This document shows, in pieces, positions 1 to 64,000 of a DNA stretch of 64,000 bases (position 1 is the stretch's first letter; each line of letters starts with the position of its first letter). The position numbers were made by a program, and so were the translations under genes. This DNA is from an uncultured Sphingomonadales bacterium. GTDB lineage: Bacteria > Pseudomonadota > Alphaproteobacteria > Sphingomonadales > Rhodothalassiaceae. Where the stretch lies: positions 186,001 through 250,000 of the forward strand of contig CANMND010000006.1 in assembly GCA_947499155.1 (NCBI GenBank). Direction: 5' to 3'. The notes beneath the pieces are model-generated. The model did not search any database, was not told where the DNA came from, and saw only the letters and a program-made list of their open reading frames with translations.

Positions 1-1830
1 TCGGCGCTGGATAAAACCGGAATCGACGAACTGGTCGTGACCGGAAAGCCTTTGGTTGCATCAAATATCATGCAATCGGCAGGCTATGTGAGGCTGTCCC
101 GTTCTGATATTGAGCGACTCAATCCCTTGTCAGCCGTTGACCTGTTGAACAGCATTCCAGGTCTTTATGTTTCGCAAAATGGTGGTCCGGGCGGCATCAG
201 CAGTCTTCATATCCGGGGGGCGGAAGCGAATTTTACGCTGATTTTGCTGGATGGCATTCCAGTCAATGACCCGATGGACGCCCGTGGCGGCACCTTTGAT
301 CTTGCTCGGATCCCCGTCCAGTCGATTGCCGCTGTCGAGGTGATTAAGGGCCCCTTGGCTGCGCTTCATCGGCAGGGCAGTGTAGCGGGTGTTGTCAATA
401 TCATCACCCAGCTGTCGGGCGACCAGCCAACGCGGGTGAGGGCTTTTGCAGAAGGCGGAACAGACTCGTCCTATAAGGCGTCGGCTTCATTATCCGGCCA
501 GTGGGGTAGTGGGCACGCATACCGCATATCAGGTGGCTATCAGGATCTGGGCCGGGCGGTGGAAGGCAGCCGATCCGACAGCGCCTTTGCTGAAGCGAAT
601 CTAAGGTTTGCCATCGCAGATGAAGCCGAGCTTGCCTTTGGTGGGCTTTATATGGACGGGCAAAGAACCAGCTTTCCCGATGATAGTGGCGGCCCCATGT
701 TTGCAGTTTTGCGCGAGCTTGACCGGGCAGACCAGTCGGACCTGACGCTTTCTGCGCGGTATAAACAGAATGTTACCGACAAGGCCAAAGTCCTCACAAC
801 CCTCGTCTGGCATCGTCAGCGCCGGGATGAACAAAGTCCCGGTGTGTTCCCTAACATGGCCGTTCCTCCTAATGGGGCAGATAGCAGGTTCGATCGGCTT
901 GAGGCCAATATTACCGGAAATTTTGAGCTGACCGAGCGTATCCAGCTCACAGCAGGCGGTGACTATATTCACGAAAACGGCACGAGCCAGGGCTTTTTAT
1001 TTGACCCTTCGATCTTCCCCGTTGATTTTTCTTTCTCGCGGGACACCTATGCCGGATTTTTTGACTTGCGGCTGAAGCCTCTGGAGCGGGTGACGTTGAT
1101 ATCGGGCTTGCGGATCAGTGATTGGCAGGGGCAAAGCGTCGTCCTGTCCCCATTTTTTGGCGCGGACATTGCCCTTGATAATCAGGGTACGGTCTTTGAA
1201 GTGCATTGGGGCGAGGCGGTGAAACCGCCATCTTTCTTTTCCCTTGGCCATCCTTTGGTCGGCAATCCCGATTTGCTGCCTGAGCGCGCCGACATGCTGG
1301 AATTCAGCCTTGTGACACCAAATGACCGCGCACTGTCTGCCTCGGTCACGGTATTTTTCAACGACTATCAGGATCTTGTGGATTTTGATTCCGCAGGATT
1401 TTCTCTGGTCAACAGGCCCGGTGTTTCGTCAGACGGTGTGGATATGAGCCTTCATGCGCGTCTTCATAAAACCCTTGATCTGTCTGCCAGTGCGACACGC
1501 GCAAAAACCCGGATTGACGGATCGAAAGAGCGCCTGCCACAGCGCCCGGACTGGCAGCAGCGTCTTGAGCTTACATGGCAGCCTGTGGACTCATTTTCCT
1601 TGGTAGTGGCAGGACTTCATATCGGAAAGCGTCTGGCGACTTCACAGGTGACAGGGGCTGTGATGCTTCCTGATGCGTTCAGGTTTGATGTGCGTGCGCA
1701 TCTCCGGCTGGACGAGAACTGGTCTATGGTCTTAAGCGTCGATAATGTGGCAGATCATCGCTATCAGGAAGCGGTTGGCTTTCCTGTTCCCGGCCTTCAG
1801 GCGCGGTTTGGTATCAGGGCGAGCTTTTGA
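1..1830 (+). CDS. TonB-dependent outer membrane receptor (5'-truncated at window start)
   Basis: Frame 1 is open from base 1 (SALDKTGIDELVVTGKP...); plug-domain motifs (LNSIPGLYV, IHIRGAEANFTLILLDGIPVND, IAAVEVIKGP) and a C-terminal barrel ending in an aromatic residue (GIRASF). Confidence 0.9.
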   Translation, partial: SALDKTGIDELVVTGKPLVASNIMQSAGYVRLSRSDIERLNPLSAVDLLNSIPGLYVSQNGGPGGISSLHIRGAEANFTLILLDGIPVNDPMDARGGTFDLARIPVQSIAAVEVIKGPLAALHRQGSVAGVVNIITQLSGDQPTRVRAFAEGGTDSSYKASASLSGQWGSGHAYRISGGYQDLGRAVEGSRSDSAFAEANLRFAIADEAELAFGGLYMDGQRTSFPDDSGGPMFAVLRELDRADQSDLTLSARYKQNVTDKAKVLTTLVWHRQRRDEQSPGVFPNMAVPPNGADSRFDRLEANITGNFELTERIQLTAGGDYIHENGTSQGFLFDPSIFPVDFSFSRDTYAGFFDLRLKPLERVTLISGLRISDWQGQSVVLSPFFGADIALDNQGTVFEVHWGEAVKPPSFFSLGHPLVGNPDLLPERADMLEFSLVTPNDRALSASVTVFFNDYQDLVDFDSAGFSLVNRPGVSSDGVDMSLHARLHKTLDLSASATRAKTRIDGSKERLPQRPDWQQRLELTWQPVDSFSLVVAGLHIGKRLATSQVTGAVMLPDAFRFDVRAHLRLDENWSMVLSVDNVADHRYQEAVGFPVPGLQARFGIRASF

Positions 1831-1872
1831 TGGTGCCTGTGTCGGACCCTTTGATTCTTTGGCCCTTACCTC

Positions 1873-3021
1873 TTACCCCTTGCGGTAAGGGCTGTGCCTG
1901 CTGAGCATTTTGATGGCATCGTCCACGTCCTCGCGCTCGGACTGAAGATAGCGACGGACTGCATGATGAAAGCCGTCATCAGCCATCCAGTGTACGGACG
2001 TGGTTTTGACCGGAATATAGCCCCGCGCGATTTTGTGGGGGCCTTGCGCACCGGCTTCAACCTTGCTGAGACCATGCGCTATGCCATAGTCGATGGCGCG
2101 GTAGTAACAGGTTTCAAAATGCAGGAAGGGGTGATGCTCGACCGCTCCCCAATATCGTCCGTACAATGTGTCCTTGTCTTTGAAATTTAGTGCACCAGCT
2201 ACGGCTTTGCCATCCTTGTGACACATGAAAAGAACAATCCCGTCTGGCATGGTTTGGCCGATCTGGGAAAAGAACTCCCGATTAAGATAGGGTCTGCCCC
2301 ATTTGCGATTGCTGGTATCAAGATAGAAGCTGAAAAAACTGTCCCAGTCCGCTTCGGTTATGTCTGGCCCTTCGACTGCGGTGATTATAATGCCGGATTT
2401 CTGGGCCTGGCGCCGTTCCTTGTTAATCTGCTTGCGTTTTCTTGATGATAAAGACGCTAGAAAATCATCAAAACTTCCATAGCCCTTATTTTGCCAGTGG
2501 AATTGCTGGTCCGTACGGATCAGAAAATCAATATTATCGGCAAAGCAGGCTTCTTCTTCTGTCAGGAAATTGAGGTGAAATCCGGAAAGCCCATGATCGC
2601 GGACAAATGACCTGCCTCCTTCCAGCAATTGCCTTCGGATCAGGTCCTGGTCTGCCCCTTTTGCGACGAGTAATCTTTGTCCCGTGACAGGCGTGAAGGG
2701 GACTGCGGATTGTAGCTTTGGATAATAGCGGCCACCGGCGCGTTGCAATGCATCGGCCCAGTGCTGGTCGAACACATATTCGCCATAGGAGTGCCCTTTC
2801 AAATAAGCGGGCATGGCTCCTAAAAGCTGGCCGTCACTCGTATGGATAGCCAGATGGTTTGGGTGCCAGCCGGATTCTGCATGAACAGAGCCCGACTGCT
2901 CCAGCGCATCAAGAAAGGCATGGCGCAAAAAAGGATGTCCATCATGAAGGGCATCCCATTCTTTGGCAGATAGTGAGGAGATGCGATCATGAATGGACAG
3001 GTGAATATCTGTCCCCGACAC
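1873..3021 (-). CDS. GNAT/FemAB-like N-acyltransferase (DUF482-type)
   Basis: 382 aa ORF with motifs typical of the DUF482 family (HPFLRHAFLDALEQSGSV, YGEYVFDQHWADA, RYWGA...HFETCYYRAIDY, EAGAQGPHKIARGY). Confidence 0.85.
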   Translation of the reverse strand: MSGTDIHLSIHDRISSLSAKEWDALHDGHPFLRHAFLDALEQSGSVHAESGWHPNHLAIHTSDGQLLGAMPAYLKGHSYGEYVFDQHWADALQRAGGRYYPKLQSAVPFTPVTGQRLLVAKGADQDLIRRQLLEGGRSFVRDHGLSGFHLNFLTEEEACFADNIDFLIRTDQQFHWQNKGYGSFDDFLASLSSRKRKQINKERRQAQKSGIIITAVEGPDITEADWDSFFSFYLDTSNRKWGRPYLNREFFSQIGQTMPDGIVLFMCHKDGKAVAGALNFKDKDTLYGRYWGAVEHHPFLHFETCYYRAIDYGIAHGLSKVEAGAQGPHKIARGYIPVKTTSVHWMADDGFHHAVRRYLQSEREDVDDAIKMLSRHSPYRKG

Positions 3022-3023
3022 GA

Positions 3024-3482
3024 TCAGGCGATCTCGACCAATGCGTCAATCTCAACAGGCACACCAAGCGGTAGGGAATTAACCCCGACAGCAGCACGGG
3101 AGTGCCGGCCTGCTTCTCCAAAAACGTCGGCGATAAGATCAGATGCGCCGTTAATTACCTGCGGTTGCTGAGTAAAATCATCAACGCAATTGACGAATCC
3201 ACCAAGCTTTACAAAGCGCCGAACCCGGCTGAGATCACCGCCACAGGCATCTTTTACCTGCGCGATGATGTTAATGGCGCAATGGCGTGCGGCCTGGGCA
3301 GCTTCTTCCACGCTGAGGTCTTTGCCGACCTTGCCCTTGATCGGGCCGTCCTTGGTCGTGGGGAGTTGGCCTGAAATACTGACCAGTTTGCCACTGATGA
3401 CCCAAGGGACATAATTGGCGACGGCGCGTGCCGGTTCAGGCAGTGTAATGCCGAGATCTGAAAGCCGCTGCTCCACGGACAT
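3024..3482 (-). CDS. RidA family protein (YjgF/L-PSP-like)
   Basis: SVEQRLSDLGITLPEPARAVANYVPWVISGKLVSISGQLP...GVNSLPLGVPVEIDALVEIA. Start placed at the ATG at 3482 preceded by GAAGGAG. Confidence 0.88.
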   Translation of the reverse strand: MSVEQRLSDLGITLPEPARAVANYVPWVISGKLVSISGQLPTTKDGPIKGKVGKDLSVEEAAQAARHCAINIIAQVKDACGGDLSRVRRFVKLGGFVNCVDDFTQQPQVINGASDLIADVFGEAGRHSRAAVGVNSLPLGVPVEIDALVEIA

Positions 3483-3588
3483 GAAAAACTCCTTCAATTG
3501 CAGGCTGTACTGATAAGTGTGATTAGCAGGCCGTGGGGGAGTTCGCTAGTCCCAGAGCAGGGGGGCTCAGAATAAAATATCGTTCTAC

Positions 3589-4296
3589 CTAATTATGTGT
3601 GAGGGGCGCTGCACTCTTGCGTTCTGCTTTGTTGCGATACATAGCGCGATCTGTTTCCAAAAGCAGGTCGCGCATGGGTGTATCTTCGTTATAAGGTGCG
3701 ACACCCAGACTGGCGCCAACTTTTAGCTGTGTACCATTGTAAAGCGGCCCGCCACTCTCGATCGTCTGTTGCAGGCGGCGCAGGATACGGGCACCGGTCA
3801 AAGGTTTGCAATGGACCAGAATGACTGCAAATTCATCACCGCCCAGGCGGGCCACGCAATCGACAGTGCGGACACCCGATGACAGCACATCCGCTACATG
3901 GCGCAGGACCATATCGCCTGCCTCATGACCGTGGGTATCATTGATAGCCTTGAAGCCGTCGAGATCAAAGAATCCAATAACGCCTTGTTCTTCATAGCGT
4001 GATGCAGAAGATAAAGCCTTGGACAAAATGCTATCAAAAGCCCGGCGATTGCAGATACCGGTCAGTTCATCGGTGTGGGACAGGGTCTCCAGATAGGCGA
4101 TGCGCTCTTGCTGCTCAGCCAGTTTTTGCTCGGCGTGGGCTGCATGGGACAAAAGTCTTGCGATCAGATCCGACTGATGAGGGTTTTGTGGTGTGCCAAA
4201 TGGTGAATGATCGAGCCGCTCAGCCTGTTGCTGTTCAGGAGCAGGGGGGAAAAATGGCCGAAATTCGGGTGCTGTCAGGGCGGCTTGGCTTCTCAT
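3589..4296 (-). CDS. GGDEF-domain diguanylate cyclase
   Basis: GGDEF motif (ARLGGDEFAVIL) with an RxxD (RTVD) I-site upstream. Confidence 0.9.
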   Translation of the reverse strand: MRSQAALTAPEFRPFFPPAPEQQQAERLDHSPFGTPQNPHQSDLIARLLSHAAHAEQKLAEQQERIAYLETLSHTDELTGICNRRAFDSILSKALSSASRYEEQGVIGFFDLDGFKAINDTHGHEAGDMVLRHVADVLSSGVRTVDCVARLGGDEFAVILVHCKPLTGARILRRLQQTIESGGPLYNGTQLKVGASLGVAPYNEDTPMRDLLLETDRAMYRNKAERKSAAPLTHN

Positions 4297-4468
4297 GAAC
4301 GGTCCCTCGTCAAATCGATGTTACAATTGTTATGTTAACAAGCAAGGGATGTGCCATTTTTATATCTAATTAAATCAGTGGCTTATATAGAATTCATTTT
4401 TCTGTGGCAAAAAGTGCCGGTTAGAAAAAGGGTGGGCGGCAGTAAATTTTTCCCCTTTTGCGTGCGTG

Positions 4469-5743
4469 TTATAAGGAACGCCCCTTTTTGATCACGGTCT
4501 CGCCAAAGCGTGTGTTGAGTTTATCCATTGTTATTTCGGCTGTAGCGCGGCGTGCACGCGCAGGTTCTATGAGGTCGGGATGGTCGGCTGTGTCGATAGG
4601 TACCAGACGGGATCCACCGATGCCGAGTAGGCGATAAGACATGCCATTCCCGGTTTCCGGCAATAGAAGGCTACGACCGACAGCAAACAGGGTATCCGCT
4701 AGACGGGTTGGATTTTCCAATGTCCGGGACCGTGAAATCTGCTTGTGACGCGGCGTTTTGAGTTTAAGGGTGACGACGGTGGCAGCCAGACCCTTTTTCT
4801 TCAGGGTAGCAGAAAGGCGTTCGCACTGCTGCCACAAGACAGCTTCCAGTGTCTCATACGAGCTGATGTCTTGTGCAAAGGTGGTCTCTGACGATTGGCT
4901 TTTGGCCGGTGCATCTGCTGTTACCTGTCGTTCGTCAATTCCTCGCGACAGGTGGTAAAGTTTGAGGCCCAGTGCGCCATAACGCTTTATGAGTGCGGTG
5001 TCTTCCATTTGCTGAAGCTGCGCGATCGAGGTAATTCCGTCGGTATTGAGACGGGTTCTTGTCGCCTTGCCCACACCCCAGATCAACGAGACCGGCTGCT
5101 GTGCCAGAAAGTTCAGGGTTTCGGCCTTGCCAATCAAGGCAAAGCCACGAGGCTTTTTGAGATCAGATGCTATTTTGGCTAGAAACTTGTTATGGCTGAG
5201 GCCAACGGACACCCGGATGCCGATGTTGCGTTCAATCTCTTGAACCAGATGTGCCAGACTTTCCGCCGGGCTGTGCTTGTGCAGGAGATTGGTGCCGGTG
5301 AGATCGAGAAAGGCTTCATCAAGTGACAAGGGTTCAACCAACGGCGTGAGATGCTCCATCAACTGCCTGATTTCATGGCTGACAGTCCGGTAATGCGCCA
5401 TGTCAGGGGGCATGATGACGGCGTCGGGGCACAATTGCCGGGCCTTGTACATCGGCATGGCGGATCTGACGCCATAGGTGCGTGCGATATAACAGGCGGT
5501 GGAAACAACACCGCGTTGCCCTGTGCCGCCAATTATCAGCGGCTTGTCTTCCAGGTCGGAATTATCGCGCTTTTCAACCGAGGCGTAAAAGGCGTCGCAG
5601 TCCAGATGGGCAATGGACAATTGGTCGATTTCGGGATGGTACAGCAGTCTTGGTCCAAAGCAATGTGCACAGCGGGGCGCAAGCGGGACGCGGGCAAGGC
5701 AGTCCCGACAAAGGGCGAGCGTCTGGTCTATCCTATTTTCCAT
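4469..5743 (-). CDS. dinB: DNA polymerase IV (Y-family) with N-terminal CxxC...CxxC module
   Basis: IAHLDCDAFYASVEKRD, PLSLDEAFLDLTG, SVGLSHNKFLAKIASDLKKPRG; N-terminus CRDC...CAHC. Confidence 0.93.
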   Translation of the reverse strand: MENRIDQTLALCRDCLARVPLAPRCAHCFGPRLLYHPEIDQLSIAHLDCDAFYASVEKRDNSDLEDKPLIIGGTGQRGVVSTACYIARTYGVRSAMPMYKARQLCPDAVIMPPDMAHYRTVSHEIRQLMEHLTPLVEPLSLDEAFLDLTGTNLLHKHSPAESLAHLVQEIERNIGIRVSVGLSHNKFLAKIASDLKKPRGFALIGKAETLNFLAQQPVSLIWGVGKATRTRLNTDGITSIAQLQQMEDTALIKRYGALGLKLYHLSRGIDERQVTADAPAKSQSSETTFAQDISSYETLEAVLWQQCERLSATLKKKGLAATVVTLKLKTPRHKQISRSRTLENPTRLADTLFAVGRSLLLPETGNGMSYRLLGIGGSRLVPIDTADHPDLIEPARARRATAEITMDKLNTRFGETVIKKGRSL

Positions 5744-6624
5744 AACAAGGCCGCACCCCGGACGCCGGAACTGTCGCCATGTTTATTGCGCAGAAGCCGG
5801 GTCTCTATTTGATCAGAGAAGATCCACTCTCCCCAGATTGCAGGGACATTGTGATACAGACGATCGATATTGGAAAGCCCGCCGCCAAGGACTATGGCAT
5901 GGGGGTCAAGCACATTAATCACACTGGCCAGAGCGCGAGCCATGCGGCGTTCATAGCGCTGCATCGTGGCTTCTCGTTCCGCTGTCTCGGCTGCGGCGAT
6001 TTCAATTGTGGTCAGGTGCTCGCCACTATGGAGATGATGGTCATGGCAAAGGGCTGCACCACTTAGCCAGGCTTCGATATGGCTGCCGCCTCCCTTGTAA
6101 TAGGTAAAGCCTTCACGCTCATTGTCCTCAGGCCAGGGCAGGGCATTATGGCCCCATTCGCCGGCAATGGAGTTGGCGCCTTCTATGGGTGCGCCATTAA
6201 CGACAACACCACCCCCACAACCAGTACCGATTATAACCCCGAATACAACCGGTGCACCTGCGGCGGCGCCGTCGATGGCTTCGGACAAGGCAAAACAGTT
6301 GCCGTCATTGGCAAGTCTTATGGGACGGCCAAGTGCCGTTTCCAGATCGTCCTTGAACGGTTTGCCATTCAAGGCCGTGGCATAGGCGTTTTTCATGAGT
6401 CCAATTGTTCTGGATAAAGCACCAGGCGTGCCAATTCCGACAGTGCCTGTCTTTCCCAGTTGTTGTTCTGTTTCCTTTACCAGATTGCATATGGCGTCAA
6501 TCGTCGCCTTATAATCATGAGACGGAGCGGGCTGGCGGGTGCGAACGAGGGTTTCGCCCTGATCATCAAGAGCGATAATCTCGATTTTTGTTCCGCCCAG
6601 ATCAATGCCGATATGCATGGTCAT
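5728..6624 (-). CDS. ROK family sugar kinase
   Basis: MHIGIDLGGTKIEI, GTGCGGGVVVNG, GEWGHNALPWP, PHAIVLGGGLSN. Start chosen near MTMHIGIDLGG rather than the longer track ORF. Confidence 0.88.
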   Translation of the reverse strand: MTMHIGIDLGGTKIEIIALDDQGETLVRTRQPAPSHDYKATIDAICNLVKETEQQLGKTGTVGIGTPGALSRTIGLMKNAYATALNGKPFKDDLETALGRPIRLANDGNCFALSEAIDGAAAGAPVVFGVIIGTGCGGGVVVNGAPIEGANSIAGEWGHNALPWPEDNEREGFTYYKGGGSHIEAWLSGAALCHDHHLHSGEHLTTIEIAAAETAEREATMQRYERRMARALASVINVLDPHAIVLGGGLSNIDRLYHNVPAIWGEWIFSDQIETRLLRNKHGDSSGVRGAALLWKIG

Positions 6625-6629
6625 AAAAT

Positions 6630-7307
6630 TCAGGACTGATTGCCAAGGAAATGGGTTTTGATATGGGTCACGCATTCCGTCCAGAGATCTGTTCTGATGT
6701 GACAGTCATCGGCCGGGGCGATCAGCCTTGCAAGGCGATTGTCTGCCACGAAGTGGATGCGGTGGACGTGCTGGGCATGTTTGGCGACTGAGCTGTGATG
6801 GGATGGCATATCATCAAGAAACACAACAGGCGCCTGATGAGACCGCACAATTTCCGCCACCATGGGGCCTTTTTCACCACTATTTGAAAATACCGGGAGA
6901 TCAAGGCCAATAGATGCAAGAGCCTGCTCACGCCTCTGTCTTAGATGATGGGGAATGTTGGTTAAAACCAAGACCCGTGCTTGTTGTCGCAGATGGTCGA
7001 TGGCGTCAACGCAGTCCGGAACGGCACTGGGACGGTCTACCACATGACCGAGAAAATCATCAATTAGGGCGCTAACTTCTTCTGCTTCTACGACGCTGCG
7101 ATCGGCAACTCGCCTGATATTTCCGACAAGAGCAAAGCTTCTGAAATCGATCGTGAGGGCGTGATCTGCCAAAAATGCCTCCAAAGGCTTGGCAAATTCG
7201 ATCAAAACCTCATCCGCATCACATATGATCAGCGGCTTGTCGGGATCAATATCAAGGCTCGCAAGCCTTTCTGATGAATCTGGTAATGTGGGCAAAAATC
7301 TATTCAT
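6630..7307 (-). CDS. HAD-like hydrolase family protein
   Basis: ICDADEVLIEF (DxD motif), VLVLTNIPHH, APVVFLDDMPSH. Confidence 0.7.
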   Translation of the reverse strand: MNRFLPTLPDSSERLASLDIDPDKPLIICDADEVLIEFAKPLEAFLADHALTIDFRSFALVGNIRRVADRSVVEAEEVSALIDDFLGHVVDRPSAVPDCVDAIDHLRQQARVLVLTNIPHHLRQRREQALASIGLDLPVFSNSGEKGPMVAEIVRSHQAPVVFLDDMPSHHSSVAKHAQHVHRIHFVADNRLARLIAPADDCHIRTDLWTECVTHIKTHFLGNQS

Positions 7308-7378
7308 GCCATTGTCATAACTGATCGTGTAAACAAGGGAAAGACACGCGCGCTTTTACAGCGTTCCTTGTTTGATAT

Positions 7379-7621
7379 TTACGGTGAATCGAGTGGCGCA
7401 CTTTCAAGCACATTCCGGGCAGCGGCGGGTGCCTCGGGTGCAAGGCCACGGGCTTTTACAAAAGCAAGCAGATCAGGCTCGTGATTTAGGAGAAAATCGA
7501 GCACACCGACCTGAAAAGCTGTATCAGATGCCATCGCGCCCAGGTCAGAGCCGGAAAGGCCGCTTAGTGATAAGAATCGGTCTCGCAAATGGTCGGATTC
7601 AAGGATATGTGCCAGCCCCAT
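7379..7621 (-). CDS. DUF3572 family protein (start codon uncertain)
   Basis: HILESDHLRDRFLSLSGLSGSDLGAMASDTAFQVGVLDFLLNHEPDLLAFVKARGL resembles DUF3572; homology-like sequence continues upstream of the first ATG. Confidence 0.65.
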   Translation of the reverse strand: MGLAHILESDHLRDRFLSLSGLSGSDLGAMASDTAFQVGVLDFLLNHEPDLLAFVKARGLAPEAPAAARNVLESAPLDSP

Positions 7622-7820
7622 CAGGGCGATGGCAGATGCATTCTCGGATTCATGTGCTAAACTGGGTTCAACTGAATTGAATTTTGGGTAAGTGGAAATG
7701 AACTAAACCTTTCTTTAGGAATGTGTCATTAACTTTAATTTTCGGGATAGGCCCCGGATTTTCTGACGCGCCTTAATTTGTAATCCGCATTTGTGAGATT
7801 GCAAGGGCCGTTCTGTAGGG

Positions 7821-8213
7821 ATGATCAATCAAAACGTCATGAAAAAGAAAATACTTGTGGTCGAAGACAATGATCTGAACATGAAGCTATTTTGCGATTT
7901 GCTGGAAGCTCATGATTATCAGACGATACAAACCCGAGACGGGATGGCTGCCTTGGAATTGGCACGAGAGCACAGGCCCGCATTAATTTTAATGGATATT
8001 CAGCTTCCAGAGGTTTCAGGCCTTGAGGTTACGAAATGGATCAAGGAAGACGAGGATTTGCGCTCTATCCCGGTTGTGGCCGTGACGGCCTTTGCCATGA
8101 AAGGGGATGAGGAGAAAATCCGGGAAGGTGGCTGCGAAGCTTATATCGCCAAACCGATCTCGGTCGGCCAGTTCCTTGAAACGGTCAAGTTTTATGTAGG
8201 TGGTGATACATGA
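7821..8213 (+). CDS. divK: Single-domain response regulator, DivK-like
   Basis: [26 protein letters not shown]...[23 protein letters not shown]...IAKPI; directly upstream of pleD as in Caulobacter. Confidence 0.9.
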
Positions 8214-9613
8214 CAGCACGCGTGCTTGTCGTTGACGATGTTCTGCCAAATGTGAAGCTGCTGGAAGCCAAACTTACCAGTGAGTACTTTGACGTGCTTT
8301 GTGCAACTTCAGGGCCAGAAGCTTTGGAAATTGTGCAGCGTGAACAACCCGATATCGTTCTGTTGGATGTCATGATGCCAGGAATGAACGGGTTTGAGGT
8401 ATGTCGTCACATTAAACAAGACGAGGCGACGGCCCATATCCCCGTTATTATGGTAACGGCCCTTGATCAGATGAGTGACAAGATCGCCGGTCTGGAAGCG
8501 GGCGCAGAAGATTTCCTGACCAAGCCGGTTGATGATATCGCCCTGTTTGCCCGGGTCAAATCACTTGTTCGGCTAAAAGTGATGATGGATGAACTCAAAA
8601 ATCGGGAAAATACCGGAGCATCCCTTGGCTGGGTGAAGGCAGGCGAAGAGGCTGAAACTTTTGAGCCTTCCAACACCTCAATTCTACTGGTGGATGACCA
8701 TGAGAAAGCCGCTGCGCGGGTAGGCCGCATGCTGACGGATATGGCAAGTGTATCGCATTCGATCGGGGGCGAGGGTGTAGCCGAACGCGCACGGGAGAAA
8801 AATTACGATCTTGTTATCGTGTCCTTGTCCATGCGTGAGACGGACGGCCTGCGTATATGCTCCAAGATGCGCTCCTATGAAGAAACGCGTCATGTCCCGA
8901 TTCTTGTTGTGGTTGAGGACAGTGAGCACGGGTCGCGTCAGTTGGTGCGGGCGCTTGATATGGGAGTGAATGACTATCTGGTGCCCCCTGTCGAGCGTCT
9001 GGAATTGATTGCCCGTGTGAGGACCCAAATCCGGCGTAAGCGTTATTCTGACAGGCTGTGGGAAAATTTTCATATTTCCATGCAGCTTGCTACCACTGAT
9101 GCTGTCACAGGGCTTTATAATCGCCATTATATGAACAGCCACCTAGAGACGTTGCTGCACTCAGCAAGGCGAAACGCCAAGCCCTTGTCTTTGGCTATGC
9201 TTGATATTGATCACTTTAAACCAGTGAACGATACCTATGGGCATGCCGCTGGTGATGAGATTTTACAAGAATTTGCAACACGAATTGCACGAAACGTACG
9301 CGGCGTGGATCTGGCAGCTCGTTATGGTGGGGAAGAATTCGTGGTGGTCATGCCCGATACATCCCGACATGAAGCCTTGGTAATTGCCGAACGCCTCCGG
9401 CACACAGTGTCTGATGTTCCATTTGTATTGTCGGACGGAACGGAGATCAATATTACCGTCAGCATTGGACTTGCGAGGCTGGACGACGAAGTGGAAGCCG
9501 CCAGTGATCTTTTGGAACAGGCCGACTCAGCGCTGTATCAGGCAAAGCATGAAGGCCGCAACAGGGTGGTTGTGAATGAAGAGGCTGGCGGGATGCAAGC
9601 GTCACATGCTTAA
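8210..9613 (+). CDS. pleD: PleD-type diguanylate cyclase (REC-REC-GGDEF)
   Basis: REC1 canonical ([25 protein letters not shown]); second receiver; GGDEF domain [14 protein letters not shown] with RGVD I-site; overlaps the divK stop. Confidence 0.94.
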
Positions 9614-9621
9614 GCACAAAA

Positions 9622-9659
9622 TATAAAGGCTGGTTCGCAAAAAGCGACCAGCCTTTATA
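9622..9659. terminator. Bidirectional Rho-independent-type terminator between convergent pleD and rpmG
   Basis: TATAAAGGCTGGT...ACCAGCCTTTATA, 13-bp perfect arms with A/T-rich flanks between convergent genes. Confidence 0.85.
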
Positions 9660-9677
9660 AAATCACATGCGCAGATC

Positions 9678-9845
9678 TTATTTGATCTTGGCTTCCTTAA
9701 ATTCCACATGCTTGCGGACAACCGGATCATATTTACGGAGGACCATTTTCTCCGTTAATGTCCGGGGATTCTTTTTGGTTACGTAAAAATAACCGGTACC
9801 CGCACTGCTTACGAGCTTGATTTTAATGCCACTTGGTTTGGCCAT
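9678..9845 (-). CDS. rpmG: 50S ribosomal protein L33
   Basis: 55 aa: [55 protein letters not shown]. Absent from the ORF track because it is shorter than the apparent cutoff. Confidence 0.97.
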
Positions 9846-10053
9846 GGCGTGAACTCCAACGCGCTGTCTGTGCTATCGCCGAACGGGCCACGCCTGCCGG
9901 CAGAATTGAAGGGCCAACATAGAGCCATTAAGTGGATTGTCAAGTCCCTGACTGCAATCTGGGCCAGCTTCTTGACGGGTCATCTCATTAGGGAATTTTT
10001 TGTGACTTTCCTTATATAATCTTCCATACGTTGAAAAAGGAGTGACATTTAGT

Positions 10054-10821
10054 ATGACGGGCCAGTTACCCAGTGTGGAAGAAGCATTTCAAGAAGCTTT
10101 GGATTCTATAGATGACAGACTCTTGCAGATGAATGCGCTCCTTTCTGACGTAAGCCACGAGCGTCTGAATTCTGTAATGGCTGTTGCAGTTCTTCGTCAG
10201 CATGCGCATTCCGTCAAGGGGCTTGGGGCCAGCGTGGGTGCCACAATCATCAAGGTTCTTGCCCATCGTTTAGAAGATTATCTGGAAGCGGTGGAGGTCC
10301 TTGAAGGGCGCGCTTTTGGCGATTGTCAGGTCTTTCTTGACCGATTGAGTGAAGCCCTTGATGGTCGTCTTGATGCCTCTCCCCAGGATATCGCCGGGTT
10401 TTGTCGGCGTCTTCCCGCCAAAGGATCATTCAGTATCGATGATATCGAAATTAACGATATCGAGTTGATGCTGGTAATGACAGAAGGAACAGGGACACAC
10501 TTTGTCACCCGTGAATTGGCTGAATGCGGCTATCGAATTGTCAATGTCAGATCCACAGTGGACGCCCTTGCGCTGGCAGCCCAGATGCGTCCTGACATGG
10601 TTATAGTTTCCAATGTCATGCCGGAACTCTCAGGCGTGGATTTTATCTGTGCCCTGAAAGCGATGCCCGCGACAAAATCAATTCCTGTAGCCCTGTTGAC
10701 CAGCGCAGAGCGTGACAATCCAAGGCTGTCTGATCTGCCAACTGATGTGCCCATCCTGTCCAAGTCGGGACGATTTGCTGATGATGTGGCCTCTGTGTTT
10801 TCTCAAATTGGGCTTTTGTAA
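10054..10821 (+). CDS. Hpt-domain protein with C-terminal receiver-like (pseudo-receiver) domain
   Basis: Hpt motif AHSVKGLGASVG; C-terminal REC fold signature PDMVIVSNVMPELSGVDF...IPVALLTSAE...ILSKS. Start ATG 10054 preceded by AAAAAGGAG. Confidence 0.75.
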   Translation: MTGQLPSVEEAFQEALDSIDDRLLQMNALLSDVSHERLNSVMAVAVLRQHAHSVKGLGASVGATIIKVLAHRLEDYLEAVEVLEGRAFGDCQVFLDRLSEALDGRLDASPQDIAGFCRRLPAKGSFSIDDIEINDIELMLVMTEGTGTHFVTRELAECGYRIVNVRSTVDALALAAQMRPDMVIVSNVMPELSGVDFICALKAMPATKSIPVALLTSAERDNPRLSDLPTDVPILSKSGRFADDVASVFSQIGLL

Positions 10822-11015
10822 ACACGGCCATTTTTGTGACAAGTTTTGGACATAAATCGGCCTGGAATATTCATGTGTGATATATATGTCTCATTATACA
10901 CATTATTATGTAATAATAGATAGTTAGGGTTCATATCGGGTGCAGTTGCTCCTACCTATGGTTCGGCCGTTCCATAAGGGAATAGTCGGAATATAAGTAA
11001 GGAGTGTACCCCCTC

Positions 11016-11672
11016 ATGTTTAAACCAGTTCGAAATGCTGCATTGGCCGCATGTGTTGTGTCGTTGTTTTCAGGCGGCGCAGTCATGGCGCAAACCTATG
11101 GCAGCGGTGGAAATTTTGATGGCCTTTATGCTGGCTTTGAGACCGGTCTCGATCATGCAAAGATTCGGTCTAATATAAATGTTGGTGATACCTTCTTCAG
11201 CAATAAGGGGAACAATGATGGTATTTACTATGGCGGTTTTGTCGGATACCGGGTTGAAGCCCAGTCCGGCCTTGTTTTAGGAGTTGAAGGCCGTTACGGC
11301 GGCAGCACCGCTCGTGTAAAATCATCTATTTCTGGCACTGACTTTGCCGATTTGTCGCTCAGAGGGGGCTTGGGGCGTACATTTGGCGGTGATGTTCTCG
11401 CTGGTTTTGCTACCGGACCGGAAAAGTCCATCCTGTTGTTTGCGTCTGGCGGTGTCAGCAATACACGCATCAAAAGCCGCGCTGAGGGTGTTGTGGGTGG
11501 CATATCCGAAGAACTAAAGTCCGGTAAGTCCAAATATGGTTATCGGGTTGGTGGTGGTGCGGAGTTGGCTCTGACCGAGTCGGTTTCTGCACGCGTCACG
11601 GCTCATTATGAGGACTATGGACAGAGAACCAACTCCATCAAGGTTCTTGGTGGTCTTGCCCTCAGATTTTAA
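11016..11672 (+). CDS. Outer membrane beta-barrel protein (OmpW/opacity-like)
   Basis: Signal peptide MFKPVRNAALAACVVSLFSGGAVMAQ; glycine-rich beta-strand pattern; terminal GGLALRF. Confidence 0.8.
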   Translation: MFKPVRNAALAACVVSLFSGGAVMAQTYGSGGNFDGLYAGFETGLDHAKIRSNINVGDTFFSNKGNNDGIYYGGFVGYRVEAQSGLVLGVEGRYGGSTARVKSSISGTDFADLSLRGGLGRTFGGDVLAGFATGPEKSILLFASGGVSNTRIKSRAEGVVGGISEELKSGKSKYGYRVGGGAELALTESVSARVTAHYEDYGQRTNSIKVLGGLALRF

Positions 11673-11696
11673 TATCTGATAGCTGACCAATAGAAA

Positions 11697-11731
11697 AACC
11701 CCGGTCGCTCTATGCGTCCGGGGCCTTTTTT
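11697..11731 (+). terminator. Rho-independent terminator after outer membrane protein gene
   Basis: CCCCGGTCGC-TCTAT-GCGTCCGGGG followed by CCTTTTTTT. Confidence 0.88.
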
Positions 11732-11751
11732 TATCTGATCATCGCGCTTAG

Positions 11752-12084
11752 TCAGGCGGTCTGTGTCACGCCCTTTTCTTCAAACAGGGTAGCAAGCTCG
11801 CCGCTGCTGAACATTTCACGGACGATATCACATCCACCGATGAACTCACCCTTCACATAAAGTTGCGGGATTGTAGGCCAGTCGGAGTACACCTTGATGC
11901 CGTCCCGAAGTTCAGCGTCCGAGAGTACGTCATAAGCTTTGAAGGGCACTGCCATATGGCTCAGCACTTGCACGACGGCGGATGAAAAACCGCATTGAGG
12001 AAAAGTGGGTGTTCCCTTCATGAAAAGGACGACATCATCGGCCTTCACATCGTGGTCAATACGATCTTGTACGGATTGGCTCAT
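11752..12084 (-). CDS. grxD: Grx4-family monothiol glutaredoxin
   Basis: VVLFMKGTPTFPQCGFSSAVVQVL...WPTIPQLYVKGEFIGGCDIVREM. Confidence 0.95.
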   Translation of the reverse strand: MSQSVQDRIDHDVKADDVVLFMKGTPTFPQCGFSSAVVQVLSHMAVPFKAYDVLSDAELRDGIKVYSDWPTIPQLYVKGEFIGGCDIVREMFSSGELATLFEEKGVTQTA

Positions 12085-12171
12085 CTTTAAACTCCATTAA
12101 GCGGGGTGTCTGGTTTTGGCATGACAGGGTGTAACCGACCAAGTCCAGTCACATCCGGCCAGGTGCGGCAT

Positions 12172-12408
12172 CTAGTCTTTGGGTGTGGATGTTTGCAGGG
12201 CAAGCGCATGCAAAGCTCCACCCATATTCCCTTTAAGGGCATTATAGACCATCTGGTGCTGCTTAATCCGCGTTAACCCCTTAAAGCCTTCATAAATAAC
12301 ATGGGCGGCATAATGATCGCCATCTCCACGCAGATCCTGGATTGTAACTTCGGCACCAGGCAGTGCGTCCTTAATCATGGTTTCGATTTCATGAGCAGAC
12401 ATGGCCAT
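12172..12408 (-). CDS. bolA: BolA family protein
   Basis: MAMSAHEIETMIKDALPGAEVTIQDLRGDGDHYAAHVIYEGFKGLTRIKQHQMVYNALKG; adjacent to grxD. Confidence 0.93.
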   Translation of the reverse strand: MAMSAHEIETMIKDALPGAEVTIQDLRGDGDHYAAHVIYEGFKGLTRIKQHQMVYNALKGNMGGALHALALQTSTPKD

Positions 12409-12475
12409 TACACAATGTCCCCTTCTTTCTAATATGAGTTGTTGTATCCCTATGTAGGTGCACGACATGCGCGAC

Positions 12476-12503
12476 TCAAGCCATATGCCTGCATATGGCT
12501 TGA
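12476..12503. repeat. 28-bp near-perfect palindrome between purL and bolA
   Basis: TCAAGCCATATGC-CT-GCATATGGCTTGA; arms are exact reverse complements. Confidence 0.9.
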
Positions 12504-12519
12504 TATGGGATAGCTGTGG

Positions 12520-14736
12520 CTATTCAGCAGCCGCCTTTTCTGGATGAGCCATGAGCGCCGGCATCCAGCCTTCATGAGCATTACGCAAATCGGTTATGGC
12601 CAGAGATATCAGCCCCTTGACTGTTACAAGGTCCCCGCCTGTTGTACCAAGATTATGGGCAATGATCCCTGCATCTCTTGCGGATTTAAGGACTTTTTCT
12701 GCGGTTTGTGCACTCACAGCAACAAGATAGCGCGCTTGATCTTCTCCGAAGAGAGCTGCATGTGCGGGAAGGTCAAGGGCTGCGATATCAACATCAAAGC
12801 CGATTTGTCCGGCAAGTGCCATTTCGCACAAAGCAATGATAAGGCCGCCATCGGACAGGTCGTGCACCGTATCAGCAAGACCATCCTGAATAAGGGAGCG
12901 CACAAAGTCACCGACCAGACGTTCCTGCTTAAGATCGACATAAGGAGGCGTACCTTCTTCCTTGCCGTGAATTTCAGCAAGATAAAGGCTCGCGCCCAGA
13001 TGGCCCTTTGTCTCTCCAATCAGGATCAGATGATCATTGGTGCGCTTGATGGCGATATCGGCCCGTTTATCTGAATCAGTCAGAAGGCCAAGACCGCCGA
13101 TGGCGGGCGTCGGATAAATTCCTTCGCCGCTGGTTTCATTGTAAAGGGACACATTGCCAGAGACGACCGGGTAATCCAGCGCGATGCAGGCTTCAGATAT
13201 ACCTTCAACGGCACCGACCAGTTGTCCCATGATTTCAGGGCGTTCCGGATTGCCAAAATTCATGCAGTCGGTAATGGCAAGCGGTGTAGCTCCGACGGCA
13301 GTCAGATTGCGCCATGTTTCTGCGACAGCCTGTCGTCCGCCCATATGGGGATCCGCAAACACATAGCGTGGGGTGCAGTCTGTGGTGATCGCCAGGGCTT
13401 TTTTGGTGCCATGGACCCGGACCACAGCCGCATCGCCGCCTGGGCGTCCGATGGTATCACCCATGACCATATGATCATATTGCTCCCAGATCCAGCGACG
13501 TGACGACAGGTTAGGTCCGCCGATAAACGACAACAGGGTTGCGTTATAATCGTCAGACTCGGGCACGGAATGAAGTGAGAGGGCAGGGGGCGGTAGTGTC
13601 TTTTCATGGGGGCGGTCATAAATTGGAGCATCATCTGTGAGACTTGCCACAGGAATATCTGCGACGATATCGCCCTGGAAAGTAAGCGTCAGGCGACCAG
13701 TATCAGTAATATGGCCGATCACAGCGAAATCCAGTTCCCATTTATGGAAGATCGCCTCCGCCTCAGCTTCACGGCCCGGCTTCAAGACCATCAGCATGCG
13801 TTCCTGGCTTTCGGACAGCATCATCTCATAGGGCAGCATGCCTTCTTCGCGACAAGGGACCTGATCAAGGTCAAGCTGAAAGCCGACACCACCCTTGGAC
13901 GCCATTTCAACCGAGGATGAAGTAAGGCCAGCCGCCCCCATGTCCTGAATGGCAACAATGGCATCGGTAGCCATCAGTTCAAGGCAGGCTTCGATCAGCA
14001 GTTTTTCTGTAAATGGATCACCCACCTGGACCGTTGGACGCTTTTCGTCCGCGTCGTCACTGAATTCCGCAGACGCCATAGTGGCACCATGAATCCCGTC
14101 GCGTCCGGTTTTTGAGCCGACATAAACCACAGGATTACCGACGCCGGCCGCAGCGGAATAAAATATATTGTCCTGCTCTGCGATACCAACAGCCATGGCG
14201 TTGACCAGGATGTTGCCATTGTAGCTTTTATGGAAATCGGTCTCACCGCCAACGGTCGGGACGCCGACACAGTTGCCGTAGCCGCCAATTCCTGCCACCA
14301 CGCCAGAAAGCAGATGGCGGGTTTTAGGGTGATCCGGCTCGCCAAACCGAAGGGCATTCATATTGGCGACCGGACGGGCGCCCATGGTAAACACATCACG
14401 CAAAATGCCGCCGACACCGGTTGCTGCGCCCTGATAAGGCTCGATATAACTTGGGTGATTGTGGCTTTCCATTTTGAAAATAGCGGCCTGGCCGTCGCCG
14501 ATATCCACAACGCCTGCATTCTCACCGGGTCCGCAGATCACCCATGGCGCCTTGGTTGGCAGCTTTTTGAGGTGCAAGCGCGATGATTTGTATGAGCAGT
14601 GCTCGGACCACATGACAGAATAAATGCCCAACTCGGTGAGATTGGGGGCCCGCCCCAAAAACTTTTCGATGCTGGCATATTCGTCCATGGTCAGGCCATG
14701 TTCGGCGATAAGGTCGGGAGTTATTTTGGTAGACAT
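12520..14736 (-). CDS. purL: Phosphoribosylformylglycinamidine synthase subunit PurL
   Basis: [75 protein letters not shown]. Start at internal Met of the track ORF. Confidence 0.97.
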
Positions 14737-14782
14737 GTCTGATAAGCCTCGAACAGCGAAAAGGGGCGAGGAAGAAGATTGA

Positions 14783-15478
14783 TCAGGCGGTTTCCAGCAA
14801 TTTGAAAACACTTTCGAAAACGACGCGTCCGTCCCGTCCGCCCAATGCATCATCGATCATGCGCTCGGGATGGGGCATCATGCCAAGAATGGTGCGTTCT
14901 TCACTGAGAATGCCCGCAATATTGCTTGTTGAACCGTTGATATTTGCGGATTTGGTGATTTTGCCATCGGGGTCGCAATACCGAAACGCAATGCGGCCAC
15001 CATCTTCAAGAGCTGCCAGTGTGTGCGGCTCAGCAAAATAGTTTCCATCCTGATGCGCAACAGGCATGCGGATGACAGCCTTATCGCCATATTGGCGTGT
15101 AAATGCGCTGTCTGTCGCTTCTACCCGCAAATTTACGTCCCGGCAGATGAAGTTCAGTCCCGCATTTCGCATCAGGGCGCCAGGCAACAGGCCGATCTCC
15201 GTCAGGATTTGAAAGCCATTGCAGACGCCCAGAATCGGAACACCTCGATTGGCAGCACGTATCAGCCCAGGAATAATCGCAGATCGTGCAGCTATTGCGC
15301 CGCAACGCAGATAGTCGCCATAAGAAAATCCACCGGGCAGAGCGATTAAGTCCACATCGGGCAAAGTTGTTTCCTGGTGCCAGACGCGAATGGGCTGCGA
15401 TCCGGTGACAGCCTTGATGGCAACCTCCATATCGCGATCGCAGTTGGAGCCGGGGAAAGTGATGACGGCAGATCTCAT
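14783..15478 (-). CDS. purQ: Phosphoribosylformylglycinamidine synthase subunit PurQ
   Basis: Glutamine amidotransferase: [37 protein letters not shown]. Confidence 0.97.
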
Positions 15479-15516
15479 GGCAGGGCTCCCATCAGACAGG
15501 ACTTGAGATGAAGGGG

Positions 15517-15756
15517 TCAGTCGAATGTGATTGTGTAATTTTCAATCACTGTGTTGGCGAGCAGCTTTCTGCACATCTCATCAAGCTTTGCATGGGCCTT
15601 GTCCTTATCTGGCTCAGCCAGATCCACCTCAATATACTTGCCCTGACGGACATCTTCAATGCCATCAAAGCCCAAGCCTGCAAGAGCATGGTGTACGGCT
15701 TTACCCTGGGGATCAAGAACGCCAGGTTTCAAGGTGATATGAATACGCGCTTTCAC
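15517..15756 (-). CDS. purS: Phosphoribosylformylglycinamidine synthase subunit PurS
   Basis: [46 protein letters not shown]. Confidence 0.96.
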
Positions 15757-15761
15757 AGAGA

Positions 15762-16538
15762 TCAGACCTTTCGTTTTTTTCGTCCATCGCCATCGGCGAT
15801 ATCGCGGATATCGGCACTAGGCAGCACGCCCAGTCTGCGGGCCACTTCCTGATAGGCTTCGATTTCACCGCCCATATCACGGCGAAAACGGTCCTTGTCC
15901 AGTTTTTCATTCGTTTTCATGTCCCAAAGGCGGCAGCCATCGGGGCTGATTTCGTCAGCGAGGACAATCTGCATGTGCTCTTCAGTATAGAAACGTCCAA
16001 ATTCCAGCTTGAAGTCCACAAGCCTGATACCGATTGCCGCAAACATGCCGCACAGAAAATCATTCACACGCAAGGCCATGTGGATGATTTCATCCAGCTC
16101 AAAATCCTGGGCCCAGCCAAATGCAGTGATATGCTCTTCACTGATCATGGGGTCACCCAGAGCATCATCTTTATAGTAATATTCGACGATCGCCCTTGGC
16201 AGGGCGGTACCTTCTTCCAGCCCCAGGCGTTTGCAAATCGATCCTGCGGCTACATTGCGCACAACCACTTCAACGGGGATGATTTCAACAGCACGTACAA
16301 GCTGTTCGCGCATACTGAGGCGACGCAAAAAATGGGTAGGAATCCCAATTGCATCCAATTGTGTAAACACATGTTCCGAAATGACGTTGTTGAGGACACC
16401 TTTGCCCTGCAGCGTCGCCCGTTTTTGTGCATTAAAAGCTGTGGCGTCATCCTTAAAGTATTGAATGAGCGTTCCGGGTTCCGGGCCTTCATAAAGAATT
16501 TTGGCCTTGCCCTCGTATATTTTGCTGCGACGCGACAT
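15762..16538 (-). CDS. purC: Phosphoribosylaminoimidazole-succinocarboxamide synthase
   Basis: [31 protein letters not shown]...VDFKLEFGR...[14 protein letters not shown]. Confidence 0.97.
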
Positions 16539-16625
16539 TGCGGCTCCTGCCTTGTCATTCCGCCATGGTCCGGTGGTACTGGGTCAGTCTTTGGTATGCC
16601 GGTAAGCCAGCCATGGGGCTTATTC

Positions 16626-16694
16626 CAAGGCGCAGGACGTGCGCCTTGATATCCGACTCGAAATCGCGCGGACAATAGCCCAAGCCTTGTCCGC
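16626..16694. repeat. Two consecutive hairpin-forming inverted repeats upstream of purC
   Basis: CAAGGCGCA-GGACG-TGCGCCTTG (16626-16648) and GCGGACAA-N11-TTGTCCGC (16668-16694). Confidence 0.8.
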
Positions 16695-16797
16695 TTACAA
16701 TTGCTCAATCATACTTCAGGACGGCATTCTTCAGGAATGGGCCATGTCCAAACTGGCAGTTACCAGACGGATATGGGGCAGGCAACCTGTTTCAATG

Positions 16798-17607
16798 CTA
16801 TTCCGCATGAGAAGGTGCAGACAGCAGTCGAACCAGATCACTCAGTCCCTTTGCCGCGTCGGCTTGCGGATGGCGAGCCAGTAAAGGTGTCTGGTGTCGG
16901 ATGGCGTCGCGGACTTTGGTGTCGTGCCGGATAATGGCGGCAAGCGGCGGATCAGTTTTAAGGAAAGTCTTGCACACTTTTCTTATGGCTTCGTATGTAC
17001 GTTCACCCTCACGCTTGCTGGTCGCCTGATTGACGATGATGCGCACATCGCTTTGTGGCAGGCGCTGAACTGTAAGTTTGATAAAGGCATAAGCGTCGGT
17101 CAGCGATGTAGGATCAGGACTCAATACTGTGAAGATAATGCCCCCGTGCCGCGACAATGTAGTGACTGAAGGATCAATTCCGGCGGCCAGATCCAGAATG
17201 ACATGATCATAGTCCGCCGCCATGGTGATTAGGCCAGAGCGGATGGATGAAAGCATGTCACGGGACAGATTGCCAAGGGACCCGGACCCGGATTTCCCCG
17301 CAAGAATATGAAAACAGCCCGGTCCGAAATCTTCGCCGTCATAGGGTGTCAGTGCTTCTTTTATGCTGAGCTTGCCGGAAATGACGTCCCCAATATCCCG
17401 ATCAGGCGTCAGCCCAATCTGGATATCCACATTGGCAAGGCCGAGATCGCCATCAAATAGCAGAACCCGACGGCCAGAACGGGCCAGCATATGGGCAAGG
17501 GTCGTGGCAAGCCATGTCTTGCCAACTCCGCCCTTTCCGGACGCAATGGTAATGAGCTTGCGTTCGTGCGGATCGGTAATTGTTTTGTTTATTGGATGTG
17601 GTGTCAT
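16798..17607 (-). CDS. flhG: MinD/ParA-like ATPase, FlhG (FleN)
   Basis: KLITIASGKGGVGKTWLATTLAHMLARSGRRVLLFDGDLGLANVDIQIG; adjacent to flhF. Start set at MTPHPINK. Confidence 0.85.
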   Translation of the reverse strand: MTPHPINKTITDPHERKLITIASGKGGVGKTWLATTLAHMLARSGRRVLLFDGDLGLANVDIQIGLTPDRDIGDVISGKLSIKEALTPYDGEDFGPGCFHILAGKSGSGSLGNLSRDMLSSIRSGLITMAADYDHVILDLAAGIDPSVTTLSRHGGIIFTVLSPDPTSLTDAYAFIKLTVQRLPQSDVRIIVNQATSKREGERTYEAIRKVCKTFLKTDPPLAAIIRHDTKVRDAIRHQTPLLARHPQADAAKGLSDLVRLLSAPSHAE

Positions 17608-17608
17608 G

Positions 17609-18634
17609 TCAGTCAATCCGCTCTTTTTCTCGTGTTGCCGTATTTGAGTCGGGCAGGGTGGCAAACAGGCGCGCCAGCAACATGGGCGCGGGTGTCTCAA
17701 GTGGTTCGGCGACATAAGGGCTACGGCTGACCCCCGCCAGTGCCAGGCGTCCACCTCTGGCGGTGGTGACAAGGCTTGCATAACGTCGCGCTCCATCCAG
17801 CCGTGTGGCGATGAAGCGCCGCGCGCCCATTTGTGCAAATATTCCCGCCATATCGGCGCTTTCATCAGGATCCAGACCGGCCGGCAAGACGAGTACCGGC
17901 TCGGCATTGGCAATTTTGATAAAGCGCACCAGGCGTTCCAGTTCTTTCATGGAATAAGGATTGATGCCGCAACTGTCGATGATTGTGAGATCGCTGGGCT
18001 TTACCGAATTGATCACACGCTGAAGGTCTTCAGCACTTTCGGCTGTGTGGACATTCGTGTCCATGAGATTTGCATAATGATCAAGTTGCTGGACACCACC
18101 GGATTTAACCAGATCTGTTGTGATCAGGGTGACAGAATTGCCGTTAATGCGGGCTTCTGCTGCAAGCTTTGCTGCTGACACTGTTTTCCCCGCCCCTGGA
18201 GGACCCGCCAGCAAGATTGGTCGCGGGCTGTTAAGGCTGATGGGGGAGAAATCCATCAATGTATCAAACGCATGAGCCAGCGCTTCCGCAAGTGATGCAG
18301 CATTAAAGGCGTTGGCTGCTGCAATCACCCGCTCTCCCAAATCATAGGGCAGGCTATGATGGCTGACGGCTGCTTTCATATCCGCCATATCGAACGCGCG
18401 TGTGGTAAAAGCGGACCCGGAGCGTTCCTCTTCATCAGCGGGAGGTGGGGGCGGTGTGGGAGCATTGGTTGCGCGGACGGGTGGTTGGTCACGGTCCACT
18501 GCCGCAGTTACCCTGACCCCGGACCCGGACTTTCCCTGTTCCACAGAAATAATGATCGCGTCCGGCCCCATGCTGTCACGCAGTTGGGCCATGACGTCCG
18601 TCATTGTTTTGCCGCTGAACGTCTTAAGACGCAT
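17609..18634 (-). CDS. flhF: Flagellar biosynthesis SRP-like GTPase FlhF
   Basis: MRLKTFSGKTMTDVMAQLRDSMGPDAIIIS; GPPGAGKTVSAAKLAAEA; next to flhA. Confidence 0.9.
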   Translation of the reverse strand: MRLKTFSGKTMTDVMAQLRDSMGPDAIIISVEQGKSGSGVRVTAAVDRDQPPVRATNAPTPPPPPADEEERSGSAFTTRAFDMADMKAAVSHHSLPYDLGERVIAAANAFNAASLAEALAHAFDTLMDFSPISLNSPRPILLAGPPGAGKTVSAAKLAAEARINGNSVTLITTDLVKSGGVQQLDHYANLMDTNVHTAESAEDLQRVINSVKPSDLTIIDSCGINPYSMKELERLVRFIKIANAEPVLVLPAGLDPDESADMAGIFAQMGARRFIATRLDGARRYASLVTTARGGRLALAGVSRSPYVAEPLETPAPMLLARLFATLPDSNTATREKERID

Positions 18635-18666
18635 GAGCCTTGTCTTCCTTTATCCCCAATGCCTGA

Positions 18667-20787
18667 TCAAATTTGGCCCAATGTGCGAATCCGTGCTTTT
18701 GGATGGATTTCGCTTTGGGACAAAACCGATGTTGCAGGCCGTACCCGCTCAATGATCGAACGAACATATGGCCTTATACCGGGGCTTGTCAGCAAGATAG
18801 GCGATTCCCCCCGTTGGGCCATTTTGTCAAATGCATCCTTCAAGGCCGCCATAAACTCCTGGAGTGCACTGGGGGCCATGGCAAGCTGACGGTCTTCGCC
18901 TTGTCCAACAAGAGCTTCTGCATAGGCCTGCTCCCATTTTGGTGAGAGTGTCAAAAGTGGGATGAATCCAGTCGTGCCTGTATGGGCTGCTGAGAGTTGC
19001 CGTGCAAGGCGAGAGCGCACATGCTCGGTTATCATGACGATGTTGCGGGTACCGCCTGCTGTTTCTGCGATGCCTTCCAGAATGGTTGGCAGATCACGGA
19101 TGGATACCCGTTCGCTCAAAAGGCTTTGCAGCACTCTTTGGATGGTGGACAGGCTTACCTGGTCAGGAACAATATCCTGCACCAGTTTTTGTTGTTCTGC
19201 TGGCAGTTCATCCAAAAGCTTGCGGGTTTCAGCATAAGACAGAAGATCCGCCATATTGTCCTTGACGATTTCTGTCAGATGGGTGGTGACCACCGTTGCC
19301 GCATCCACAACCGTATGGCCACGGAATGAGGCCTCCTCGCGCATGGACTGGTCAATCCAGGTGGCAGGCAGGCCAAAGGCCGGTTCTGTGGTACGTTCGC
19401 CCGGCAGGCTGACCTGATCGCCGCCCGGATCCATGACCAGAAGAAAGCCCGGCTTCACCTCTGCGCGGGCGACCTCGGTTTCCTTTACCCTGATGGCATA
19501 GGCATTGGTTGGAAGCTGCATATTGTCCAGAATGCGCACCGACGGCATGACAAAGCCCATTTCGGTTGCCAACTGACGGCGCAACGCCTTGATCTGATCG
19601 GTCAGGCGGTAGCCGCTTTCCTCATTAATCAGTTGCAACAGGCCATAGCCCAGTTCCAGTCGAACCATGTCGATGGCAAGGGCCGCTGTAATTGGCTCTT
19701 CTTTGGGAGGCTCGGCATTTGCTGCATTTTCCTGGGTGATGAGCTTGTCTTCATGGGCAACACGGGACCGGCGATCAATGGTGAAGGTGATATAACCCAA
19801 TATGCCCCCCAGAATGGCAAAGGGCAGGAACGGCAGACCCGGCATCAGGCCAAGCAAAACCAGCAGGGCAGCAGTAATGCCCAGTGCCCTTGGATAGGCC
19901 GAAAGTTGCTCCATCAGGGCCTTGTCGGTAGAGCCTTCAGCCTTTGCCTTTGTAACAAGCATGCCAGCGGCAACAGACACGATCAGGGCAGGGATCTGGC
20001 TCACTAGACCATCCCCCACAGTCAGGACAGTGTAGCGACTGACGGCATCTGCAAATGACATGTCGTTGATCGCTATGCCCACAATCATACCGCCGATGAC
20101 ATTTATGAAGGTGATGAGAAGACCGGCAATGGCATCACCGCGAACGAATTTTGATGCACCATCCATGGAACCGAAAAAAGCGCTTTCGTCCTCCAGTTCC
20201 TTGCGTCTTGTCTTTGCCTGTGCCTCGTCAATGAGGCCGGAGGAAAGGTCCGCATCAATTGCCATCTGTTTGCCGGGCATGGCGTCCAGGGAAAAGCGGG
20301 CGGCCACTTCAGCGATACGGCCAGACCCTTTGGTGATGACGACAAAATTAACGATCACAAGGATGGCAAAAACGATGACGCCTATAACAACAGCGCCACC
20401 CATAAGAAACTCACCAAAGGCCTGAATGACGTGCCCTGCCGCATCAGTCCCCTTATGTCCTTCAGACAGTATCAGGCGCGTAGATGCCAGATTGAGCGCC
20501 AGTCGCAGCATCGTTGCAACCAACAGAATTGTCGGGAAAGAGGACAATTGCAGCGGCTTTTCAATGAAAAGGCTGGTCATGAGAACCATCACGGAAAATG
20601 TGATGGATGTGGCGAGTGCAAAATCCAGCAACCAGGATGGCATGGGCAGGATCAGGATCAAAATGATCGTCATGATACCCAGAGCCATGGCAACGTCAGT
20701 ACCACGGGCTGCGCCAAACAGGGATGTCAGGCTGGCGCTGGCACTGCCGGCATTCCGGGGTTGTTCTTTGGTCGTGGCGTCACTCAT
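18667..20787 (-). CDS. flhA: Flagellar biosynthesis protein FlhA
   Basis: Type III export FHIPEP-family sequence: RLALNLASTRLILSEGH, RFSLDAMPGKQMAIDADLSSGLIDE. Confidence 0.97.
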   Translation of the reverse strand: MSDATTKEQPRNAGSASASLTSLFGAARGTDVAMALGIMTIILILILPMPSWLLDFALATSITFSVMVLMTSLFIEKPLQLSSFPTILLVATMLRLALNLASTRLILSEGHKGTDAAGHVIQAFGEFLMGGAVVIGVIVFAILVIVNFVVITKGSGRIAEVAARFSLDAMPGKQMAIDADLSSGLIDEAQAKTRRKELEDESAFFGSMDGASKFVRGDAIAGLLITFINVIGGMIVGIAINDMSFADAVSRYTVLTVGDGLVSQIPALIVSVAAGMLVTKAKAEGSTDKALMEQLSAYPRALGITAALLVLLGLMPGLPFLPFAILGGILGYITFTIDRRSRVAHEDKLITQENAANAEPPKEEPITAALAIDMVRLELGYGLLQLINEESGYRLTDQIKALRRQLATEMGFVMPSVRILDNMQLPTNAYAIRVKETEVARAEVKPGFLLVMDPGGDQVSLPGERTTEPAFGLPATWIDQSMREEASFRGHTVVDAATVVTTHLTEIVKDNMADLLSYAETRKLLDELPAEQQKLVQDIVPDQVSLSTIQRVLQSLLSERVSIRDLPTILEGIAETAGGTRNIVMITEHVRSRLARQLSAAHTGTTGFIPLLTLSPKWEQAYAEALVGQGEDRQLAMAPSALQEFMAALKDAFDKMAQRGESPILLTSPGIRPYVRSIIERVRPATSVLSQSEIHPKARIRTLGQI

Positions 20788-20834
20788 TCATGAGATCCTG
20801 TATTGAAGGGATGCGAGCAAATCTGACTTGCTGG

Positions 20835-22196
20835 TCAGACAGTTGCCCGGGTTCCTTCACCCGGTGACGGAACTGGAACACCATCGGACTGGTATTGGTT
20901 CAGCTTGTTACGCAAAGTCCGGATCGAAATACCAAGGATGTTGGCTGCATGAGTTCTATTGCCAAGACAATGGCTTAGTGTGTCTATGATCAGGTCCCGC
21001 TCTACATCGGCGACAGTCCGTCCGACCAAAGGCGTTACACCGTCTGAACTATCGGATCCGGACGTTGCGTTCTCTGACTCGCCATGGCCATTGGGACGAC
21101 TGCCGTCTGGCAGCATGATCGCTTCAGGCCCAATGACACTTCCTGAAGCAAGCAACACGGCGCGGTGGATTGTATTTTCCAGTTCACGCACATTGCCTTG
21201 CCAATGATAGCTTTTGAGTGCTTTTTTTGCCGTATCAGATAACGGGCGGAATGTGATGGAATTCACTTCTGCATATTTGCGGGCAAAATGATCGGCCAGT
21301 GCATCAATGTCTTGCGGACGCTTGCGCAAGGGCGGAACTCGCAAATTCACTACATTCAGTCGGAACAACAGATCTTCGCGGAACCTGCCCGCTTTCACCT
21401 CATCTGCCAGATCGCGGTTTGATGTGGCGAGGATACGGATATCCACCTTGACCGGACGTGCGCCGCCAACGCGGTCGATTTCCCGTTCCTGAATGGCGCG
21501 CAACAGCTTGGCCTGAAGACGGATATCCATTTCAGATATTTCATCGAGCAGCAGGGTGCCACCATGGGCTTCTTCGAATTTTCCGATCCGTCTTGCTACG
21601 GCACCGGTAAAGGCGCCTTTCTCATGACCGAAAAGCTCAGATTCCAGCAGGTTTTCCGGGATAGCAGCACAGTTGACTGAAACGAATGCTTCTTTTTCCC
21701 GGCGTGACTTGCGGTGGATCAGGCGTGCAAAGACTTCCTTGCCAGTGCCGGATTCACCGGTGATCAGAATGCTGGCCTCCGATGGGGCTACCTGCTCGGC
21801 AAGCTGGACCACCTGTTTTGTCACGTCGTCACGGAAGATGAACGTATCATTGTCGTCTGCAACAGCTTCCAAAACAGCGGCAATCAGGTCAGCGTCCGGG
21901 GGCAGCGGAATATATTCTTTCGCGCCATCACGAATAGACTGGGCAGCCGTTGATGCGTCTGTGCCAATGCCACAGGCAACAACCGGGATGGAGAAATGCT
22001 CGAATTTGAGTTGTTCCACCATTGCCTTGATATCAAGGGCCACATCGATCATCAGCAGGTCGGCTCCACGATTGCGCAGCAATGACAAGGCGCTTTCAGC
22101 GTCTGTGGCATGGGTAACGCGTGCGCCTTTTTTAATCGCAATGGCAGACGCAGTTCCCAACTGCCCTTTCAGGTCTCCGACGATCAGCAAACGCAT
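20835..22196 (-). CDS. flbD: Sigma-54-dependent flagellar transcriptional regulator FlbD
   Basis: AAA+ [24 protein letters not shown], Fis-type HTH at C-terminus; N-terminal degenerate receiver; flagellar context. Confidence 0.92.
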
Positions 22197-22249
22197 AACT
22201 CTTCTCCTTGCCCATATCGATCTGTCAGTGACGTGTGGGCATATCTAAT

Positions 22250-23011
22250 CTACTTGAAGTACATAATCCTGTTGGTCGGCGGCAGGATTGTATTGATCAG
22301 CATTTCCAAATGTCTGGGATTTTCCTTGCGACTGATTGATGTAGCTCCCATGGCGTAAACCTGGTTAAGCAATGTTTCATCAGACGCGATCCGTTCAGCT
22401 TTCGCCGCCAGCGGAATAAAAACAAGATGAGCCATCATCGCGCCGTATAGCGTGGTCAAAAGTGCTACGGCCATCGCCGGTCCGATTGCGGACGGGTCAT
22501 CGAGTGAGCCTAGCATCTGAACAAGCCCGATCAATGTCCCGATGAGACCCATGGCGGGGGCGACATCACCAGCCCGGCGCAAAATATCTATGGAACGCAG
22601 ATAGCGATTGGCGACCGTATGAGATTCTCTTTGCAGAATGGCCTCTGCCTCTTCCGCGCTGGTGCCATCCAGAATCAATTGACAGGCGCTGCGCAGGAAA
22701 TGGTAATCACGCAATCCGGGTAACAATTTTTTCAAGACCAGTATGCCGTCCTTGCGGGTGCGTTCGGCCAGTTGCAGCACTGTAATGGCGGCAATTGATG
22801 GGTCCCGTTGTGATTCCGTAATCAGCCGCCAAAGCGTGCGGGGCATTTCGGACAGCTCCCGTGGTGAAAAGCTTATGGCTGTGACAGCCATGGTTCCGAA
22901 AATCACAATCAGAATACCCGCCCCATTGACGAAAGCCGCAGGCGTTCCGCCAATAAACATGGCGGCAATCAGCATGCCGAACGCGGATAAAAGGGCGATG
23001 AGGGCGGCCAT
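22250..23011 (-). CDS. motA: MotA/PomA-family flagellar stator (proton/sodium channel) protein
   Basis: MotA-like TM organisation; GGTPAAFVNGAGILIVIFGTMAVTAISF; GDVAPAMGLIGTLIGLVQML. Confidence 0.85.
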   Translation of the reverse strand: MAALIALLSAFGMLIAAMFIGGTPAAFVNGAGILIVIFGTMAVTAISFSPRELSEMPRTLWRLITESQRDPSIAAITVLQLAERTRKDGILVLKKLLPGLRDYHFLRSACQLILDGTSAEEAEAILQRESHTVANRYLRSIDILRRAGDVAPAMGLIGTLIGLVQMLGSLDDPSAIGPAMAVALLTTLYGAMMAHLVFIPLAAKAERIASDETLLNQVYAMGATSISRKENPRHLEMLINTILPPTNRIMYFK

Positions 23012-23016
23012 AAGAC

Positions 23017-23424
23017 TCAGGTCCTCTCGGTCTTGATGATTTCGGTCATGGTGACACCCAGATGATCTTCGACAAGAACGACTTCGCCGCGTGCGACAAG
23101 CCGGTTATTGACGTAAATATCGATGGCCTCTCCCACTTTGCGGTCCAGTTCAAGAACGGCGCCGGGGGCAAGCTTTAAAAGCTGGCTTACTTCGAGGCTG
23201 GAGCGACCAAGAATGGCCTGAACCTTCACCGGAACGTCAAATACAGGTTCCAGGTCATGGGCCGCACGCTGCTCATCCACATCATCATGGACATGGTTGT
23301 CGCCATTGGCTTGCTGAAGCTCGTCCAGGTCGATACCGCCCGGACTTGCGCTGTCCCCGGATGTTGACTGACCGGAAGACCGCGTACCTTCGGCTGGATC
23401 TTGATTATTGTCATCTGTCGCCAT
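23017..23424 (-). CDS. fliN: Flagellar motor switch protein FliN
   Basis: VFDVPVKVQAILGRSSLEVSQLLKLAPGAVLELDRKVGEAIDIYVNNRLVARGEVVLVEDHLGVTMTEII. Confidence 0.95.
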   Translation of the reverse strand: MATDDNNQDPAEGTRSSGQSTSGDSASPGGIDLDELQQANGDNHVHDDVDEQRAAHDLEPVFDVPVKVQAILGRSSLEVSQLLKLAPGAVLELDRKVGEAIDIYVNNRLVARGEVVLVEDHLGVTMTEIIKTERT

Positions 23425-23444
23425 GTTCTCATCTCCGTAATCGG

Positions 23445-24119
23445 TCAGGCTTTAGCCACAAATCGTTGAACAGCATCGCCAATCTGTTTTTCCAGTCGGT
23501 TCATATCCCGTTCCGCACCACCGTCTGGCCACTCTACCCGACAGTCATGAGGGCCAAGGTCCGGATCATTGATAAGGACGATCTGGCCTGCAAAGCCTCC
23601 AGCAAGCTTGAGGAGTTCCAGCCGGTCATTGATAGCGTCAAGCAGGCTTTCATGAACCCGGATCACCACACGCGGCTCGCGCCTGCACCCGTCGAGGCAT
23701 TCGGTGACAAGTGCTTCAATCTCTGTCAGCGGGTGGGCGTCCATCAATGCCGGAGCAAAACGCGTAGCAATGCTGTAAGCGATACGTGCAGTTTCTGCTT
23801 CAAGTGTTTCTACGAGTTGCTTTTTCTGCGCTCCCAGTTCGGTGCAGGCCGCCAGCACGGCTTCCAGGTTTTCGGCAATACGGGCTTCCAGTCCATTGAT
23901 GGCACTGGCATATCCTGTTTCATGGCCATTTTTGTAGCCTTCATCGCGCGCCTCATCCACCTTGCGGTGCAGAGCTTCAATCGCGTCCTCATGGGGGTCA
24001 CGTATATCGCCGCCAAAGCGTGTGTCGAATGTGTATTTAACTGGCGCCACAGTTACCTCATTTTTGGTCAGGGGGAAGGGCAGGGATGATGCGCCCTCAG
24101 TAGATAAGTTCATCTTCAC
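23445..24119 (-). CDS. fliH: Flagellar assembly protein FliH
   Basis: FliH/YscL-like coiled coil and C-terminal [27 protein letters not shown]; between fliG and fliN. Confidence 0.85.
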
Positions 24120-25113
24120 CCTTGTTGTCAGTCAGGATAATTTCGCCTTCTTCCGCGAGATCCTTAGCCTTGTTCACCATCGACATCTGGGCTTCATCCA
24201 CATCACGCAGACGTACTGGCCCCATCGCCTCCATGTCTTCGCGCAGGATTTTTGCAGCGCGCTCGGACATGTTGGAAAAGAACAGGTCGCGCAAGGTATC
24301 GGATGCCCCTTTCAGGGCGAGGGCGAGCTTGCCCTTGTCCACATTGCGTAACAGGGTCTGGACCCCGCCGGGATCGAGTTTTGCCAGATCTTCAAACGTG
24401 AACATCAAAGCACGGATGCGCTCGGCACTTTCGCGGTTTCGATCTTCAAGGGCGGAAAGGAAACGGGTTTCAGAGTTACGATCAAGGAAGTTGAAAATAT
24501 CAGCGATCGTTTCATGGCTGTCTCTGCGGCTCGTACGTGCCAGATTGTTCATGAACTCGATACGCAGGGTCTGTTCCACCTTGTCGATAATATCTTTTTG
24601 GACCGCCTCCATTCGCAGCATCCGCATGACAACTTCCATGGAGAAGTCTTCAGGAAGGACCGAGAGGACACGTGCAGCGTGTTCTGGCTTGATTTTGTTC
24701 AAAACGACCGCGACCGTTTGCGGATATTCATTCTTCAAATAGGACGCGAGAACCATCTCGTTCACATTGCCGAGTTTGTCCCACATGGTCCGTCCGGCCG
24801 GCCCACGTATTTCTTCCATGATGGTATTGACGCGTTCTGGCGGCAGGATTTTTGTCAACAGGCGCTCAGTCGAATCAAAGGAACCGTTAAGCGAGCTACC
24901 GCTGGAGACATCCTGGGAAAAACCTGTGAACAGGGTTTCGACAGTCTGTGCGCTTATTTGCCCGAGATTGGACATGGCGACAGACAGTTCGCGCACCTCT
25001 TCTTCGCTGAGCTGTTCCCAGATCGGCTTTCCGAACTCCTCACCAATAGCGAGCATAAAGGCTGCGGCTTTTTCCGGCCCACTCATTCGGGCGAGTTCTT
25101 TATTTTCTGACAT
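24097..25113 (-). CDS. fliG: Flagellar motor switch protein FliG
   Basis: [37 protein letters not shown]...[11 protein letters not shown]...[24 protein letters not shown]. Confidence 0.97.
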
Positions 25114-25139
25114 GGATCATCTCTGCCTTGTGTTCTTTA

Positions 25140-26825
25140 TCAATCTGCATAGAGCCAGCCACGGACGATGGCGGTTGCCTCTTCCGGATGAGTTTTCACG
25201 ATTTCACCGATCTTCTTGACGGACGATTCCTTCAGCCTGTTGTCAATGTTTGCGACATCAATAGATGAACCAGGAGAGGAGGCAGGGAGGGCCTTGCCAT
25301 ACTGTGTCTCGGGTCGTGCCAGTGCTGCGATAGCGGTCTGGTCTCCTTGAGATGCAGCATATTCAAGTTCAGCCATTGAGCTATGACCATCAGGTGAGCC
25401 TAGTACTGGTTGCGCCTGTTGGTTGCCGGCTTCGGGAATGGCAAGAACCAGTCGGTTCACCAGTGGCCGCACGACCAAAAGCAGGACCAGAAGGGTCACG
25501 ATCCCAAGAAGCAACATCTCAAGAAGATCATATAAGTCGCGCTTGCCGAGGCCGAGGAAGGAGAAACCCTGCTCCATGTCGACGCTAGGTCCTTCATCAA
25601 GAACGAAAGGCAAGTTGACCACTTCGATCATGTCGCCACGATTGGCGTCATAGCCGACAGCCGAGCGGACAAGGCTTGCCAACTGCTCGATCTGCTGGGG
25701 AGAGCGCTCCTGATAAACTCTGGTGCCGTCCTCACCGACGCTATATGTGCCATCGACAACGACAGCCACCGTCAGTCGTGATATGTCGCCGCTTTCCTTG
25801 GTCCGGGTGCGAACGGTGCGCGAAATTTCATAATTTATGGTTTCGTCAAGCTTGTCAGACCGGGATATGCGCGACCCCTCAGCAGGGGCATCATTTTCGG
25901 CTTGGGGCAGATTGTTGCCCACGGATACCGTGTCATTCATACGGTCCTGGTCACTATTGGCTTCTTCAACGGTGCGGGTCGAGCGGGCGACCTGGCTTTC
26001 CGGGTCATATGTTTCTTCATTGGTTGTGACCGAACTCATATCAAGATCGATCGCTACTTGTGCCCTGACACGACCAATACCAACGGTTTCTTCCAGAAGG
26101 CTTTCGATTCGACCGCGATATTGTTCTTCAAGTTTGCGCCGCTTTTCATCAAGGCTCCCGGTTAGCCCCGATGCAAGGGAGCCTTCACCACTGCGGGCAA
26201 GCAGGGTACCGTTCTGGTCAACGATGGAGATATTTCCGGGGCTAAGTCCTGCCACTGCGGCTGCAACCAGAGACTGGATAGCGCCGACCTGGCTTTGGCT
26301 GATCGTGCCGCGGCTGCGCAAGACAATGGATGCAGTAGGCTCGCGCTCTTCACGAGAGAATAAGGCCCGTTCCGGCAAGACGATATGCACACGAGCCGCT
26401 TCAATTGCATGGATTTCACGGATTGTTCGTGACAGTTCGCCCTCAATAGCCCGTACACGATTGATATTCTGGACAAAACTTGTTGTGCCAAGACCGTTGG
26501 AGCGATCAAATATTTCATATCCGATAACGTTCCCACTAAGGCCCTGACCAGCGAGCATGACGCGTAGTTCATTGACCCTGTCAGCAGGAGCGAGAATGGT
26601 GCGGCCACCTTCAGTCAGGCGATAGCTTATATTTTGAGCCTGCAGTTCTTCGACGATGCGACCGGATTCGGACATCTCGAGGTCGCTGAACAAAAGACCC
26701 ATCTGCGGTTCGGAAAGGCGCATGGATATGAACAGAAAAAAGCCAATGAGGCCGGCTGCAACGGCAGCCATGCCGATCAGCCGTGTTGTCCCGAATCCGG
26801 CCAATAACTCGAACAGACGATTCAC
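25140..26825 (-). CDS. fliF: Flagellar M-ring protein FliF (GTG start)
   Basis: MGLLFSDLEMSESGRIVEELQAQNISYRL, ARVHIVLPERALFSREEREPTASIVL. Confidence 0.96.
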   Translation of the reverse strand: MNRLFELLAGFGTTRLIGMAAVAAGLIGFFLFISMRLSEPQMGLLFSDLEMSESGRIVEELQAQNISYRLTEGGRTILAPADRVNELRVMLAGQGLSGNVIGYEIFDRSNGLGTTSFVQNINRVRAIEGELSRTIREIHAIEAARVHIVLPERALFSREEREPTASIVLRSRGTISQSQVGAIQSLVAAAVAGLSPGNISIVDQNGTLLARSGEGSLASGLTGSLDEKRRKLEEQYRGRIESLLEETVGIGRVRAQVAIDLDMSSVTTNEETYDPESQVARSTRTVEEANSDQDRMNDTVSVGNNLPQAENDAPAEGSRISRSDKLDETINYEISRTVRTRTKESGDISRLTVAVVVDGTYSVGEDGTRVYQERSPQQIEQLASLVRSAVGYDANRGDMIEVVNLPFVLDEGPSVDMEQGFSFLGLGKRDLYDLLEMLLLGIVTLLVLLLVVRPLVNRLVLAIPEAGNQQAQPVLGSPDGHSSMAELEYAASQGDQTAIAALARPETQYGKALPASSPGSSIDVANIDNRLKESSVKKIGEIVKTHPEEATAIVRGWLYAD

Positions 26826-26840
26826 AAGGCCCCCGCTTTT

Positions 26841-26878
26841 GTTATCCCGGAAAGCCGAAAGGGCTTTCCTCCAATAAC
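26841..26878 (-). promoter_or_regulatory. Hairpin in fliF leader
   Basis: GTTAT...GGAAAGCC-GAAAG-GGCTTTCC...ATAAC: 8-bp perfect inner stem plus 5-bp outer stem, just upstream of the fliF GTG. Confidence 0.7.
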
Positions 26879-26972
26879 GGGAATATTAGCGGGGTGACGG
26901 TAAAGAGCAGGTTAATGCTAGGCAGATTTTGCCCAGCTATGCTCGGCTGGTGAGATTGGTAATGTGCCTGAC

Positions 26973-27245
26973 TTAACCAGACAGGGTTTCCTCACGATAT
27001 TGCTGAACCCTTGTGACACGAAGTCCTGGCAGGCCGTTGCGCTCTATTGCTTTTTGCCAGGACAAAAACTCCTCTACAGAAAGCGAATAACGACGACAGG
27101 CATCCTCCAGGGTGATCAGGCCGCCACGTACGGCTGCCACCACTTCAGCTTTGCGGCGAATGACCCATCGCTTAGTATTGGCTGGGGGAAGATCAGCCAG
27201 GGTCAGAGGTTCTCCAGTCGGTCCGATGACATGCCTCACAATCAT
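26973..27245 (-). CDS. sciP: CtrA inhibitor SciP (DUF1153)
   Basis: MIVRHVIGPTGEPLTLADLPPANTKRWVIRRKAEVVAAVRGGLITLEDACRRYSLSVEEFLSWQ. Start at internal Met of the track ORF. Confidence 0.93.
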   Translation of the reverse strand: MIVRHVIGPTGEPLTLADLPPANTKRWVIRRKAEVVAAVRGGLITLEDACRRYSLSVEEFLSWQKAIERNGLPGLRVTRVQQYREETLSG

Positions 27246-27388
27246 ATTCCTTGTCTGCACCGTGCAACGTGCACGCCGTACAATGATGAGAGTGACTGTA
27301 CGGCCGACCATTTTAAAAAAGCGCTAAGGGTCAAAGTTAATGCGGCACCAATCTGTGTTAACGAACGGTAGGCATTGAAAACCGGTTT

Positions 27389-27422
27389 ATAAAAAATGGG
27401 CGCGGTGATTACCCGCGCCCAT
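27389..27422 (-). terminator. Rho-independent terminator downstream of flgE
   Basis: On the minus strand ATGGGCGCGG-loop-CCGCGCCCAT followed by TTTTTT, directly after the flgE stop at 27440. Confidence 0.92.
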
Positions 27423-27439
27423 CAATGGTTTGGAAAGGA

Positions 27440-28789
27440 TCACAGACGGACAAGCTCTTCCAGAATTTCATCTGCTGCAGATATAATGCGGGTGGATGCT
27501 GAAAATGACCGCTGCGTGACGATAAGATCGGCAAATTCCGTTGCCAGATCCACGGTTGATGATTCCAGTGTGGATGGCGCGATGGTCCCCGCACCACCAG
27601 TGCCGGGAAGTACCACAGCAAAACTGCCTGAACTGTCAGAGACGCCGTAAGCATTCCCCTGCAGGCGGGTCAGTCCATCGGGATTGGGGAATGTGGCGAC
27701 CGGGAGCTGGAACACGTTACGCGACAGGCCGTTGTCAAAAAGGGCCGTTACAACACCATCTGTCGAAACACTGGTGCCGATCACGTTGCCGAATGCTGCA
27801 CCATTCACCGAAGTGGAAACGAGTGTCGATACACCATTAAACTGGGCAAGGCCGTCCTTGTCACCGGCTGTTCCCAGATTGAATGTTATGGTTTCCGTTC
27901 CGGTACCATTCGCAAAGGTCAGGTCTGCCGTTGGCCTGATTGGCACGCCATTGGGAGGGTTGATTGCAGGGCCTGCTGGAAAAGCGGGTGCGAAAGAGGC
28001 AATTGAGCCATCGGGATTGAAGACGATATCACCTGACAGAACAAGACCCGGTGGTGTCGCTGCTGTATTGATAGCGGTATTGTCCTGCGCAGTGATTTCG
28101 AAGCGATAGAGATTGTTGCCGGTTTTGGCAGCGGAAATAGTCAGAGCTTGTGGTGTGCCCTGAGCATCAAAAATTGAAATGGTCTGCTGAAAGTCCGACG
28201 GCACAATACCGTTGCCCAGATCACCCGGATTGACCACACCTGTATTAGCCGGGACGCCATTATCCAGATTGATGCGCAGTCCGGCTCTTGTTGTTGCTTC
28301 TGCTGTTCCGGTGAGACCACTGACATTAATGGGCACCAGGGTTCCCAGATCGCCAATATTGGTTGGGATATTTCCCTGAACATCAATCGGAAAGCCCAGC
28401 AGGAAATTGTCTGCCGTATTTTTTAGAAAGCCTTCAGCATCAGGAGTGAAGTTTCCGGCCCGTGTAAACTGGATAGTGCCATCTGGTGAATTGGCCGTAG
28501 GTGCCTTTCGGACAATAAAGAAGCCCTGTCCGTCAACGCCCAAATCAGTTTGTGAACTGGTGGTGGAAAGCAGCCCTTGCTGACTGACCAGCGTTTGTGC
28601 CTTGGACGATACGCCGCCTGGGGAATAGCGTGCGACCGATTGTGTTTCAGTTACCAGCGTGGAAAACCTGTTACGGCTTTCCTTGTAGCCTACCGTATTC
28701 ACGTTGACGATATTATCGGAAATGATGCCGATGCCTTCGGTGAATGCCCTGAGGCCCGATACGCCGGATGCCAATGCTGCAAAAGCCAT
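27440..28789 (-). CDS. flgE: Flagellar hook protein FlgE
   Basis: ASGVSGLRAFTEGIGIISDNIVNVNTVGYKESRNRFSTLV...ATEFADLIVTQRSFSASTRIISAADEILEELVRL. Confidence 0.95.
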   Translation of the reverse strand: MAFAALASGVSGLRAFTEGIGIISDNIVNVNTVGYKESRNRFSTLVTETQSVARYSPGGVSSKAQTLVSQQGLLSTTSSQTDLGVDGQGFFIVRKAPTANSPDGTIQFTRAGNFTPDAEGFLKNTADNFLLGFPIDVQGNIPTNIGDLGTLVPINVSGLTGTAEATTRAGLRINLDNGVPANTGVVNPGDLGNGIVPSDFQQTISIFDAQGTPQALTISAAKTGNNLYRFEITAQDNTAINTAATPPGLVLSGDIVFNPDGSIASFAPAFPAGPAINPPNGVPIRPTADLTFANGTGTETITFNLGTAGDKDGLAQFNGVSTLVSTSVNGAAFGNVIGTSVSTDGVVTALFDNGLSRNVFQLPVATFPNPDGLTRLQGNAYGVSDSSGSFAVVLPGTGGAGTIAPSTLESSTVDLATEFADLIVTQRSFSASTRIISAADEILEELVRL

Positions 28790-28877
28790 GTCACACTCCT
28801 TGGTGTCTCTGGGGTGAGGATTTGTTCACCCACCTGGTAAAAGGTTCGCCGGCTGGTTGATACCGGCACATGTCATG

Positions 28878-29561
28878 TTATTGGGTTGGGCTACTGCCGC
28901 CTTCTCGCGCCTTACTGACCGCGAGGATCTGATCAAGGGAATAGGTTTTCCCCCCTACCGTGAGGATTGGCATCAGACCGGATGTCTCTACTTCCGTCAC
29001 TTCTGCGCGCAGGAATGTCGAGCTGTCCATTACCTTGCCATCATTGTCGAGCGCCCGAACGGTGAGGGAATATGTCCCTGCTGGTAAGGGGTTTCCTGAA
29101 ATATCTGTCCCGTCCCAGTCCATTTTGTGGATGCCGAATGTTGTTTTACCGTTTTCCTGATGAACCAGATCCCCATTCACATCACGGATTTCCAGATTGG
29201 TGGTATTTGCTGTGCCCGGCAATTCATATTCAAAGCTGACCGGTGACTGCCCATCAAAATTATTGGTATTGCCCTGAACCGTTGCAATGTTGCCAAGATA
29301 ACCGACAGCAGCGCTGTTTTGCTGGAAAGCAGTAAGGGCTGCCAGATTTTCAAGCTGCTTGTTGGCATTGATCTGCTGCTCAACACCTGCAAAAGCCACA
29401 AGCTGGCGGGTGAATTCATTACTGTCTGTTGGTTCAAGAGGATCCTGGTTTTTGAGCTGGGTTGTCAGCAAGGTCAGAAATGTATCGAAGTCTTGTGCCA
29501 GACCCTTTTGGGCCGACTGCGACTGACCGCTCAACTGGGATGTAATCTGTCCGATATCCAT
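28878..29561 (-). CDS. flgD: Flagellar hook capping/assembly protein FlgD
   Basis: DTFLTLLTTQLKNQDPLEPTDSNEFTRQLVAFAGVEQQINANKQLENL; MDWDGTDISGNPLPAGTYSLTV. Confidence 0.94.
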   Translation of the reverse strand: MDIGQITSQLSGQSQSAQKGLAQDFDTFLTLLTTQLKNQDPLEPTDSNEFTRQLVAFAGVEQQINANKQLENLAALTAFQQNSAAVGYLGNIATVQGNTNNFDGQSPVSFEYELPGTANTTNLEIRDVNGDLVHQENGKTTFGIHKMDWDGTDISGNPLPAGTYSLTVRALDNDGKVMDSSTFLRAEVTEVETSGLMPILTVGGKTYSLDQILAVSKAREGGSSPTQ

Positions 29562-29584
29562 TTTATGCCAGTCCTTCCTGTATC

Positions 29585-31315
29585 CTAAATAACGATGTTA
29601 AGGCCGTCGCCAGTTTGCCAGTGGAGCGCTGCAGTCTGTTGCAAGGCGATCTCGCCAGGCGCAGCGTCAGCGCTGTCATGTTGGGCATGGGGTTTCTCTT
29701 TTTGTGCTCCATGCCCGTCTGCCTGATCGGCAAAGGACATATTTTTTTGATCTTGGGCGTTTTGATTCAGTGAAAAGTTCAAGCTGTCGCTTTCTGTCTT
29801 GATCCCTGACTCACCCAGCATCCGTTGCAGTGCCCGTGCGTCTCGTTGCAGCAGGTCAAGCGTTTCCGGTGTATCCGCCATGATTAGCGCGCGCATGCCG
29901 CCATCTTTCAGCATATGCAGCTTGACCTCGATACGACCCAGATCCGGCGGATCCATACGAATGGTAAAGCGTGTCGTGCCATCGGTCGTTGCTTTTACAA
30001 TGCCCAGACCCACTTGCGTGGCAGGGCTTTGTGGAGATGTCCCGGCCCGGGCCGGATCCACAATGAGGGCTTGTGGTGTACCGCTTGACTGGATCTGTCC
30101 CGGCCCTGTTGTCAACGCACCTGAATCTGCAACCATTTCCATGCCTGATGACATTGGGGTGGACAAGGGCAGGGGTTTTAAAACTATGGGTGTTGGCGGT
30201 TGGACAAATAAAGAGTCAGAAGCAAGACTGCCGGTTGCTTTGCCTTGCGACATTATCTCAAGTTTTGAAGTCAGCAGGGCCGGTGCATAAGAAGGTGCGC
30301 CAGCGGTACTGAAGCTGCCGGGCGCTGCCTTTCCCTGGGCTGGGTTCTGATTGGTATTTACTGCACCCTTGTTGAAGCCGGAAAAAACACCAGCCGAAAG
30401 TACAGACGCAAAAGCCGTGACGGACGTGTCAGGCTTTAATGCAATGGCATTGGCACTGCGGACGGCTGAAGCTGCCTCAGCTTGAGGAGCAGACATTATG
30501 GCAAGTGGATCTGTGGCGAGTGTCTGTGCCTCTGTGATCTTTCCAGCATGGGGTAATGCATCTGGTTGGACTGCTGTTCCCTGTCTGGCTGGTTCCGGCG
30601 ATATTGGTATGAGGCCCTGGTTATTGCTCGGGACTGTCGCTATGGGCTGACGGTTGGAGGCCAGTGTTCCTGCTGAAGCCAGTTCGGATACTACTGCTTG
30701 TGAAAGCTGAGATTCAGGGGCGGTATGAGAGGGCTTGCCCCCGTTACCTGTTTGTAGTTCAGCAGGTGCGGTCAGTGTTGGAACTTGTAAAGGCTGGTTC
30801 AATGGTACCGGTGTTTTACCCGCCATCTCATTCAAGCCCTGTATGTCAGGTGCGCCCGTCATGGCGGCAGGTTCCGAAATGGGCAGGGGGGTGCTTGCGG
30901 ATAAAATGCCAGGCTCATTCAGTTTAATATGATCGCTGATTGCAGCGAAATCAGTGGGCAGGGCGAGCCGAGGGAGATCGGGCGCGATCAATGTTGGCGG
31001 AGTCATGATCGTGACACTGGACTGGCCTGATGGATTATTTACATCAGTATCCTCGCTGCCAGATGCGGTTCCTTCCGGGTTACCTGTGTGCTGAAGTGAC
31101 TGTTCTTCGACAATGACCGGGTGACCCCCGGTTGCATATGGTGCAGCCTCCTCAGTATTAATAAGGTGATGGGTGTCTTGGTTCTCGGTCAAAGGAGCAA
31201 GCATGCCCTGAAAGTTCTGCGCAGCCAGCGGATCCGTATTTTTCGGGCGTGACAGCATATTCATAAGAGAGCCGCCGGTGCTGTTTTGTGCCGTAATGAC
31301 TGTTTCAATGTTCAT
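29585..31315 (-). CDS. fliK: Flagellar hook-length control protein FliK
   Basis: Low-complexity N-terminus and C-terminal Flg_hook signature RMDPPDLGRIEVKLHMLKDGGMRALIMADTPETLDLLQRDARALQRMLGESGI. Confidence 0.88.
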   Translation of the reverse strand: MNIETVITAQNSTGGSLMNMLSRPKNTDPLAAQNFQGMLAPLTENQDTHHLINTEEAAPYATGGHPVIVEEQSLQHTGNPEGTASGSEDTDVNNPSGQSSVTIMTPPTLIAPDLPRLALPTDFAAISDHIKLNEPGILSASTPLPISEPAAMTGAPDIQGLNEMAGKTPVPLNQPLQVPTLTAPAELQTGNGGKPSHTAPESQLSQAVVSELASAGTLASNRQPIATVPSNNQGLIPISPEPARQGTAVQPDALPHAGKITEAQTLATDPLAIMSAPQAEAASAVRSANAIALKPDTSVTAFASVLSAGVFSGFNKGAVNTNQNPAQGKAAPGSFSTAGAPSYAPALLTSKLEIMSQGKATGSLASDSLFVQPPTPIVLKPLPLSTPMSSGMEMVADSGALTTGPGQIQSSGTPQALIVDPARAGTSPQSPATQVGLGIVKATTDGTTRFTIRMDPPDLGRIEVKLHMLKDGGMRALIMADTPETLDLLQRDARALQRMLGESGIKTESDSLNFSLNQNAQDQKNMSFADQADGHGAQKEKPHAQHDSADAAPGEIALQQTAALHWQTGDGLNIVI

Positions 31316-31372
31316 CAGTGCTCACTCATTGTGTCGCACCCTGCTGTCATTTGAGGGGTGCGGCATTGGTGA

Positions 31373-31388
31373 TGCAAGCATCGGGCCA
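31373..31388 (-). promoter_or_regulatory. Putative sigma-54 (-24/-12) promoter of fliK-flgD-flgE
   Basis: Minus strand TGGCCCG-ATGC-TTGCA versus consensus TGGCACR-N4-TTGCW; GG-N10-GC spacing; located about 60 bp upstream of the fliK start. Confidence 0.65.
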
Positions 31389-31569
31389 GAAGTGTTTGAT
31401 TGCATAACTATCTGATATTGAATAATTATATTTGTAATGAGAAGCTAATGGCAGACTCGAAGCAGGCACTGCGGCAGACTTTGCCCATGGAAGTGCGAGA
31501 CTTTTGCCGCGTATTGTATTTTTGCTGGTGAGGCGTATATTGCCGCCTGTGAGCACACTTCTTGAAAAA

Positions 31570-32754
31570 ATGGTAGCGCGCGAATCCAATTGGACACCGG
31601 GCACACTGAATGGCCTCGGCTTTGACCGGGCGCCCGCCGATACTCGTGTGGTTGTTGCCATGTCAGGTGGCGTGGACAGTTCTGTCACTGCCGCACTCCT
31701 GGCAGCGCAAGGCTATGAAGTGATCGGGATAACCCTGCAACTTTATGACCATGGCCTGGCGGTGCAGAAAAAGGGTGCGTGTTGTGCAGGGCAGGATATT
31801 CACGATGCCCGGACAGTATCCCAGTCATTGGGTATTCCCCATTATGTTCTGGATTATGAAAGCCGGTTTTCGGCGGCTGTGATGGATGATTTCGCCGACA
31901 GCTATCTGCGTGGTGAAACGCCTATTCCTTGTGTCCGGTGCAATGAACGGGTCAAATTTCGTGACCTGATGCAGACTGCCCGTGATCTTGGCGCAGATTG
32001 TCTGGCCACAGGTCATTATGTCCGTTCGGTTGCGGGAACTGAAAAAGGCACTGTTAGTCGACAGCTTTTAAAGGGCGTGGATGATAGCCGTGACCAGAGC
32101 TATTTTCTGTTTTCCACCACTCAGGAACAGCTGGACTTTTTGCGCTTTCCCTTGGGCGGACTGTACAAGTCCGAAGTTCGAGAGCTTGCTGATGCCTTCG
32201 GTCTTGTGGTGGCAGACAAGCCTGACAGTCAGGATATCTGCTTCGTTCCACAGGGCAATTATGCGAGCGTAATTGAACGTCTGCGTCCCGGTGCGTCAGA
32301 ACCAGGTGAGATTGTCCATCTTGATGGTCGAATACTGGGCCGCCATGACGGGATTATTCATTTTACGATTGGTCAGCGCAGGGGCATTGGTGTAGGCGGT
32401 ACGACCGAGCCTCTTTATGTCGTAAAACTTGATCCAGACCAGAAACGAGTGATCGTAGGGCCGCACCATGCACTTGATGTGCAAGAGATGACCTTGCGTG
32501 AAGTGAACTGGTTGGGGCGCACTCCTGATCCCGCCGGCGCTCCCATTATGGTTCAGATCCGGAATACACAAGATCCTTTATCGGCAACGTTATTTCCCGC
32601 TCATGAGAAGGGTGGGCTATGGCGTGTAATGTTTGATGCAGCCCAACCCGGCGTTTCACCAGGCCAGGCAGCCGTATTTTTCGAGACAGATCGTGTAATG
32701 GGCGGTGGTTGGATTGTATCTACCAACAGTGCCTGGGATGCAGCCTCAATCTGA
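31570..32754 (+). CDS. mnmA: tRNA-specific 2-thiouridylase MnmA (start uncertain)
   Basis: [36 protein letters not shown]...[13 protein letters not shown]...[19 protein letters not shown]. Confidence 0.95.
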
Positions 32755-32835
32755 AAATTCCATTACTTTTACGGGATGTTATTCATTAGTTATTCAGTAT
32801 AGCTATTCTGTATCTTCATCAGGTGGCTGTACATC

Positions 32836-34515
32836 ATGAATCACGAGCAATCATCCGCTAAAGCTGCAAGCAGTGATGCATCGTTTACTCACTTGTCTAT
32901 TTCACCCGACGAACTCCATGTTGGGCAGTATGAGTATTTGCTACGCAAAGCGGCGACATTGGCTATCATCAGTATAGCCATGGCGCTTTCGCTCTCGTTT
33001 TTCCTGAGCGATCACGGACACCCGGTTGCTATAGGGGTTTGGCTTTGTTTGGTAATAGTGCCACCAGCCGTTGTCGGTGTCCGTATTCGGGTGCCAGAAT
33101 TTGAAGAAATTACGCCGGAACAAGCGGTAAAAGGCCTAAGAAGAACATATATTTATAGCTTATTTATGGGGATAATCTGGGGAAGCTCGGTTTTCGTCTT
33201 TAATCAGTTGTCCAGTGATATCGACTATATACTGCTTATATTGCTGGTGATTGCCCTTACGGTGGGTATTGTTGGAACGATGCCGCCTTTGCCTTTTAAA
33301 GGTATTGTTTTTACACTGGCAGCGTTTCCACCTGCATTTTGGAATTTGTTCCGGCATGGGTCATCGGAAACTATCGCGATTATTTCGCTGATGGTCGTAT
33401 TTCTTGTCGCATTGGGATATCTCTTATTTGCCAATTATACACATTTCAAGGAAGGCCTAAGGGTTAGGCAGGCACTCAAATCGGCTCATCTGTTATTGGA
33501 GAACGCAATTGACAGTATGGGAGAGGGCTTTGCAATCTATAAGGCTGACGGGTCTCTCATTCATGCAAATAACATGTACCGGGACATGTTTCCTGACAAG
33601 ACCATGATTCAGAAGAGGGCATCAGATCGCTCTTATACTGAGGAGCTTGAAGATGGGCGGATCATTAAAAGTACTTCACAAGTAACGCCGAGAGGCGACA
33701 TTGTAAGCGTTCATCAGGATATCACGCTTGCCTGCAAGCAGGAAGAAGCGTTGCTGTCTGCAAGGTGGGACGCAGAAAGTGCCAATAGGGCCAAGTCGCA
33801 GTTCCTTGCGGTTATGAGCCATGAATTGCGGACACCCTTAAACTCGATCATCGGTTTTGCAGATCTGATTGGCCGCAATTCAGATAATATAGTCCCGCAA
33901 ACTCTGAGCGAATATAGTGGTTATGTAAAGCAGAGCGGCCAGCATCTTTTGGGGGTCATTTCCCAGATCCTTGATTTGTCACGGATTGAGGCTGGGAGGT
34001 TTGAACTGAATGAGAGTCTTGTTAGCTTGCCAGCGCTTGTTTATAACGTGGTTAATCAATGCCAGCCCATGGCAGATGGCGACAATATAAAGATTGTGGC
34101 GCTTGCCGATTATGTTCCGGGTTTATGGGCGGATGAACATGCCCTTCGTCAGGTTTTGTTCAATCTGATATCCAATGCCATAAAGTTCAGTCATCGCAAT
34201 GGTACAATTACTGTGAAAACCATGTGCAGGAATGATCAGATTGGATTAGAGGTTCGTGATAACGGGATAGGTATCGCCGAAGACGACCTGGAGCTGATTT
34301 TCCAGCCTTTTCAGCAGGCTGACAATTCTCTTACACGACAGCATGAAGGGTCAGGTCTGGGCCTGCCTCTCGTGCGTAATCTTGTGGGGCTTCATGGTGG
34401 CGATATAGACATAAATTCGGAATTGGGAGCAGGAACAGTTATCAGCGTCTGGTTTCCCGCTGGACGAGTCCTGCACAATGACGAAGACGTCAAATTGCAT
34501 GAAAACAAGATTTAG
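32836..34515 (+). CDS. Membrane sensor histidine kinase (multi-TM, PAS-like, HisKA, HATPase_c)
   Basis: Several TM helices, NAIDSMGEGFAIYKADGSLIHANNMY (PAS-like), SQFLAVMSHELRTPLNSIIGF (H-box), DNGIGI and GSGLGLPLV boxes. Confidence 0.9.
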   Translation: MNHEQSSAKAASSDASFTHLSISPDELHVGQYEYLLRKAATLAIISIAMALSLSFFLSDHGHPVAIGVWLCLVIVPPAVVGVRIRVPEFEEITPEQAVKGLRRTYIYSLFMGIIWGSSVFVFNQLSSDIDYILLILLVIALTVGIVGTMPPLPFKGIVFTLAAFPPAFWNLFRHGSSETIAIISLMVVFLVALGYLLFANYTHFKEGLRVRQALKSAHLLLENAIDSMGEGFAIYKADGSLIHANNMYRDMFPDKTMIQKRASDRSYTEELEDGRIIKSTSQVTPRGDIVSVHQDITLACKQEEALLSARWDAESANRAKSQFLAVMSHELRTPLNSIIGFADLIGRNSDNIVPQTLSEYSGYVKQSGQHLLGVISQILDLSRIEAGRFELNESLVSLPALVYNVVNQCQPMADGDNIKIVALADYVPGLWADEHALRQVLFNLISNAIKFSHRNGTITVKTMCRNDQIGLEVRDNGIGIAEDDLELIFQPFQQADNSLTRQHEGSGLGLPLVRNLVGLHGGDIDINSELGAGTVISVWFPAGRVLHNDEDVKLHENKI

Positions 34516-34846
34516 CCCGACTTTCTTGCGTCATTTAAAAACTGGATGATATCAGACCCTGCCCTGACTTTAATGCCTGTAAGGTGATGAGATCGCTGCC
34601 TTATGTTCTTTAAATCAGTCACTGAATCCGTGCAGTCATGAAAATTCTAAGCCGTGATGGCGAAAATCGGGATGCAGCTAGCGTTCTGATAACCAGGGCT
34701 TGAGCGGCCTCTCGTTGAATTGACATGTAACGCATGAGCTAGATCGCCCAAATTTTGAAATAAATTATAATTTTACATGTTATTATTGTTTTGAGATGCA
34801 GAATGGTCTGAATCTAAGCGTTCAGGGGTACAGGGTTCGAGTAGGT

Positions 34847-36518
34847 ATGCAATTTCTCAATAATATTTCTGCCGATAAGTCACCATTGCTTCACGTACCG
34901 ATATCACCGGATAAGCTTCATGTCGGGCAATATGAACATTTGTTGCATAAGGTCACGACCCTCACCATTGTCAGTATTGTTCTTGCACTTTCTGTGGGGT
35001 TTTTCCTGAGAGATAATGGCCATCCGGTCGCGGTGGCAATGTGGGTATTTCTGGCAGTCGCGCTGCCAGCCATGGCCATATGGAATACGCGACGGTCGGA
35101 TCATGAAAACATACCGCCATTAAGAGCCCGAAAGGGGCTGAAAAAAAACTTACATATACAGTTTTGTCATGGGTCTCATTTGGGGTGCATCGGTATTTGT
35201 TTTCTCTGATATATCTGATGATACTTATTATGTACTTCTGGCTCTGGTTGTTACTGGAATGACCGCTGGGCTCTCTGCAACTGTGCCGGCAGTTCCATTT
35301 AAATCTGCAATTTTCGCTTTGACAGCAATTCCGCCAGCTTTTTGGAATCTGCTTGAACACGGGTCAGAACAAAGCATCGGTTTTGCCTGGATGATGACAG
35401 TATTCCTTATGGCGTTCTTTGGTCTGTCCATTACCAATTATTCGCGTTTCAAAAGTAGTTTGCAGATCAAGCTGGCGTTCAAGTCAGCCCATGCTTTGTT
35501 GGACGATGCTATCGACAATATGGGCGAGGGATTTGCTATCTATAGCGGCGATGGGTCGATTTTATACGCTAATCAGATGTATCAGGACCTGTTTTCGGAC
35601 GCGAACATCTCGAAGATATCTCCCACCGGTGATTCACGCATTGAAACGCTTGCCGATGGGCGCATCATCAAAAGCACAACTCACTTAACTTTACGAGGCC
35701 ATCTGGTCAGGGTCCTTCGCGACATCACGCGTGCTCGCAAGCAAGAGGAAGCCTTGTTGGCTGCACGTTTGGGCGCAGAAAGTGCCAATCGGGCAAAATC
35801 GCAATTCCTGACAGTCATGAGTCATGAGTTACGCACGCCCCTTAATGCCATCATTGGGTTTTCCGACCTTATAAGTCGAGAAGACGCAAATTTAAGCAAA
35901 GAGTCTGTGAATGAGTTTGGTGGCTATATAAAGCAGAGTGGCACTGAGCTTTTGAGGCTTATTTCCCAGATACTCGACATGTCACGCATAGAGGCGGGAC
36001 GGTTTGATTTGTCGGAGGAGGCGGTTAATCTGCCGATACTGGTCCACAAAGTGGTTAATGCGAGCATTCCTTTGGCAAATGACGCAAATGTGCAGATCGC
36101 CATTCAGGTGGACGAGGACACAGCCTTGTGGGCCGATGAAAACGCCCTTCGCCAGATTTTGTTTAATCTGATCACCAATGCCATCAAGTTCAGTCATGAA
36201 GGCGGTATCATTCACGTTAAAGTCACATGCGAGGATGGTAGGGTGGGCATTGAGGTCAGTGACGAAGGGATTGGTATGTCTCCAGATGAAATGGAATTGA
36301 TCTTCAATCCTTTTTACCAGTCTGACAACACTCTCACCCGAAAGCGTGAAGGGTCGGGACTTGGTCTGCCGCTAGTCCATAATCTGGTGACCCTTCACAG
36401 CGGTGATATCAGTGTCAAATCAGAGCATGATCGCGGCACATGCATCAGTGTCTCTTTCCCACCTGAGCGCCGGATAGAGAATGACAGTGATGCAAGGCTA
36501 CGCACGGTCAAGAAGTAA
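34847..36518 (+). pseudogene. Paralogous membrane sensor histidine kinase split by a frameshift at an A8 run (35141-35148); decayed gene, assembly error or slippage-expressed gene
   Basis: ORF 34796-35209 carries the N-terminus and ORF 35169-36518 the remainder; skipping one A gives ...GLKKTYIYSFVMGLIWGASVFVF, matching GLRRTYIYSLFMGIIWGSSVFVF of the upstream paralog. Confidence 0.85.
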
Positions 36519-36557
36519 CACTGCCATCATGTGATATCTTTACAGCCAGACGACGAG

Positions 36558-38462
36558 TTAGTCTGTTTTGATTTGAACTTCCAAAAGATAATCAATCACC
36601 GCGTTCGCACAGTCCTCAGAGGACAGTTTTGTTGTCTCAAGACGCAAGTCACAGTCTTCCGGCTTTTCATAGGGGCTGTCGATACCTGTGAAGTTTTTGA
36701 TTTTTCCTTCCCGGGCCTTTTTATAGAGACCCTTGGCGTCACGGGACTCACAAACCTCCAGCGGTGTATCGACGAAGATTTCATGGAATTCACCCGGTTC
36801 CAGCAAGTTACGTGCCATCCGTCGCTCGGACCGGAAGGGCGAAATAAATGAAACCAGTACGATCAGCCCCGCATCGACCATCAAGCGTGCGACTTCTGCG
36901 ATGCGGCGGATATTTTCAACACGGTCTTCTTCTGTGAAACCAAGATCCTTGTTCAGGCCATGGCGCACATTGTCACCGTCCAGCATATAGGTATGACGGC
37001 CTGCGGCATGAAGCTGCTTTTCCACCAGGTTGGCAATAGTCGATTTGCCGGATCCTGACAGACCTGTAAACCACAGGACTGATGGCTTTTGCACCTTGAT
37101 TGCGGCACGCGCTGTCTTGTTCACATCCACTGCCTGCCAGTGAATATTTGAGGCACGACGCAGACCAAAATCGATCATCCCGGCACCGACAGTATTGTTA
37201 GTCATTTTGTCGATGATGATAAAGCTGCCGGTCTGACGATTTTCCTTATAGGGGTCGAATGGAATACGGCGATCGAGGCTGATAGTGCATACGCCGATTT
37301 CATTGAGGTCCAGCCGCTTGGTAGCCATATGTTCAAGAGTGTTTACATTGACCACATGCTTGATACGCGTCACCACCATGGCGGTGGTGTTGACACCACT
37401 TTTGAAGAGGTAGGCACGCCCTGGCATCAATGGCTCGTCAGCCATCCAGACGATTTTCACCTCAAACTGATCAGACAGACCCGCACGGTTTTCCCTGTGA
37501 CAGATCATGTCGCCACGTGAGATGTCGATTTCATCTTCGAGAGTAAGGGTGACAGCCTGACCGGAACGCGCCTCTTCCAAAGTCTCATCGAAAGTTACAA
37601 TGGACTTGATGCGACTGGTTCTGGCAGACGGAAGGGCAACAATCTCGTCCCCAACGTGCACGGTACCGTCCGCGATGGTGCCAGAAAATCCGCGAAAATC
37701 CAGGTTAGGGCGATTGACCCATTGAACCGGGAAGCGGAATGGCCGCTCATTGTGCCTGTCATCGACAGAAATTGTTTCCAGTTCCGCTTGTAATGTTGGC
37801 CCGGTGAACCAGTCCATATGGACAGCACTGGACATGACATTTTCACCGGTAAGGGCAGAAAGTGGAATACAGCTTACTTCGTCATAACCAATAATGCGGG
37901 CAAAGGCTTCGTAGGCGTCCCTAATGGCTTCAAAGGTTGCCTTGTCATAGTTGACCAGGTCCATTTTGTTGACAGCAAGGATGATATGCCGAACGCCCAA
38001 AAGGGAGCAGATATAGCTGTGACGCCTGGTTTGATCGAGAATGCCTTTGCGAGCGTCAACAAGGATCACGGCTGCATCCGCCGTGGACGCGCCTGTGGCC
38101 ATATTCCGGGTATATTGCTCGTGTCCTGGCGTATCAGCGACAATAAAGCGCCGTTTGTCTGTGGCAAAAAAGCGGTAAGCCACATCAATGGTAATTCCCT
38201 GCTCGCGTTCAGCTTCAAGGCCGTCGAGCAGAAGGGCAAGGTCCATATTGTCCCCGGTTGTTCCCATCTTGCGACTGTCACTTTGAAGGGTGGCAAGCTG
38301 GTCTTCAAAGATCATCTTGGAATCAAATAGCAAGCGCCCGATCAGGGTCGATTTGCCATCATCCACACTGCCGCAGGTAATGAAGCGCAGAAGGTCCTTG
38401 TTTTCCTGTTCGGCCACATAGGCATCCAGGCTGATTTCCGGCGTATTGAGTGGCTCATGCAT
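36558..38462 (-). CDS. cysN: Bifunctional sulfate adenylyltransferase subunit 1/adenylylsulfate kinase CysNC
   Basis: GTPase motifs [27 protein letters not shown] plus C-terminal APS kinase [34 protein letters not shown]. Confidence 0.96.
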
Positions 38463-39364
38463 CAGAAATAGCCCTCCTGCTTTTTCTTTTCCATGGACGC
38501 GCCATGATCGCGGTCTATCACCCGGCCTTCCCGTTCAGATGTGCGGGATACCAACATTTCCTGAATAATGGACGGAAGGTCTGTGGCGTCGGACTCTATG
38601 CCGCCCGTGAGCGGGTAGCAGCCAAGAGTACGAAAGCGAATCATGCGCATCTGGGGTGTCTCACCCGGATGGAGCGGAAAGCGGTCGTCGTCCACCATAA
38701 TAAGTGCGCCATCCCGTTCAACGACTGGCCGCTTTTTAGCCAGATAGAGCGGCACGATAGGAATCTTTTCCTGGTAGATATATTGCCAGACATCCAGCTC
38801 GGTCCAGTTGGAGATGGGAAATACCCGGATGCTTTCACCCTTGTGAATGCGCGTGTTGTATGTATTCCACAACTCCGGCCGCTGATTTTTGGGGTCCCAG
38901 CGATGTTGTTCTGTCCGGAACGAAAATATACGCTCTTTGGCGCGGGATTTTTCTTCATCCCGTCGTGCTCCGCCAAAGGCAGCGTCAAATTCATATTTGT
39001 CCAGTGCCTGTTTCAAGCCTTGAGTCTTCATAATGTCGGTATGAATGGCGGAGCCGTGGCTGATGGGGCCGACGCCTTTTTTGACGCCGTCCTCATTCAC
39101 ATGCACAATCAGGTCAAGACCCCATTCCTTGGCGATATTGTCACGAAAAGCGATCATTTCGTGGAACTTCCAGGTGGTGTCCACATGAAGAATGGGAAAA
39201 GGTGGAGGGCAGGGATAAAAGGCCTTGCGCGCCAGATACAGCATCACCATCGAATCCTTGCCGATGGAAAACAGCATCACCGGCTTGCGGCATTCTGCTG
39301 CCACTTCCCGAATGATATGAATACTTTCCGCTTCAAGCCGATGCAGATGTGACAAGCTGGACAT
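38462..39364 (-). CDS. cysD: Sulfate adenylyltransferase subunit 2 CysD
   Basis: [46 protein letters not shown]. Confidence 0.97.
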
Positions 39365-39405
39365 ATGTCTTACCGTTCCCTCAAGAATGGGTTTGTACCC
39401 CTTAT

Positions 39406-39491
39406 GGTCATGGACTAATCCACCATGACCCGTGTTGCAATGGCAACATAGCCAATTTTTTCTTGTACTTCGATTAAGATGGATATCTTAA
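39406..39491. repeat. Three consecutive inverted repeats in cysD/hypothetical divergent region
   Basis: GGTCATGG-N9-CCATGACC (39406-39430); TGTTGC-AATG-GCAACA (39433-39448); TTAAGAT-GGAT-ATCTTAA (39474-39491). Confidence 0.85.
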
Positions 39492-39620
39492 CGGCGATAT
39501 GGCGGCACCATATTTGTCTGGCGGCAAGTCATTACTCTTCTTTCCCGTCTGGTGATAATGACGCTTTTGCCCGAACTGTGGCCGGGTTACAGTGATTTAT
39601 CACAGCAAAAGAGGTTCTTC

Positions 39621-39962
39621 ATGCCGCCGGAAAAATCCGTAAAACTTAACAAGTTGCAAAACAGGACATTGGCCTTGTTGCAAGAGCTTGCCCAGCAGTC
39701 TGACCTTGCGTCGACCAATGACGACACCGGGGATATCACCATATTTGGAATGCCGCACGCTCATGGTGACCATATGCATATCGGACGTTTTACCGTATCG
39801 AGCCGGTTTGCGAGCGGCTTGGGCAATGCCAATGTCTGGTCAGCCCTTGAACGCAGGGGATTGGCGCGGGCAGATTTCCCATCATCCATCACTATCACCG
39901 CCAAAGGCTTGGCGCATGAGACGGGCATTCGATCTGAAATGCTGGAGGAAGCCGATCACTGA
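39621..39962 (+). CDS. Hypothetical protein
   Basis: ATG at 39621 preceded by AGAGG; MPPEKSVKLNKLQNRTLALLQELAQQSDL...GMPHAHGDHMHIGRFTV. Confidence 0.65.
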   Translation: MPPEKSVKLNKLQNRTLALLQELAQQSDLASTNDDTGDITIFGMPHAHGDHMHIGRFTVSSRFASGLGNANVWSALERRGLARADFPSSITITAKGLAHETGIRSEMLEEADH

Positions 39963-41511
39963 TGATCAGGAAAATCTATTAGCTAAAGACAAGGCGCAAC
40001 AGACCAAGGTTATTGCGTGGTTGAAATGTGAAGACAGCTACAGCCGCGGCAAGGTCACACATATTGAAACCCATATTTCGCATATTTTCCTTGTAGGGGA
40101 TGAGGCATGGAAACTGAAAAAGGCCCTTGGCACGCCATTTCTTGATTATACGAGTCCCGCAAAGCGCCGCATCGCAGCAGAACAGGAAGTGCAGATAAAC
40201 AGGCGTACGGCCCCTGACCTTTATCTTGGGATTCAGCCGATTGTACCAAAAGGTGACAGTTTTGCCTTGGGGCGTGAGGATGAAAGCGACCGGGCAAAGG
40301 CCGTGGACTGGCTGGTTCATATGCGCCGGTTTGACCAGGCCCTTTTGTTTGACCGCATGCTTGTGGATGGTCGCCTGACCACGACACATGTGGAAGGTCT
40401 GGCCGATGCTTTGTCGGCTCTGCATATCAGCGCACGGGTGACAAAAGACGAAGGGGGTGCAGCCGGAATGGCCCGGCATTACAAGGCACCGGTCAATACA
40501 CTTTTGGCGGATCCATCAGTCCCGTTTTCTGCAACAGACATAAACGCCATGGCAGACCAGCTTGAACAGGGCTGGTTGCAATTGTCGCCCATTCTTGAAG
40601 CGCGCCGACGCCATGGTTATGTGCGACATGGCCATGGGGACCTGCATCTGGCCAATGTCTGCATATACGACAATCGCGCGACTTTATTTGATGCCATTGA
40701 ATTTTCCATGGGCCTGGCTTGCACCGATTGCCTATACGACATGGCCTTTCCGGTGATGGATTTTCTATTTTATGACAGGCCGGATTATGCGGGGGTATTT
40801 GTCAGCCGTTATCTTGAGAAAACCCGAGATTACAAGGGCCTGCGACTGATGCCGTTTTATGTGGCGATCCGGGCGCTGGTGCGGGCCATGGCCAACGGAC
40901 TGCAGCCGAAACGTCATGAAGTGGCCCAGCGGTATTTTGCACTGGCACAAGCGTCAATGACCGCGAGTCCACAGCCCTATTGTCATGCCATTGGCGGTTT
41001 GTCCGGGACTGGTAAATCCACCCTTGCCCGGACCATCCAGAGCGATCTTGGTCCGCTTTTCGGGGCTGTGCACATTCGAAGTGATGGTGTCCGCAAACGC
41101 CTGCATAATGTAAAGCCGGAACAGACTTTGGATGACAAAGCCTATGGCCGCAAAGCAAACTGGCGCACTTATCAGCGTTTATTAAAAGATACGCGGCATG
41201 CCTTGTTGGCTGGCTGGCCGGTGGTGGTGGATGCGACATTTATGAATTATCAAACCCGTGCCTCATTCAGGCAAATGGCAAACAGTCTAAATATACCTTT
41301 CAAAGGATTGTGGCTTCACGCTCCACCCGATACCCTCAGACACCGGATTTCCACGCGCAAGAAGGGGGCCTCAGATGCAGACCTGTCCGTTCTGGAAAAA
41401 CAATTGGCCGGATTTACGCAACCAGCAGACTGGCCGGGTGTAGATGTATCGGGGACATTTGATCATGCGCTTAAAGGTGTACGGGCTGCCATCAATCTGG
41501 CCAAATCGTGA
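39916..41511 (+). CDS. Aminoglycoside phosphotransferase-like/P-loop kinase fusion (COG2187+COG0645 type)
   Basis: Kinase-like YVRHGHGDLHLANVCIYDNRATLFDAIEF, then Walker A GGLSGTGKSTLARTIQ and VVVDATFM. Start uncertain; the track start at 39688 overlaps the preceding gene. Confidence 0.8.
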   Translation: MRRAFDLKCWRKPITDDQENLLAKDKAQQTKVIAWLKCEDSYSRGKVTHIETHISHIFLVGDEAWKLKKALGTPFLDYTSPAKRRIAAEQEVQINRRTAPDLYLGIQPIVPKGDSFALGREDESDRAKAVDWLVHMRRFDQALLFDRMLVDGRLTTTHVEGLADALSALHISARVTKDEGGAAGMARHYKAPVNTLLADPSVPFSATDINAMADQLEQGWLQLSPILEARRRHGYVRHGHGDLHLANVCIYDNRATLFDAIEFSMGLACTDCLYDMAFPVMDFLFYDRPDYAGVFVSRYLEKTRDYKGLRLMPFYVAIRALVRAMANGLQPKRHEVAQRYFALAQASMTASPQPYCHAIGGLSGTGKSTLARTIQSDLGPLFGAVHIRSDGVRKRLHNVKPEQTLDDKAYGRKANWRTYQRLLKDTRHALLAGWPVVVDATFMNYQTRASFRQMANSLNIPFKGLWLHAPPDTLRHRISTRKKGASDADLSVLEKQLAGFTQPADWPGVDVSGTFDHALKGVRAAINLAKS

Positions 41512-41576
41512 TGTTAAAGACCAAAGCTCTAGGCGCATCTCATCTATTATCACTATAAAGTACAAGGCGGGGACAC

Positions 41577-44240
41577 GTGCATCATCAGTATAGTCAGTGG
41601 CTGGAAGGAGTGTTGCAGGCATGGGCTGCATTCGTTGCACGCAACCGTCTCGCCAGCGCTCTTACATTAGCAGCACTGACAGCGGCGGCACTTGCCAGCG
41701 TATTGATGTTCATGACCATCAATACAGACAGTTCTGAAATGATTGATTCCCGTGTTCCTTTTCGTGTGAATACGTTGAAAATGGATGCGGCTTTCCCCCA
41801 CCAGACAAATCAGATGGTTGTGATCATTCGGGCCGATACACCGGATGAAGCGGACTATGCAGCGCGTGTCCTTGCAGACAGGCTGATTCTGGATACCGAA
41901 CATTTCAATGATGTGTTCGCTGCGAGCATCGATCCGTTTTTTGAACGACAGGGCCTTTTGTTTCTGGACCTGGATGACCTGATGGATATGACGGGAAAAC
42001 TGTCCAGTGCGGGACCGTTGCTTGAAAAGCTGCTTTTGGACCCCAGTCTAGAACAGTTTTTTTATCAGCTGTCACGTGTTGCTCGTGCCAGTGACGAAGG
42101 CATCGGCCTTCCCATAGTGGCAGGAGCTTATGACGAGGTGGCGCGGGTTGTGGAAGGGGTTAATTCCGGCGAGATAACGCCCTTGTCATGGCAGCACATG
42201 TTCGGTCGCGACGACACATTAAACCAGCGGGTTCTTGTGGTGCAGCCGGTTCTGGATTTTCATTCCCTGCAACCGGCAAAAGCGGCTGTTGAGGCGCTGC
42301 GTACTGCACTTTCTGATCTGCCGGAGTCCGTGCTGGCCTCCACCCGTATCGCTATTACCGGTGACCCTGTGTTGCGAACGGAAGAGCTGAAAAGTGTCTC
42401 TCAGGGGATCGAGCTGTCTGCCCTGGTTTCTTTATTATTGATTTCGGGCCTGCTGATCATGGGCCTGCGTCACTGGCAGTTTGTGCTAACGGCACTGACA
42501 TCCCTTTTGTGCAGCATCGTTTTGACGGCAGGGTTTGCGGCCCTTGTGTTCGGAGCGCTCAATCTGGTCTCCATCGCTTTTACGGTTCTTCTGATCGGCC
42601 TTGGCATTGATTTTGCCATTCATCTTTTGCTGAATTATCGCGAACAGATAGACAGAGGGGCCAATCATCAGGGAGCTACCAACGGAGCGCTGAAGGACGT
42701 GGGGCCTGCTTTGGCTCTTGCCGCATTCACCACTGCGCTTGCGTTTTTTGCATTTATCCCGACAAAATTTGTTGGCATGGCGCAATTGGGCGTTATTTCA
42801 GGCGTTGGCGTTTTGATTGCTTGTGTAGTCGCCTGCACCTTGATTCCACTTATGCTGTCGTTTCTGCCAAAGGTAAGAGCACGACCTCCCTTGTCACCAC
42901 AAGGGCGGAACCTTAAAGCCCTGCTGTTTCGGCGTCTTGCCATCCCGATTGCGGTTATTGCAGTGTTTGTTGGTCTTTTGGGAACGACACAGTTAGGGCA
43001 AGTGCGCTTTGATGCAGACCCTATGAATTTGCGCGATCCTGATTCCCCCGGTGTGAAAGCCTTTCAAATGTTATTTGATCGCGCGCAGGACATGCCGTAC
43101 CGGCTGAATTACCTTGCCCCGGATCTGGATGACGCCCTAGAATTTGCAAGACAGGCGGAAGACAAGCCCAGCGTCCAAAAGGCCATTACTCTGGGTGATT
43201 TTGTACCGGACGATCAGGATATTAAACTGGCTGAGATAGATTTTCTGGCAGGTGATATGGCCTTTGTCCTAATGGCTGATGGCAAGAATGACCCGGTGGG
43301 GCGGGCGAGGGCCATGGCTGCCCGAGGTACGTCTGAAGACGCTGTGGCTGCCTTGCTGGGGGGGGCGGAATCAGTCGCTTTGTCTGAAGCAGGAACCGAT
43401 CGGGGCCGAGCTGCTGCGCGGCTTTATCAGGCTTTGGCGGACTTTGCGCCCCGCGCACAGGCTGATCCCGCACTTTACGACAAGCTGGATGGTCTGCTGT
43501 TACGCTTCTTTCCGATGCAGATTGAAAGATTACGTAAACAAATGACTGCACGTCCTGTTGATATTGACAGTCTGCCCCCAGATATTCGTGGGCGCTATAT
43601 GACAGAGGACGGGAAGGCGCGGGTTGAGGTTTTGCCAAAAGGTGATGCGCGAGATATCCAGGTCCGCAGAGTTTTTGTCGATGAAGTGGCGTCAGTCAGT
43701 CCGGATCTTTCAGGTGCCGCGTTTTCTGTAATGCGCGCGGGAGATGTTGTGGCGAATGCCATGATTCAGGCAACGCTTACTGCTCTGGTCCTGGCGGCAA
43801 TGTTGATTTTCTTCATGGCGAGACGCCTGGGTTTTGTGCTGATGGTTATGGCGCCTTTGGTTCTGGCTGCCGTACTTACAGCGGCCACCGGTGTCATAAT
43901 CGGGTTGCCGTTCAATTTCGCTAATGTGATCGTTCTGCCCTTGTTGATTGGCCTTGGCGTCGACAGTGCCATTCATCTTGTGATGCGGGCTGAGCATGTG
44001 GCCGAAGCAGGAGAAAATGCAGAAGCTGTATTTAACACCAGCACGCCACGTGCGGTTATATTCAGTGCGTTAACTACCATCGGTTCTTTCGGGTCGCTGG
44101 CGCTTTCCAGTCACCGTGGTACTGCCAGCATGGGCGAGCTGTTGATGATAGCTATTGCCTTCACCTTGCTGGCATCTCTTGTGGTGTTGCCGGGCTTGAT
44201 GCAATTGGCCACCGCCATCAGCAAGCGGAATGCGTCATGA
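41577..44240 (+). CDS. MMPL/RND family transporter, HpnN-like
   Basis: Two six-TM SSD/MMPL repeats (LIGLGIDFAIHLLLNYREQ; LIGLGVDSAIHLVMRAE), INTDSSEMIDSRVPFR N-terminal segment; GTG start. Confidence 0.85.
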   Translation: MHHQYSQWLEGVLQAWAAFVARNRLASALTLAALTAAALASVLMFMTINTDSSEMIDSRVPFRVNTLKMDAAFPHQTNQMVVIIRADTPDEADYAARVLADRLILDTEHFNDVFAASIDPFFERQGLLFLDLDDLMDMTGKLSSAGPLLEKLLLDPSLEQFFYQLSRVARASDEGIGLPIVAGAYDEVARVVEGVNSGEITPLSWQHMFGRDDTLNQRVLVVQPVLDFHSLQPAKAAVEALRTALSDLPESVLASTRIAITGDPVLRTEELKSVSQGIELSALVSLLLISGLLIMGLRHWQFVLTALTSLLCSIVLTAGFAALVFGALNLVSIAFTVLLIGLGIDFAIHLLLNYREQIDRGANHQGATNGALKDVGPALALAAFTTALAFFAFIPTKFVGMAQLGVISGVGVLIACVVACTLIPLMLSFLPKVRARPPLSPQGRNLKALLFRRLAIPIAVIAVFVGLLGTTQLGQVRFDADPMNLRDPDSPGVKAFQMLFDRAQDMPYRLNYLAPDLDDALEFARQAEDKPSVQKAITLGDFVPDDQDIKLAEIDFLAGDMAFVLMADGKNDPVGRARAMAARGTSEDAVAALLGGAESVALSEAGTDRGRAAARLYQALADFAPRAQADPALYDKLDGLLLRFFPMQIERLRKQMTARPVDIDSLPPDIRGRYMTEDGKARVEVLPKGDARDIQVRRVFVDEVASVSPDLSGAAFSVMRAGDVVANAMIQATLTALVLAAMLIFFMARRLGFVLMVMAPLVLAAVLTAATGVIIGLPFNFANVIVLPLLIGLGVDSAIHLVMRAEHVAEAGENAEAVFNTSTPRAVIFSALTTIGSFGSLALSSHRGTASMGELLMIAIAFTLLASLVVLPGLMQLATAISKRNAS

Positions 44241-45259
44241 CAACTATGGCAGGTGCCCAGAAACAAGAGATCGACATCAAGGATATAGTCGGTGCAGCAA
44301 AGCGTCTGGACAGGGTCGCCATAAGGACGCCGCTTTTGGAAAATGCATGGCTTGATCAGGCGACTGGTGGCCGCGTTTTTATCAAACCCGAATGTCTGCA
44401 ACTGACAGGATCATTCAAGATCAGGGGCGCCTATAACCGCCTGTCTCAGTTAAGCACTGCCGAAAAGAAAGCAGGTGTTGTGGCGTTTTCCTCCGGCAAT
44501 CATGCCCAGGGTGTGGCTGAGGCTGCCAGACGTCTGGATATAAAGGCCCGCATCGTCATGCCATCTGACGCTCCAAAATTAAAGCTTAACAACACCCGAG
44601 CTCTTGGGGCTGACATAATTCTGTATGATCGATTGTCTGAAAGCCGTGAGGAGATTGCAGCGCAGATAGCAGAGGAAACTGGAGCAGTTCTGGTGCCGTC
44701 TTATGATGATGTGCACATCATGGCAGGGCAGGGAACGGTCGGCCTTGAAATTGCTCAGCAGGTGATTGAGAAAGGCGCTGAGATTGATGCTGCACTCATT
44801 CCGGTGGGTGGTGGTGGCCTTATAGCAGGAAGCGCCATGGCCTTGAAGGATGCTTTTCCAACACTGGCTGTTCATGGTGTGGAGCCAGAAGGCTTTGATG
44901 ATACAGCCCGATCCTTGCGGCTTGGCAGACCCGTGGAGAACAATCCGGACGCCCGCTCCGTTTGTGACGCTCTGCTGGCATCAACACCGGGCCGTTTGAC
45001 TTTTCTACATAATATGCGCTTGCTGGACGAGGGCCTTGCTGTCACCGATCAGGAAGTTATTGGTGCCATGCGCTTTGCCTATGACCGCCTGAAACTGGCG
45101 GTGGAACCGGGCGGAGCTGTTGCCCTGGCCGCCCTTTTGTCAGGAAAGTTTAAAGCACGCGGTCGGACAATTGCTATTGTGTTGTCTGGTGGGAATGTGG
45201 ATGCGGACCAGTTTGTGTCTTGGCTGTCCCGGCCTGACTATGACCCGCTTGTAGTTTGA
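44237..45259 (+). CDS. ilvA: Threonine ammonia-lyase/threonine dehydratase (PLP fold type II)
   Basis: ECLQLTGSFKIRGAYNRL, SSGNHAQGVAEAARRL, PVGGGGLIAG; ATGA overlap with the upstream gene. Confidence 0.92.
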   Translation: MTTMAGAQKQEIDIKDIVGAAKRLDRVAIRTPLLENAWLDQATGGRVFIKPECLQLTGSFKIRGAYNRLSQLSTAEKKAGVVAFSSGNHAQGVAEAARRLDIKARIVMPSDAPKLKLNNTRALGADIILYDRLSESREEIAAQIAEETGAVLVPSYDDVHIMAGQGTVGLEIAQQVIEKGAEIDAALIPVGGGGLIAGSAMALKDAFPTLAVHGVEPEGFDDTARSLRLGRPVENNPDARSVCDALLASTPGRLTFLHNMRLLDEGLAVTDQEVIGAMRFAYDRLKLAVEPGGAVALAALLSGKFKARGRTIAIVLSGGNVDADQFVSWLSRPDYDPLVV

Positions 45260-45287
45260 TTGTCGCGGGCAAAACCAGGCTTGTGGC

Positions 45288-46379
45288 TCAGGTTTCTGTG
45301 GCATCATCATCGGTGAAGTTCTTTTCGCGTGCAAATCGGATCAGGGCAATAGCCAGTGCCAGAATAACCGGCCCCAGTAGCAATCCCACCATGCCAAAAG
45401 CCAATGCTCCCCCGATGACACCAATAAAAACAGTGAGCGTACTCACATGTGACTGGCTGGACACCAGTAAAGGGCGAAGAAAATTGTCGATGGTTCCCAC
45501 AAGCAATGTGCCCCAAAGGGCGAGGCCGATCGCTGCTATCCAACGGTCGTTCATGGCAAGGATTACACAGACCGGCGCCCAGACAAAGGCCGTCCCACCC
45601 ACGGGCAGTAAGGCAAGCAAGGCGGCAATCACGCCTAGAACCACGGGTGCGGGGATGTTCAATACAGCCAAAGCCGCACCGGTTAGCGCACCTTGGATGA
45701 GGGCGGTAAAAACTGTGCCGAAGACGACAGCACGCATGACGTCAGAAAGGTGAACTGTCAGACTTTCCTTATGTACATCTGACAAGGGAATGAGGTTTCT
45801 ACATATTGTCAGAAGGGCGGCACCATCGCGGAGGAAAAAGAACAAGATGAAAATGGTGATGGAAAATATCGTTGCGGTATTGAGTGCGCCAAGGACAAAT
45901 TCACCACTAGCCGAGACCAGAAATCCCAGTGCCTTGGCGGCGCCTTCATTTATCCATCTTGTGATGTCGTCCTGTCCTACATCCAGGGCAGTTTCAAGCC
46001 AGACAGTCACGGGAGAATGAAGCAAGACGGCCATGGCTTGCTTTGGTATTGAGCCGTCCGCCCCCTGTGCGCCTTGCAAGAGTTCAGATGCCTGAAGGAT
46101 GAAGGCAGCCATCAGCAGGGATAATGGCCCTAATAAAAACAACAAGGTGAGGACCGTCAGCAATAATGCCGACCAAGTTGTGCGCCCGTTCAACCAGGTT
46201 ACCAGGCGGACATAAAGTGGATAAAGCAAAAAGGCGAATACAAAAGCCCAGGCAAGGGCGGGCAGAAAAGGGGCAATGATCAGATAAACCAGAAAGCACA
46301 GAAACAAGAGCGTTCCAATTGCAAAAACCCGTTTGTATATCAACTGCTCAGACACGGGTTTTGTCTGCTTGGCTTTCAT
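45288..46379 (-). CDS. AI-2E family transporter (UPF0118)
   Basis: Multi-TM protein; FPALAWAFVFAFLLYPLYVRL-like N-terminus, LPVGGTAFVWAPVCVIL, NFLRPLLVSSQSHVSTLTVFIGVIGGALAFGMVGLLLGPVILA. Confidence 0.9.
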   Translation of the reverse strand: MKAKQTKPVSEQLIYKRVFAIGTLLFLCFLVYLIIAPFLPALAWAFVFAFLLYPLYVRLVTWLNGRTTWSALLLTVLTLLFLLGPLSLLMAAFILQASELLQGAQGADGSIPKQAMAVLLHSPVTVWLETALDVGQDDITRWINEGAAKALGFLVSASGEFVLGALNTATIFSITIFILFFFLRDGAALLTICRNLIPLSDVHKESLTVHLSDVMRAVVFGTVFTALIQGALTGAALAVLNIPAPVVLGVIAALLALLPVGGTAFVWAPVCVILAMNDRWIAAIGLALWGTLLVGTIDNFLRPLLVSSQSHVSTLTVFIGVIGGALAFGMVGLLLGPVILALAIALIRFAREKNFTDDDATET

Positions 46380-46447
46380 CCGTTGGTCCTAGTGGTTGCA
46401 TTGCCCCCGTCAGGATATGCCACTGTCTGCGCCGTCAGTGTCGTTAT

Positions 46448-47662
46448 TTATTTATACACTATACTCTTGTTATATGCTTGTAAAAGATCGTCAAAAAGAT
46501 CAAGCGGATCTTCCAGACCAACAGACAGACGGATCATGCCGGGTGAAATCCCCATACCCTCACGCACAGATTCGTCTAGTGCCTTGTGAGTCGTACTCCA
46601 TGGGTGAGCAGCTATGGAGCGGCTGTCACCAAGATTGTTGGAGATATCGATCAATTCCAGGGCGTTCAGGAATTCAAAGGCTTGTCTTTCGCCACCCTTC
46701 AGGGTGAAAGAAATGACCGTGCCGCCTCGACGCATTTGTGACGCGGCTAATTCTGCTTGCGGGAATGTTGCAAGAGAAGGGTGTCGGACTGAGACGCCTG
46801 CATGTTGTAGCGCTTGTGCGATGTAATCTGCCCTGTCGCACATGGCAGTTACCCGCAGTTCCAGTGTTTCAAGGGATTTGAGTAATATCCACGCATTAAA
46901 GGGTGACAGCGTCGGCCCTGTGTGGCGAAGGAATGGCCCCAGTTCATCTTCGATAATGGCATTGGATCCGAGCACTACGCCGCCGAGTGTCCGGCCTTGT
47001 CCATCAATGTGCTTGGTGGCTGAGTAACATACGATATCTGCCCCAAGTTCCAGCGGCTTTTGAATGACGGGTGAGGCAAAAACGTTATCAACAACCAGAC
47101 GCAGACCAGCCTCATGGGCAATCGCTGCAACTGCCCTGATATCAATGATCTCAAGGGTAGGATTGGCCGGTGATTCAAGGAAAAACAGTTTTGTTTCCGG
47201 ACGGATGGCAGCAAACCAGGCATCTGTGTCGGTCCCATCGACAATAGTGGTATGGATGCCATAACGCGGCAGCAATGTATCCATCATGTACCTGCATGAG
47301 CCAAATAATGCCCGGGCTGCAACTACATGATCACCAGCTTTTAAAAGGCCAAGTAGCGCCGCGTTCATCGCTGCCATGCCGCTGGCTGTTGCGGCTGCTT
47401 TTTCTGCGCCCTCCAAAAGTGCCATGCGGTTTTCAAACATGGCAGTGGTAGGATTACCCTGTCTTGTATAGGTAAAGCCTTCTTCCTCACCCTCAAAACG
47501 CCGAACAGCACTTTCAGCACTGTCATAGGCAAAGCTTGACGTCATGAAGAGAGCTTCTGACATTTCGCCCAGATTGCTTTTAAAAGACCCACCACGCACA
47601 AGCGTTGTTGCCTGACGCCATTGTCCGGTTTTGGTCCGGTTAATACCGGCTTTCGATTTCAT
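46448..47662 (-). CDS. metZ: O-succinylhomoserine sulfhydrylase (Cys/Met metabolism PLP enzyme)
   Basis: TLVRGGSFKSNLGEMSEALFMTSSFAYDSAESAVRRFEGEEEGFTYTRQGNPT; ATKHIDGQGRTLGGVV. Confidence 0.94.
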   Translation of the reverse strand: MKSKAGINRTKTGQWRQATTLVRGGSFKSNLGEMSEALFMTSSFAYDSAESAVRRFEGEEEGFTYTRQGNPTTAMFENRMALLEGAEKAAATASGMAAMNAALLGLLKAGDHVVAARALFGSCRYMMDTLLPRYGIHTTIVDGTDTDAWFAAIRPETKLFFLESPANPTLEIIDIRAVAAIAHEAGLRLVVDNVFASPVIQKPLELGADIVCYSATKHIDGQGRTLGGVVLGSNAIIEDELGPFLRHTGPTLSPFNAWILLKSLETLELRVTAMCDRADYIAQALQHAGVSVRHPSLATFPQAELAASQMRRGGTVISFTLKGGERQAFEFLNALELIDISNNLGDSRSIAAHPWSTTHKALDESVREGMGISPGMIRLSVGLEDPLDLFDDLLQAYNKSIVYK

Positions 47663-47733
47663 GATAAAACGCCCTTCATTTCTCGTCACATTAAATACGC
47701 CCCGACCGGCGTCAGGAAGTCGAGGCGAACCCC

Positions 47734-47790
47734 TACCTTTTAGCGAGATTATTTAACGTGGCCGCAAGCCGATCGGATCAAATCACCACG
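47734..47790 (-). promoter_or_regulatory. SAM-II riboswitch-like leader of metZ
   Basis: Minus strand CGTGGTGATTTGATCCGATCGGCTTGCGGCCACGTTAAATAATCTCGCTAAAAGGT: P1 CGUGGU/GCCACG, GAUU/AAUC pseudoknot, conserved GCUUGC and CGCUAAAAGG segments. Confidence 0.9.
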
Positions 47791-47904
47791 TAGTCCCAAA
47801 AAAGCGTGTAATTATGCATTCGTCAAGTGTGTTGATGTGTTGCAGCAGGTGCTGGAGCAGCATACATAAGGATAAAGTCACTCCCTAAGAGCCAAGGATC
47901 AGAC

Positions 47905-48231
47905 ATGAACACATTTGATGATCGCAAGAAAACGTTTGAGCGCAAATTCGCTCATGATCAAGACATTACGTGGAAGGCGACAGTGCGTCGCAACAATCTA
48001 ATCGGCCTGTGGGCCGCAGAAAAGATGGGTCTGACCGGGCAGCAAGCCGACGATTATGCAAAAAGCGTAATCGCTGCCGACTTTGAAGAAGTGGGTGATC
48101 AGGACGTAATCCGCAAACTTGAGGCCGATTTCAAGGCACATAAAGTCGAAATTTCACGCCATATGATCGAACGGCAGATGCAGGAATTCCTGGATGAGGC
48201 GCGTCGCCAGGTAATGAAAGAAACAAACTAG
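47905..48231 (+). CDS. DUF1476 family protein (F1-ATPase zeta-type inhibitor)
   Basis: MNTFDDRKKTFERKFAHDQDITWKATVRRNNLIGLWAAEKMGLTGQQADDYAKSVIAADFEE. Confidence 0.93.
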   Translation: MNTFDDRKKTFERKFAHDQDITWKATVRRNNLIGLWAAEKMGLTGQQADDYAKSVIAADFEEVGDQDVIRKLEADFKAHKVEISRHMIERQMQEFLDEARRQVMKETN

Positions 48232-48288
48232 AATCCTGACATGACAGATATAATCAGCTCTATCGCTGTATCCGGCGGTGGAGCTTTC

Positions 48289-50208
48289 TTATTCTGCAAG
48301 CAAAATTTCGCAATCTCCAGAAGCGCTGTCTTTGTTGGGTACATCATAACCTGTCAATGAGCTGACCATGGCGTAAACTCTGTTTATATCCAGAGGCTTG
48401 GTCAGAAAGGCGTCAGCTCCTGCATCCATGCACGCGTATTCGTCAGATTGGTTAACATTGGCTGTCAGGGCCAGGATGGGAGTATGTACGTTGTTTTCCA
48501 TCGCGCGAATTTGTTTTATCGCTTCCACTCCGTCCATTCCCGGCATGCGCATGTCCATGAATACCAGAGTGAACGGGCCTTTTGTCTCATAAGCCTCTAT
48601 GGCTTCTTTGCCGCTCATCGCAGTGACATTATCGCTAAGATAGGGGGCAAGAATTGCGTCAAGCACTCGGTGGTTAATCAAATTATCATCAACGACCAGG
48701 AATCGTGGCGGTAAGCTTTTGTCGTGTGCCCGAGACCAGGCTGGTTGAGAACTCGTAGCCTGGGAGGCGTTGTCTTTATGCTCTGGTAATGGTTGACAGG
48801 GGATTGTGAATGCAAACATCGAGCCTTCGTTCGGCATGCTTTGCAGTGTGATCTGGCCGCGCATCAATTCGACCAGTTCCTGAACAATTGCGAGACCAAG
48901 ACCGGCACCATCGCTATTGCGCGTGGCCTTGCTTTCCACTTTGTAAAAACGTTCAAAGATTTTTTTGTGATGAGAAGGCTCGATTCCAATTCCAGTATCG
49001 CTAACAAGAAAACGCAGCATATCGGACTCTGGGGCTTTGTTCTCTCGTAAGATATGAAGGGCGACTTCCCCGTCTTTCGTAAATTTGATTGCGTTCTCGA
49101 TCAGATTAAACAGGACTTGCCTCAATCGTGTACTGTCCGAGGCGATTAATCGTGGAACATTGTCAGCCCGTTCCACAAGAAATTTCAATCCCTTCTCTTC
49201 TGCGCGTTTGCGCCATAAATTAAGTCCGGCATCAATCATGTTGTCGAGATCAACCGCTGCATTTTCCAATTGCAGGTGGCCTGTCTCATTCATGGACAAG
49301 TCCAGAATATTACTGGCAATCTTTAATAGCAGATGGCCAGAATCCACGATGGTTGAGACCTGCTGCTTTTGATCCTCGTCCAGATTGGATCGTGCAAGCG
49401 TTTCGGCCATGCCGAGGACCCCGTTTAATGGGGTGCGAACCTCGTGGCTCATGACAGCTATGAAATCGGCTTTGGTCTTGGCAAGGCTTTCCGCATGTCG
49501 TCTTTTGCTGTCGGCCTCGTCATTAGCTTTTGCGAGCGCATCTATCAGGGTCATTTGTTGGGCAAGGCTAAGATAAAGCGCTTTATTTGAATGCCTTGTC
49601 ACGAAGACGAGAATGACTATGGCGCCGGCCATAAGACAACCTACAAATAGCTGCAACCATCCGCCGGGCTGAGAGATATCGAGAAGGGAGAGGATGATAA
49701 TCAATCCGCCCGGAATTGCAGCGTTAATTATTGAAAATATGAGAAACCGGCTTGGTTGATAGGCCAGGTTGGTGCCGATACCTGTCAAGATCAGAAGGGA
49801 TGCAATTTTTCCGGAAGGTACATCAGCCTGGTGAAATAGATAGGTCCCAGTAGTCCAAGCAACAAGGATGACAACAGTAAGACTATCATTCCAAAGTCTT
49901 ATGGAGGTGAAATTTGTTTCACTCTTCAGCTTTTGCCGTGTTTTGCGGGACCACAGATGGTAACCAATTTCCAATGCAATCCCGAGCGCAACCCAGACGA
50001 TCGTCCACAAGGCGTGGGTGCTCAGATAGAACACCGTTCCAAGGCAAACGAGTACAAATGACCGGAACGGCATGTTCCAGCTCTCCGTACGAAAGTACGC
50101 CTGAAGCGACAAACGCGTGGCATCACTTGCTATTTTGTCATTCGAAGCCGGAACCAACAGTTTCACCAACGGTATATTACGAAGCATTTCAGAAATGCTA
50201 TCTAGCAC
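48289..50208 (-). CDS. Hybrid sensor histidine kinase/response regulator
   Basis: TM region, ADFIAVMSHEVRTPLNGVLGMAETL (H-box), GAGLGLAIVQEL, C-terminal REC FLVVDDN...LVFMDMRMPGMDG...TKPLD. Confidence 0.93.
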   Translation of the reverse strand: MLDSISEMLRNIPLVKLLVPASNDKIASDATRLSLQAYFRTESWNMPFRSFVLVCLGTVFYLSTHALWTIVWVALGIALEIGYHLWSRKTRQKLKSETNFTSIRLWNDSLTVVILVAWTTGTYLFHQADVPSGKIASLLILTGIGTNLAYQPSRFLIFSIINAAIPGGLIIILSLLDISQPGGWLQLFVGCLMAGAIVILVFVTRHSNKALYLSLAQQMTLIDALAKANDEADSKRRHAESLAKTKADFIAVMSHEVRTPLNGVLGMAETLARSNLDEDQKQQVSTIVDSGHLLLKIASNILDLSMNETGHLQLENAAVDLDNMIDAGLNLWRKRAEEKGLKFLVERADNVPRLIASDSTRLRQVLFNLIENAIKFTKDGEVALHILRENKAPESDMLRFLVSDTGIGIEPSHHKKIFERFYKVESKATRNSDGAGLGLAIVQELVELMRGQITLQSMPNEGSMFAFTIPCQPLPEHKDNASQATSSQPAWSRAHDKSLPPRFLVVDDNLINHRVLDAILAPYLSDNVTAMSGKEAIEAYETKGPFTLVFMDMRMPGMDGVEAIKQIRAMENNVHTPILALTANVNQSDEYACMDAGADAFLTKPLDINRVYAMVSSLTGYDVPNKDSASGDCEILLAE

Positions 50209-50247
50209 GCGTTAAGTAAAGCTGAAAATTCAATTGGCAGGGTAGGA

Positions 50248-51552
50248 TTATTCCGTTTCAAAAACCCTTTGAAAAATAAGTTCCACATGTTTGGTATGAT
50301 AGCCCAGATCAAACAGGGCTTCGAGCTCCTCGGAGGCAAGGTTGTCTGTCACTTCCTTGTCCTGTTTGAGCAGGTCCAGCAGATGATATTTTCCATCAGT
50401 GTCCCAGACCTTCATGGCATTACGCTGAACCAGCCGGTAGGCATCTTCACGGCTGACGCCTTTTTGTGTGAGGGCCAAAAGCACGCGCTGGGAATTCACC
50501 AGCCCGCCAAGGCGATCCATATTGGCTTTCATACGATCAGGATAGACCAAGAGCTTGTCCATCACTCCGGTTAGTCGATGCAGCGCAAAGTCCAGTGTAA
50601 TGGTCGCGTCAGGGCCGATCATGCGCTCAACGGATGAGTGCGAGATATCACGTTCATGCCAGAGTGCGACATTTTCCATGGCGGGGAATGCGTATGAACG
50701 AACCATGCGGGCAAGGCCGGTGAGATTTTCTGTCAGCACTGGGTTGCGTTTGTGCGGCATGGCGGAACTGCCTTTTTGGCCCGGTGAGAAATATTCTTCC
50801 GCTTCCAGTACTTCGGTCCGTTGCAGGTGGCGTACTTCAGTTGCCAGCCGTTCGACAGAGCTGGCGATCACTGCCAGAGTCGCAAAGTACATGGCATGGC
50901 GATCACGGGGGACAACCTGAGTGGATACAGGCTCGATAGTCAGGCCAAGCTTTTCAGCAACATGGGCCTCGACATAAGGATCGATATTGGCAAATGTGCC
51001 GATCGCTCCTGATATGGCGCAGGTGGCAACGTCTTCCCGTGCTGCGATCAGGCGCTTTTTCGCTCGGCTGAATTCCGCATAGGCCTGGGCGAGTTTCAGG
51101 CCGAAAGTTGTGGGTTCGGCGTGAATGCCGTGGCTTCTGCCGATGGTGATATTGTCGCGGTGCTCATAGGCCCGGCGCTTCAAAACTGACAGCAGTTGGT
51201 CAAGATCGCTCAGCAACAGATCAGCCGCCCGGACAAGCTGGATATTAAAGCATGTGTCCAGCACATCAGACGATGTCATGCCCTGATGAACAAAGCGGGC
51301 TTCCGGTCCTACATGTTCTGCAAGATTGGTGAGAAAGGCGATGACATCGTGCTTTACTTCTGCTTCGATCTCGTCGATCCGCTCCACTTCAAAGCGACCG
51401 CGCTCCCATACGGCCCGTGCTGCTTCTTTAGGGATAACACCCAAATCCGCCTGGGCATCGCAGGCATGAGCCTCGATCTCGAACCAGATGCGGAATTTTG
51501 TTTCCGGATCCCACAGGGCGGTCATTTCGGGACGCGAGTAACGCTCGATCAT
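50248..51552 (-). CDS. purB: Adenylosuccinate lyase
   Basis: MIERYSRPEMTALWDPETKFRIWFEIE, TSSDVLDTCFNIQL, PGQKGSSAMPHKRNPVLTENL. Confidence 0.97.
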   Translation of the reverse strand: MIERYSRPEMTALWDPETKFRIWFEIEAHACDAQADLGVIPKEAARAVWERGRFEVERIDEIEAEVKHDVIAFLTNLAEHVGPEARFVHQGMTSSDVLDTCFNIQLVRAADLLLSDLDQLLSVLKRRAYEHRDNITIGRSHGIHAEPTTFGLKLAQAYAEFSRAKKRLIAAREDVATCAISGAIGTFANIDPYVEAHVAEKLGLTIEPVSTQVVPRDRHAMYFATLAVIASSVERLATEVRHLQRTEVLEAEEYFSPGQKGSSAMPHKRNPVLTENLTGLARMVRSYAFPAMENVALWHERDISHSSVERMIGPDATITLDFALHRLTGVMDKLLVYPDRMKANMDRLGGLVNSQRVLLALTQKGVSREDAYRLVQRNAMKVWDTDGKYHLLDLLKQDKEVTDNLASEELEALFDLGYHTKHVELIFQRVFETE

Positions 51553-51648
51553 CAGGCAGCCTCCAGCAAATGCACATCAAATTGCGCCGACTGACTAGCA
51601 CTCGCTCGTACCAAGAGCAAGCAGGCGAGGCCGATGATGTATATCTTG

Positions 51649-52779
51649 TTATAAGGTTTTTTCGAAGATCCTGTGCCGTTTCATGGGAGTGGCGCCCATA
51701 CGCTTAATAACCGCGTTGACCGCATGGTTGTCTTCCAGGGTCCATCCAAGCTCCACCCAGCTTATACCCAAGGCATTGAGCTGATGTGAAATATGGGCAC
51801 ACATGGCGGCGGCAAGTCCCGCATAGCGCCGTTTTTTCTGGATGGATTTGCGAAGGCCGAGTAACGGAAGTTTGGCACTTTTGGGCGTGTTTGCCTTGAT
51901 TCGCCATAGAAGTTTGGCGAGATGGATAGGGCCAAGGCGGCCATCCATGTCCCTGATTGCTTCATTGAGATTGGGCAGGCAGACAGCAATACCAACGGGT
52001 TCGCCATCAATTTCGGCAATCAGAGCCATGCGAGGCTCCAATATCATGCGAAACTCTTCTACGGCTTTGGCAAACTCGGCATCGGTCCATGGCACATAGC
52101 CCCAATTGCCGCTCCAGGCGTCATTAAAGACATCACGGACGATGGACATTTCTTCGTCGAGTTTTCGTTTGTTGATTGGCCGGATCCGGACTTCAGGAAG
52201 GGCCATGGTCATTTCATAGGCCTTTTGGGCGCGGACGGGCAGGGCACCACACTGGTAGCGCCAACTCAGAATATCTTTCGCCTTGCTGAAGCCTGCACCT
52301 TCAACAAGGCGTGCCTGATGCGGGCGGTGATAGGGGGTCATCATCACCGATGGCTGATCAAAGCCTTCGATCATGACGCCCAGTTCTTCGTTGATGCCAA
52401 GGGTGAATGGCCCCTTGATGCGGTCCATGCCACGCTCAGCACACCAGTTACTTGCAGCATTCAGAAGGGCTGAGGCTGTGCCAGGGCAATCGATCGTATC
52501 AAAGCAGCCGAAAAATCCGATTTTATCCTGATGGATACGCAGATATTCATTGTCGATCTGAGCCGAACAGCGCCCAACCAGCGTATCGCCCTTCCAGGCC
52601 GTGAAGAACATGACTTCTGCATGGGCAAAATAAGGGTTTTTGCCGGGCGTGAGGTGTTTTCGGGCTTCTGACCTCAGTGGAGGAGTCCAGCCGGTATCTC
52701 CGGTATACAACACACTGGGAAATTCAATAAACGCGCCAGGGATGTTACCCGGCAGATGTCGGCGAATTTCGACGGTCAT
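51649..52779 (-). CDS. Conserved GNAT-fold hypothetical protein
   Basis: PFTLGINEELGVMIEGFDQPSVMMTPYHRPHQARLVEGAGF, C-terminal GISWVELGWTLEDNHAVNAVIKRMGATPMKRHRIFEKTL. Confidence 0.75.
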   Translation of the reverse strand: MTVEIRRHLPGNIPGAFIEFPSVLYTGDTGWTPPLRSEARKHLTPGKNPYFAHAEVMFFTAWKGDTLVGRCSAQIDNEYLRIHQDKIGFFGCFDTIDCPGTASALLNAASNWCAERGMDRIKGPFTLGINEELGVMIEGFDQPSVMMTPYHRPHQARLVEGAGFSKAKDILSWRYQCGALPVRAQKAYEMTMALPEVRIRPINKRKLDEEMSIVRDVFNDAWSGNWGYVPWTDAEFAKAVEEFRMILEPRMALIAEIDGEPVGIAVCLPNLNEAIRDMDGRLGPIHLAKLLWRIKANTPKSAKLPLLGLRKSIQKKRRYAGLAAAMCAHISHQLNALGISWVELGWTLEDNHAVNAVIKRMGATPMKRHRIFEKTL

Positions 52780-53039
52780 GTGTTTCCAGTATGTGACATG
52801 TGAAAAAATCCAGAAGACGAGTCAGGGTGCCAATGACCCGGATAACAAGTGTCTGCGTCCGTCATGGAAAAATCCAGAAGTATTTTGGAGTATACCCATA
52901 TTTTCTGGATATTTGGCGCATACATTATAAGAAATCTGTCCTTTCACCCTCACTTTTCGCTTGATGCGACAAGGACCTCACTCAAGGCGGCCCGTGTTGG
53001 CGAGCCATGGGCCCCCTGGATGGGGACAGATACATAAGA

Positions 53040-53127
53040 TGGTGCCCGCTGCCGGACTTGAACCGGCACGCTCTATGTGAGCGAGGGATTTTAAGTCCCT
53101 TGCGTCTACCAATTCCGCCAAGCGGGC
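53040..53127 (-). tRNA. tRNA-Leu(UAA), CCA encoded
   Basis: Minus strand GCCCGCTTGGCGGAATTGGTAGACGCAAGGGACTTAAAATCCCTCGCTCACATAGAGCGTGCCGGTTCAAGTCCGGCAGCGGGCACCA; class II tRNA with long variable arm. Confidence 0.97.
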
Positions 53128-53169
53128 ATGCGGGTCCCCTATGGCACATTGAAGCGGGATTGAAAAGAG

Positions 53170-53937
53170 TCAGTCCGTATGAGGCGTCCGATTTGGTGTG
53201 ACGCCGTGGCTGCGGACGGTACTTTCCACATCTTCAATAGTCGCTTTTACTTCTGCTTCATCGGTTGAGCGGACCACGACATTGAGGCCGACGCGGCCTT
53301 CGCGGTAATAGGGGTAGCTGCCGATCTGGACGGAGGGGCGAGCCTTGGCGATGCGGGCGAGGTCGTCGGCCAAAGCGCTTTCAGGCATGGGGACAGAGAT
53401 GGATTGCGAGACAACGGGAGCGCCGCCCACAAGCTTGTGTCCAAGCGAGTCGAGCATGGTACGCATTATAAGAGGCACACCGGCGAGGACAAAAACATTC
53501 TCGATCTGAAAGCCGGGTGCAATGCTGACGGGGTTTTCTATCAGGTCGCCACCTTTCGGTATGCGGGCCATCCGTTTTCTTGCATCGGTAAAGTCACCTG
53601 TTGCGTATTGGCGAGCCATGAGGGCCATGGCCTCTGGGTGATATTCCAGGGGTACATCGAAGGCGCGAGCAATGGCGTCGGCTGTTATATCGTCATGGGT
53701 GGGGCCGATGCCGCCGGTGGTAAAGACATAATCGAATTGTGCACGGCAGGCGTTGACGGCGGCTATGATGCGTTCGGTCACGTCCGGGACCACACGGGCC
53801 TCATCCAGCCTGACGCCTCGCTCATTTAGCCAGGTGGCAAGATAACTGAGATTTGCATCCTGCGTGCGACCGGAGAGGATTTCGTCTCCGATGATCACAA
53901 GGGCCGCTTTTACGATCTTTTCCTTTGTGTCGGACAT
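53170..53937 (-). CDS. CinA/MoaB-like molybdopterin-binding domain protein
   Basis: KAALVIIGDEILSGRTQDANLSYLATWLNERG, VFTTGGIGPTHDDITADAIARAF; start preceded by AGGAGAG. Confidence 0.9.
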   Translation of the reverse strand: MSDTKEKIVKAALVIIGDEILSGRTQDANLSYLATWLNERGVRLDEARVVPDVTERIIAAVNACRAQFDYVFTTGGIGPTHDDITADAIARAFDVPLEYHPEAMALMARQYATGDFTDARKRMARIPKGGDLIENPVSIAPGFQIENVFVLAGVPLIMRTMLDSLGHKLVGGAPVVSQSISVPMPESALADDLARIAKARPSVQIGSYPYYREGRVGLNVVVRSTDEAEVKATIEDVESTVRSHGVTPNRTPHTD

Positions 53938-54087
53938 GTTGTCTCTCCTGCTCATTATCAGGCATCCTTGATGGCAAAGCCTGACGTCCGGCGCAAGCAG
54001 CCATTGCAAGGAAGTGCAAGCGACCATTGAAAGGATGCGAACTGTTCGCTAGCGTTCTGGTGCTTGGGGAAAAGAAGGATCACAATC

Positions 54088-55485
54088 ATGCACCAGCGTA
54101 TCCATTTGAGCATTATGCTCGCCGTGGCAATTGCTTTTGTTCTTGTCACGACGCCAGTTATGGCACAATCAGCCGAATCACTTCCCGCAGGTGTGACGCC
54201 AGTATTACATGACATAGCAGCGGCGCCCAGTCCCGAACGTTTGCGTCAGGACGTGGAAAAACTGGTGAGTTTTGGTACCCGACATTCCTTGTCTGACACC
54301 AGATCAGACAGCCGGGGTATAGGAGCGGCCCGGCGCTGGATTGAAGCAGAATTTAATCGCATCTCTGAACGCTGCGGCGGTTGCCTTGAAGTCATGACTG
54401 TCTCGGGAACCATTGCGGGCGAGGAGCGCATCCCTGAGCCGACTGAGATAGTAAACGTTATCGCCATCCAGCGCGGCACGCTTGATCCGGACCGGATTGT
54501 CATCATGTCTGGTGATATCGACAATCGGGTATCCGACCCTCTGGACGGGACATCCGACAGTCCCGGTGCCAATGATAATGCCAGTGGTGTGGCAGGAACA
54601 ATTGAGGCGGCCCGCGTTCTTTCACAGCACCGCTTTCCCGGCACTATAATTTACGCGGCTCTTTCCGGTGAGGAGCAGGGCCTGTTTGGCGGAAAGATTC
54701 TCGCTGATTATGCAAAAGAGCAAGGATGGCGGGTCAAGGCCGTGCTTAACAACGATATGATCGGCAATATAAGAGGCATCAATGGGGTAATTGATAACAC
54801 CACCGCTCGCGTGTTCTCGGAAGGCACTCGCTATGTAGAGACGCCTGAAGAGGCGCGTTTGCGGCGTTTCATGGGGGGTGAAGTGGATAGCCCGTCGCGC
54901 AATCTCGCACGCTATATCGACAGAATTGCCGACGGTTATATTCCCAATCTTGATGTGATGATGGTCTATCGTCTGGATCGTTTCGGGCGAGGCGGCCACC
55001 ATCGTCCATTCAATGAAGCGGGCATGCCCGGCGTTCGGATTATGGAAACAAATGAGGACTATACCCGTCAGCATCAAGATCTTAGAACGGAGAACGGGAT
55101 TGCTTATGGTGATGTGATCTCTGGCGTTGATTTTGACTATGCAGCCAAACTGACGGCGTTGAATGCCGCATCGCTGGCGTCACTGGCATCAGCTCCACCT
55201 TTTCCGGCACAGGTATCAATCGAGGGTGCGGTCCAGCCGTCAACAACTCTCAAATGGTCCATGCCTGAAGGGAAGGTCGCGGAGAATTTGGCCGGCTACA
55301 AAGTCTATTGGCGACTTACCACCGAGCCACAATGGACATACAGTCGTTGGGTAGGAAAAGTGGACAGCTTCACCCTGCAGAATATAGTAATTGATAATTA
55401 CTATTTTGGGGTGGCCAGTGTGTCCAGGGATGGCTTTGAAAGCCCAGTGGTTTTCCCCGGCCCCATGGGCAGTTTTGGAGAGTGA
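54088..55485 (+). CDS. Secreted M28-family metallopeptidase with C-terminal Fn3-like domain
   Basis: Signal peptide (LAVAIAFVLVTTPVMAQ), SPGANDNASGVAGTIEAARVL, ALSGEEQGLFGG; C-terminal LKWSMPEGKVAENLAGYKVYWRLTTEPQW. Confidence 0.85.
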   Translation: MHQRIHLSIMLAVAIAFVLVTTPVMAQSAESLPAGVTPVLHDIAAAPSPERLRQDVEKLVSFGTRHSLSDTRSDSRGIGAARRWIEAEFNRISERCGGCLEVMTVSGTIAGEERIPEPTEIVNVIAIQRGTLDPDRIVIMSGDIDNRVSDPLDGTSDSPGANDNASGVAGTIEAARVLSQHRFPGTIIYAALSGEEQGLFGGKILADYAKEQGWRVKAVLNNDMIGNIRGINGVIDNTTARVFSEGTRYVETPEEARLRRFMGGEVDSPSRNLARYIDRIADGYIPNLDVMMVYRLDRFGRGGHHRPFNEAGMPGVRIMETNEDYTRQHQDLRTENGIAYGDVISGVDFDYAAKLTALNAASLASLASAPPFPAQVSIEGAVQPSTTLKWSMPEGKVAENLAGYKVYWRLTTEPQWTYSRWVGKVDSFTLQNIVIDNYYFGVASVSRDGFESPVVFPGPMGSFGE

Positions 55486-55493
55486 AGGCTTTG

Positions 55494-55535
55494 TCATGCT
55501 GGCGCTTTCCACGCTGACCAGCATGATGCATTTTT
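55494..55535 (+). terminator. Terminator-like hairpin after M28 peptidase gene
   Basis: TCATGCTGG-N15-CCAGCATGA followed by TGCATTTTT. Confidence 0.65.
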
Positions 55536-55553
55536 GAGGAGGAATTCTAAAAG

Positions 55554-56279
55554 GTGATTCATTATCCAGAGCCGCTTGTTCCGGCTCGTCTCGTTAAGCG
55601 TTACAAGCGCTTTCTTGCTGACGCGGTCCTGGAGGATGGAACAACTGTTACCGCCCATTGCGCCAATTCAGGCGCCATGCTGGGCTGTGCTCCGGAAGGG
55701 GCGCGGATATGGCTGTTGCCCAATACCAATCCCAAGGCCAAACTGGACTGGCGCTGGGAACTGGTGGAAGTGGACGATACGCTGGTGGGGATCAACACCT
55801 CACGGCCCAATGCCCTGGTCGAAAGCGCTATCAAGCGCGGTGCGATAGCAGAGCTTTCAGGATACAATACCTTGCGGCGTGAAGTGGCTTATGGATCGGG
55901 ATCACGGATTGACCTGTTGGCCGATGGCCACCCCGAACACCCGCAGCAGCCTTGTTATATTGAAGTGAAAAGCGTCACCCTTCGTGAGGGAGATGCGGCT
56001 TTGTTCCCCGATGCAGTAACGGCCCGTGGTACCAAGCATCTGAATGAGCTGGCGGATGTGGTGCGGCAAGGGCACCGGGCCGTGATGCTTTATCTGGTTC
56101 AGCGTGCGGACTGTGAAATCATGTCACTGGCCGAGCAGATCGACCCTGCTTATGTTGAGGCCTATCATGAGGCGCGACTTGCGGGAGTTGAGGCATACGC
56201 CTATGGCTGCTCTCTTACTCTTGAAGGGATACGTGTTGCAGGTCCCCTTAAAATTCGTGAGCCGGCTTCTTATTCTTAA
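55554..56279 (+). CDS. sfsA: Sugar fermentation stimulation protein SfsA
   Basis: LVPARLVKRYKRFLADAVLEDGTTVTAHCANSGAMLGCAPEGARIWL; GTG start with upstream AGGAGG. Confidence 0.95.
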   Translation: MIHYPEPLVPARLVKRYKRFLADAVLEDGTTVTAHCANSGAMLGCAPEGARIWLLPNTNPKAKLDWRWELVEVDDTLVGINTSRPNALVESAIKRGAIAELSGYNTLRREVAYGSGSRIDLLADGHPEHPQQPCYIEVKSVTLREGDAALFPDAVTARGTKHLNELADVVRQGHRAVMLYLVQRADCEIMSLAEQIDPAYVEAYHEARLAGVEAYAYGCSLTLEGIRVAGPLKIREPASYS

Positions 56280-56325
56280 AAGCACGTATCAGTATATTGT
56301 GTAAATCGACGAGGATCAGGATCAA

Positions 56326-57150
56326 ATGAAAACTGCCGAATCCATTCAGCCATCAGAGCGCCGCTCCCAAGGGATACTCTTGCATGATCCTCTGGATTAT
56401 GCCGGCATGAGAAAGGCTGGGCAGTTGGCCGCCCAGGTGCTGGATTTCATATATCCGCATGTCGTACCAGGCGTGACAACGGAAGAACTGGATCGTTTGT
56501 GCCACGAATTTATTTTGGAGAACGGAGCAGTTCCGGCACCGCTTAATTATCGGGGCTTTCCAAAATCCATCTGCACATCAGTCAATCATGTGGTGTGCCA
56601 CGGCATTCCTGGACCCAAGAGGCTGAAAGACGGCGATAGTGTCAATATCGATATTACGGTCATTCTTGATGAGTGGCACGGCGACACCAGCCGCATGTTT
56701 TTTGTTGGCAAACCTTCGGTCAGGGCGCGCAGGCTGAGTGACATTACCTATGAAGCGATGATGCGCGGAATAGAGGTGGTAAAACCAGGTGCACATTTCG
56801 GCGACATTGGTCACGCCATTCAAAGCTATGTTGAAGGAGAGCGCTGTTCTGTCGTCCGGGATTTCTGCGGACATGGTATCGGACGGGTCTTTCATGATGC
56901 ACCCAATGTCTTGCATTACGGAAAACCTGGCACTGGGCCGGTCATGGAAGAGGGCATGTTTTTCACCATTGAACCGATGGTCAATGCCGGGAAGCCGGAC
57001 ACCAAGATTCTTGATGATGAATGGACGGCCGTTACCCGCGACAGGTCCCTGTCCATGCAGTTCGAACACAGCCTTGCTGTAACCGCAGACGGATATGAGA
57101 TATTCACACTTTCGCCAACCGGGCTTCACAAGCCTCCTTACAAGGGTTGA
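56326..57150 (+). CDS. map: Type I methionine aminopeptidase
   Basis: GMRKAGQLAAQVLDFIYPHVVPGVTTEELDRLCHEFILENGAVPAPLNYRGFPKSICTSVNHVVCHGIP. Confidence 0.97.
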   Translation: MKTAESIQPSERRSQGILLHDPLDYAGMRKAGQLAAQVLDFIYPHVVPGVTTEELDRLCHEFILENGAVPAPLNYRGFPKSICTSVNHVVCHGIPGPKRLKDGDSVNIDITVILDEWHGDTSRMFFVGKPSVRARRLSDITYEAMMRGIEVVKPGAHFGDIGHAIQSYVEGERCSVVRDFCGHGIGRVFHDAPNVLHYGKPGTGPVMEEGMFFTIEPMVNAGKPDTKILDDEWTAVTRDRSLSMQFEHSLAVTADGYEIFTLSPTGLHKPPYKG

Positions 57151-57160
57151 AGGTAAATAC

Positions 57161-57850
57161 ATGGGGACTAAGGGGGATACTTCTGATCTTGCCGGACACC
57201 GGCAAAGATTGCGGTCCCGGTTTATGGCATCGCGCGGGCAGGGTATGCCGGAATATGAACTCTTGGAGCTTTTGTTGATGGGGCCAATCCCGCGTCGGGA
57301 TGTCAAACCGTTGGCAAAGAAGCTGTTGAAAGTCTTTGAATCATACGAAGGTGTAATTACAGCAAGTCCTGATCGATTGCGTGAAGTAAGCGGAATGGGG
57401 GATGCTGCCATTACCGCAATCAAGATCGTGGAAGTCACAAGTTTGAAGCTGGCACAGGTCAAGGTACTTGACCGTCCGGTGCTCAGTAATTGGCGGGCCT
57501 TGCTTGATTACTGTCACGCTTCCATGGCTCATGCAAAAAACGAACAGTTTCGTGTCTTGTTCCTTGATCGCAAAAATGTCCTTGTCGGTGATGAAGTGCA
57601 GCAGCAAGGAACAGTAGATCACACGCCGGTTTACCCCAGAGAGGTGATCAAGCGCGCGCTGGAACTTCATGCCTCTGCCATAATTCTTGTCCATAACCAC
57701 CCCTCAGGAGACCCGACACCGAGCAGGGCGGATATCCAGATGACCAAAGAGATCGCAGATGCCGGAAAAAGGCTGGGCGTAAATGTGCATGATCATCTGG
57801 TGATCGGAAAAAAGGGACATGTCAGCTTTAAAAGTCTGGGTCTTTTATAA
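57161..57850 (+). CDS. radC: RadC/MPN+ (JAMM) domain DNA repair-like protein
   Basis: JAMM motif ILVHNHPSGDPTPSRADIQMTKEI; helix-hairpin-helix-like N-terminus. Confidence 0.94.
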   Translation: MGTKGDTSDLAGHRQRLRSRFMASRGQGMPEYELLELLLMGPIPRRDVKPLAKKLLKVFESYEGVITASPDRLREVSGMGDAAITAIKIVEVTSLKLAQVKVLDRPVLSNWRALLDYCHASMAHAKNEQFRVLFLDRKNVLVGDEVQQQGTVDHTPVYPREVIKRALELHASAIILVHNHPSGDPTPSRADIQMTKEIADAGKRLGVNVHDHLVIGKKGHVSFKSLGLL

Positions 57851-57927
57851 TCCGCCAATTGTCCTGCGTAGAGTCACATATACATCTGGCCTGATATGGC
57901 GGGCATTGAATTTCGCGGGACACATGA

Positions 57928-59076
57928 ATGCGTCATAAGATATTCTCTTTTAGTTCTCGTTTGCTTAGTATTTTGGCTATTGTTTTCAGTGTTAGTGCAT
58001 GTGTTACTCGCATGCCCGAGCCACCGCTACCGCAACAGGTGGCAGTCCATCCGCCGGAAATCACTGTCGATCCTGTGACAGGAGAGCATTCGGTTGAGAT
58101 CGACATCTTAATCTATAATGTTGCCGGTTTGCCGTGGCCCATTTCTAATAACAGAACCAAGGCATTGAAACTGATTGGCGCAGAGTTTGCTGCCATGCGG
58201 GAACGGAAAGAAGAGCCGGATATCGTTCTCATTCAAGAGGGCTTTATGCGGTCGACCAAATATATGATTAAAGCCAGCGGTTATCCCAATTGGGTGCGAG
58301 GACCCAGAGCTGGTGATAAAATGCCAAAATTCTCAGAGCGGGCACCGGACAGCTTCAAGCGTGAACGCCGGTTCTGGAAAGGGGAGCGTTTTGGCAAAGT
58401 CCTTGATTCCGGACTTTATGTATTGAGCAACTGGCCGATTTTGAGCAAGGGGACGCAGCCCTTTTATCGTTATGAATGCGCGGGCTTTGATTGCGGTGCC
58501 AATAAGGGGATCCTGCGTGCGAACATCAAGGTACCGGGGATGCCGGGTTTTCTGCAGGTTATGACAACCCATTTGAATTCGCGAGAGGCGTCCGGGGTAT
58601 CCAATGAACGCTCTCTGATGGCACATAATCTGCAGATTGATCATTTGGATGAACAGATTGATATGCAATGGACCGGTTTCCACCCGCTGATTTTTGGTGG
58701 CGACTTTAATATGAAGGGCGACCGCGAACGGCTTGATTATGCTGTCAGCGCAACTGGTCAGATTGGGCGGCCAGCCTATCTGGTTCAGCATTATTGCACA
58801 GTTGTTGTTTCTGACTGTGATATCCGCATGTCTTATGACGGTGATGAGCCGTGGCTGGATACTCAGGATTTGCAGGCCTGGATTTCCGGCACCCAAACTA
58901 ATGTGCGTGCAATTATGATTGAAGCGCTATTTGATGAGCCGCATCCTGATGCACCAAAAATCGCTGGCCGACACACCCTCTCCGACCATGACGGATTACT
59001 GGTCCGCTATCGCCTGAGTTGGGCGCCAACGAACGCGGACGGACGCACCAGAGCACTTACCCCAGCCGCGCCATGA
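57928..59076 (+). CDS. Endonuclease/exonuclease/phosphatase-fold lipoprotein
   Basis: Lipobox VSAC in the N-terminal signal; LIYNVAGLPWP, IVLIQEG, MTTHLNS, PLIFGGDFNM, LSDHDGLLVRY. Confidence 0.8.
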   Translation: MRHKIFSFSSRLLSILAIVFSVSACVTRMPEPPLPQQVAVHPPEITVDPVTGEHSVEIDILIYNVAGLPWPISNNRTKALKLIGAEFAAMRERKEEPDIVLIQEGFMRSTKYMIKASGYPNWVRGPRAGDKMPKFSERAPDSFKRERRFWKGERFGKVLDSGLYVLSNWPILSKGTQPFYRYECAGFDCGANKGILRANIKVPGMPGFLQVMTTHLNSREASGVSNERSLMAHNLQIDHLDEQIDMQWTGFHPLIFGGDFNMKGDRERLDYAVSATGQIGRPAYLVQHYCTVVVSDCDIRMSYDGDEPWLDTQDLQAWISGTQTNVRAIMIEALFDEPHPDAPKIAGRHTLSDHDGLLVRYRLSWAPTNADGRTRALTPAAP

Positions 59077-59137
59077 AATTGGCGGGAAAAGAGCGTTCTT
59101 TTAAAGCAAACAAAGGCAAGCAGGAAAAATAAAGAGG

Positions 59138-59214
59138 TGGCGACCCCGGCAGGACTCGAACCTGCAACCATCGACTTAGAAGGTCGGTGCTCTATCCAGT
59201 TGAGCTACGGGGCC
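59138..59214 (-). tRNA. tRNA-Arg(UCU), CCA encoded
   Basis: Minus strand GGCCCCGTAGCTCAACTGGATAGAGCACCGACCTTCTAAGTCGATGGTTGCAGGTTCGAGTCCTGCCGGGGTCGCCA. Confidence 0.97.
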
Positions 59215-59237
59215 ATGTCTTTGTTTGTGCTGATATA

Positions 59238-59519
59238 CTATTTGAAGTTATCCGCATAGGTCTGAAGGATACGACGCCGGGGCTGTACCGGCAGAATATC
59301 AACATGAATATTGTACTTCTTTGCGTAGGCTTGGGCGTCTTCCAAAGTGTCAAAGCGCAAGCGAATCTGCCTTTTGGTATCATCAGAGCCTGTCCAGCCC
59401 ATTAAAGGGTCAGAATAAAGCGGGCTGTCGGACTGGAATTCCAGAACCCAGCGTTTTGTATTGCCCATACCTGACGTCATGGCAGACCGGGCTGGCCGAT
59501 AAATGCGTGCGCGCTGCAT
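59238..59519 (-). CDS. ETC complex I subunit, NDUFS4-type
   Basis: MQRARIYRPARSAMTSGMGNTKRWVLEFQSDSPLYSDPLMGWTGSDDTKRQIRLRFDTLEDAQAYAKKYNI. Confidence 0.93.
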   Translation of the reverse strand: MQRARIYRPARSAMTSGMGNTKRWVLEFQSDSPLYSDPLMGWTGSDDTKRQIRLRFDTLEDAQAYAKKYNIHVDILPVQPRRRILQTYADNFK

Positions 59520-59760
59520 AATCAAAACTCCGATAGAAAACCTGGCACCCTGATGATCTTGGATAAAGTCCATTTAGGTGACGAGCATTCATGTTCTGGC
59601 GTTCTATAGCCCTGCTTCACCTTGAAACGCAACAGGGGAAGCATGCAGGGCTGAACAGTTTATACACATCCCAATGACATGCCAGCAGCTTGACGCGGGC
59701 AAGGCATCAGTAATACTCATCAAGATATAGTAAATTTTGTATATTCAAGGAGAGTTCATT

Positions 59761-60867
59761 GTGAAGACCCGCGCTGCCGTTGCGTTCAAAGCAGGAGCTC
59801 CTTTGGAAATTGTCGAGGTCGACCTTGAAGGGCCTAAGGCCGGTGAGGTTCTGGTCGAGATCAAAGCCACGGGCGTGTGTCACACGGATGAATTCACCCG
59901 CTCTGGCGATGATCCCGAAGGCCTGTTTCCCGCCATTTTGGGCCATGAGGGTGCCGGGATCGTTGTGGAAATCGGGCCAGGCGTGACCTCGGTTGCAGTG
60001 GGGGACCATGTGATCCCGCTTTACACACCGGAATGTCGCCAGTGCAAATACTGTCTGTCTGGCAAAACCAATCTGTGTCAGGCCATACGTGAAACCCAGG
60101 GCAAAGGCCTTATGCCTGATGGAACTAGCCGCTTCTCCTATAAAGGCAAGACGTTGCACCACTATATGGGCTGTTCCACATTTTCCAATTACACGGTTCT
60201 GCCTGAGATCGCGCTGGCAAAAATCCGCAAGGATGCGCCTTTCGAGCAGGTGTGCTATATTGGCTGCGGCGTGACAACGGGCGTAGGTGCTGTCATCAAC
60301 ACGGCTAAAGTACGCCCTGGCGAGAATGTCGTCGTTTTCGGCCTTGGTGGTATTGGGCTTAATGTCATCCAAGGTGCCCGGCTAGCTGGCGCTAACAAGA
60401 TTGTCGGGGTCGATCTTAATAACGACAAGGTACCGCTTGCCACCAAGTTTGGCATGACCGACTTTATCAATCCGGGTGAAGTGAAGGACGTGGTTGGCGC
60501 TATTATGGATCTGACCGATGGCGGTGCTGATCACAGCTTTGAATGCGTTGGAAATGTGAACGTGATGCGCCAGGCGCTGGAATGTTGCCACAAGGGCTGG
60601 GGTCAAAGCATCATCATCGGTGTTGCAGGCGCAGGCCAGGAAATATCAACCCGGCCATTCCAGCTTGTTACAGGACGTGTCTGGAAAGGCAGCGCGTTTG
60701 GAGGCGCCAAAGGTCGTACGGATGTGCCTAAAATTGTCGATTGGTACATGGACGGCAAAATCAATATTGACGACCTCATCACCCATGTCATGCCGTTGGA
60801 AGAGATTAACGACGCTTTCGAATTGATGCACCAGGGCAAGTCAATTCGTTCAGTTGTGGCATATTAG
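59761..60867 (+). CDS. S-(hydroxymethyl)glutathione dehydrogenase/class III alcohol dehydrogenase (GTG start)
   Basis: [87 protein letters not shown]. Confidence 0.97.
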
Positions 60868-60875
60868 AGGAACAT

Positions 60876-61733
60876 ATGACCCAAATCGAAGTACGTTCAA
60901 ACCACCGCTGCTTCGGTGGTGAGATGGTATTTGCAACTCATAAATCTGAGGCGACCGGTACGGACATGATGTTTTCCGTATTTGTGCCGCCCCAGGCAAA
61001 GGACGGCCCCGTGCCGGTTTTGACCTTTCTTGCCGGACTGACGTGCACGGATGAAACCTTCATGATCAAGGCTGGCGCCCAACGGCTGGCAGCGGAATTG
61101 GGCCTGTTGCTGGTGGCGCCTGATACCAGCCCACGAGGCAAAGACGTGCCTGATGACCCGGAAGGGGCTTATGACCTCGGCCTTGGTGCAGGCTTTTATC
61201 TTGATGCTGTCAAAGAGCCATGGGCCACACATTATCGCATGGAAAGTTATATCACCCACGACCTGCCAAAGGTGATCGCAGAGCATTTTCCGGTCGATAT
61301 CGAACGGCAAGGATTATTTGGTCATTCTATGGGAGGGCATGGTGCCCTTACCCTGGGCCTGAAGAATCCTGGCCTTTACAAAAGTCTTTCGGCGTTTGCA
61401 CCGATCTCAGCACCAAGCCATTGCCCATGGGGAGAAAAGGCGTTTTCCGCTTATCTGGGTGAGGACCGTTCATTATGGTCTGCTTATGATGCGGTGTCTT
61501 TAATGACCGATATCAGGGATGTGGGCCAACGGCCTGAAATACTTGTTGATCAAGGATTGGCAGATAACTTTCTTGAGGAGCAGCTTCATCCACATTTATT
61601 AGAAGAGGCTGCCCGGAAATCGGGCTATCCCCTGATTGTGCGTCGCCATGAGGGTTACGATCATGGCTATTATTTCATCTCAAGTTTTATGGAAGACCAC
61701 CTGCGTCATCACAAAAAGCATTTGAGTAGCTGA
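60876..61733 (+). CDS. fghA: S-formylglutathione hydrolase
   Basis: FLAGLTCTDETFMIKAGAQRLAAELGLLLVAPDTSPRG, GLFGHSMGGHGALTLGLKNPG. Confidence 0.97.
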   Translation: MTQIEVRSNHRCFGGEMVFATHKSEATGTDMMFSVFVPPQAKDGPVPVLTFLAGLTCTDETFMIKAGAQRLAAELGLLLVAPDTSPRGKDVPDDPEGAYDLGLGAGFYLDAVKEPWATHYRMESYITHDLPKVIAEHFPVDIERQGLFGHSMGGHGALTLGLKNPGLYKSLSAFAPISAPSHCPWGEKAFSAYLGEDRSLWSAYDAVSLMTDIRDVGQRPEILVDQGLADNFLEEQLHPHLLEEAARKSGYPLIVRRHEGYDHGYYFISSFMEDHLRHHKKHLSS

Positions 61734-62073
61734 GGAACCCAGAGGACAGGCCTGAGCACAGTCTTCAATACGAACCCGCGTCAGGGTGATGAGACTGACT
61801 TGACCTGTCTTCAGTTTATGGGTCTTTTACTAAAGCACTTGTTTATGGGTGCGGCGCTATTTGATGGGTGTATTCATCAGCCTGTAGTGGAATATAATCT
61901 GAGAAGGAAAAAAGTTACCTAAATCAGCGTCAGGATTCGTTGGCAAAAGAACGAATGTGTTCACTTTTAGATGAGCCTGACACCATTTTTGGCACAGGGC
62001 TGTGAGAAGTGTGTAAGTGTCTTCTTTGTCCTTGTGACTTCTCTACCATATTTTGATCATGGTTACATGTTGT

Positions 62074-62093
62074 TGTACTTGGCCATAAGTACA
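62074..62093. promoter_or_regulatory. Operator-like inverted repeat upstream of glycerate kinase
   Basis: TGTACTT-GGCCAT-AAGTACA, ending 18 bp before the start codon. Confidence 0.55.
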
Positions 62094-62111
62094 TAAGGGG
62101 GTGGCCGATCT

Positions 62112-63404
62112 ATGAAGGCAGACGCTGACAGGAATCATCAAGAGTTCTTGCGTTCCCTTTTTTCCTGTGCAGTGGATTCAGTGTCCGCCAGATCTGTCAT
62201 GCCTCTTATTCTCCCTCGCCCAAAAGGAGGCAGGACAGCCATCATCGCTTTTGGCAAGGCTGCTGCCGAGATGGTGTCTGTTGCAGCGACAAGGCTTGGT
62301 GATCATGTCACGGGTCTGGTCGTCACGCGCGCTGCACACGGCCCTATAAATGGGCCTTTGCCTTCCCGGTTTGAGTTGCTGGAGGCAGGCCATCCAATAC
62401 CCGACGAATTGAGCCTGCTCGCCGCTGACAAAGCCGTGAGCATCGCTAAAGAGCTAGGCAAGGGTGATCTTTTGATCGCTCTGGTGTCAGGGGGCGGGTC
62501 ATCTTTGATGTCCAGTCCCGTTTTTGGAGTAAGTCTTGCTGACAAGCAGGCCATAACGAGAGAGCTGTTGCGAAGTGGTGCCAGCATCGCTGAAATCAAC
62601 TGTATTCGCTCGCACCTGTCACGTATCAAGGGCGGGCGCCTTGCAACGATAGCGGCACCTGCACAAGTGGTCACTTATGTAGTATCGGATATTCCCGGGG
62701 ACAATCCGAGTGTTGTTGCGTCAGGACCAACTATTGCCAATCATAGCTCATTGGCGCGTGCCCGCTGGATTTTACATCGATATGACCTGGTGGCATCCCC
62801 TACTGTCATGGCGGCACTTCGCGATCCGGAAAATGAAGTTCCGCCAGCGGATACACCGGGCCTTTTAGGGTCAAAAGTCCATGTGATCGCGCGTAATCTT
62901 ACTGCATTAAGAGCCGCGCGACAGAAAGCTGAGGCGGAGGGCTGGAAGGTCATTGAGCTTGGCAGTGACCTTGAAGGTGATGCCATAGAGCTTGGTGAGA
63001 ACCATGGCCTTCTGGCAAAGCGACTGGCCGGGCAGGGAGGGCGTTTCGTTATCTTGTCTGGCGGTGAAGCCACAGTACGCATCAAAGATGAGGCAGGGGA
63101 AGGCGGGCGGAATATGACGTACCTCTTATCCTTGGCCCTGACACTGGACGGTCATGAAGATGTCTGGGCACTGGCTTGTGACACCGATGGGTTGGACGGT
63201 ACTTCACCAGCAGCCGGTGCGGTAATCGGCCCGGATGTACTAAAACGGGCGCAGAGCATGAATCTTGATGCAAGAGGCAGTCTCGCACGCTATGACAGCG
63301 GCGGTTTTTTCAAGGCGCTTGCGGCCCAGATGGTAACAGGGCCCACCCGGACCAACGTCAATGACTTCAGGGCGATCCTGATTGATCGCCCTACATCTGC
63401 CTAA
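62112..63404 (+). CDS. Glycerate 2-kinase (DUF4147/MOFRL family)
   Basis: IAFGKAAAEMVSVAATRL, LIALVSGGGSSLMSSP, VVASGPTI, LSGGEATVRIKDEAGEGGRNMTYLLSLA (MOFRL). Confidence 0.92.
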   Translation: MKADADRNHQEFLRSLFSCAVDSVSARSVMPLILPRPKGGRTAIIAFGKAAAEMVSVAATRLGDHVTGLVVTRAAHGPINGPLPSRFELLEAGHPIPDELSLLAADKAVSIAKELGKGDLLIALVSGGGSSLMSSPVFGVSLADKQAITRELLRSGASIAEINCIRSHLSRIKGGRLATIAAPAQVVTYVVSDIPGDNPSVVASGPTIANHSSLARARWILHRYDLVASPTVMAALRDPENEVPPADTPGLLGSKVHVIARNLTALRAARQKAEAEGWKVIELGSDLEGDAIELGENHGLLAKRLAGQGGRFVILSGGEATVRIKDEAGEGGRNMTYLLSLALTLDGHEDVWALACDTDGLDGTSPAAGAVIGPDVLKRAQSMNLDARGSLARYDSGGFFKALAAQMVTGPTRTNVNDFRAILIDRPTSA

Positions 63405-64000
63405 CGTTCGGAAAAAGCGCCATTCATTGATTGTTGCACCGGACGCCAGAGATACCCCAACAGACTTTTTTCACCGGTCTTGATATCAGCGACCATGGTC
63501 ATGCCAGGTGTTACGGCATTGTCGCGCATATCGCGCCCGACATAAGGCTGTTCGATAGTGATAAGACTGCGGAAATAGGGGCGACCTTCTTCATCTTTAA
63601 AACTTGTTGCAGATACCGAACGCACCTTACCAGCGACACCGCCAAATCGAGTATAATCATAGGTGTCAATTTTAACAGTTACGGGCTGCCCTACTACGAT
63701 ATGGCCGATATCGCGCGGGCTGATACGGCCTTCCGCCAAGACTTCCCGTCCATCGGGAACGATTTCAGCAATCCGCGTTCCAGGTGACAGGACTGCTCCT
63801 GGCCCTGTGACAACCAGACCTGCAACCAGACCTGAAACAGGCGCACGAACGATGGTCCGGTCAAGCCGGTCTGACAAGGCAGACAGCCGTTCCCGTACTT
63901 CCGCCTGATCATTGGAAAAACGGCCAAGCTGTTCCAGCGCATCACTGCGCAGACGCTCGTCTATTTGCAGGCGGTTGCCACTTGCTTGAGCTACATCGGC
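63401..64000 (-). CDS. HlyD-family type I secretion periplasmic adaptor (5'-truncated at window end)
   Basis: Frame open to the window edge (ADVAQASGNRLQIDERLRSDALEQLGRFSNDQAEVRERLSALSDRLDRTIVRAPVSGLVAGL...GTRIAEIVP); typical HlyD C-terminal region. Confidence 0.9.
   Translation of the reverse strand, partial: ADVAQASGNRLQIDERLRSDALEQLGRFSNDQAEVRERLSALSDRLDRTIVRAPVSGLVAGLVVTGPGAVLSPGTRIAEIVPDGREVLAEGRISPRDIGHIVVGQPVTVKIDTYDYTRFGGVAGKVRSVSATSFKDEEGRPYFRSLITIEQPYVGRDMRDNAVTPGMTMVADIKTGEKSLLGYLWRPVQQSMNGAFSER

Follow-up and report, generated by a model that had tools for sequence, protein, structure and literature searches.

A gene joining an Hpt domain to a receiver-like domain lies near divK and pleD

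The window, the whole stretch of 64,000 nucleotides analysed here, carries close to divK and pleD a gene whose 255-amino-acid product joins an Hpt domain to a receiver-like domain with serine at the position of the phospho-acceptor aspartate. The locus raises the question of whether this receiver is decaying or serves the protein in another way, and whether the protein takes part in the DivK/PleD cell-cycle and c-di-GMP circuit. The closest named matches, at about 70% identity, are Iodidimonas muriae and strain Q-1, and the host is a close relative of Iodidimonas, in the Alphaproteobacteria. The reading frame opens with ATG at 10054 and its stop codon ends at 10821 (Table 1). A GTG at 10042 is a possible alternative start; an AAGGAG motif is well spaced only for the ATG. 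We found no CtrA box in the 353 bases upstream of the gene, a promoter scan returned no more than it did on shuffled sequences, and a tblastn search of plasmids gave no match.

Table 1. Coordinates of the fused gene, its domains and key residues, its neighbours in the window and Hpt-only genes of other genomes
Feature	Coordinates	Strand	Basis
Hpt-pseudo-receiver gene, 255 aa	10054..10821	+	translation; Pfam; 113 distinct homologues; dN/dS of homologues
Hpt four-helix bundle, residues 8-104 (helices 8-34, 40-60, 64-78, 85-104)	10075..10365	+	PF01627; AlphaFold2; CheA P1 best fold match
His52 codon, predicted phosphorylatable His, HxxKG	10207..10209	+	sequence; kept in 82/113 homologues
Pseudo-receiver, residues 137-252	10462..10809	+	AlphaFold2; Foldseek receiver-domain matches, TM up to 0.83
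Thr143-Glu144, receiver acidic-pair position	10480..10485	+	homologue alignment; profile alignment
Ser186 codon (TCC), phospho-acceptor position	10609..10611	+	aligned with PleD Asp53; S/A/T/N/G in 112/113 homologues
Thr216, conserved Thr/Ser position, kept	10699..10701	+	alignments
Lys237, conserved Lys position, kept	10762..10764	+	alignments
divK, overlaps pleD start by 4 bases	7821..8213	+	upstream of pleD in syntenic loci
pleD (REC-pseudoREC-GGDEF)	8210..9613	+	NCBIfam NF007135, 638 bits; domain-2 acceptor Ser 30/30
rpmG (bL33), between pleD and the fused gene	9678..9845	-	same order in relatives
Stand-alone Hpt genes, His kept, next to rnr-topA	L048:3308-3688, L049:3658-4080, L164:3810-4268

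The N-terminal half resembles the P1 domain of CheA

The AlphaFold2 model, built with an alignment of 46 sequences, consists of a helical bundle and a (βα)5 receiver fold (mean pLDDT 92, pTM 0.81). Pfam Hpt (PF01627) matches residues 12-102 with 33.6 bits against a gathering cut-off of 24.6, and His52 stands within AHSVKG on the second helix of the bundle, in agreement with the first-pass annotation, which had read a canonical Hpt histidine motif in this part of the protein. When the Hpt half was modelled alone, the top Foldseek matches were CheA P1 domains (1i5n, 3kyj, 1tqg) with TM-scores of 0.6-0.75 and E-values of only about 0.02; at that level the matches also include CheA3-P1 in complex with a CheY. 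The protein thus shares with CheA P1, of the same PF01627 family, the four-helix bundle, the HxxKG motif and the best fold matches, but its Hpt domain is not in a kinase; it is fused to a pseudo-receiver, and 31 of 113 homologues are without the histidine. ChpT (PF10090) likewise transfers phosphoryl groups, in the cell-cycle relay of alphaproteobacteria. We rejected it as an identity, since the 255-amino-acid protein gives no match to its profile; ChpT forms a separate Pfam family, and the host genome encodes its own ChpT elsewhere, on contig C3.

The C-terminal half has a receiver fold without the acceptor aspartate

Pfam Response_reg (PF00072) matches residues 151-221 with 32.2 bits (cut-off 30.2), and a Foldseek search against the PDB returned receivers with TM-scores up to 0.83 by target length. 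In the model the elements run as β1 137-141, α1 146-157, β2 161-165, α2 168-178, β3 182-186, α3 194-203, β4 212-215 and α5 241-252; α4 is all but missing, and many homologues lack three residues at this place. Ser186 is the final residue of β3, the proper place of the acceptor aspartate. Profile alignments set it opposite PleD Asp53 and the DivK aspartate, and a phmmer alignment opposite the receiver aspartate of 3gt7. Structure prediction and alignment thus both upheld the earlier reading of a receiver-like part with serine for aspartate, and the homologues show no conserved aspartate at this position. The further proposal that the acidic pair is replaced holds for the family, in which acids are not conserved at this place; in the protein itself one acid, Glu144, is left. 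The later threonine and lysine are kept as had been described (Thr216 and Lys237; among the 113 distinct homologues threonine in 83 and alanine in 26, lysine in 66 and arginine in 35). Among the features of a functional receiver, the acceptor aspartate and the acidic pair are both missing; the Thr/Ser and lysine positions are retained. Judged by these residues, the C-terminal half is a pseudo-receiver as defined in a recent review, namely an identifiable receiver without key catalytic residues (PMC12632262).

Bacterial aspartate-less receivers are described in the same review and include PleD domain 2; they share with the present domain the receiver fold without the acceptor aspartate, but here the pseudo-receiver is joined to an Hpt. 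PleD domain 2 has serine at the acceptor position too. Descent of the pseudo-receiver from that domain was nevertheless rejected, as its profile fits PleD domain 1 and DivK better. In the PleD proteins from these loci the domain 2 acceptor (residue 205 in the 8210-9613 product) is serine in 30 of 30 distinct proteins; two pseudo-receivers of the serine type are therefore encoded side by side. PhyR of alphaproteobacteria, which was among the fold-search matches, also has two domains, a helical N-terminal one and a C-terminal receiver, but its whole-chain superposition on our model is poor (TM 0.37, rmsd 18). The N-terminal domain of PhyR is sigma-like, not an Hpt.

The fused protein forms an old and conserved family

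At the acceptor position the 113 distinct full-length homologues carry serine (74), alanine (26), threonine (7), asparagine (4), glycine (1) and aspartate (1), alanine being found in all Thalassospira copies. Overall, the acceptor aspartate is missing from 2.0% of receivers and the histidine from 0.9% of Hpt domains (PMC12632262). Since 112 of the 113 homologues are non-Asp, the missing aspartate is not a matter of chance, and against the two background rates the losses of the acceptor and of the histidine in this family are both far in excess. The absence of the aspartate across the family indicates an ancient loss. On a quick maximum-likelihood tree the acceptor residue changes 17 times, almost always between non-acidic residues.

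Serine is the commonest residue at this position, and PleD domain 2 has it throughout the same loci, as would be expected if the receiver-like half were still regulated covalently, for instance by phosphorylation of Ser186 through other chemistry. We regard this as very improbable: 26 homologues, including those of Thalassospira, have alanine there, 12 more have threonine, asparagine or glycine, and no conserved acidic pair is present for Mg binding. As a general mechanism serine phosphorylation was rejected, alanine being too common at the acceptor.

The family was present in all seven genomes of the window's own family and in 26 of 27 sampled f5 (Kordiimonas-type) genomes, scattered in others of the order, and not found in the f6 genomes of the order sample. 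Across the class, about 45 of the 385 genomes sampled carry it, some with 2-4 copies, and where the Hpt half matched well the open reading frame was nearly always long enough for the fused protein. Further named hosts are Kiloniella, Thalassospira, Nisaea and Fodinicurvata. By this sequence record, the fusion of Hpt and pseudo-receiver is an old, conserved protein family and not a local oddity.

Several members depart from the common pattern. The sole aspartate at the acceptor belongs to the first copy of a tandem pair in L119 (2895-3794 and 3947-4750), which has isoleucine at the threonine position; the second copy has asparagine at the acceptor. Two Kordiimonas-type genomes carry second, diverged paralogues (L041 in G079, L043 in G049) with alanine at the acceptor and threonine at the lysine position. 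One member (L142, G440:C47:568-1305) has one in-frame TAG, and a partial second copy stands elsewhere in that genome.

Among the 30 closest pairs of homologues dN/dS does not exceed about 0.16 in the Hpt or the receiver half, and most values are below 0.07, which points to strong purifying selection on both halves. Decay, with the receiver site lost by drift, would account for the missing aspartate and nothing further. The low dN/dS in both halves, a frame that stays open in every strong family match except one and the family-wide, hence ancient, absence of the aspartate make its probability negligible; for the family as a whole, chance or decay as the cause of the missing aspartate is refuted by the 112 non-Asp homologues and the low dN/dS.

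The two halves have had separate fates

In 92% of pairs the receiver half shows the higher conservation of the two, and α3 is its best-conserved helix. On the tree the histidine changes at least 6 times, or 5 times counting only rows with flanking data; it was thus lost some 5-6 times with the pseudo-receiver retained, which indicates that the protein can be maintained without a need for phosphotransfer. In the His-less Kiloniella pairs dN/dS of the Hpt half is at most 0.03, so the Hpt fold appears to matter in these copies.

The opposite loss is seen as well. Three genomes of two families (two f7 genomes and G455) have Hpt-only genes of about 126-153 amino acids, with the histidine kept, which adjoin rnr-topA and occupy the place held elsewhere by the fused gene. 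Given the wider distribution of the fused form, these genes are more simply read as having lost the pseudo-receiver; an Hpt-only ancestor is possible as an alternative origin. Because the stand-alone genes there keep the histidine, phosphotransfer looks tied to the rnr-topA locus. At the ancestral locus 58 of 60 copies have kept it, compared with 18 of 39 well-flanked unlinked copies. In these raw counts (58:2 vs 18:21) histidine retention seems to depend strongly on linkage, but the dependence loses its support when relatedness is taken into account, with only 1-4 independent contrasts and no significance.

The better conservation of the receiver half and the repeated loss of the histidine from an Hpt half still under purifying selection suit a protein that works through its pseudo-receiver. 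This half would bind the DHp domain of a cell-cycle kinase (CckA, or one of PleC/DivJ type) or a partner receiver and inhibit or bias it, with the Hpt domain as a structural or dimerising remnant. There is a precedent in Osp of Rhodobacter sphaeroides, a receiver-like protein of the Alphaproteobacteria that is without the acidic pair and inhibits CckA directly by binding it (PMC9430884). By this analogy, an Osp-like role is the leading rival to a phosphotransfer role, and we hold it to be unlikely. The histidine is kept in nearly every copy at the divK-pleD/rnr-topA locus, Hpt-only genes with the histidine and without a pseudo-receiver persist beside rnr-topA, and Osp itself differs in being a single domain that retains the aspartate and has no Hpt.

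The neighbourhood with divK and pleD is ancient

The order divK-pleD-rpmG-(DUF983)-fused gene-(rnr-topA) recurs, whole or in part, in Iodidimonadales, Kordiimonadales, Thalassospira, marine MAGs and others; in the Thalassospira stretch examined only the part from rpmG to topA is visible. Many homologues are unlinked, elsewhere in their genomes. In the window rpmG lies between pleD and the fused gene on the opposite strand, so the fused gene is outside the divK-pleD transcript. PleD was matched in 44 of 50 tested genomes carrying the fused family or the Hpt-only form, with no match in the other 6, some of which are incomplete; PleD is therefore a candidate and not an obligatory partner.

The same biochemistry might instead serve some unrelated partner, a hybrid kinase or a response regulator, the linkage to divK-pleD being nothing but an old neighbourhood of rpmG, rnr and topA. 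These housekeeping genes do recur at the locus alongside divK-pleD, and the unlinked copies, the genomes with no PleD match, the separate transcript and the missing CtrA box all agree with such a partner. We give this a low likelihood, since PleD is present in most of the sampled genomes and a signalling gene has been kept near divK-pleD across several orders.

The first-pass annotation had suggested an adaptor or allosteric element in the cell-cycle/c-di-GMP circuit. The proximity to divK-pleD on which it drew is real and ancient, and an adaptor or allosteric element is still the leading class of model; given the separate transcript, the unlinked copies and the genomes with no PleD match, membership in the circuit is plausible and based on gene order only.

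Elsewhere in the window are two histidine kinases and one receiver-bearing hybrid kinase (32836-34515, 35169-36518 and 48289-50208), which are candidate partners for DivK, PleD or the 255-amino-acid protein. A flagellar cluster at 18667-31315 (FHIPEP/FlhA-type, FliF, FlgE-like, FlgD, FliK) shares the window with divK-pleD. The 607-amino-acid open reading frame at 39688-41511 is probably an ordinary kinase; it carries an AAA_33 kinase domain and, close to the C-terminus, a weaker match to Zeta_toxin.

Discussion

We tentatively favour, with rather less than even confidence, a dedicated phosphotransfer protein whose pseudo-receiver is a docking or allosteric module that is not itself phosphorylated. 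In this proposal His52 of the CheA-P1-like Hpt domain would exchange phosphoryl groups with receiver aspartates of other proteins, for which DivK, the first receiver of PleD and the receiver of a hybrid kinase are candidates. The pseudo-receiver, chemically unable to take part, would act as a fixed module bringing the Hpt domain to its partner, plausibly within the DivK/PleD circuit. We infer all three elements, namely phosphorylation of His52, docking by the pseudo-receiver and the partners. Both Pfam domains score above their gathering thresholds, the acceptor is almost uniformly non-Asp, both halves are under purifying selection, and the gene is present in nearly all sampled genomes of the two families named above, which argues for phosphotransfer. 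The repeated loss of the histidine and the better conserved receiver half argue against it, and the genomes with no PleD match and the housekeeping genes of the locus against a DivK/PleD partner.

Pseudo-receivers and Hpt proteins are each already known; in the open-licence literature searched, at the level of titles and beginnings of abstracts, we did not find their fused family described. The protein may be an undescribed ancient component of the alphaproteobacterial DivK/PleD network that transfers phosphoryl groups under the guidance of its own non-phosphorylatable receiver mimic, and whose two functions were lost independently in different lineages (the histidine about 5-6 times, the pseudo-receiver in two families that have an Hpt-only gene in its place). 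We consider this possible, with the balance leaning against it. How pseudo-receivers are switched on and off has been called a mystery (PMC12632262, 2025), and the family offers natural comparisons, between fused proteins with and without the histidine and with the Hpt-only genes that stand at their locus. If the protein is tied to DivK and PleD, relatives of Iodidimonas, Kordiimonas and Thalassospira would have a further core regulator, one that Caulobacter-based models may miss.
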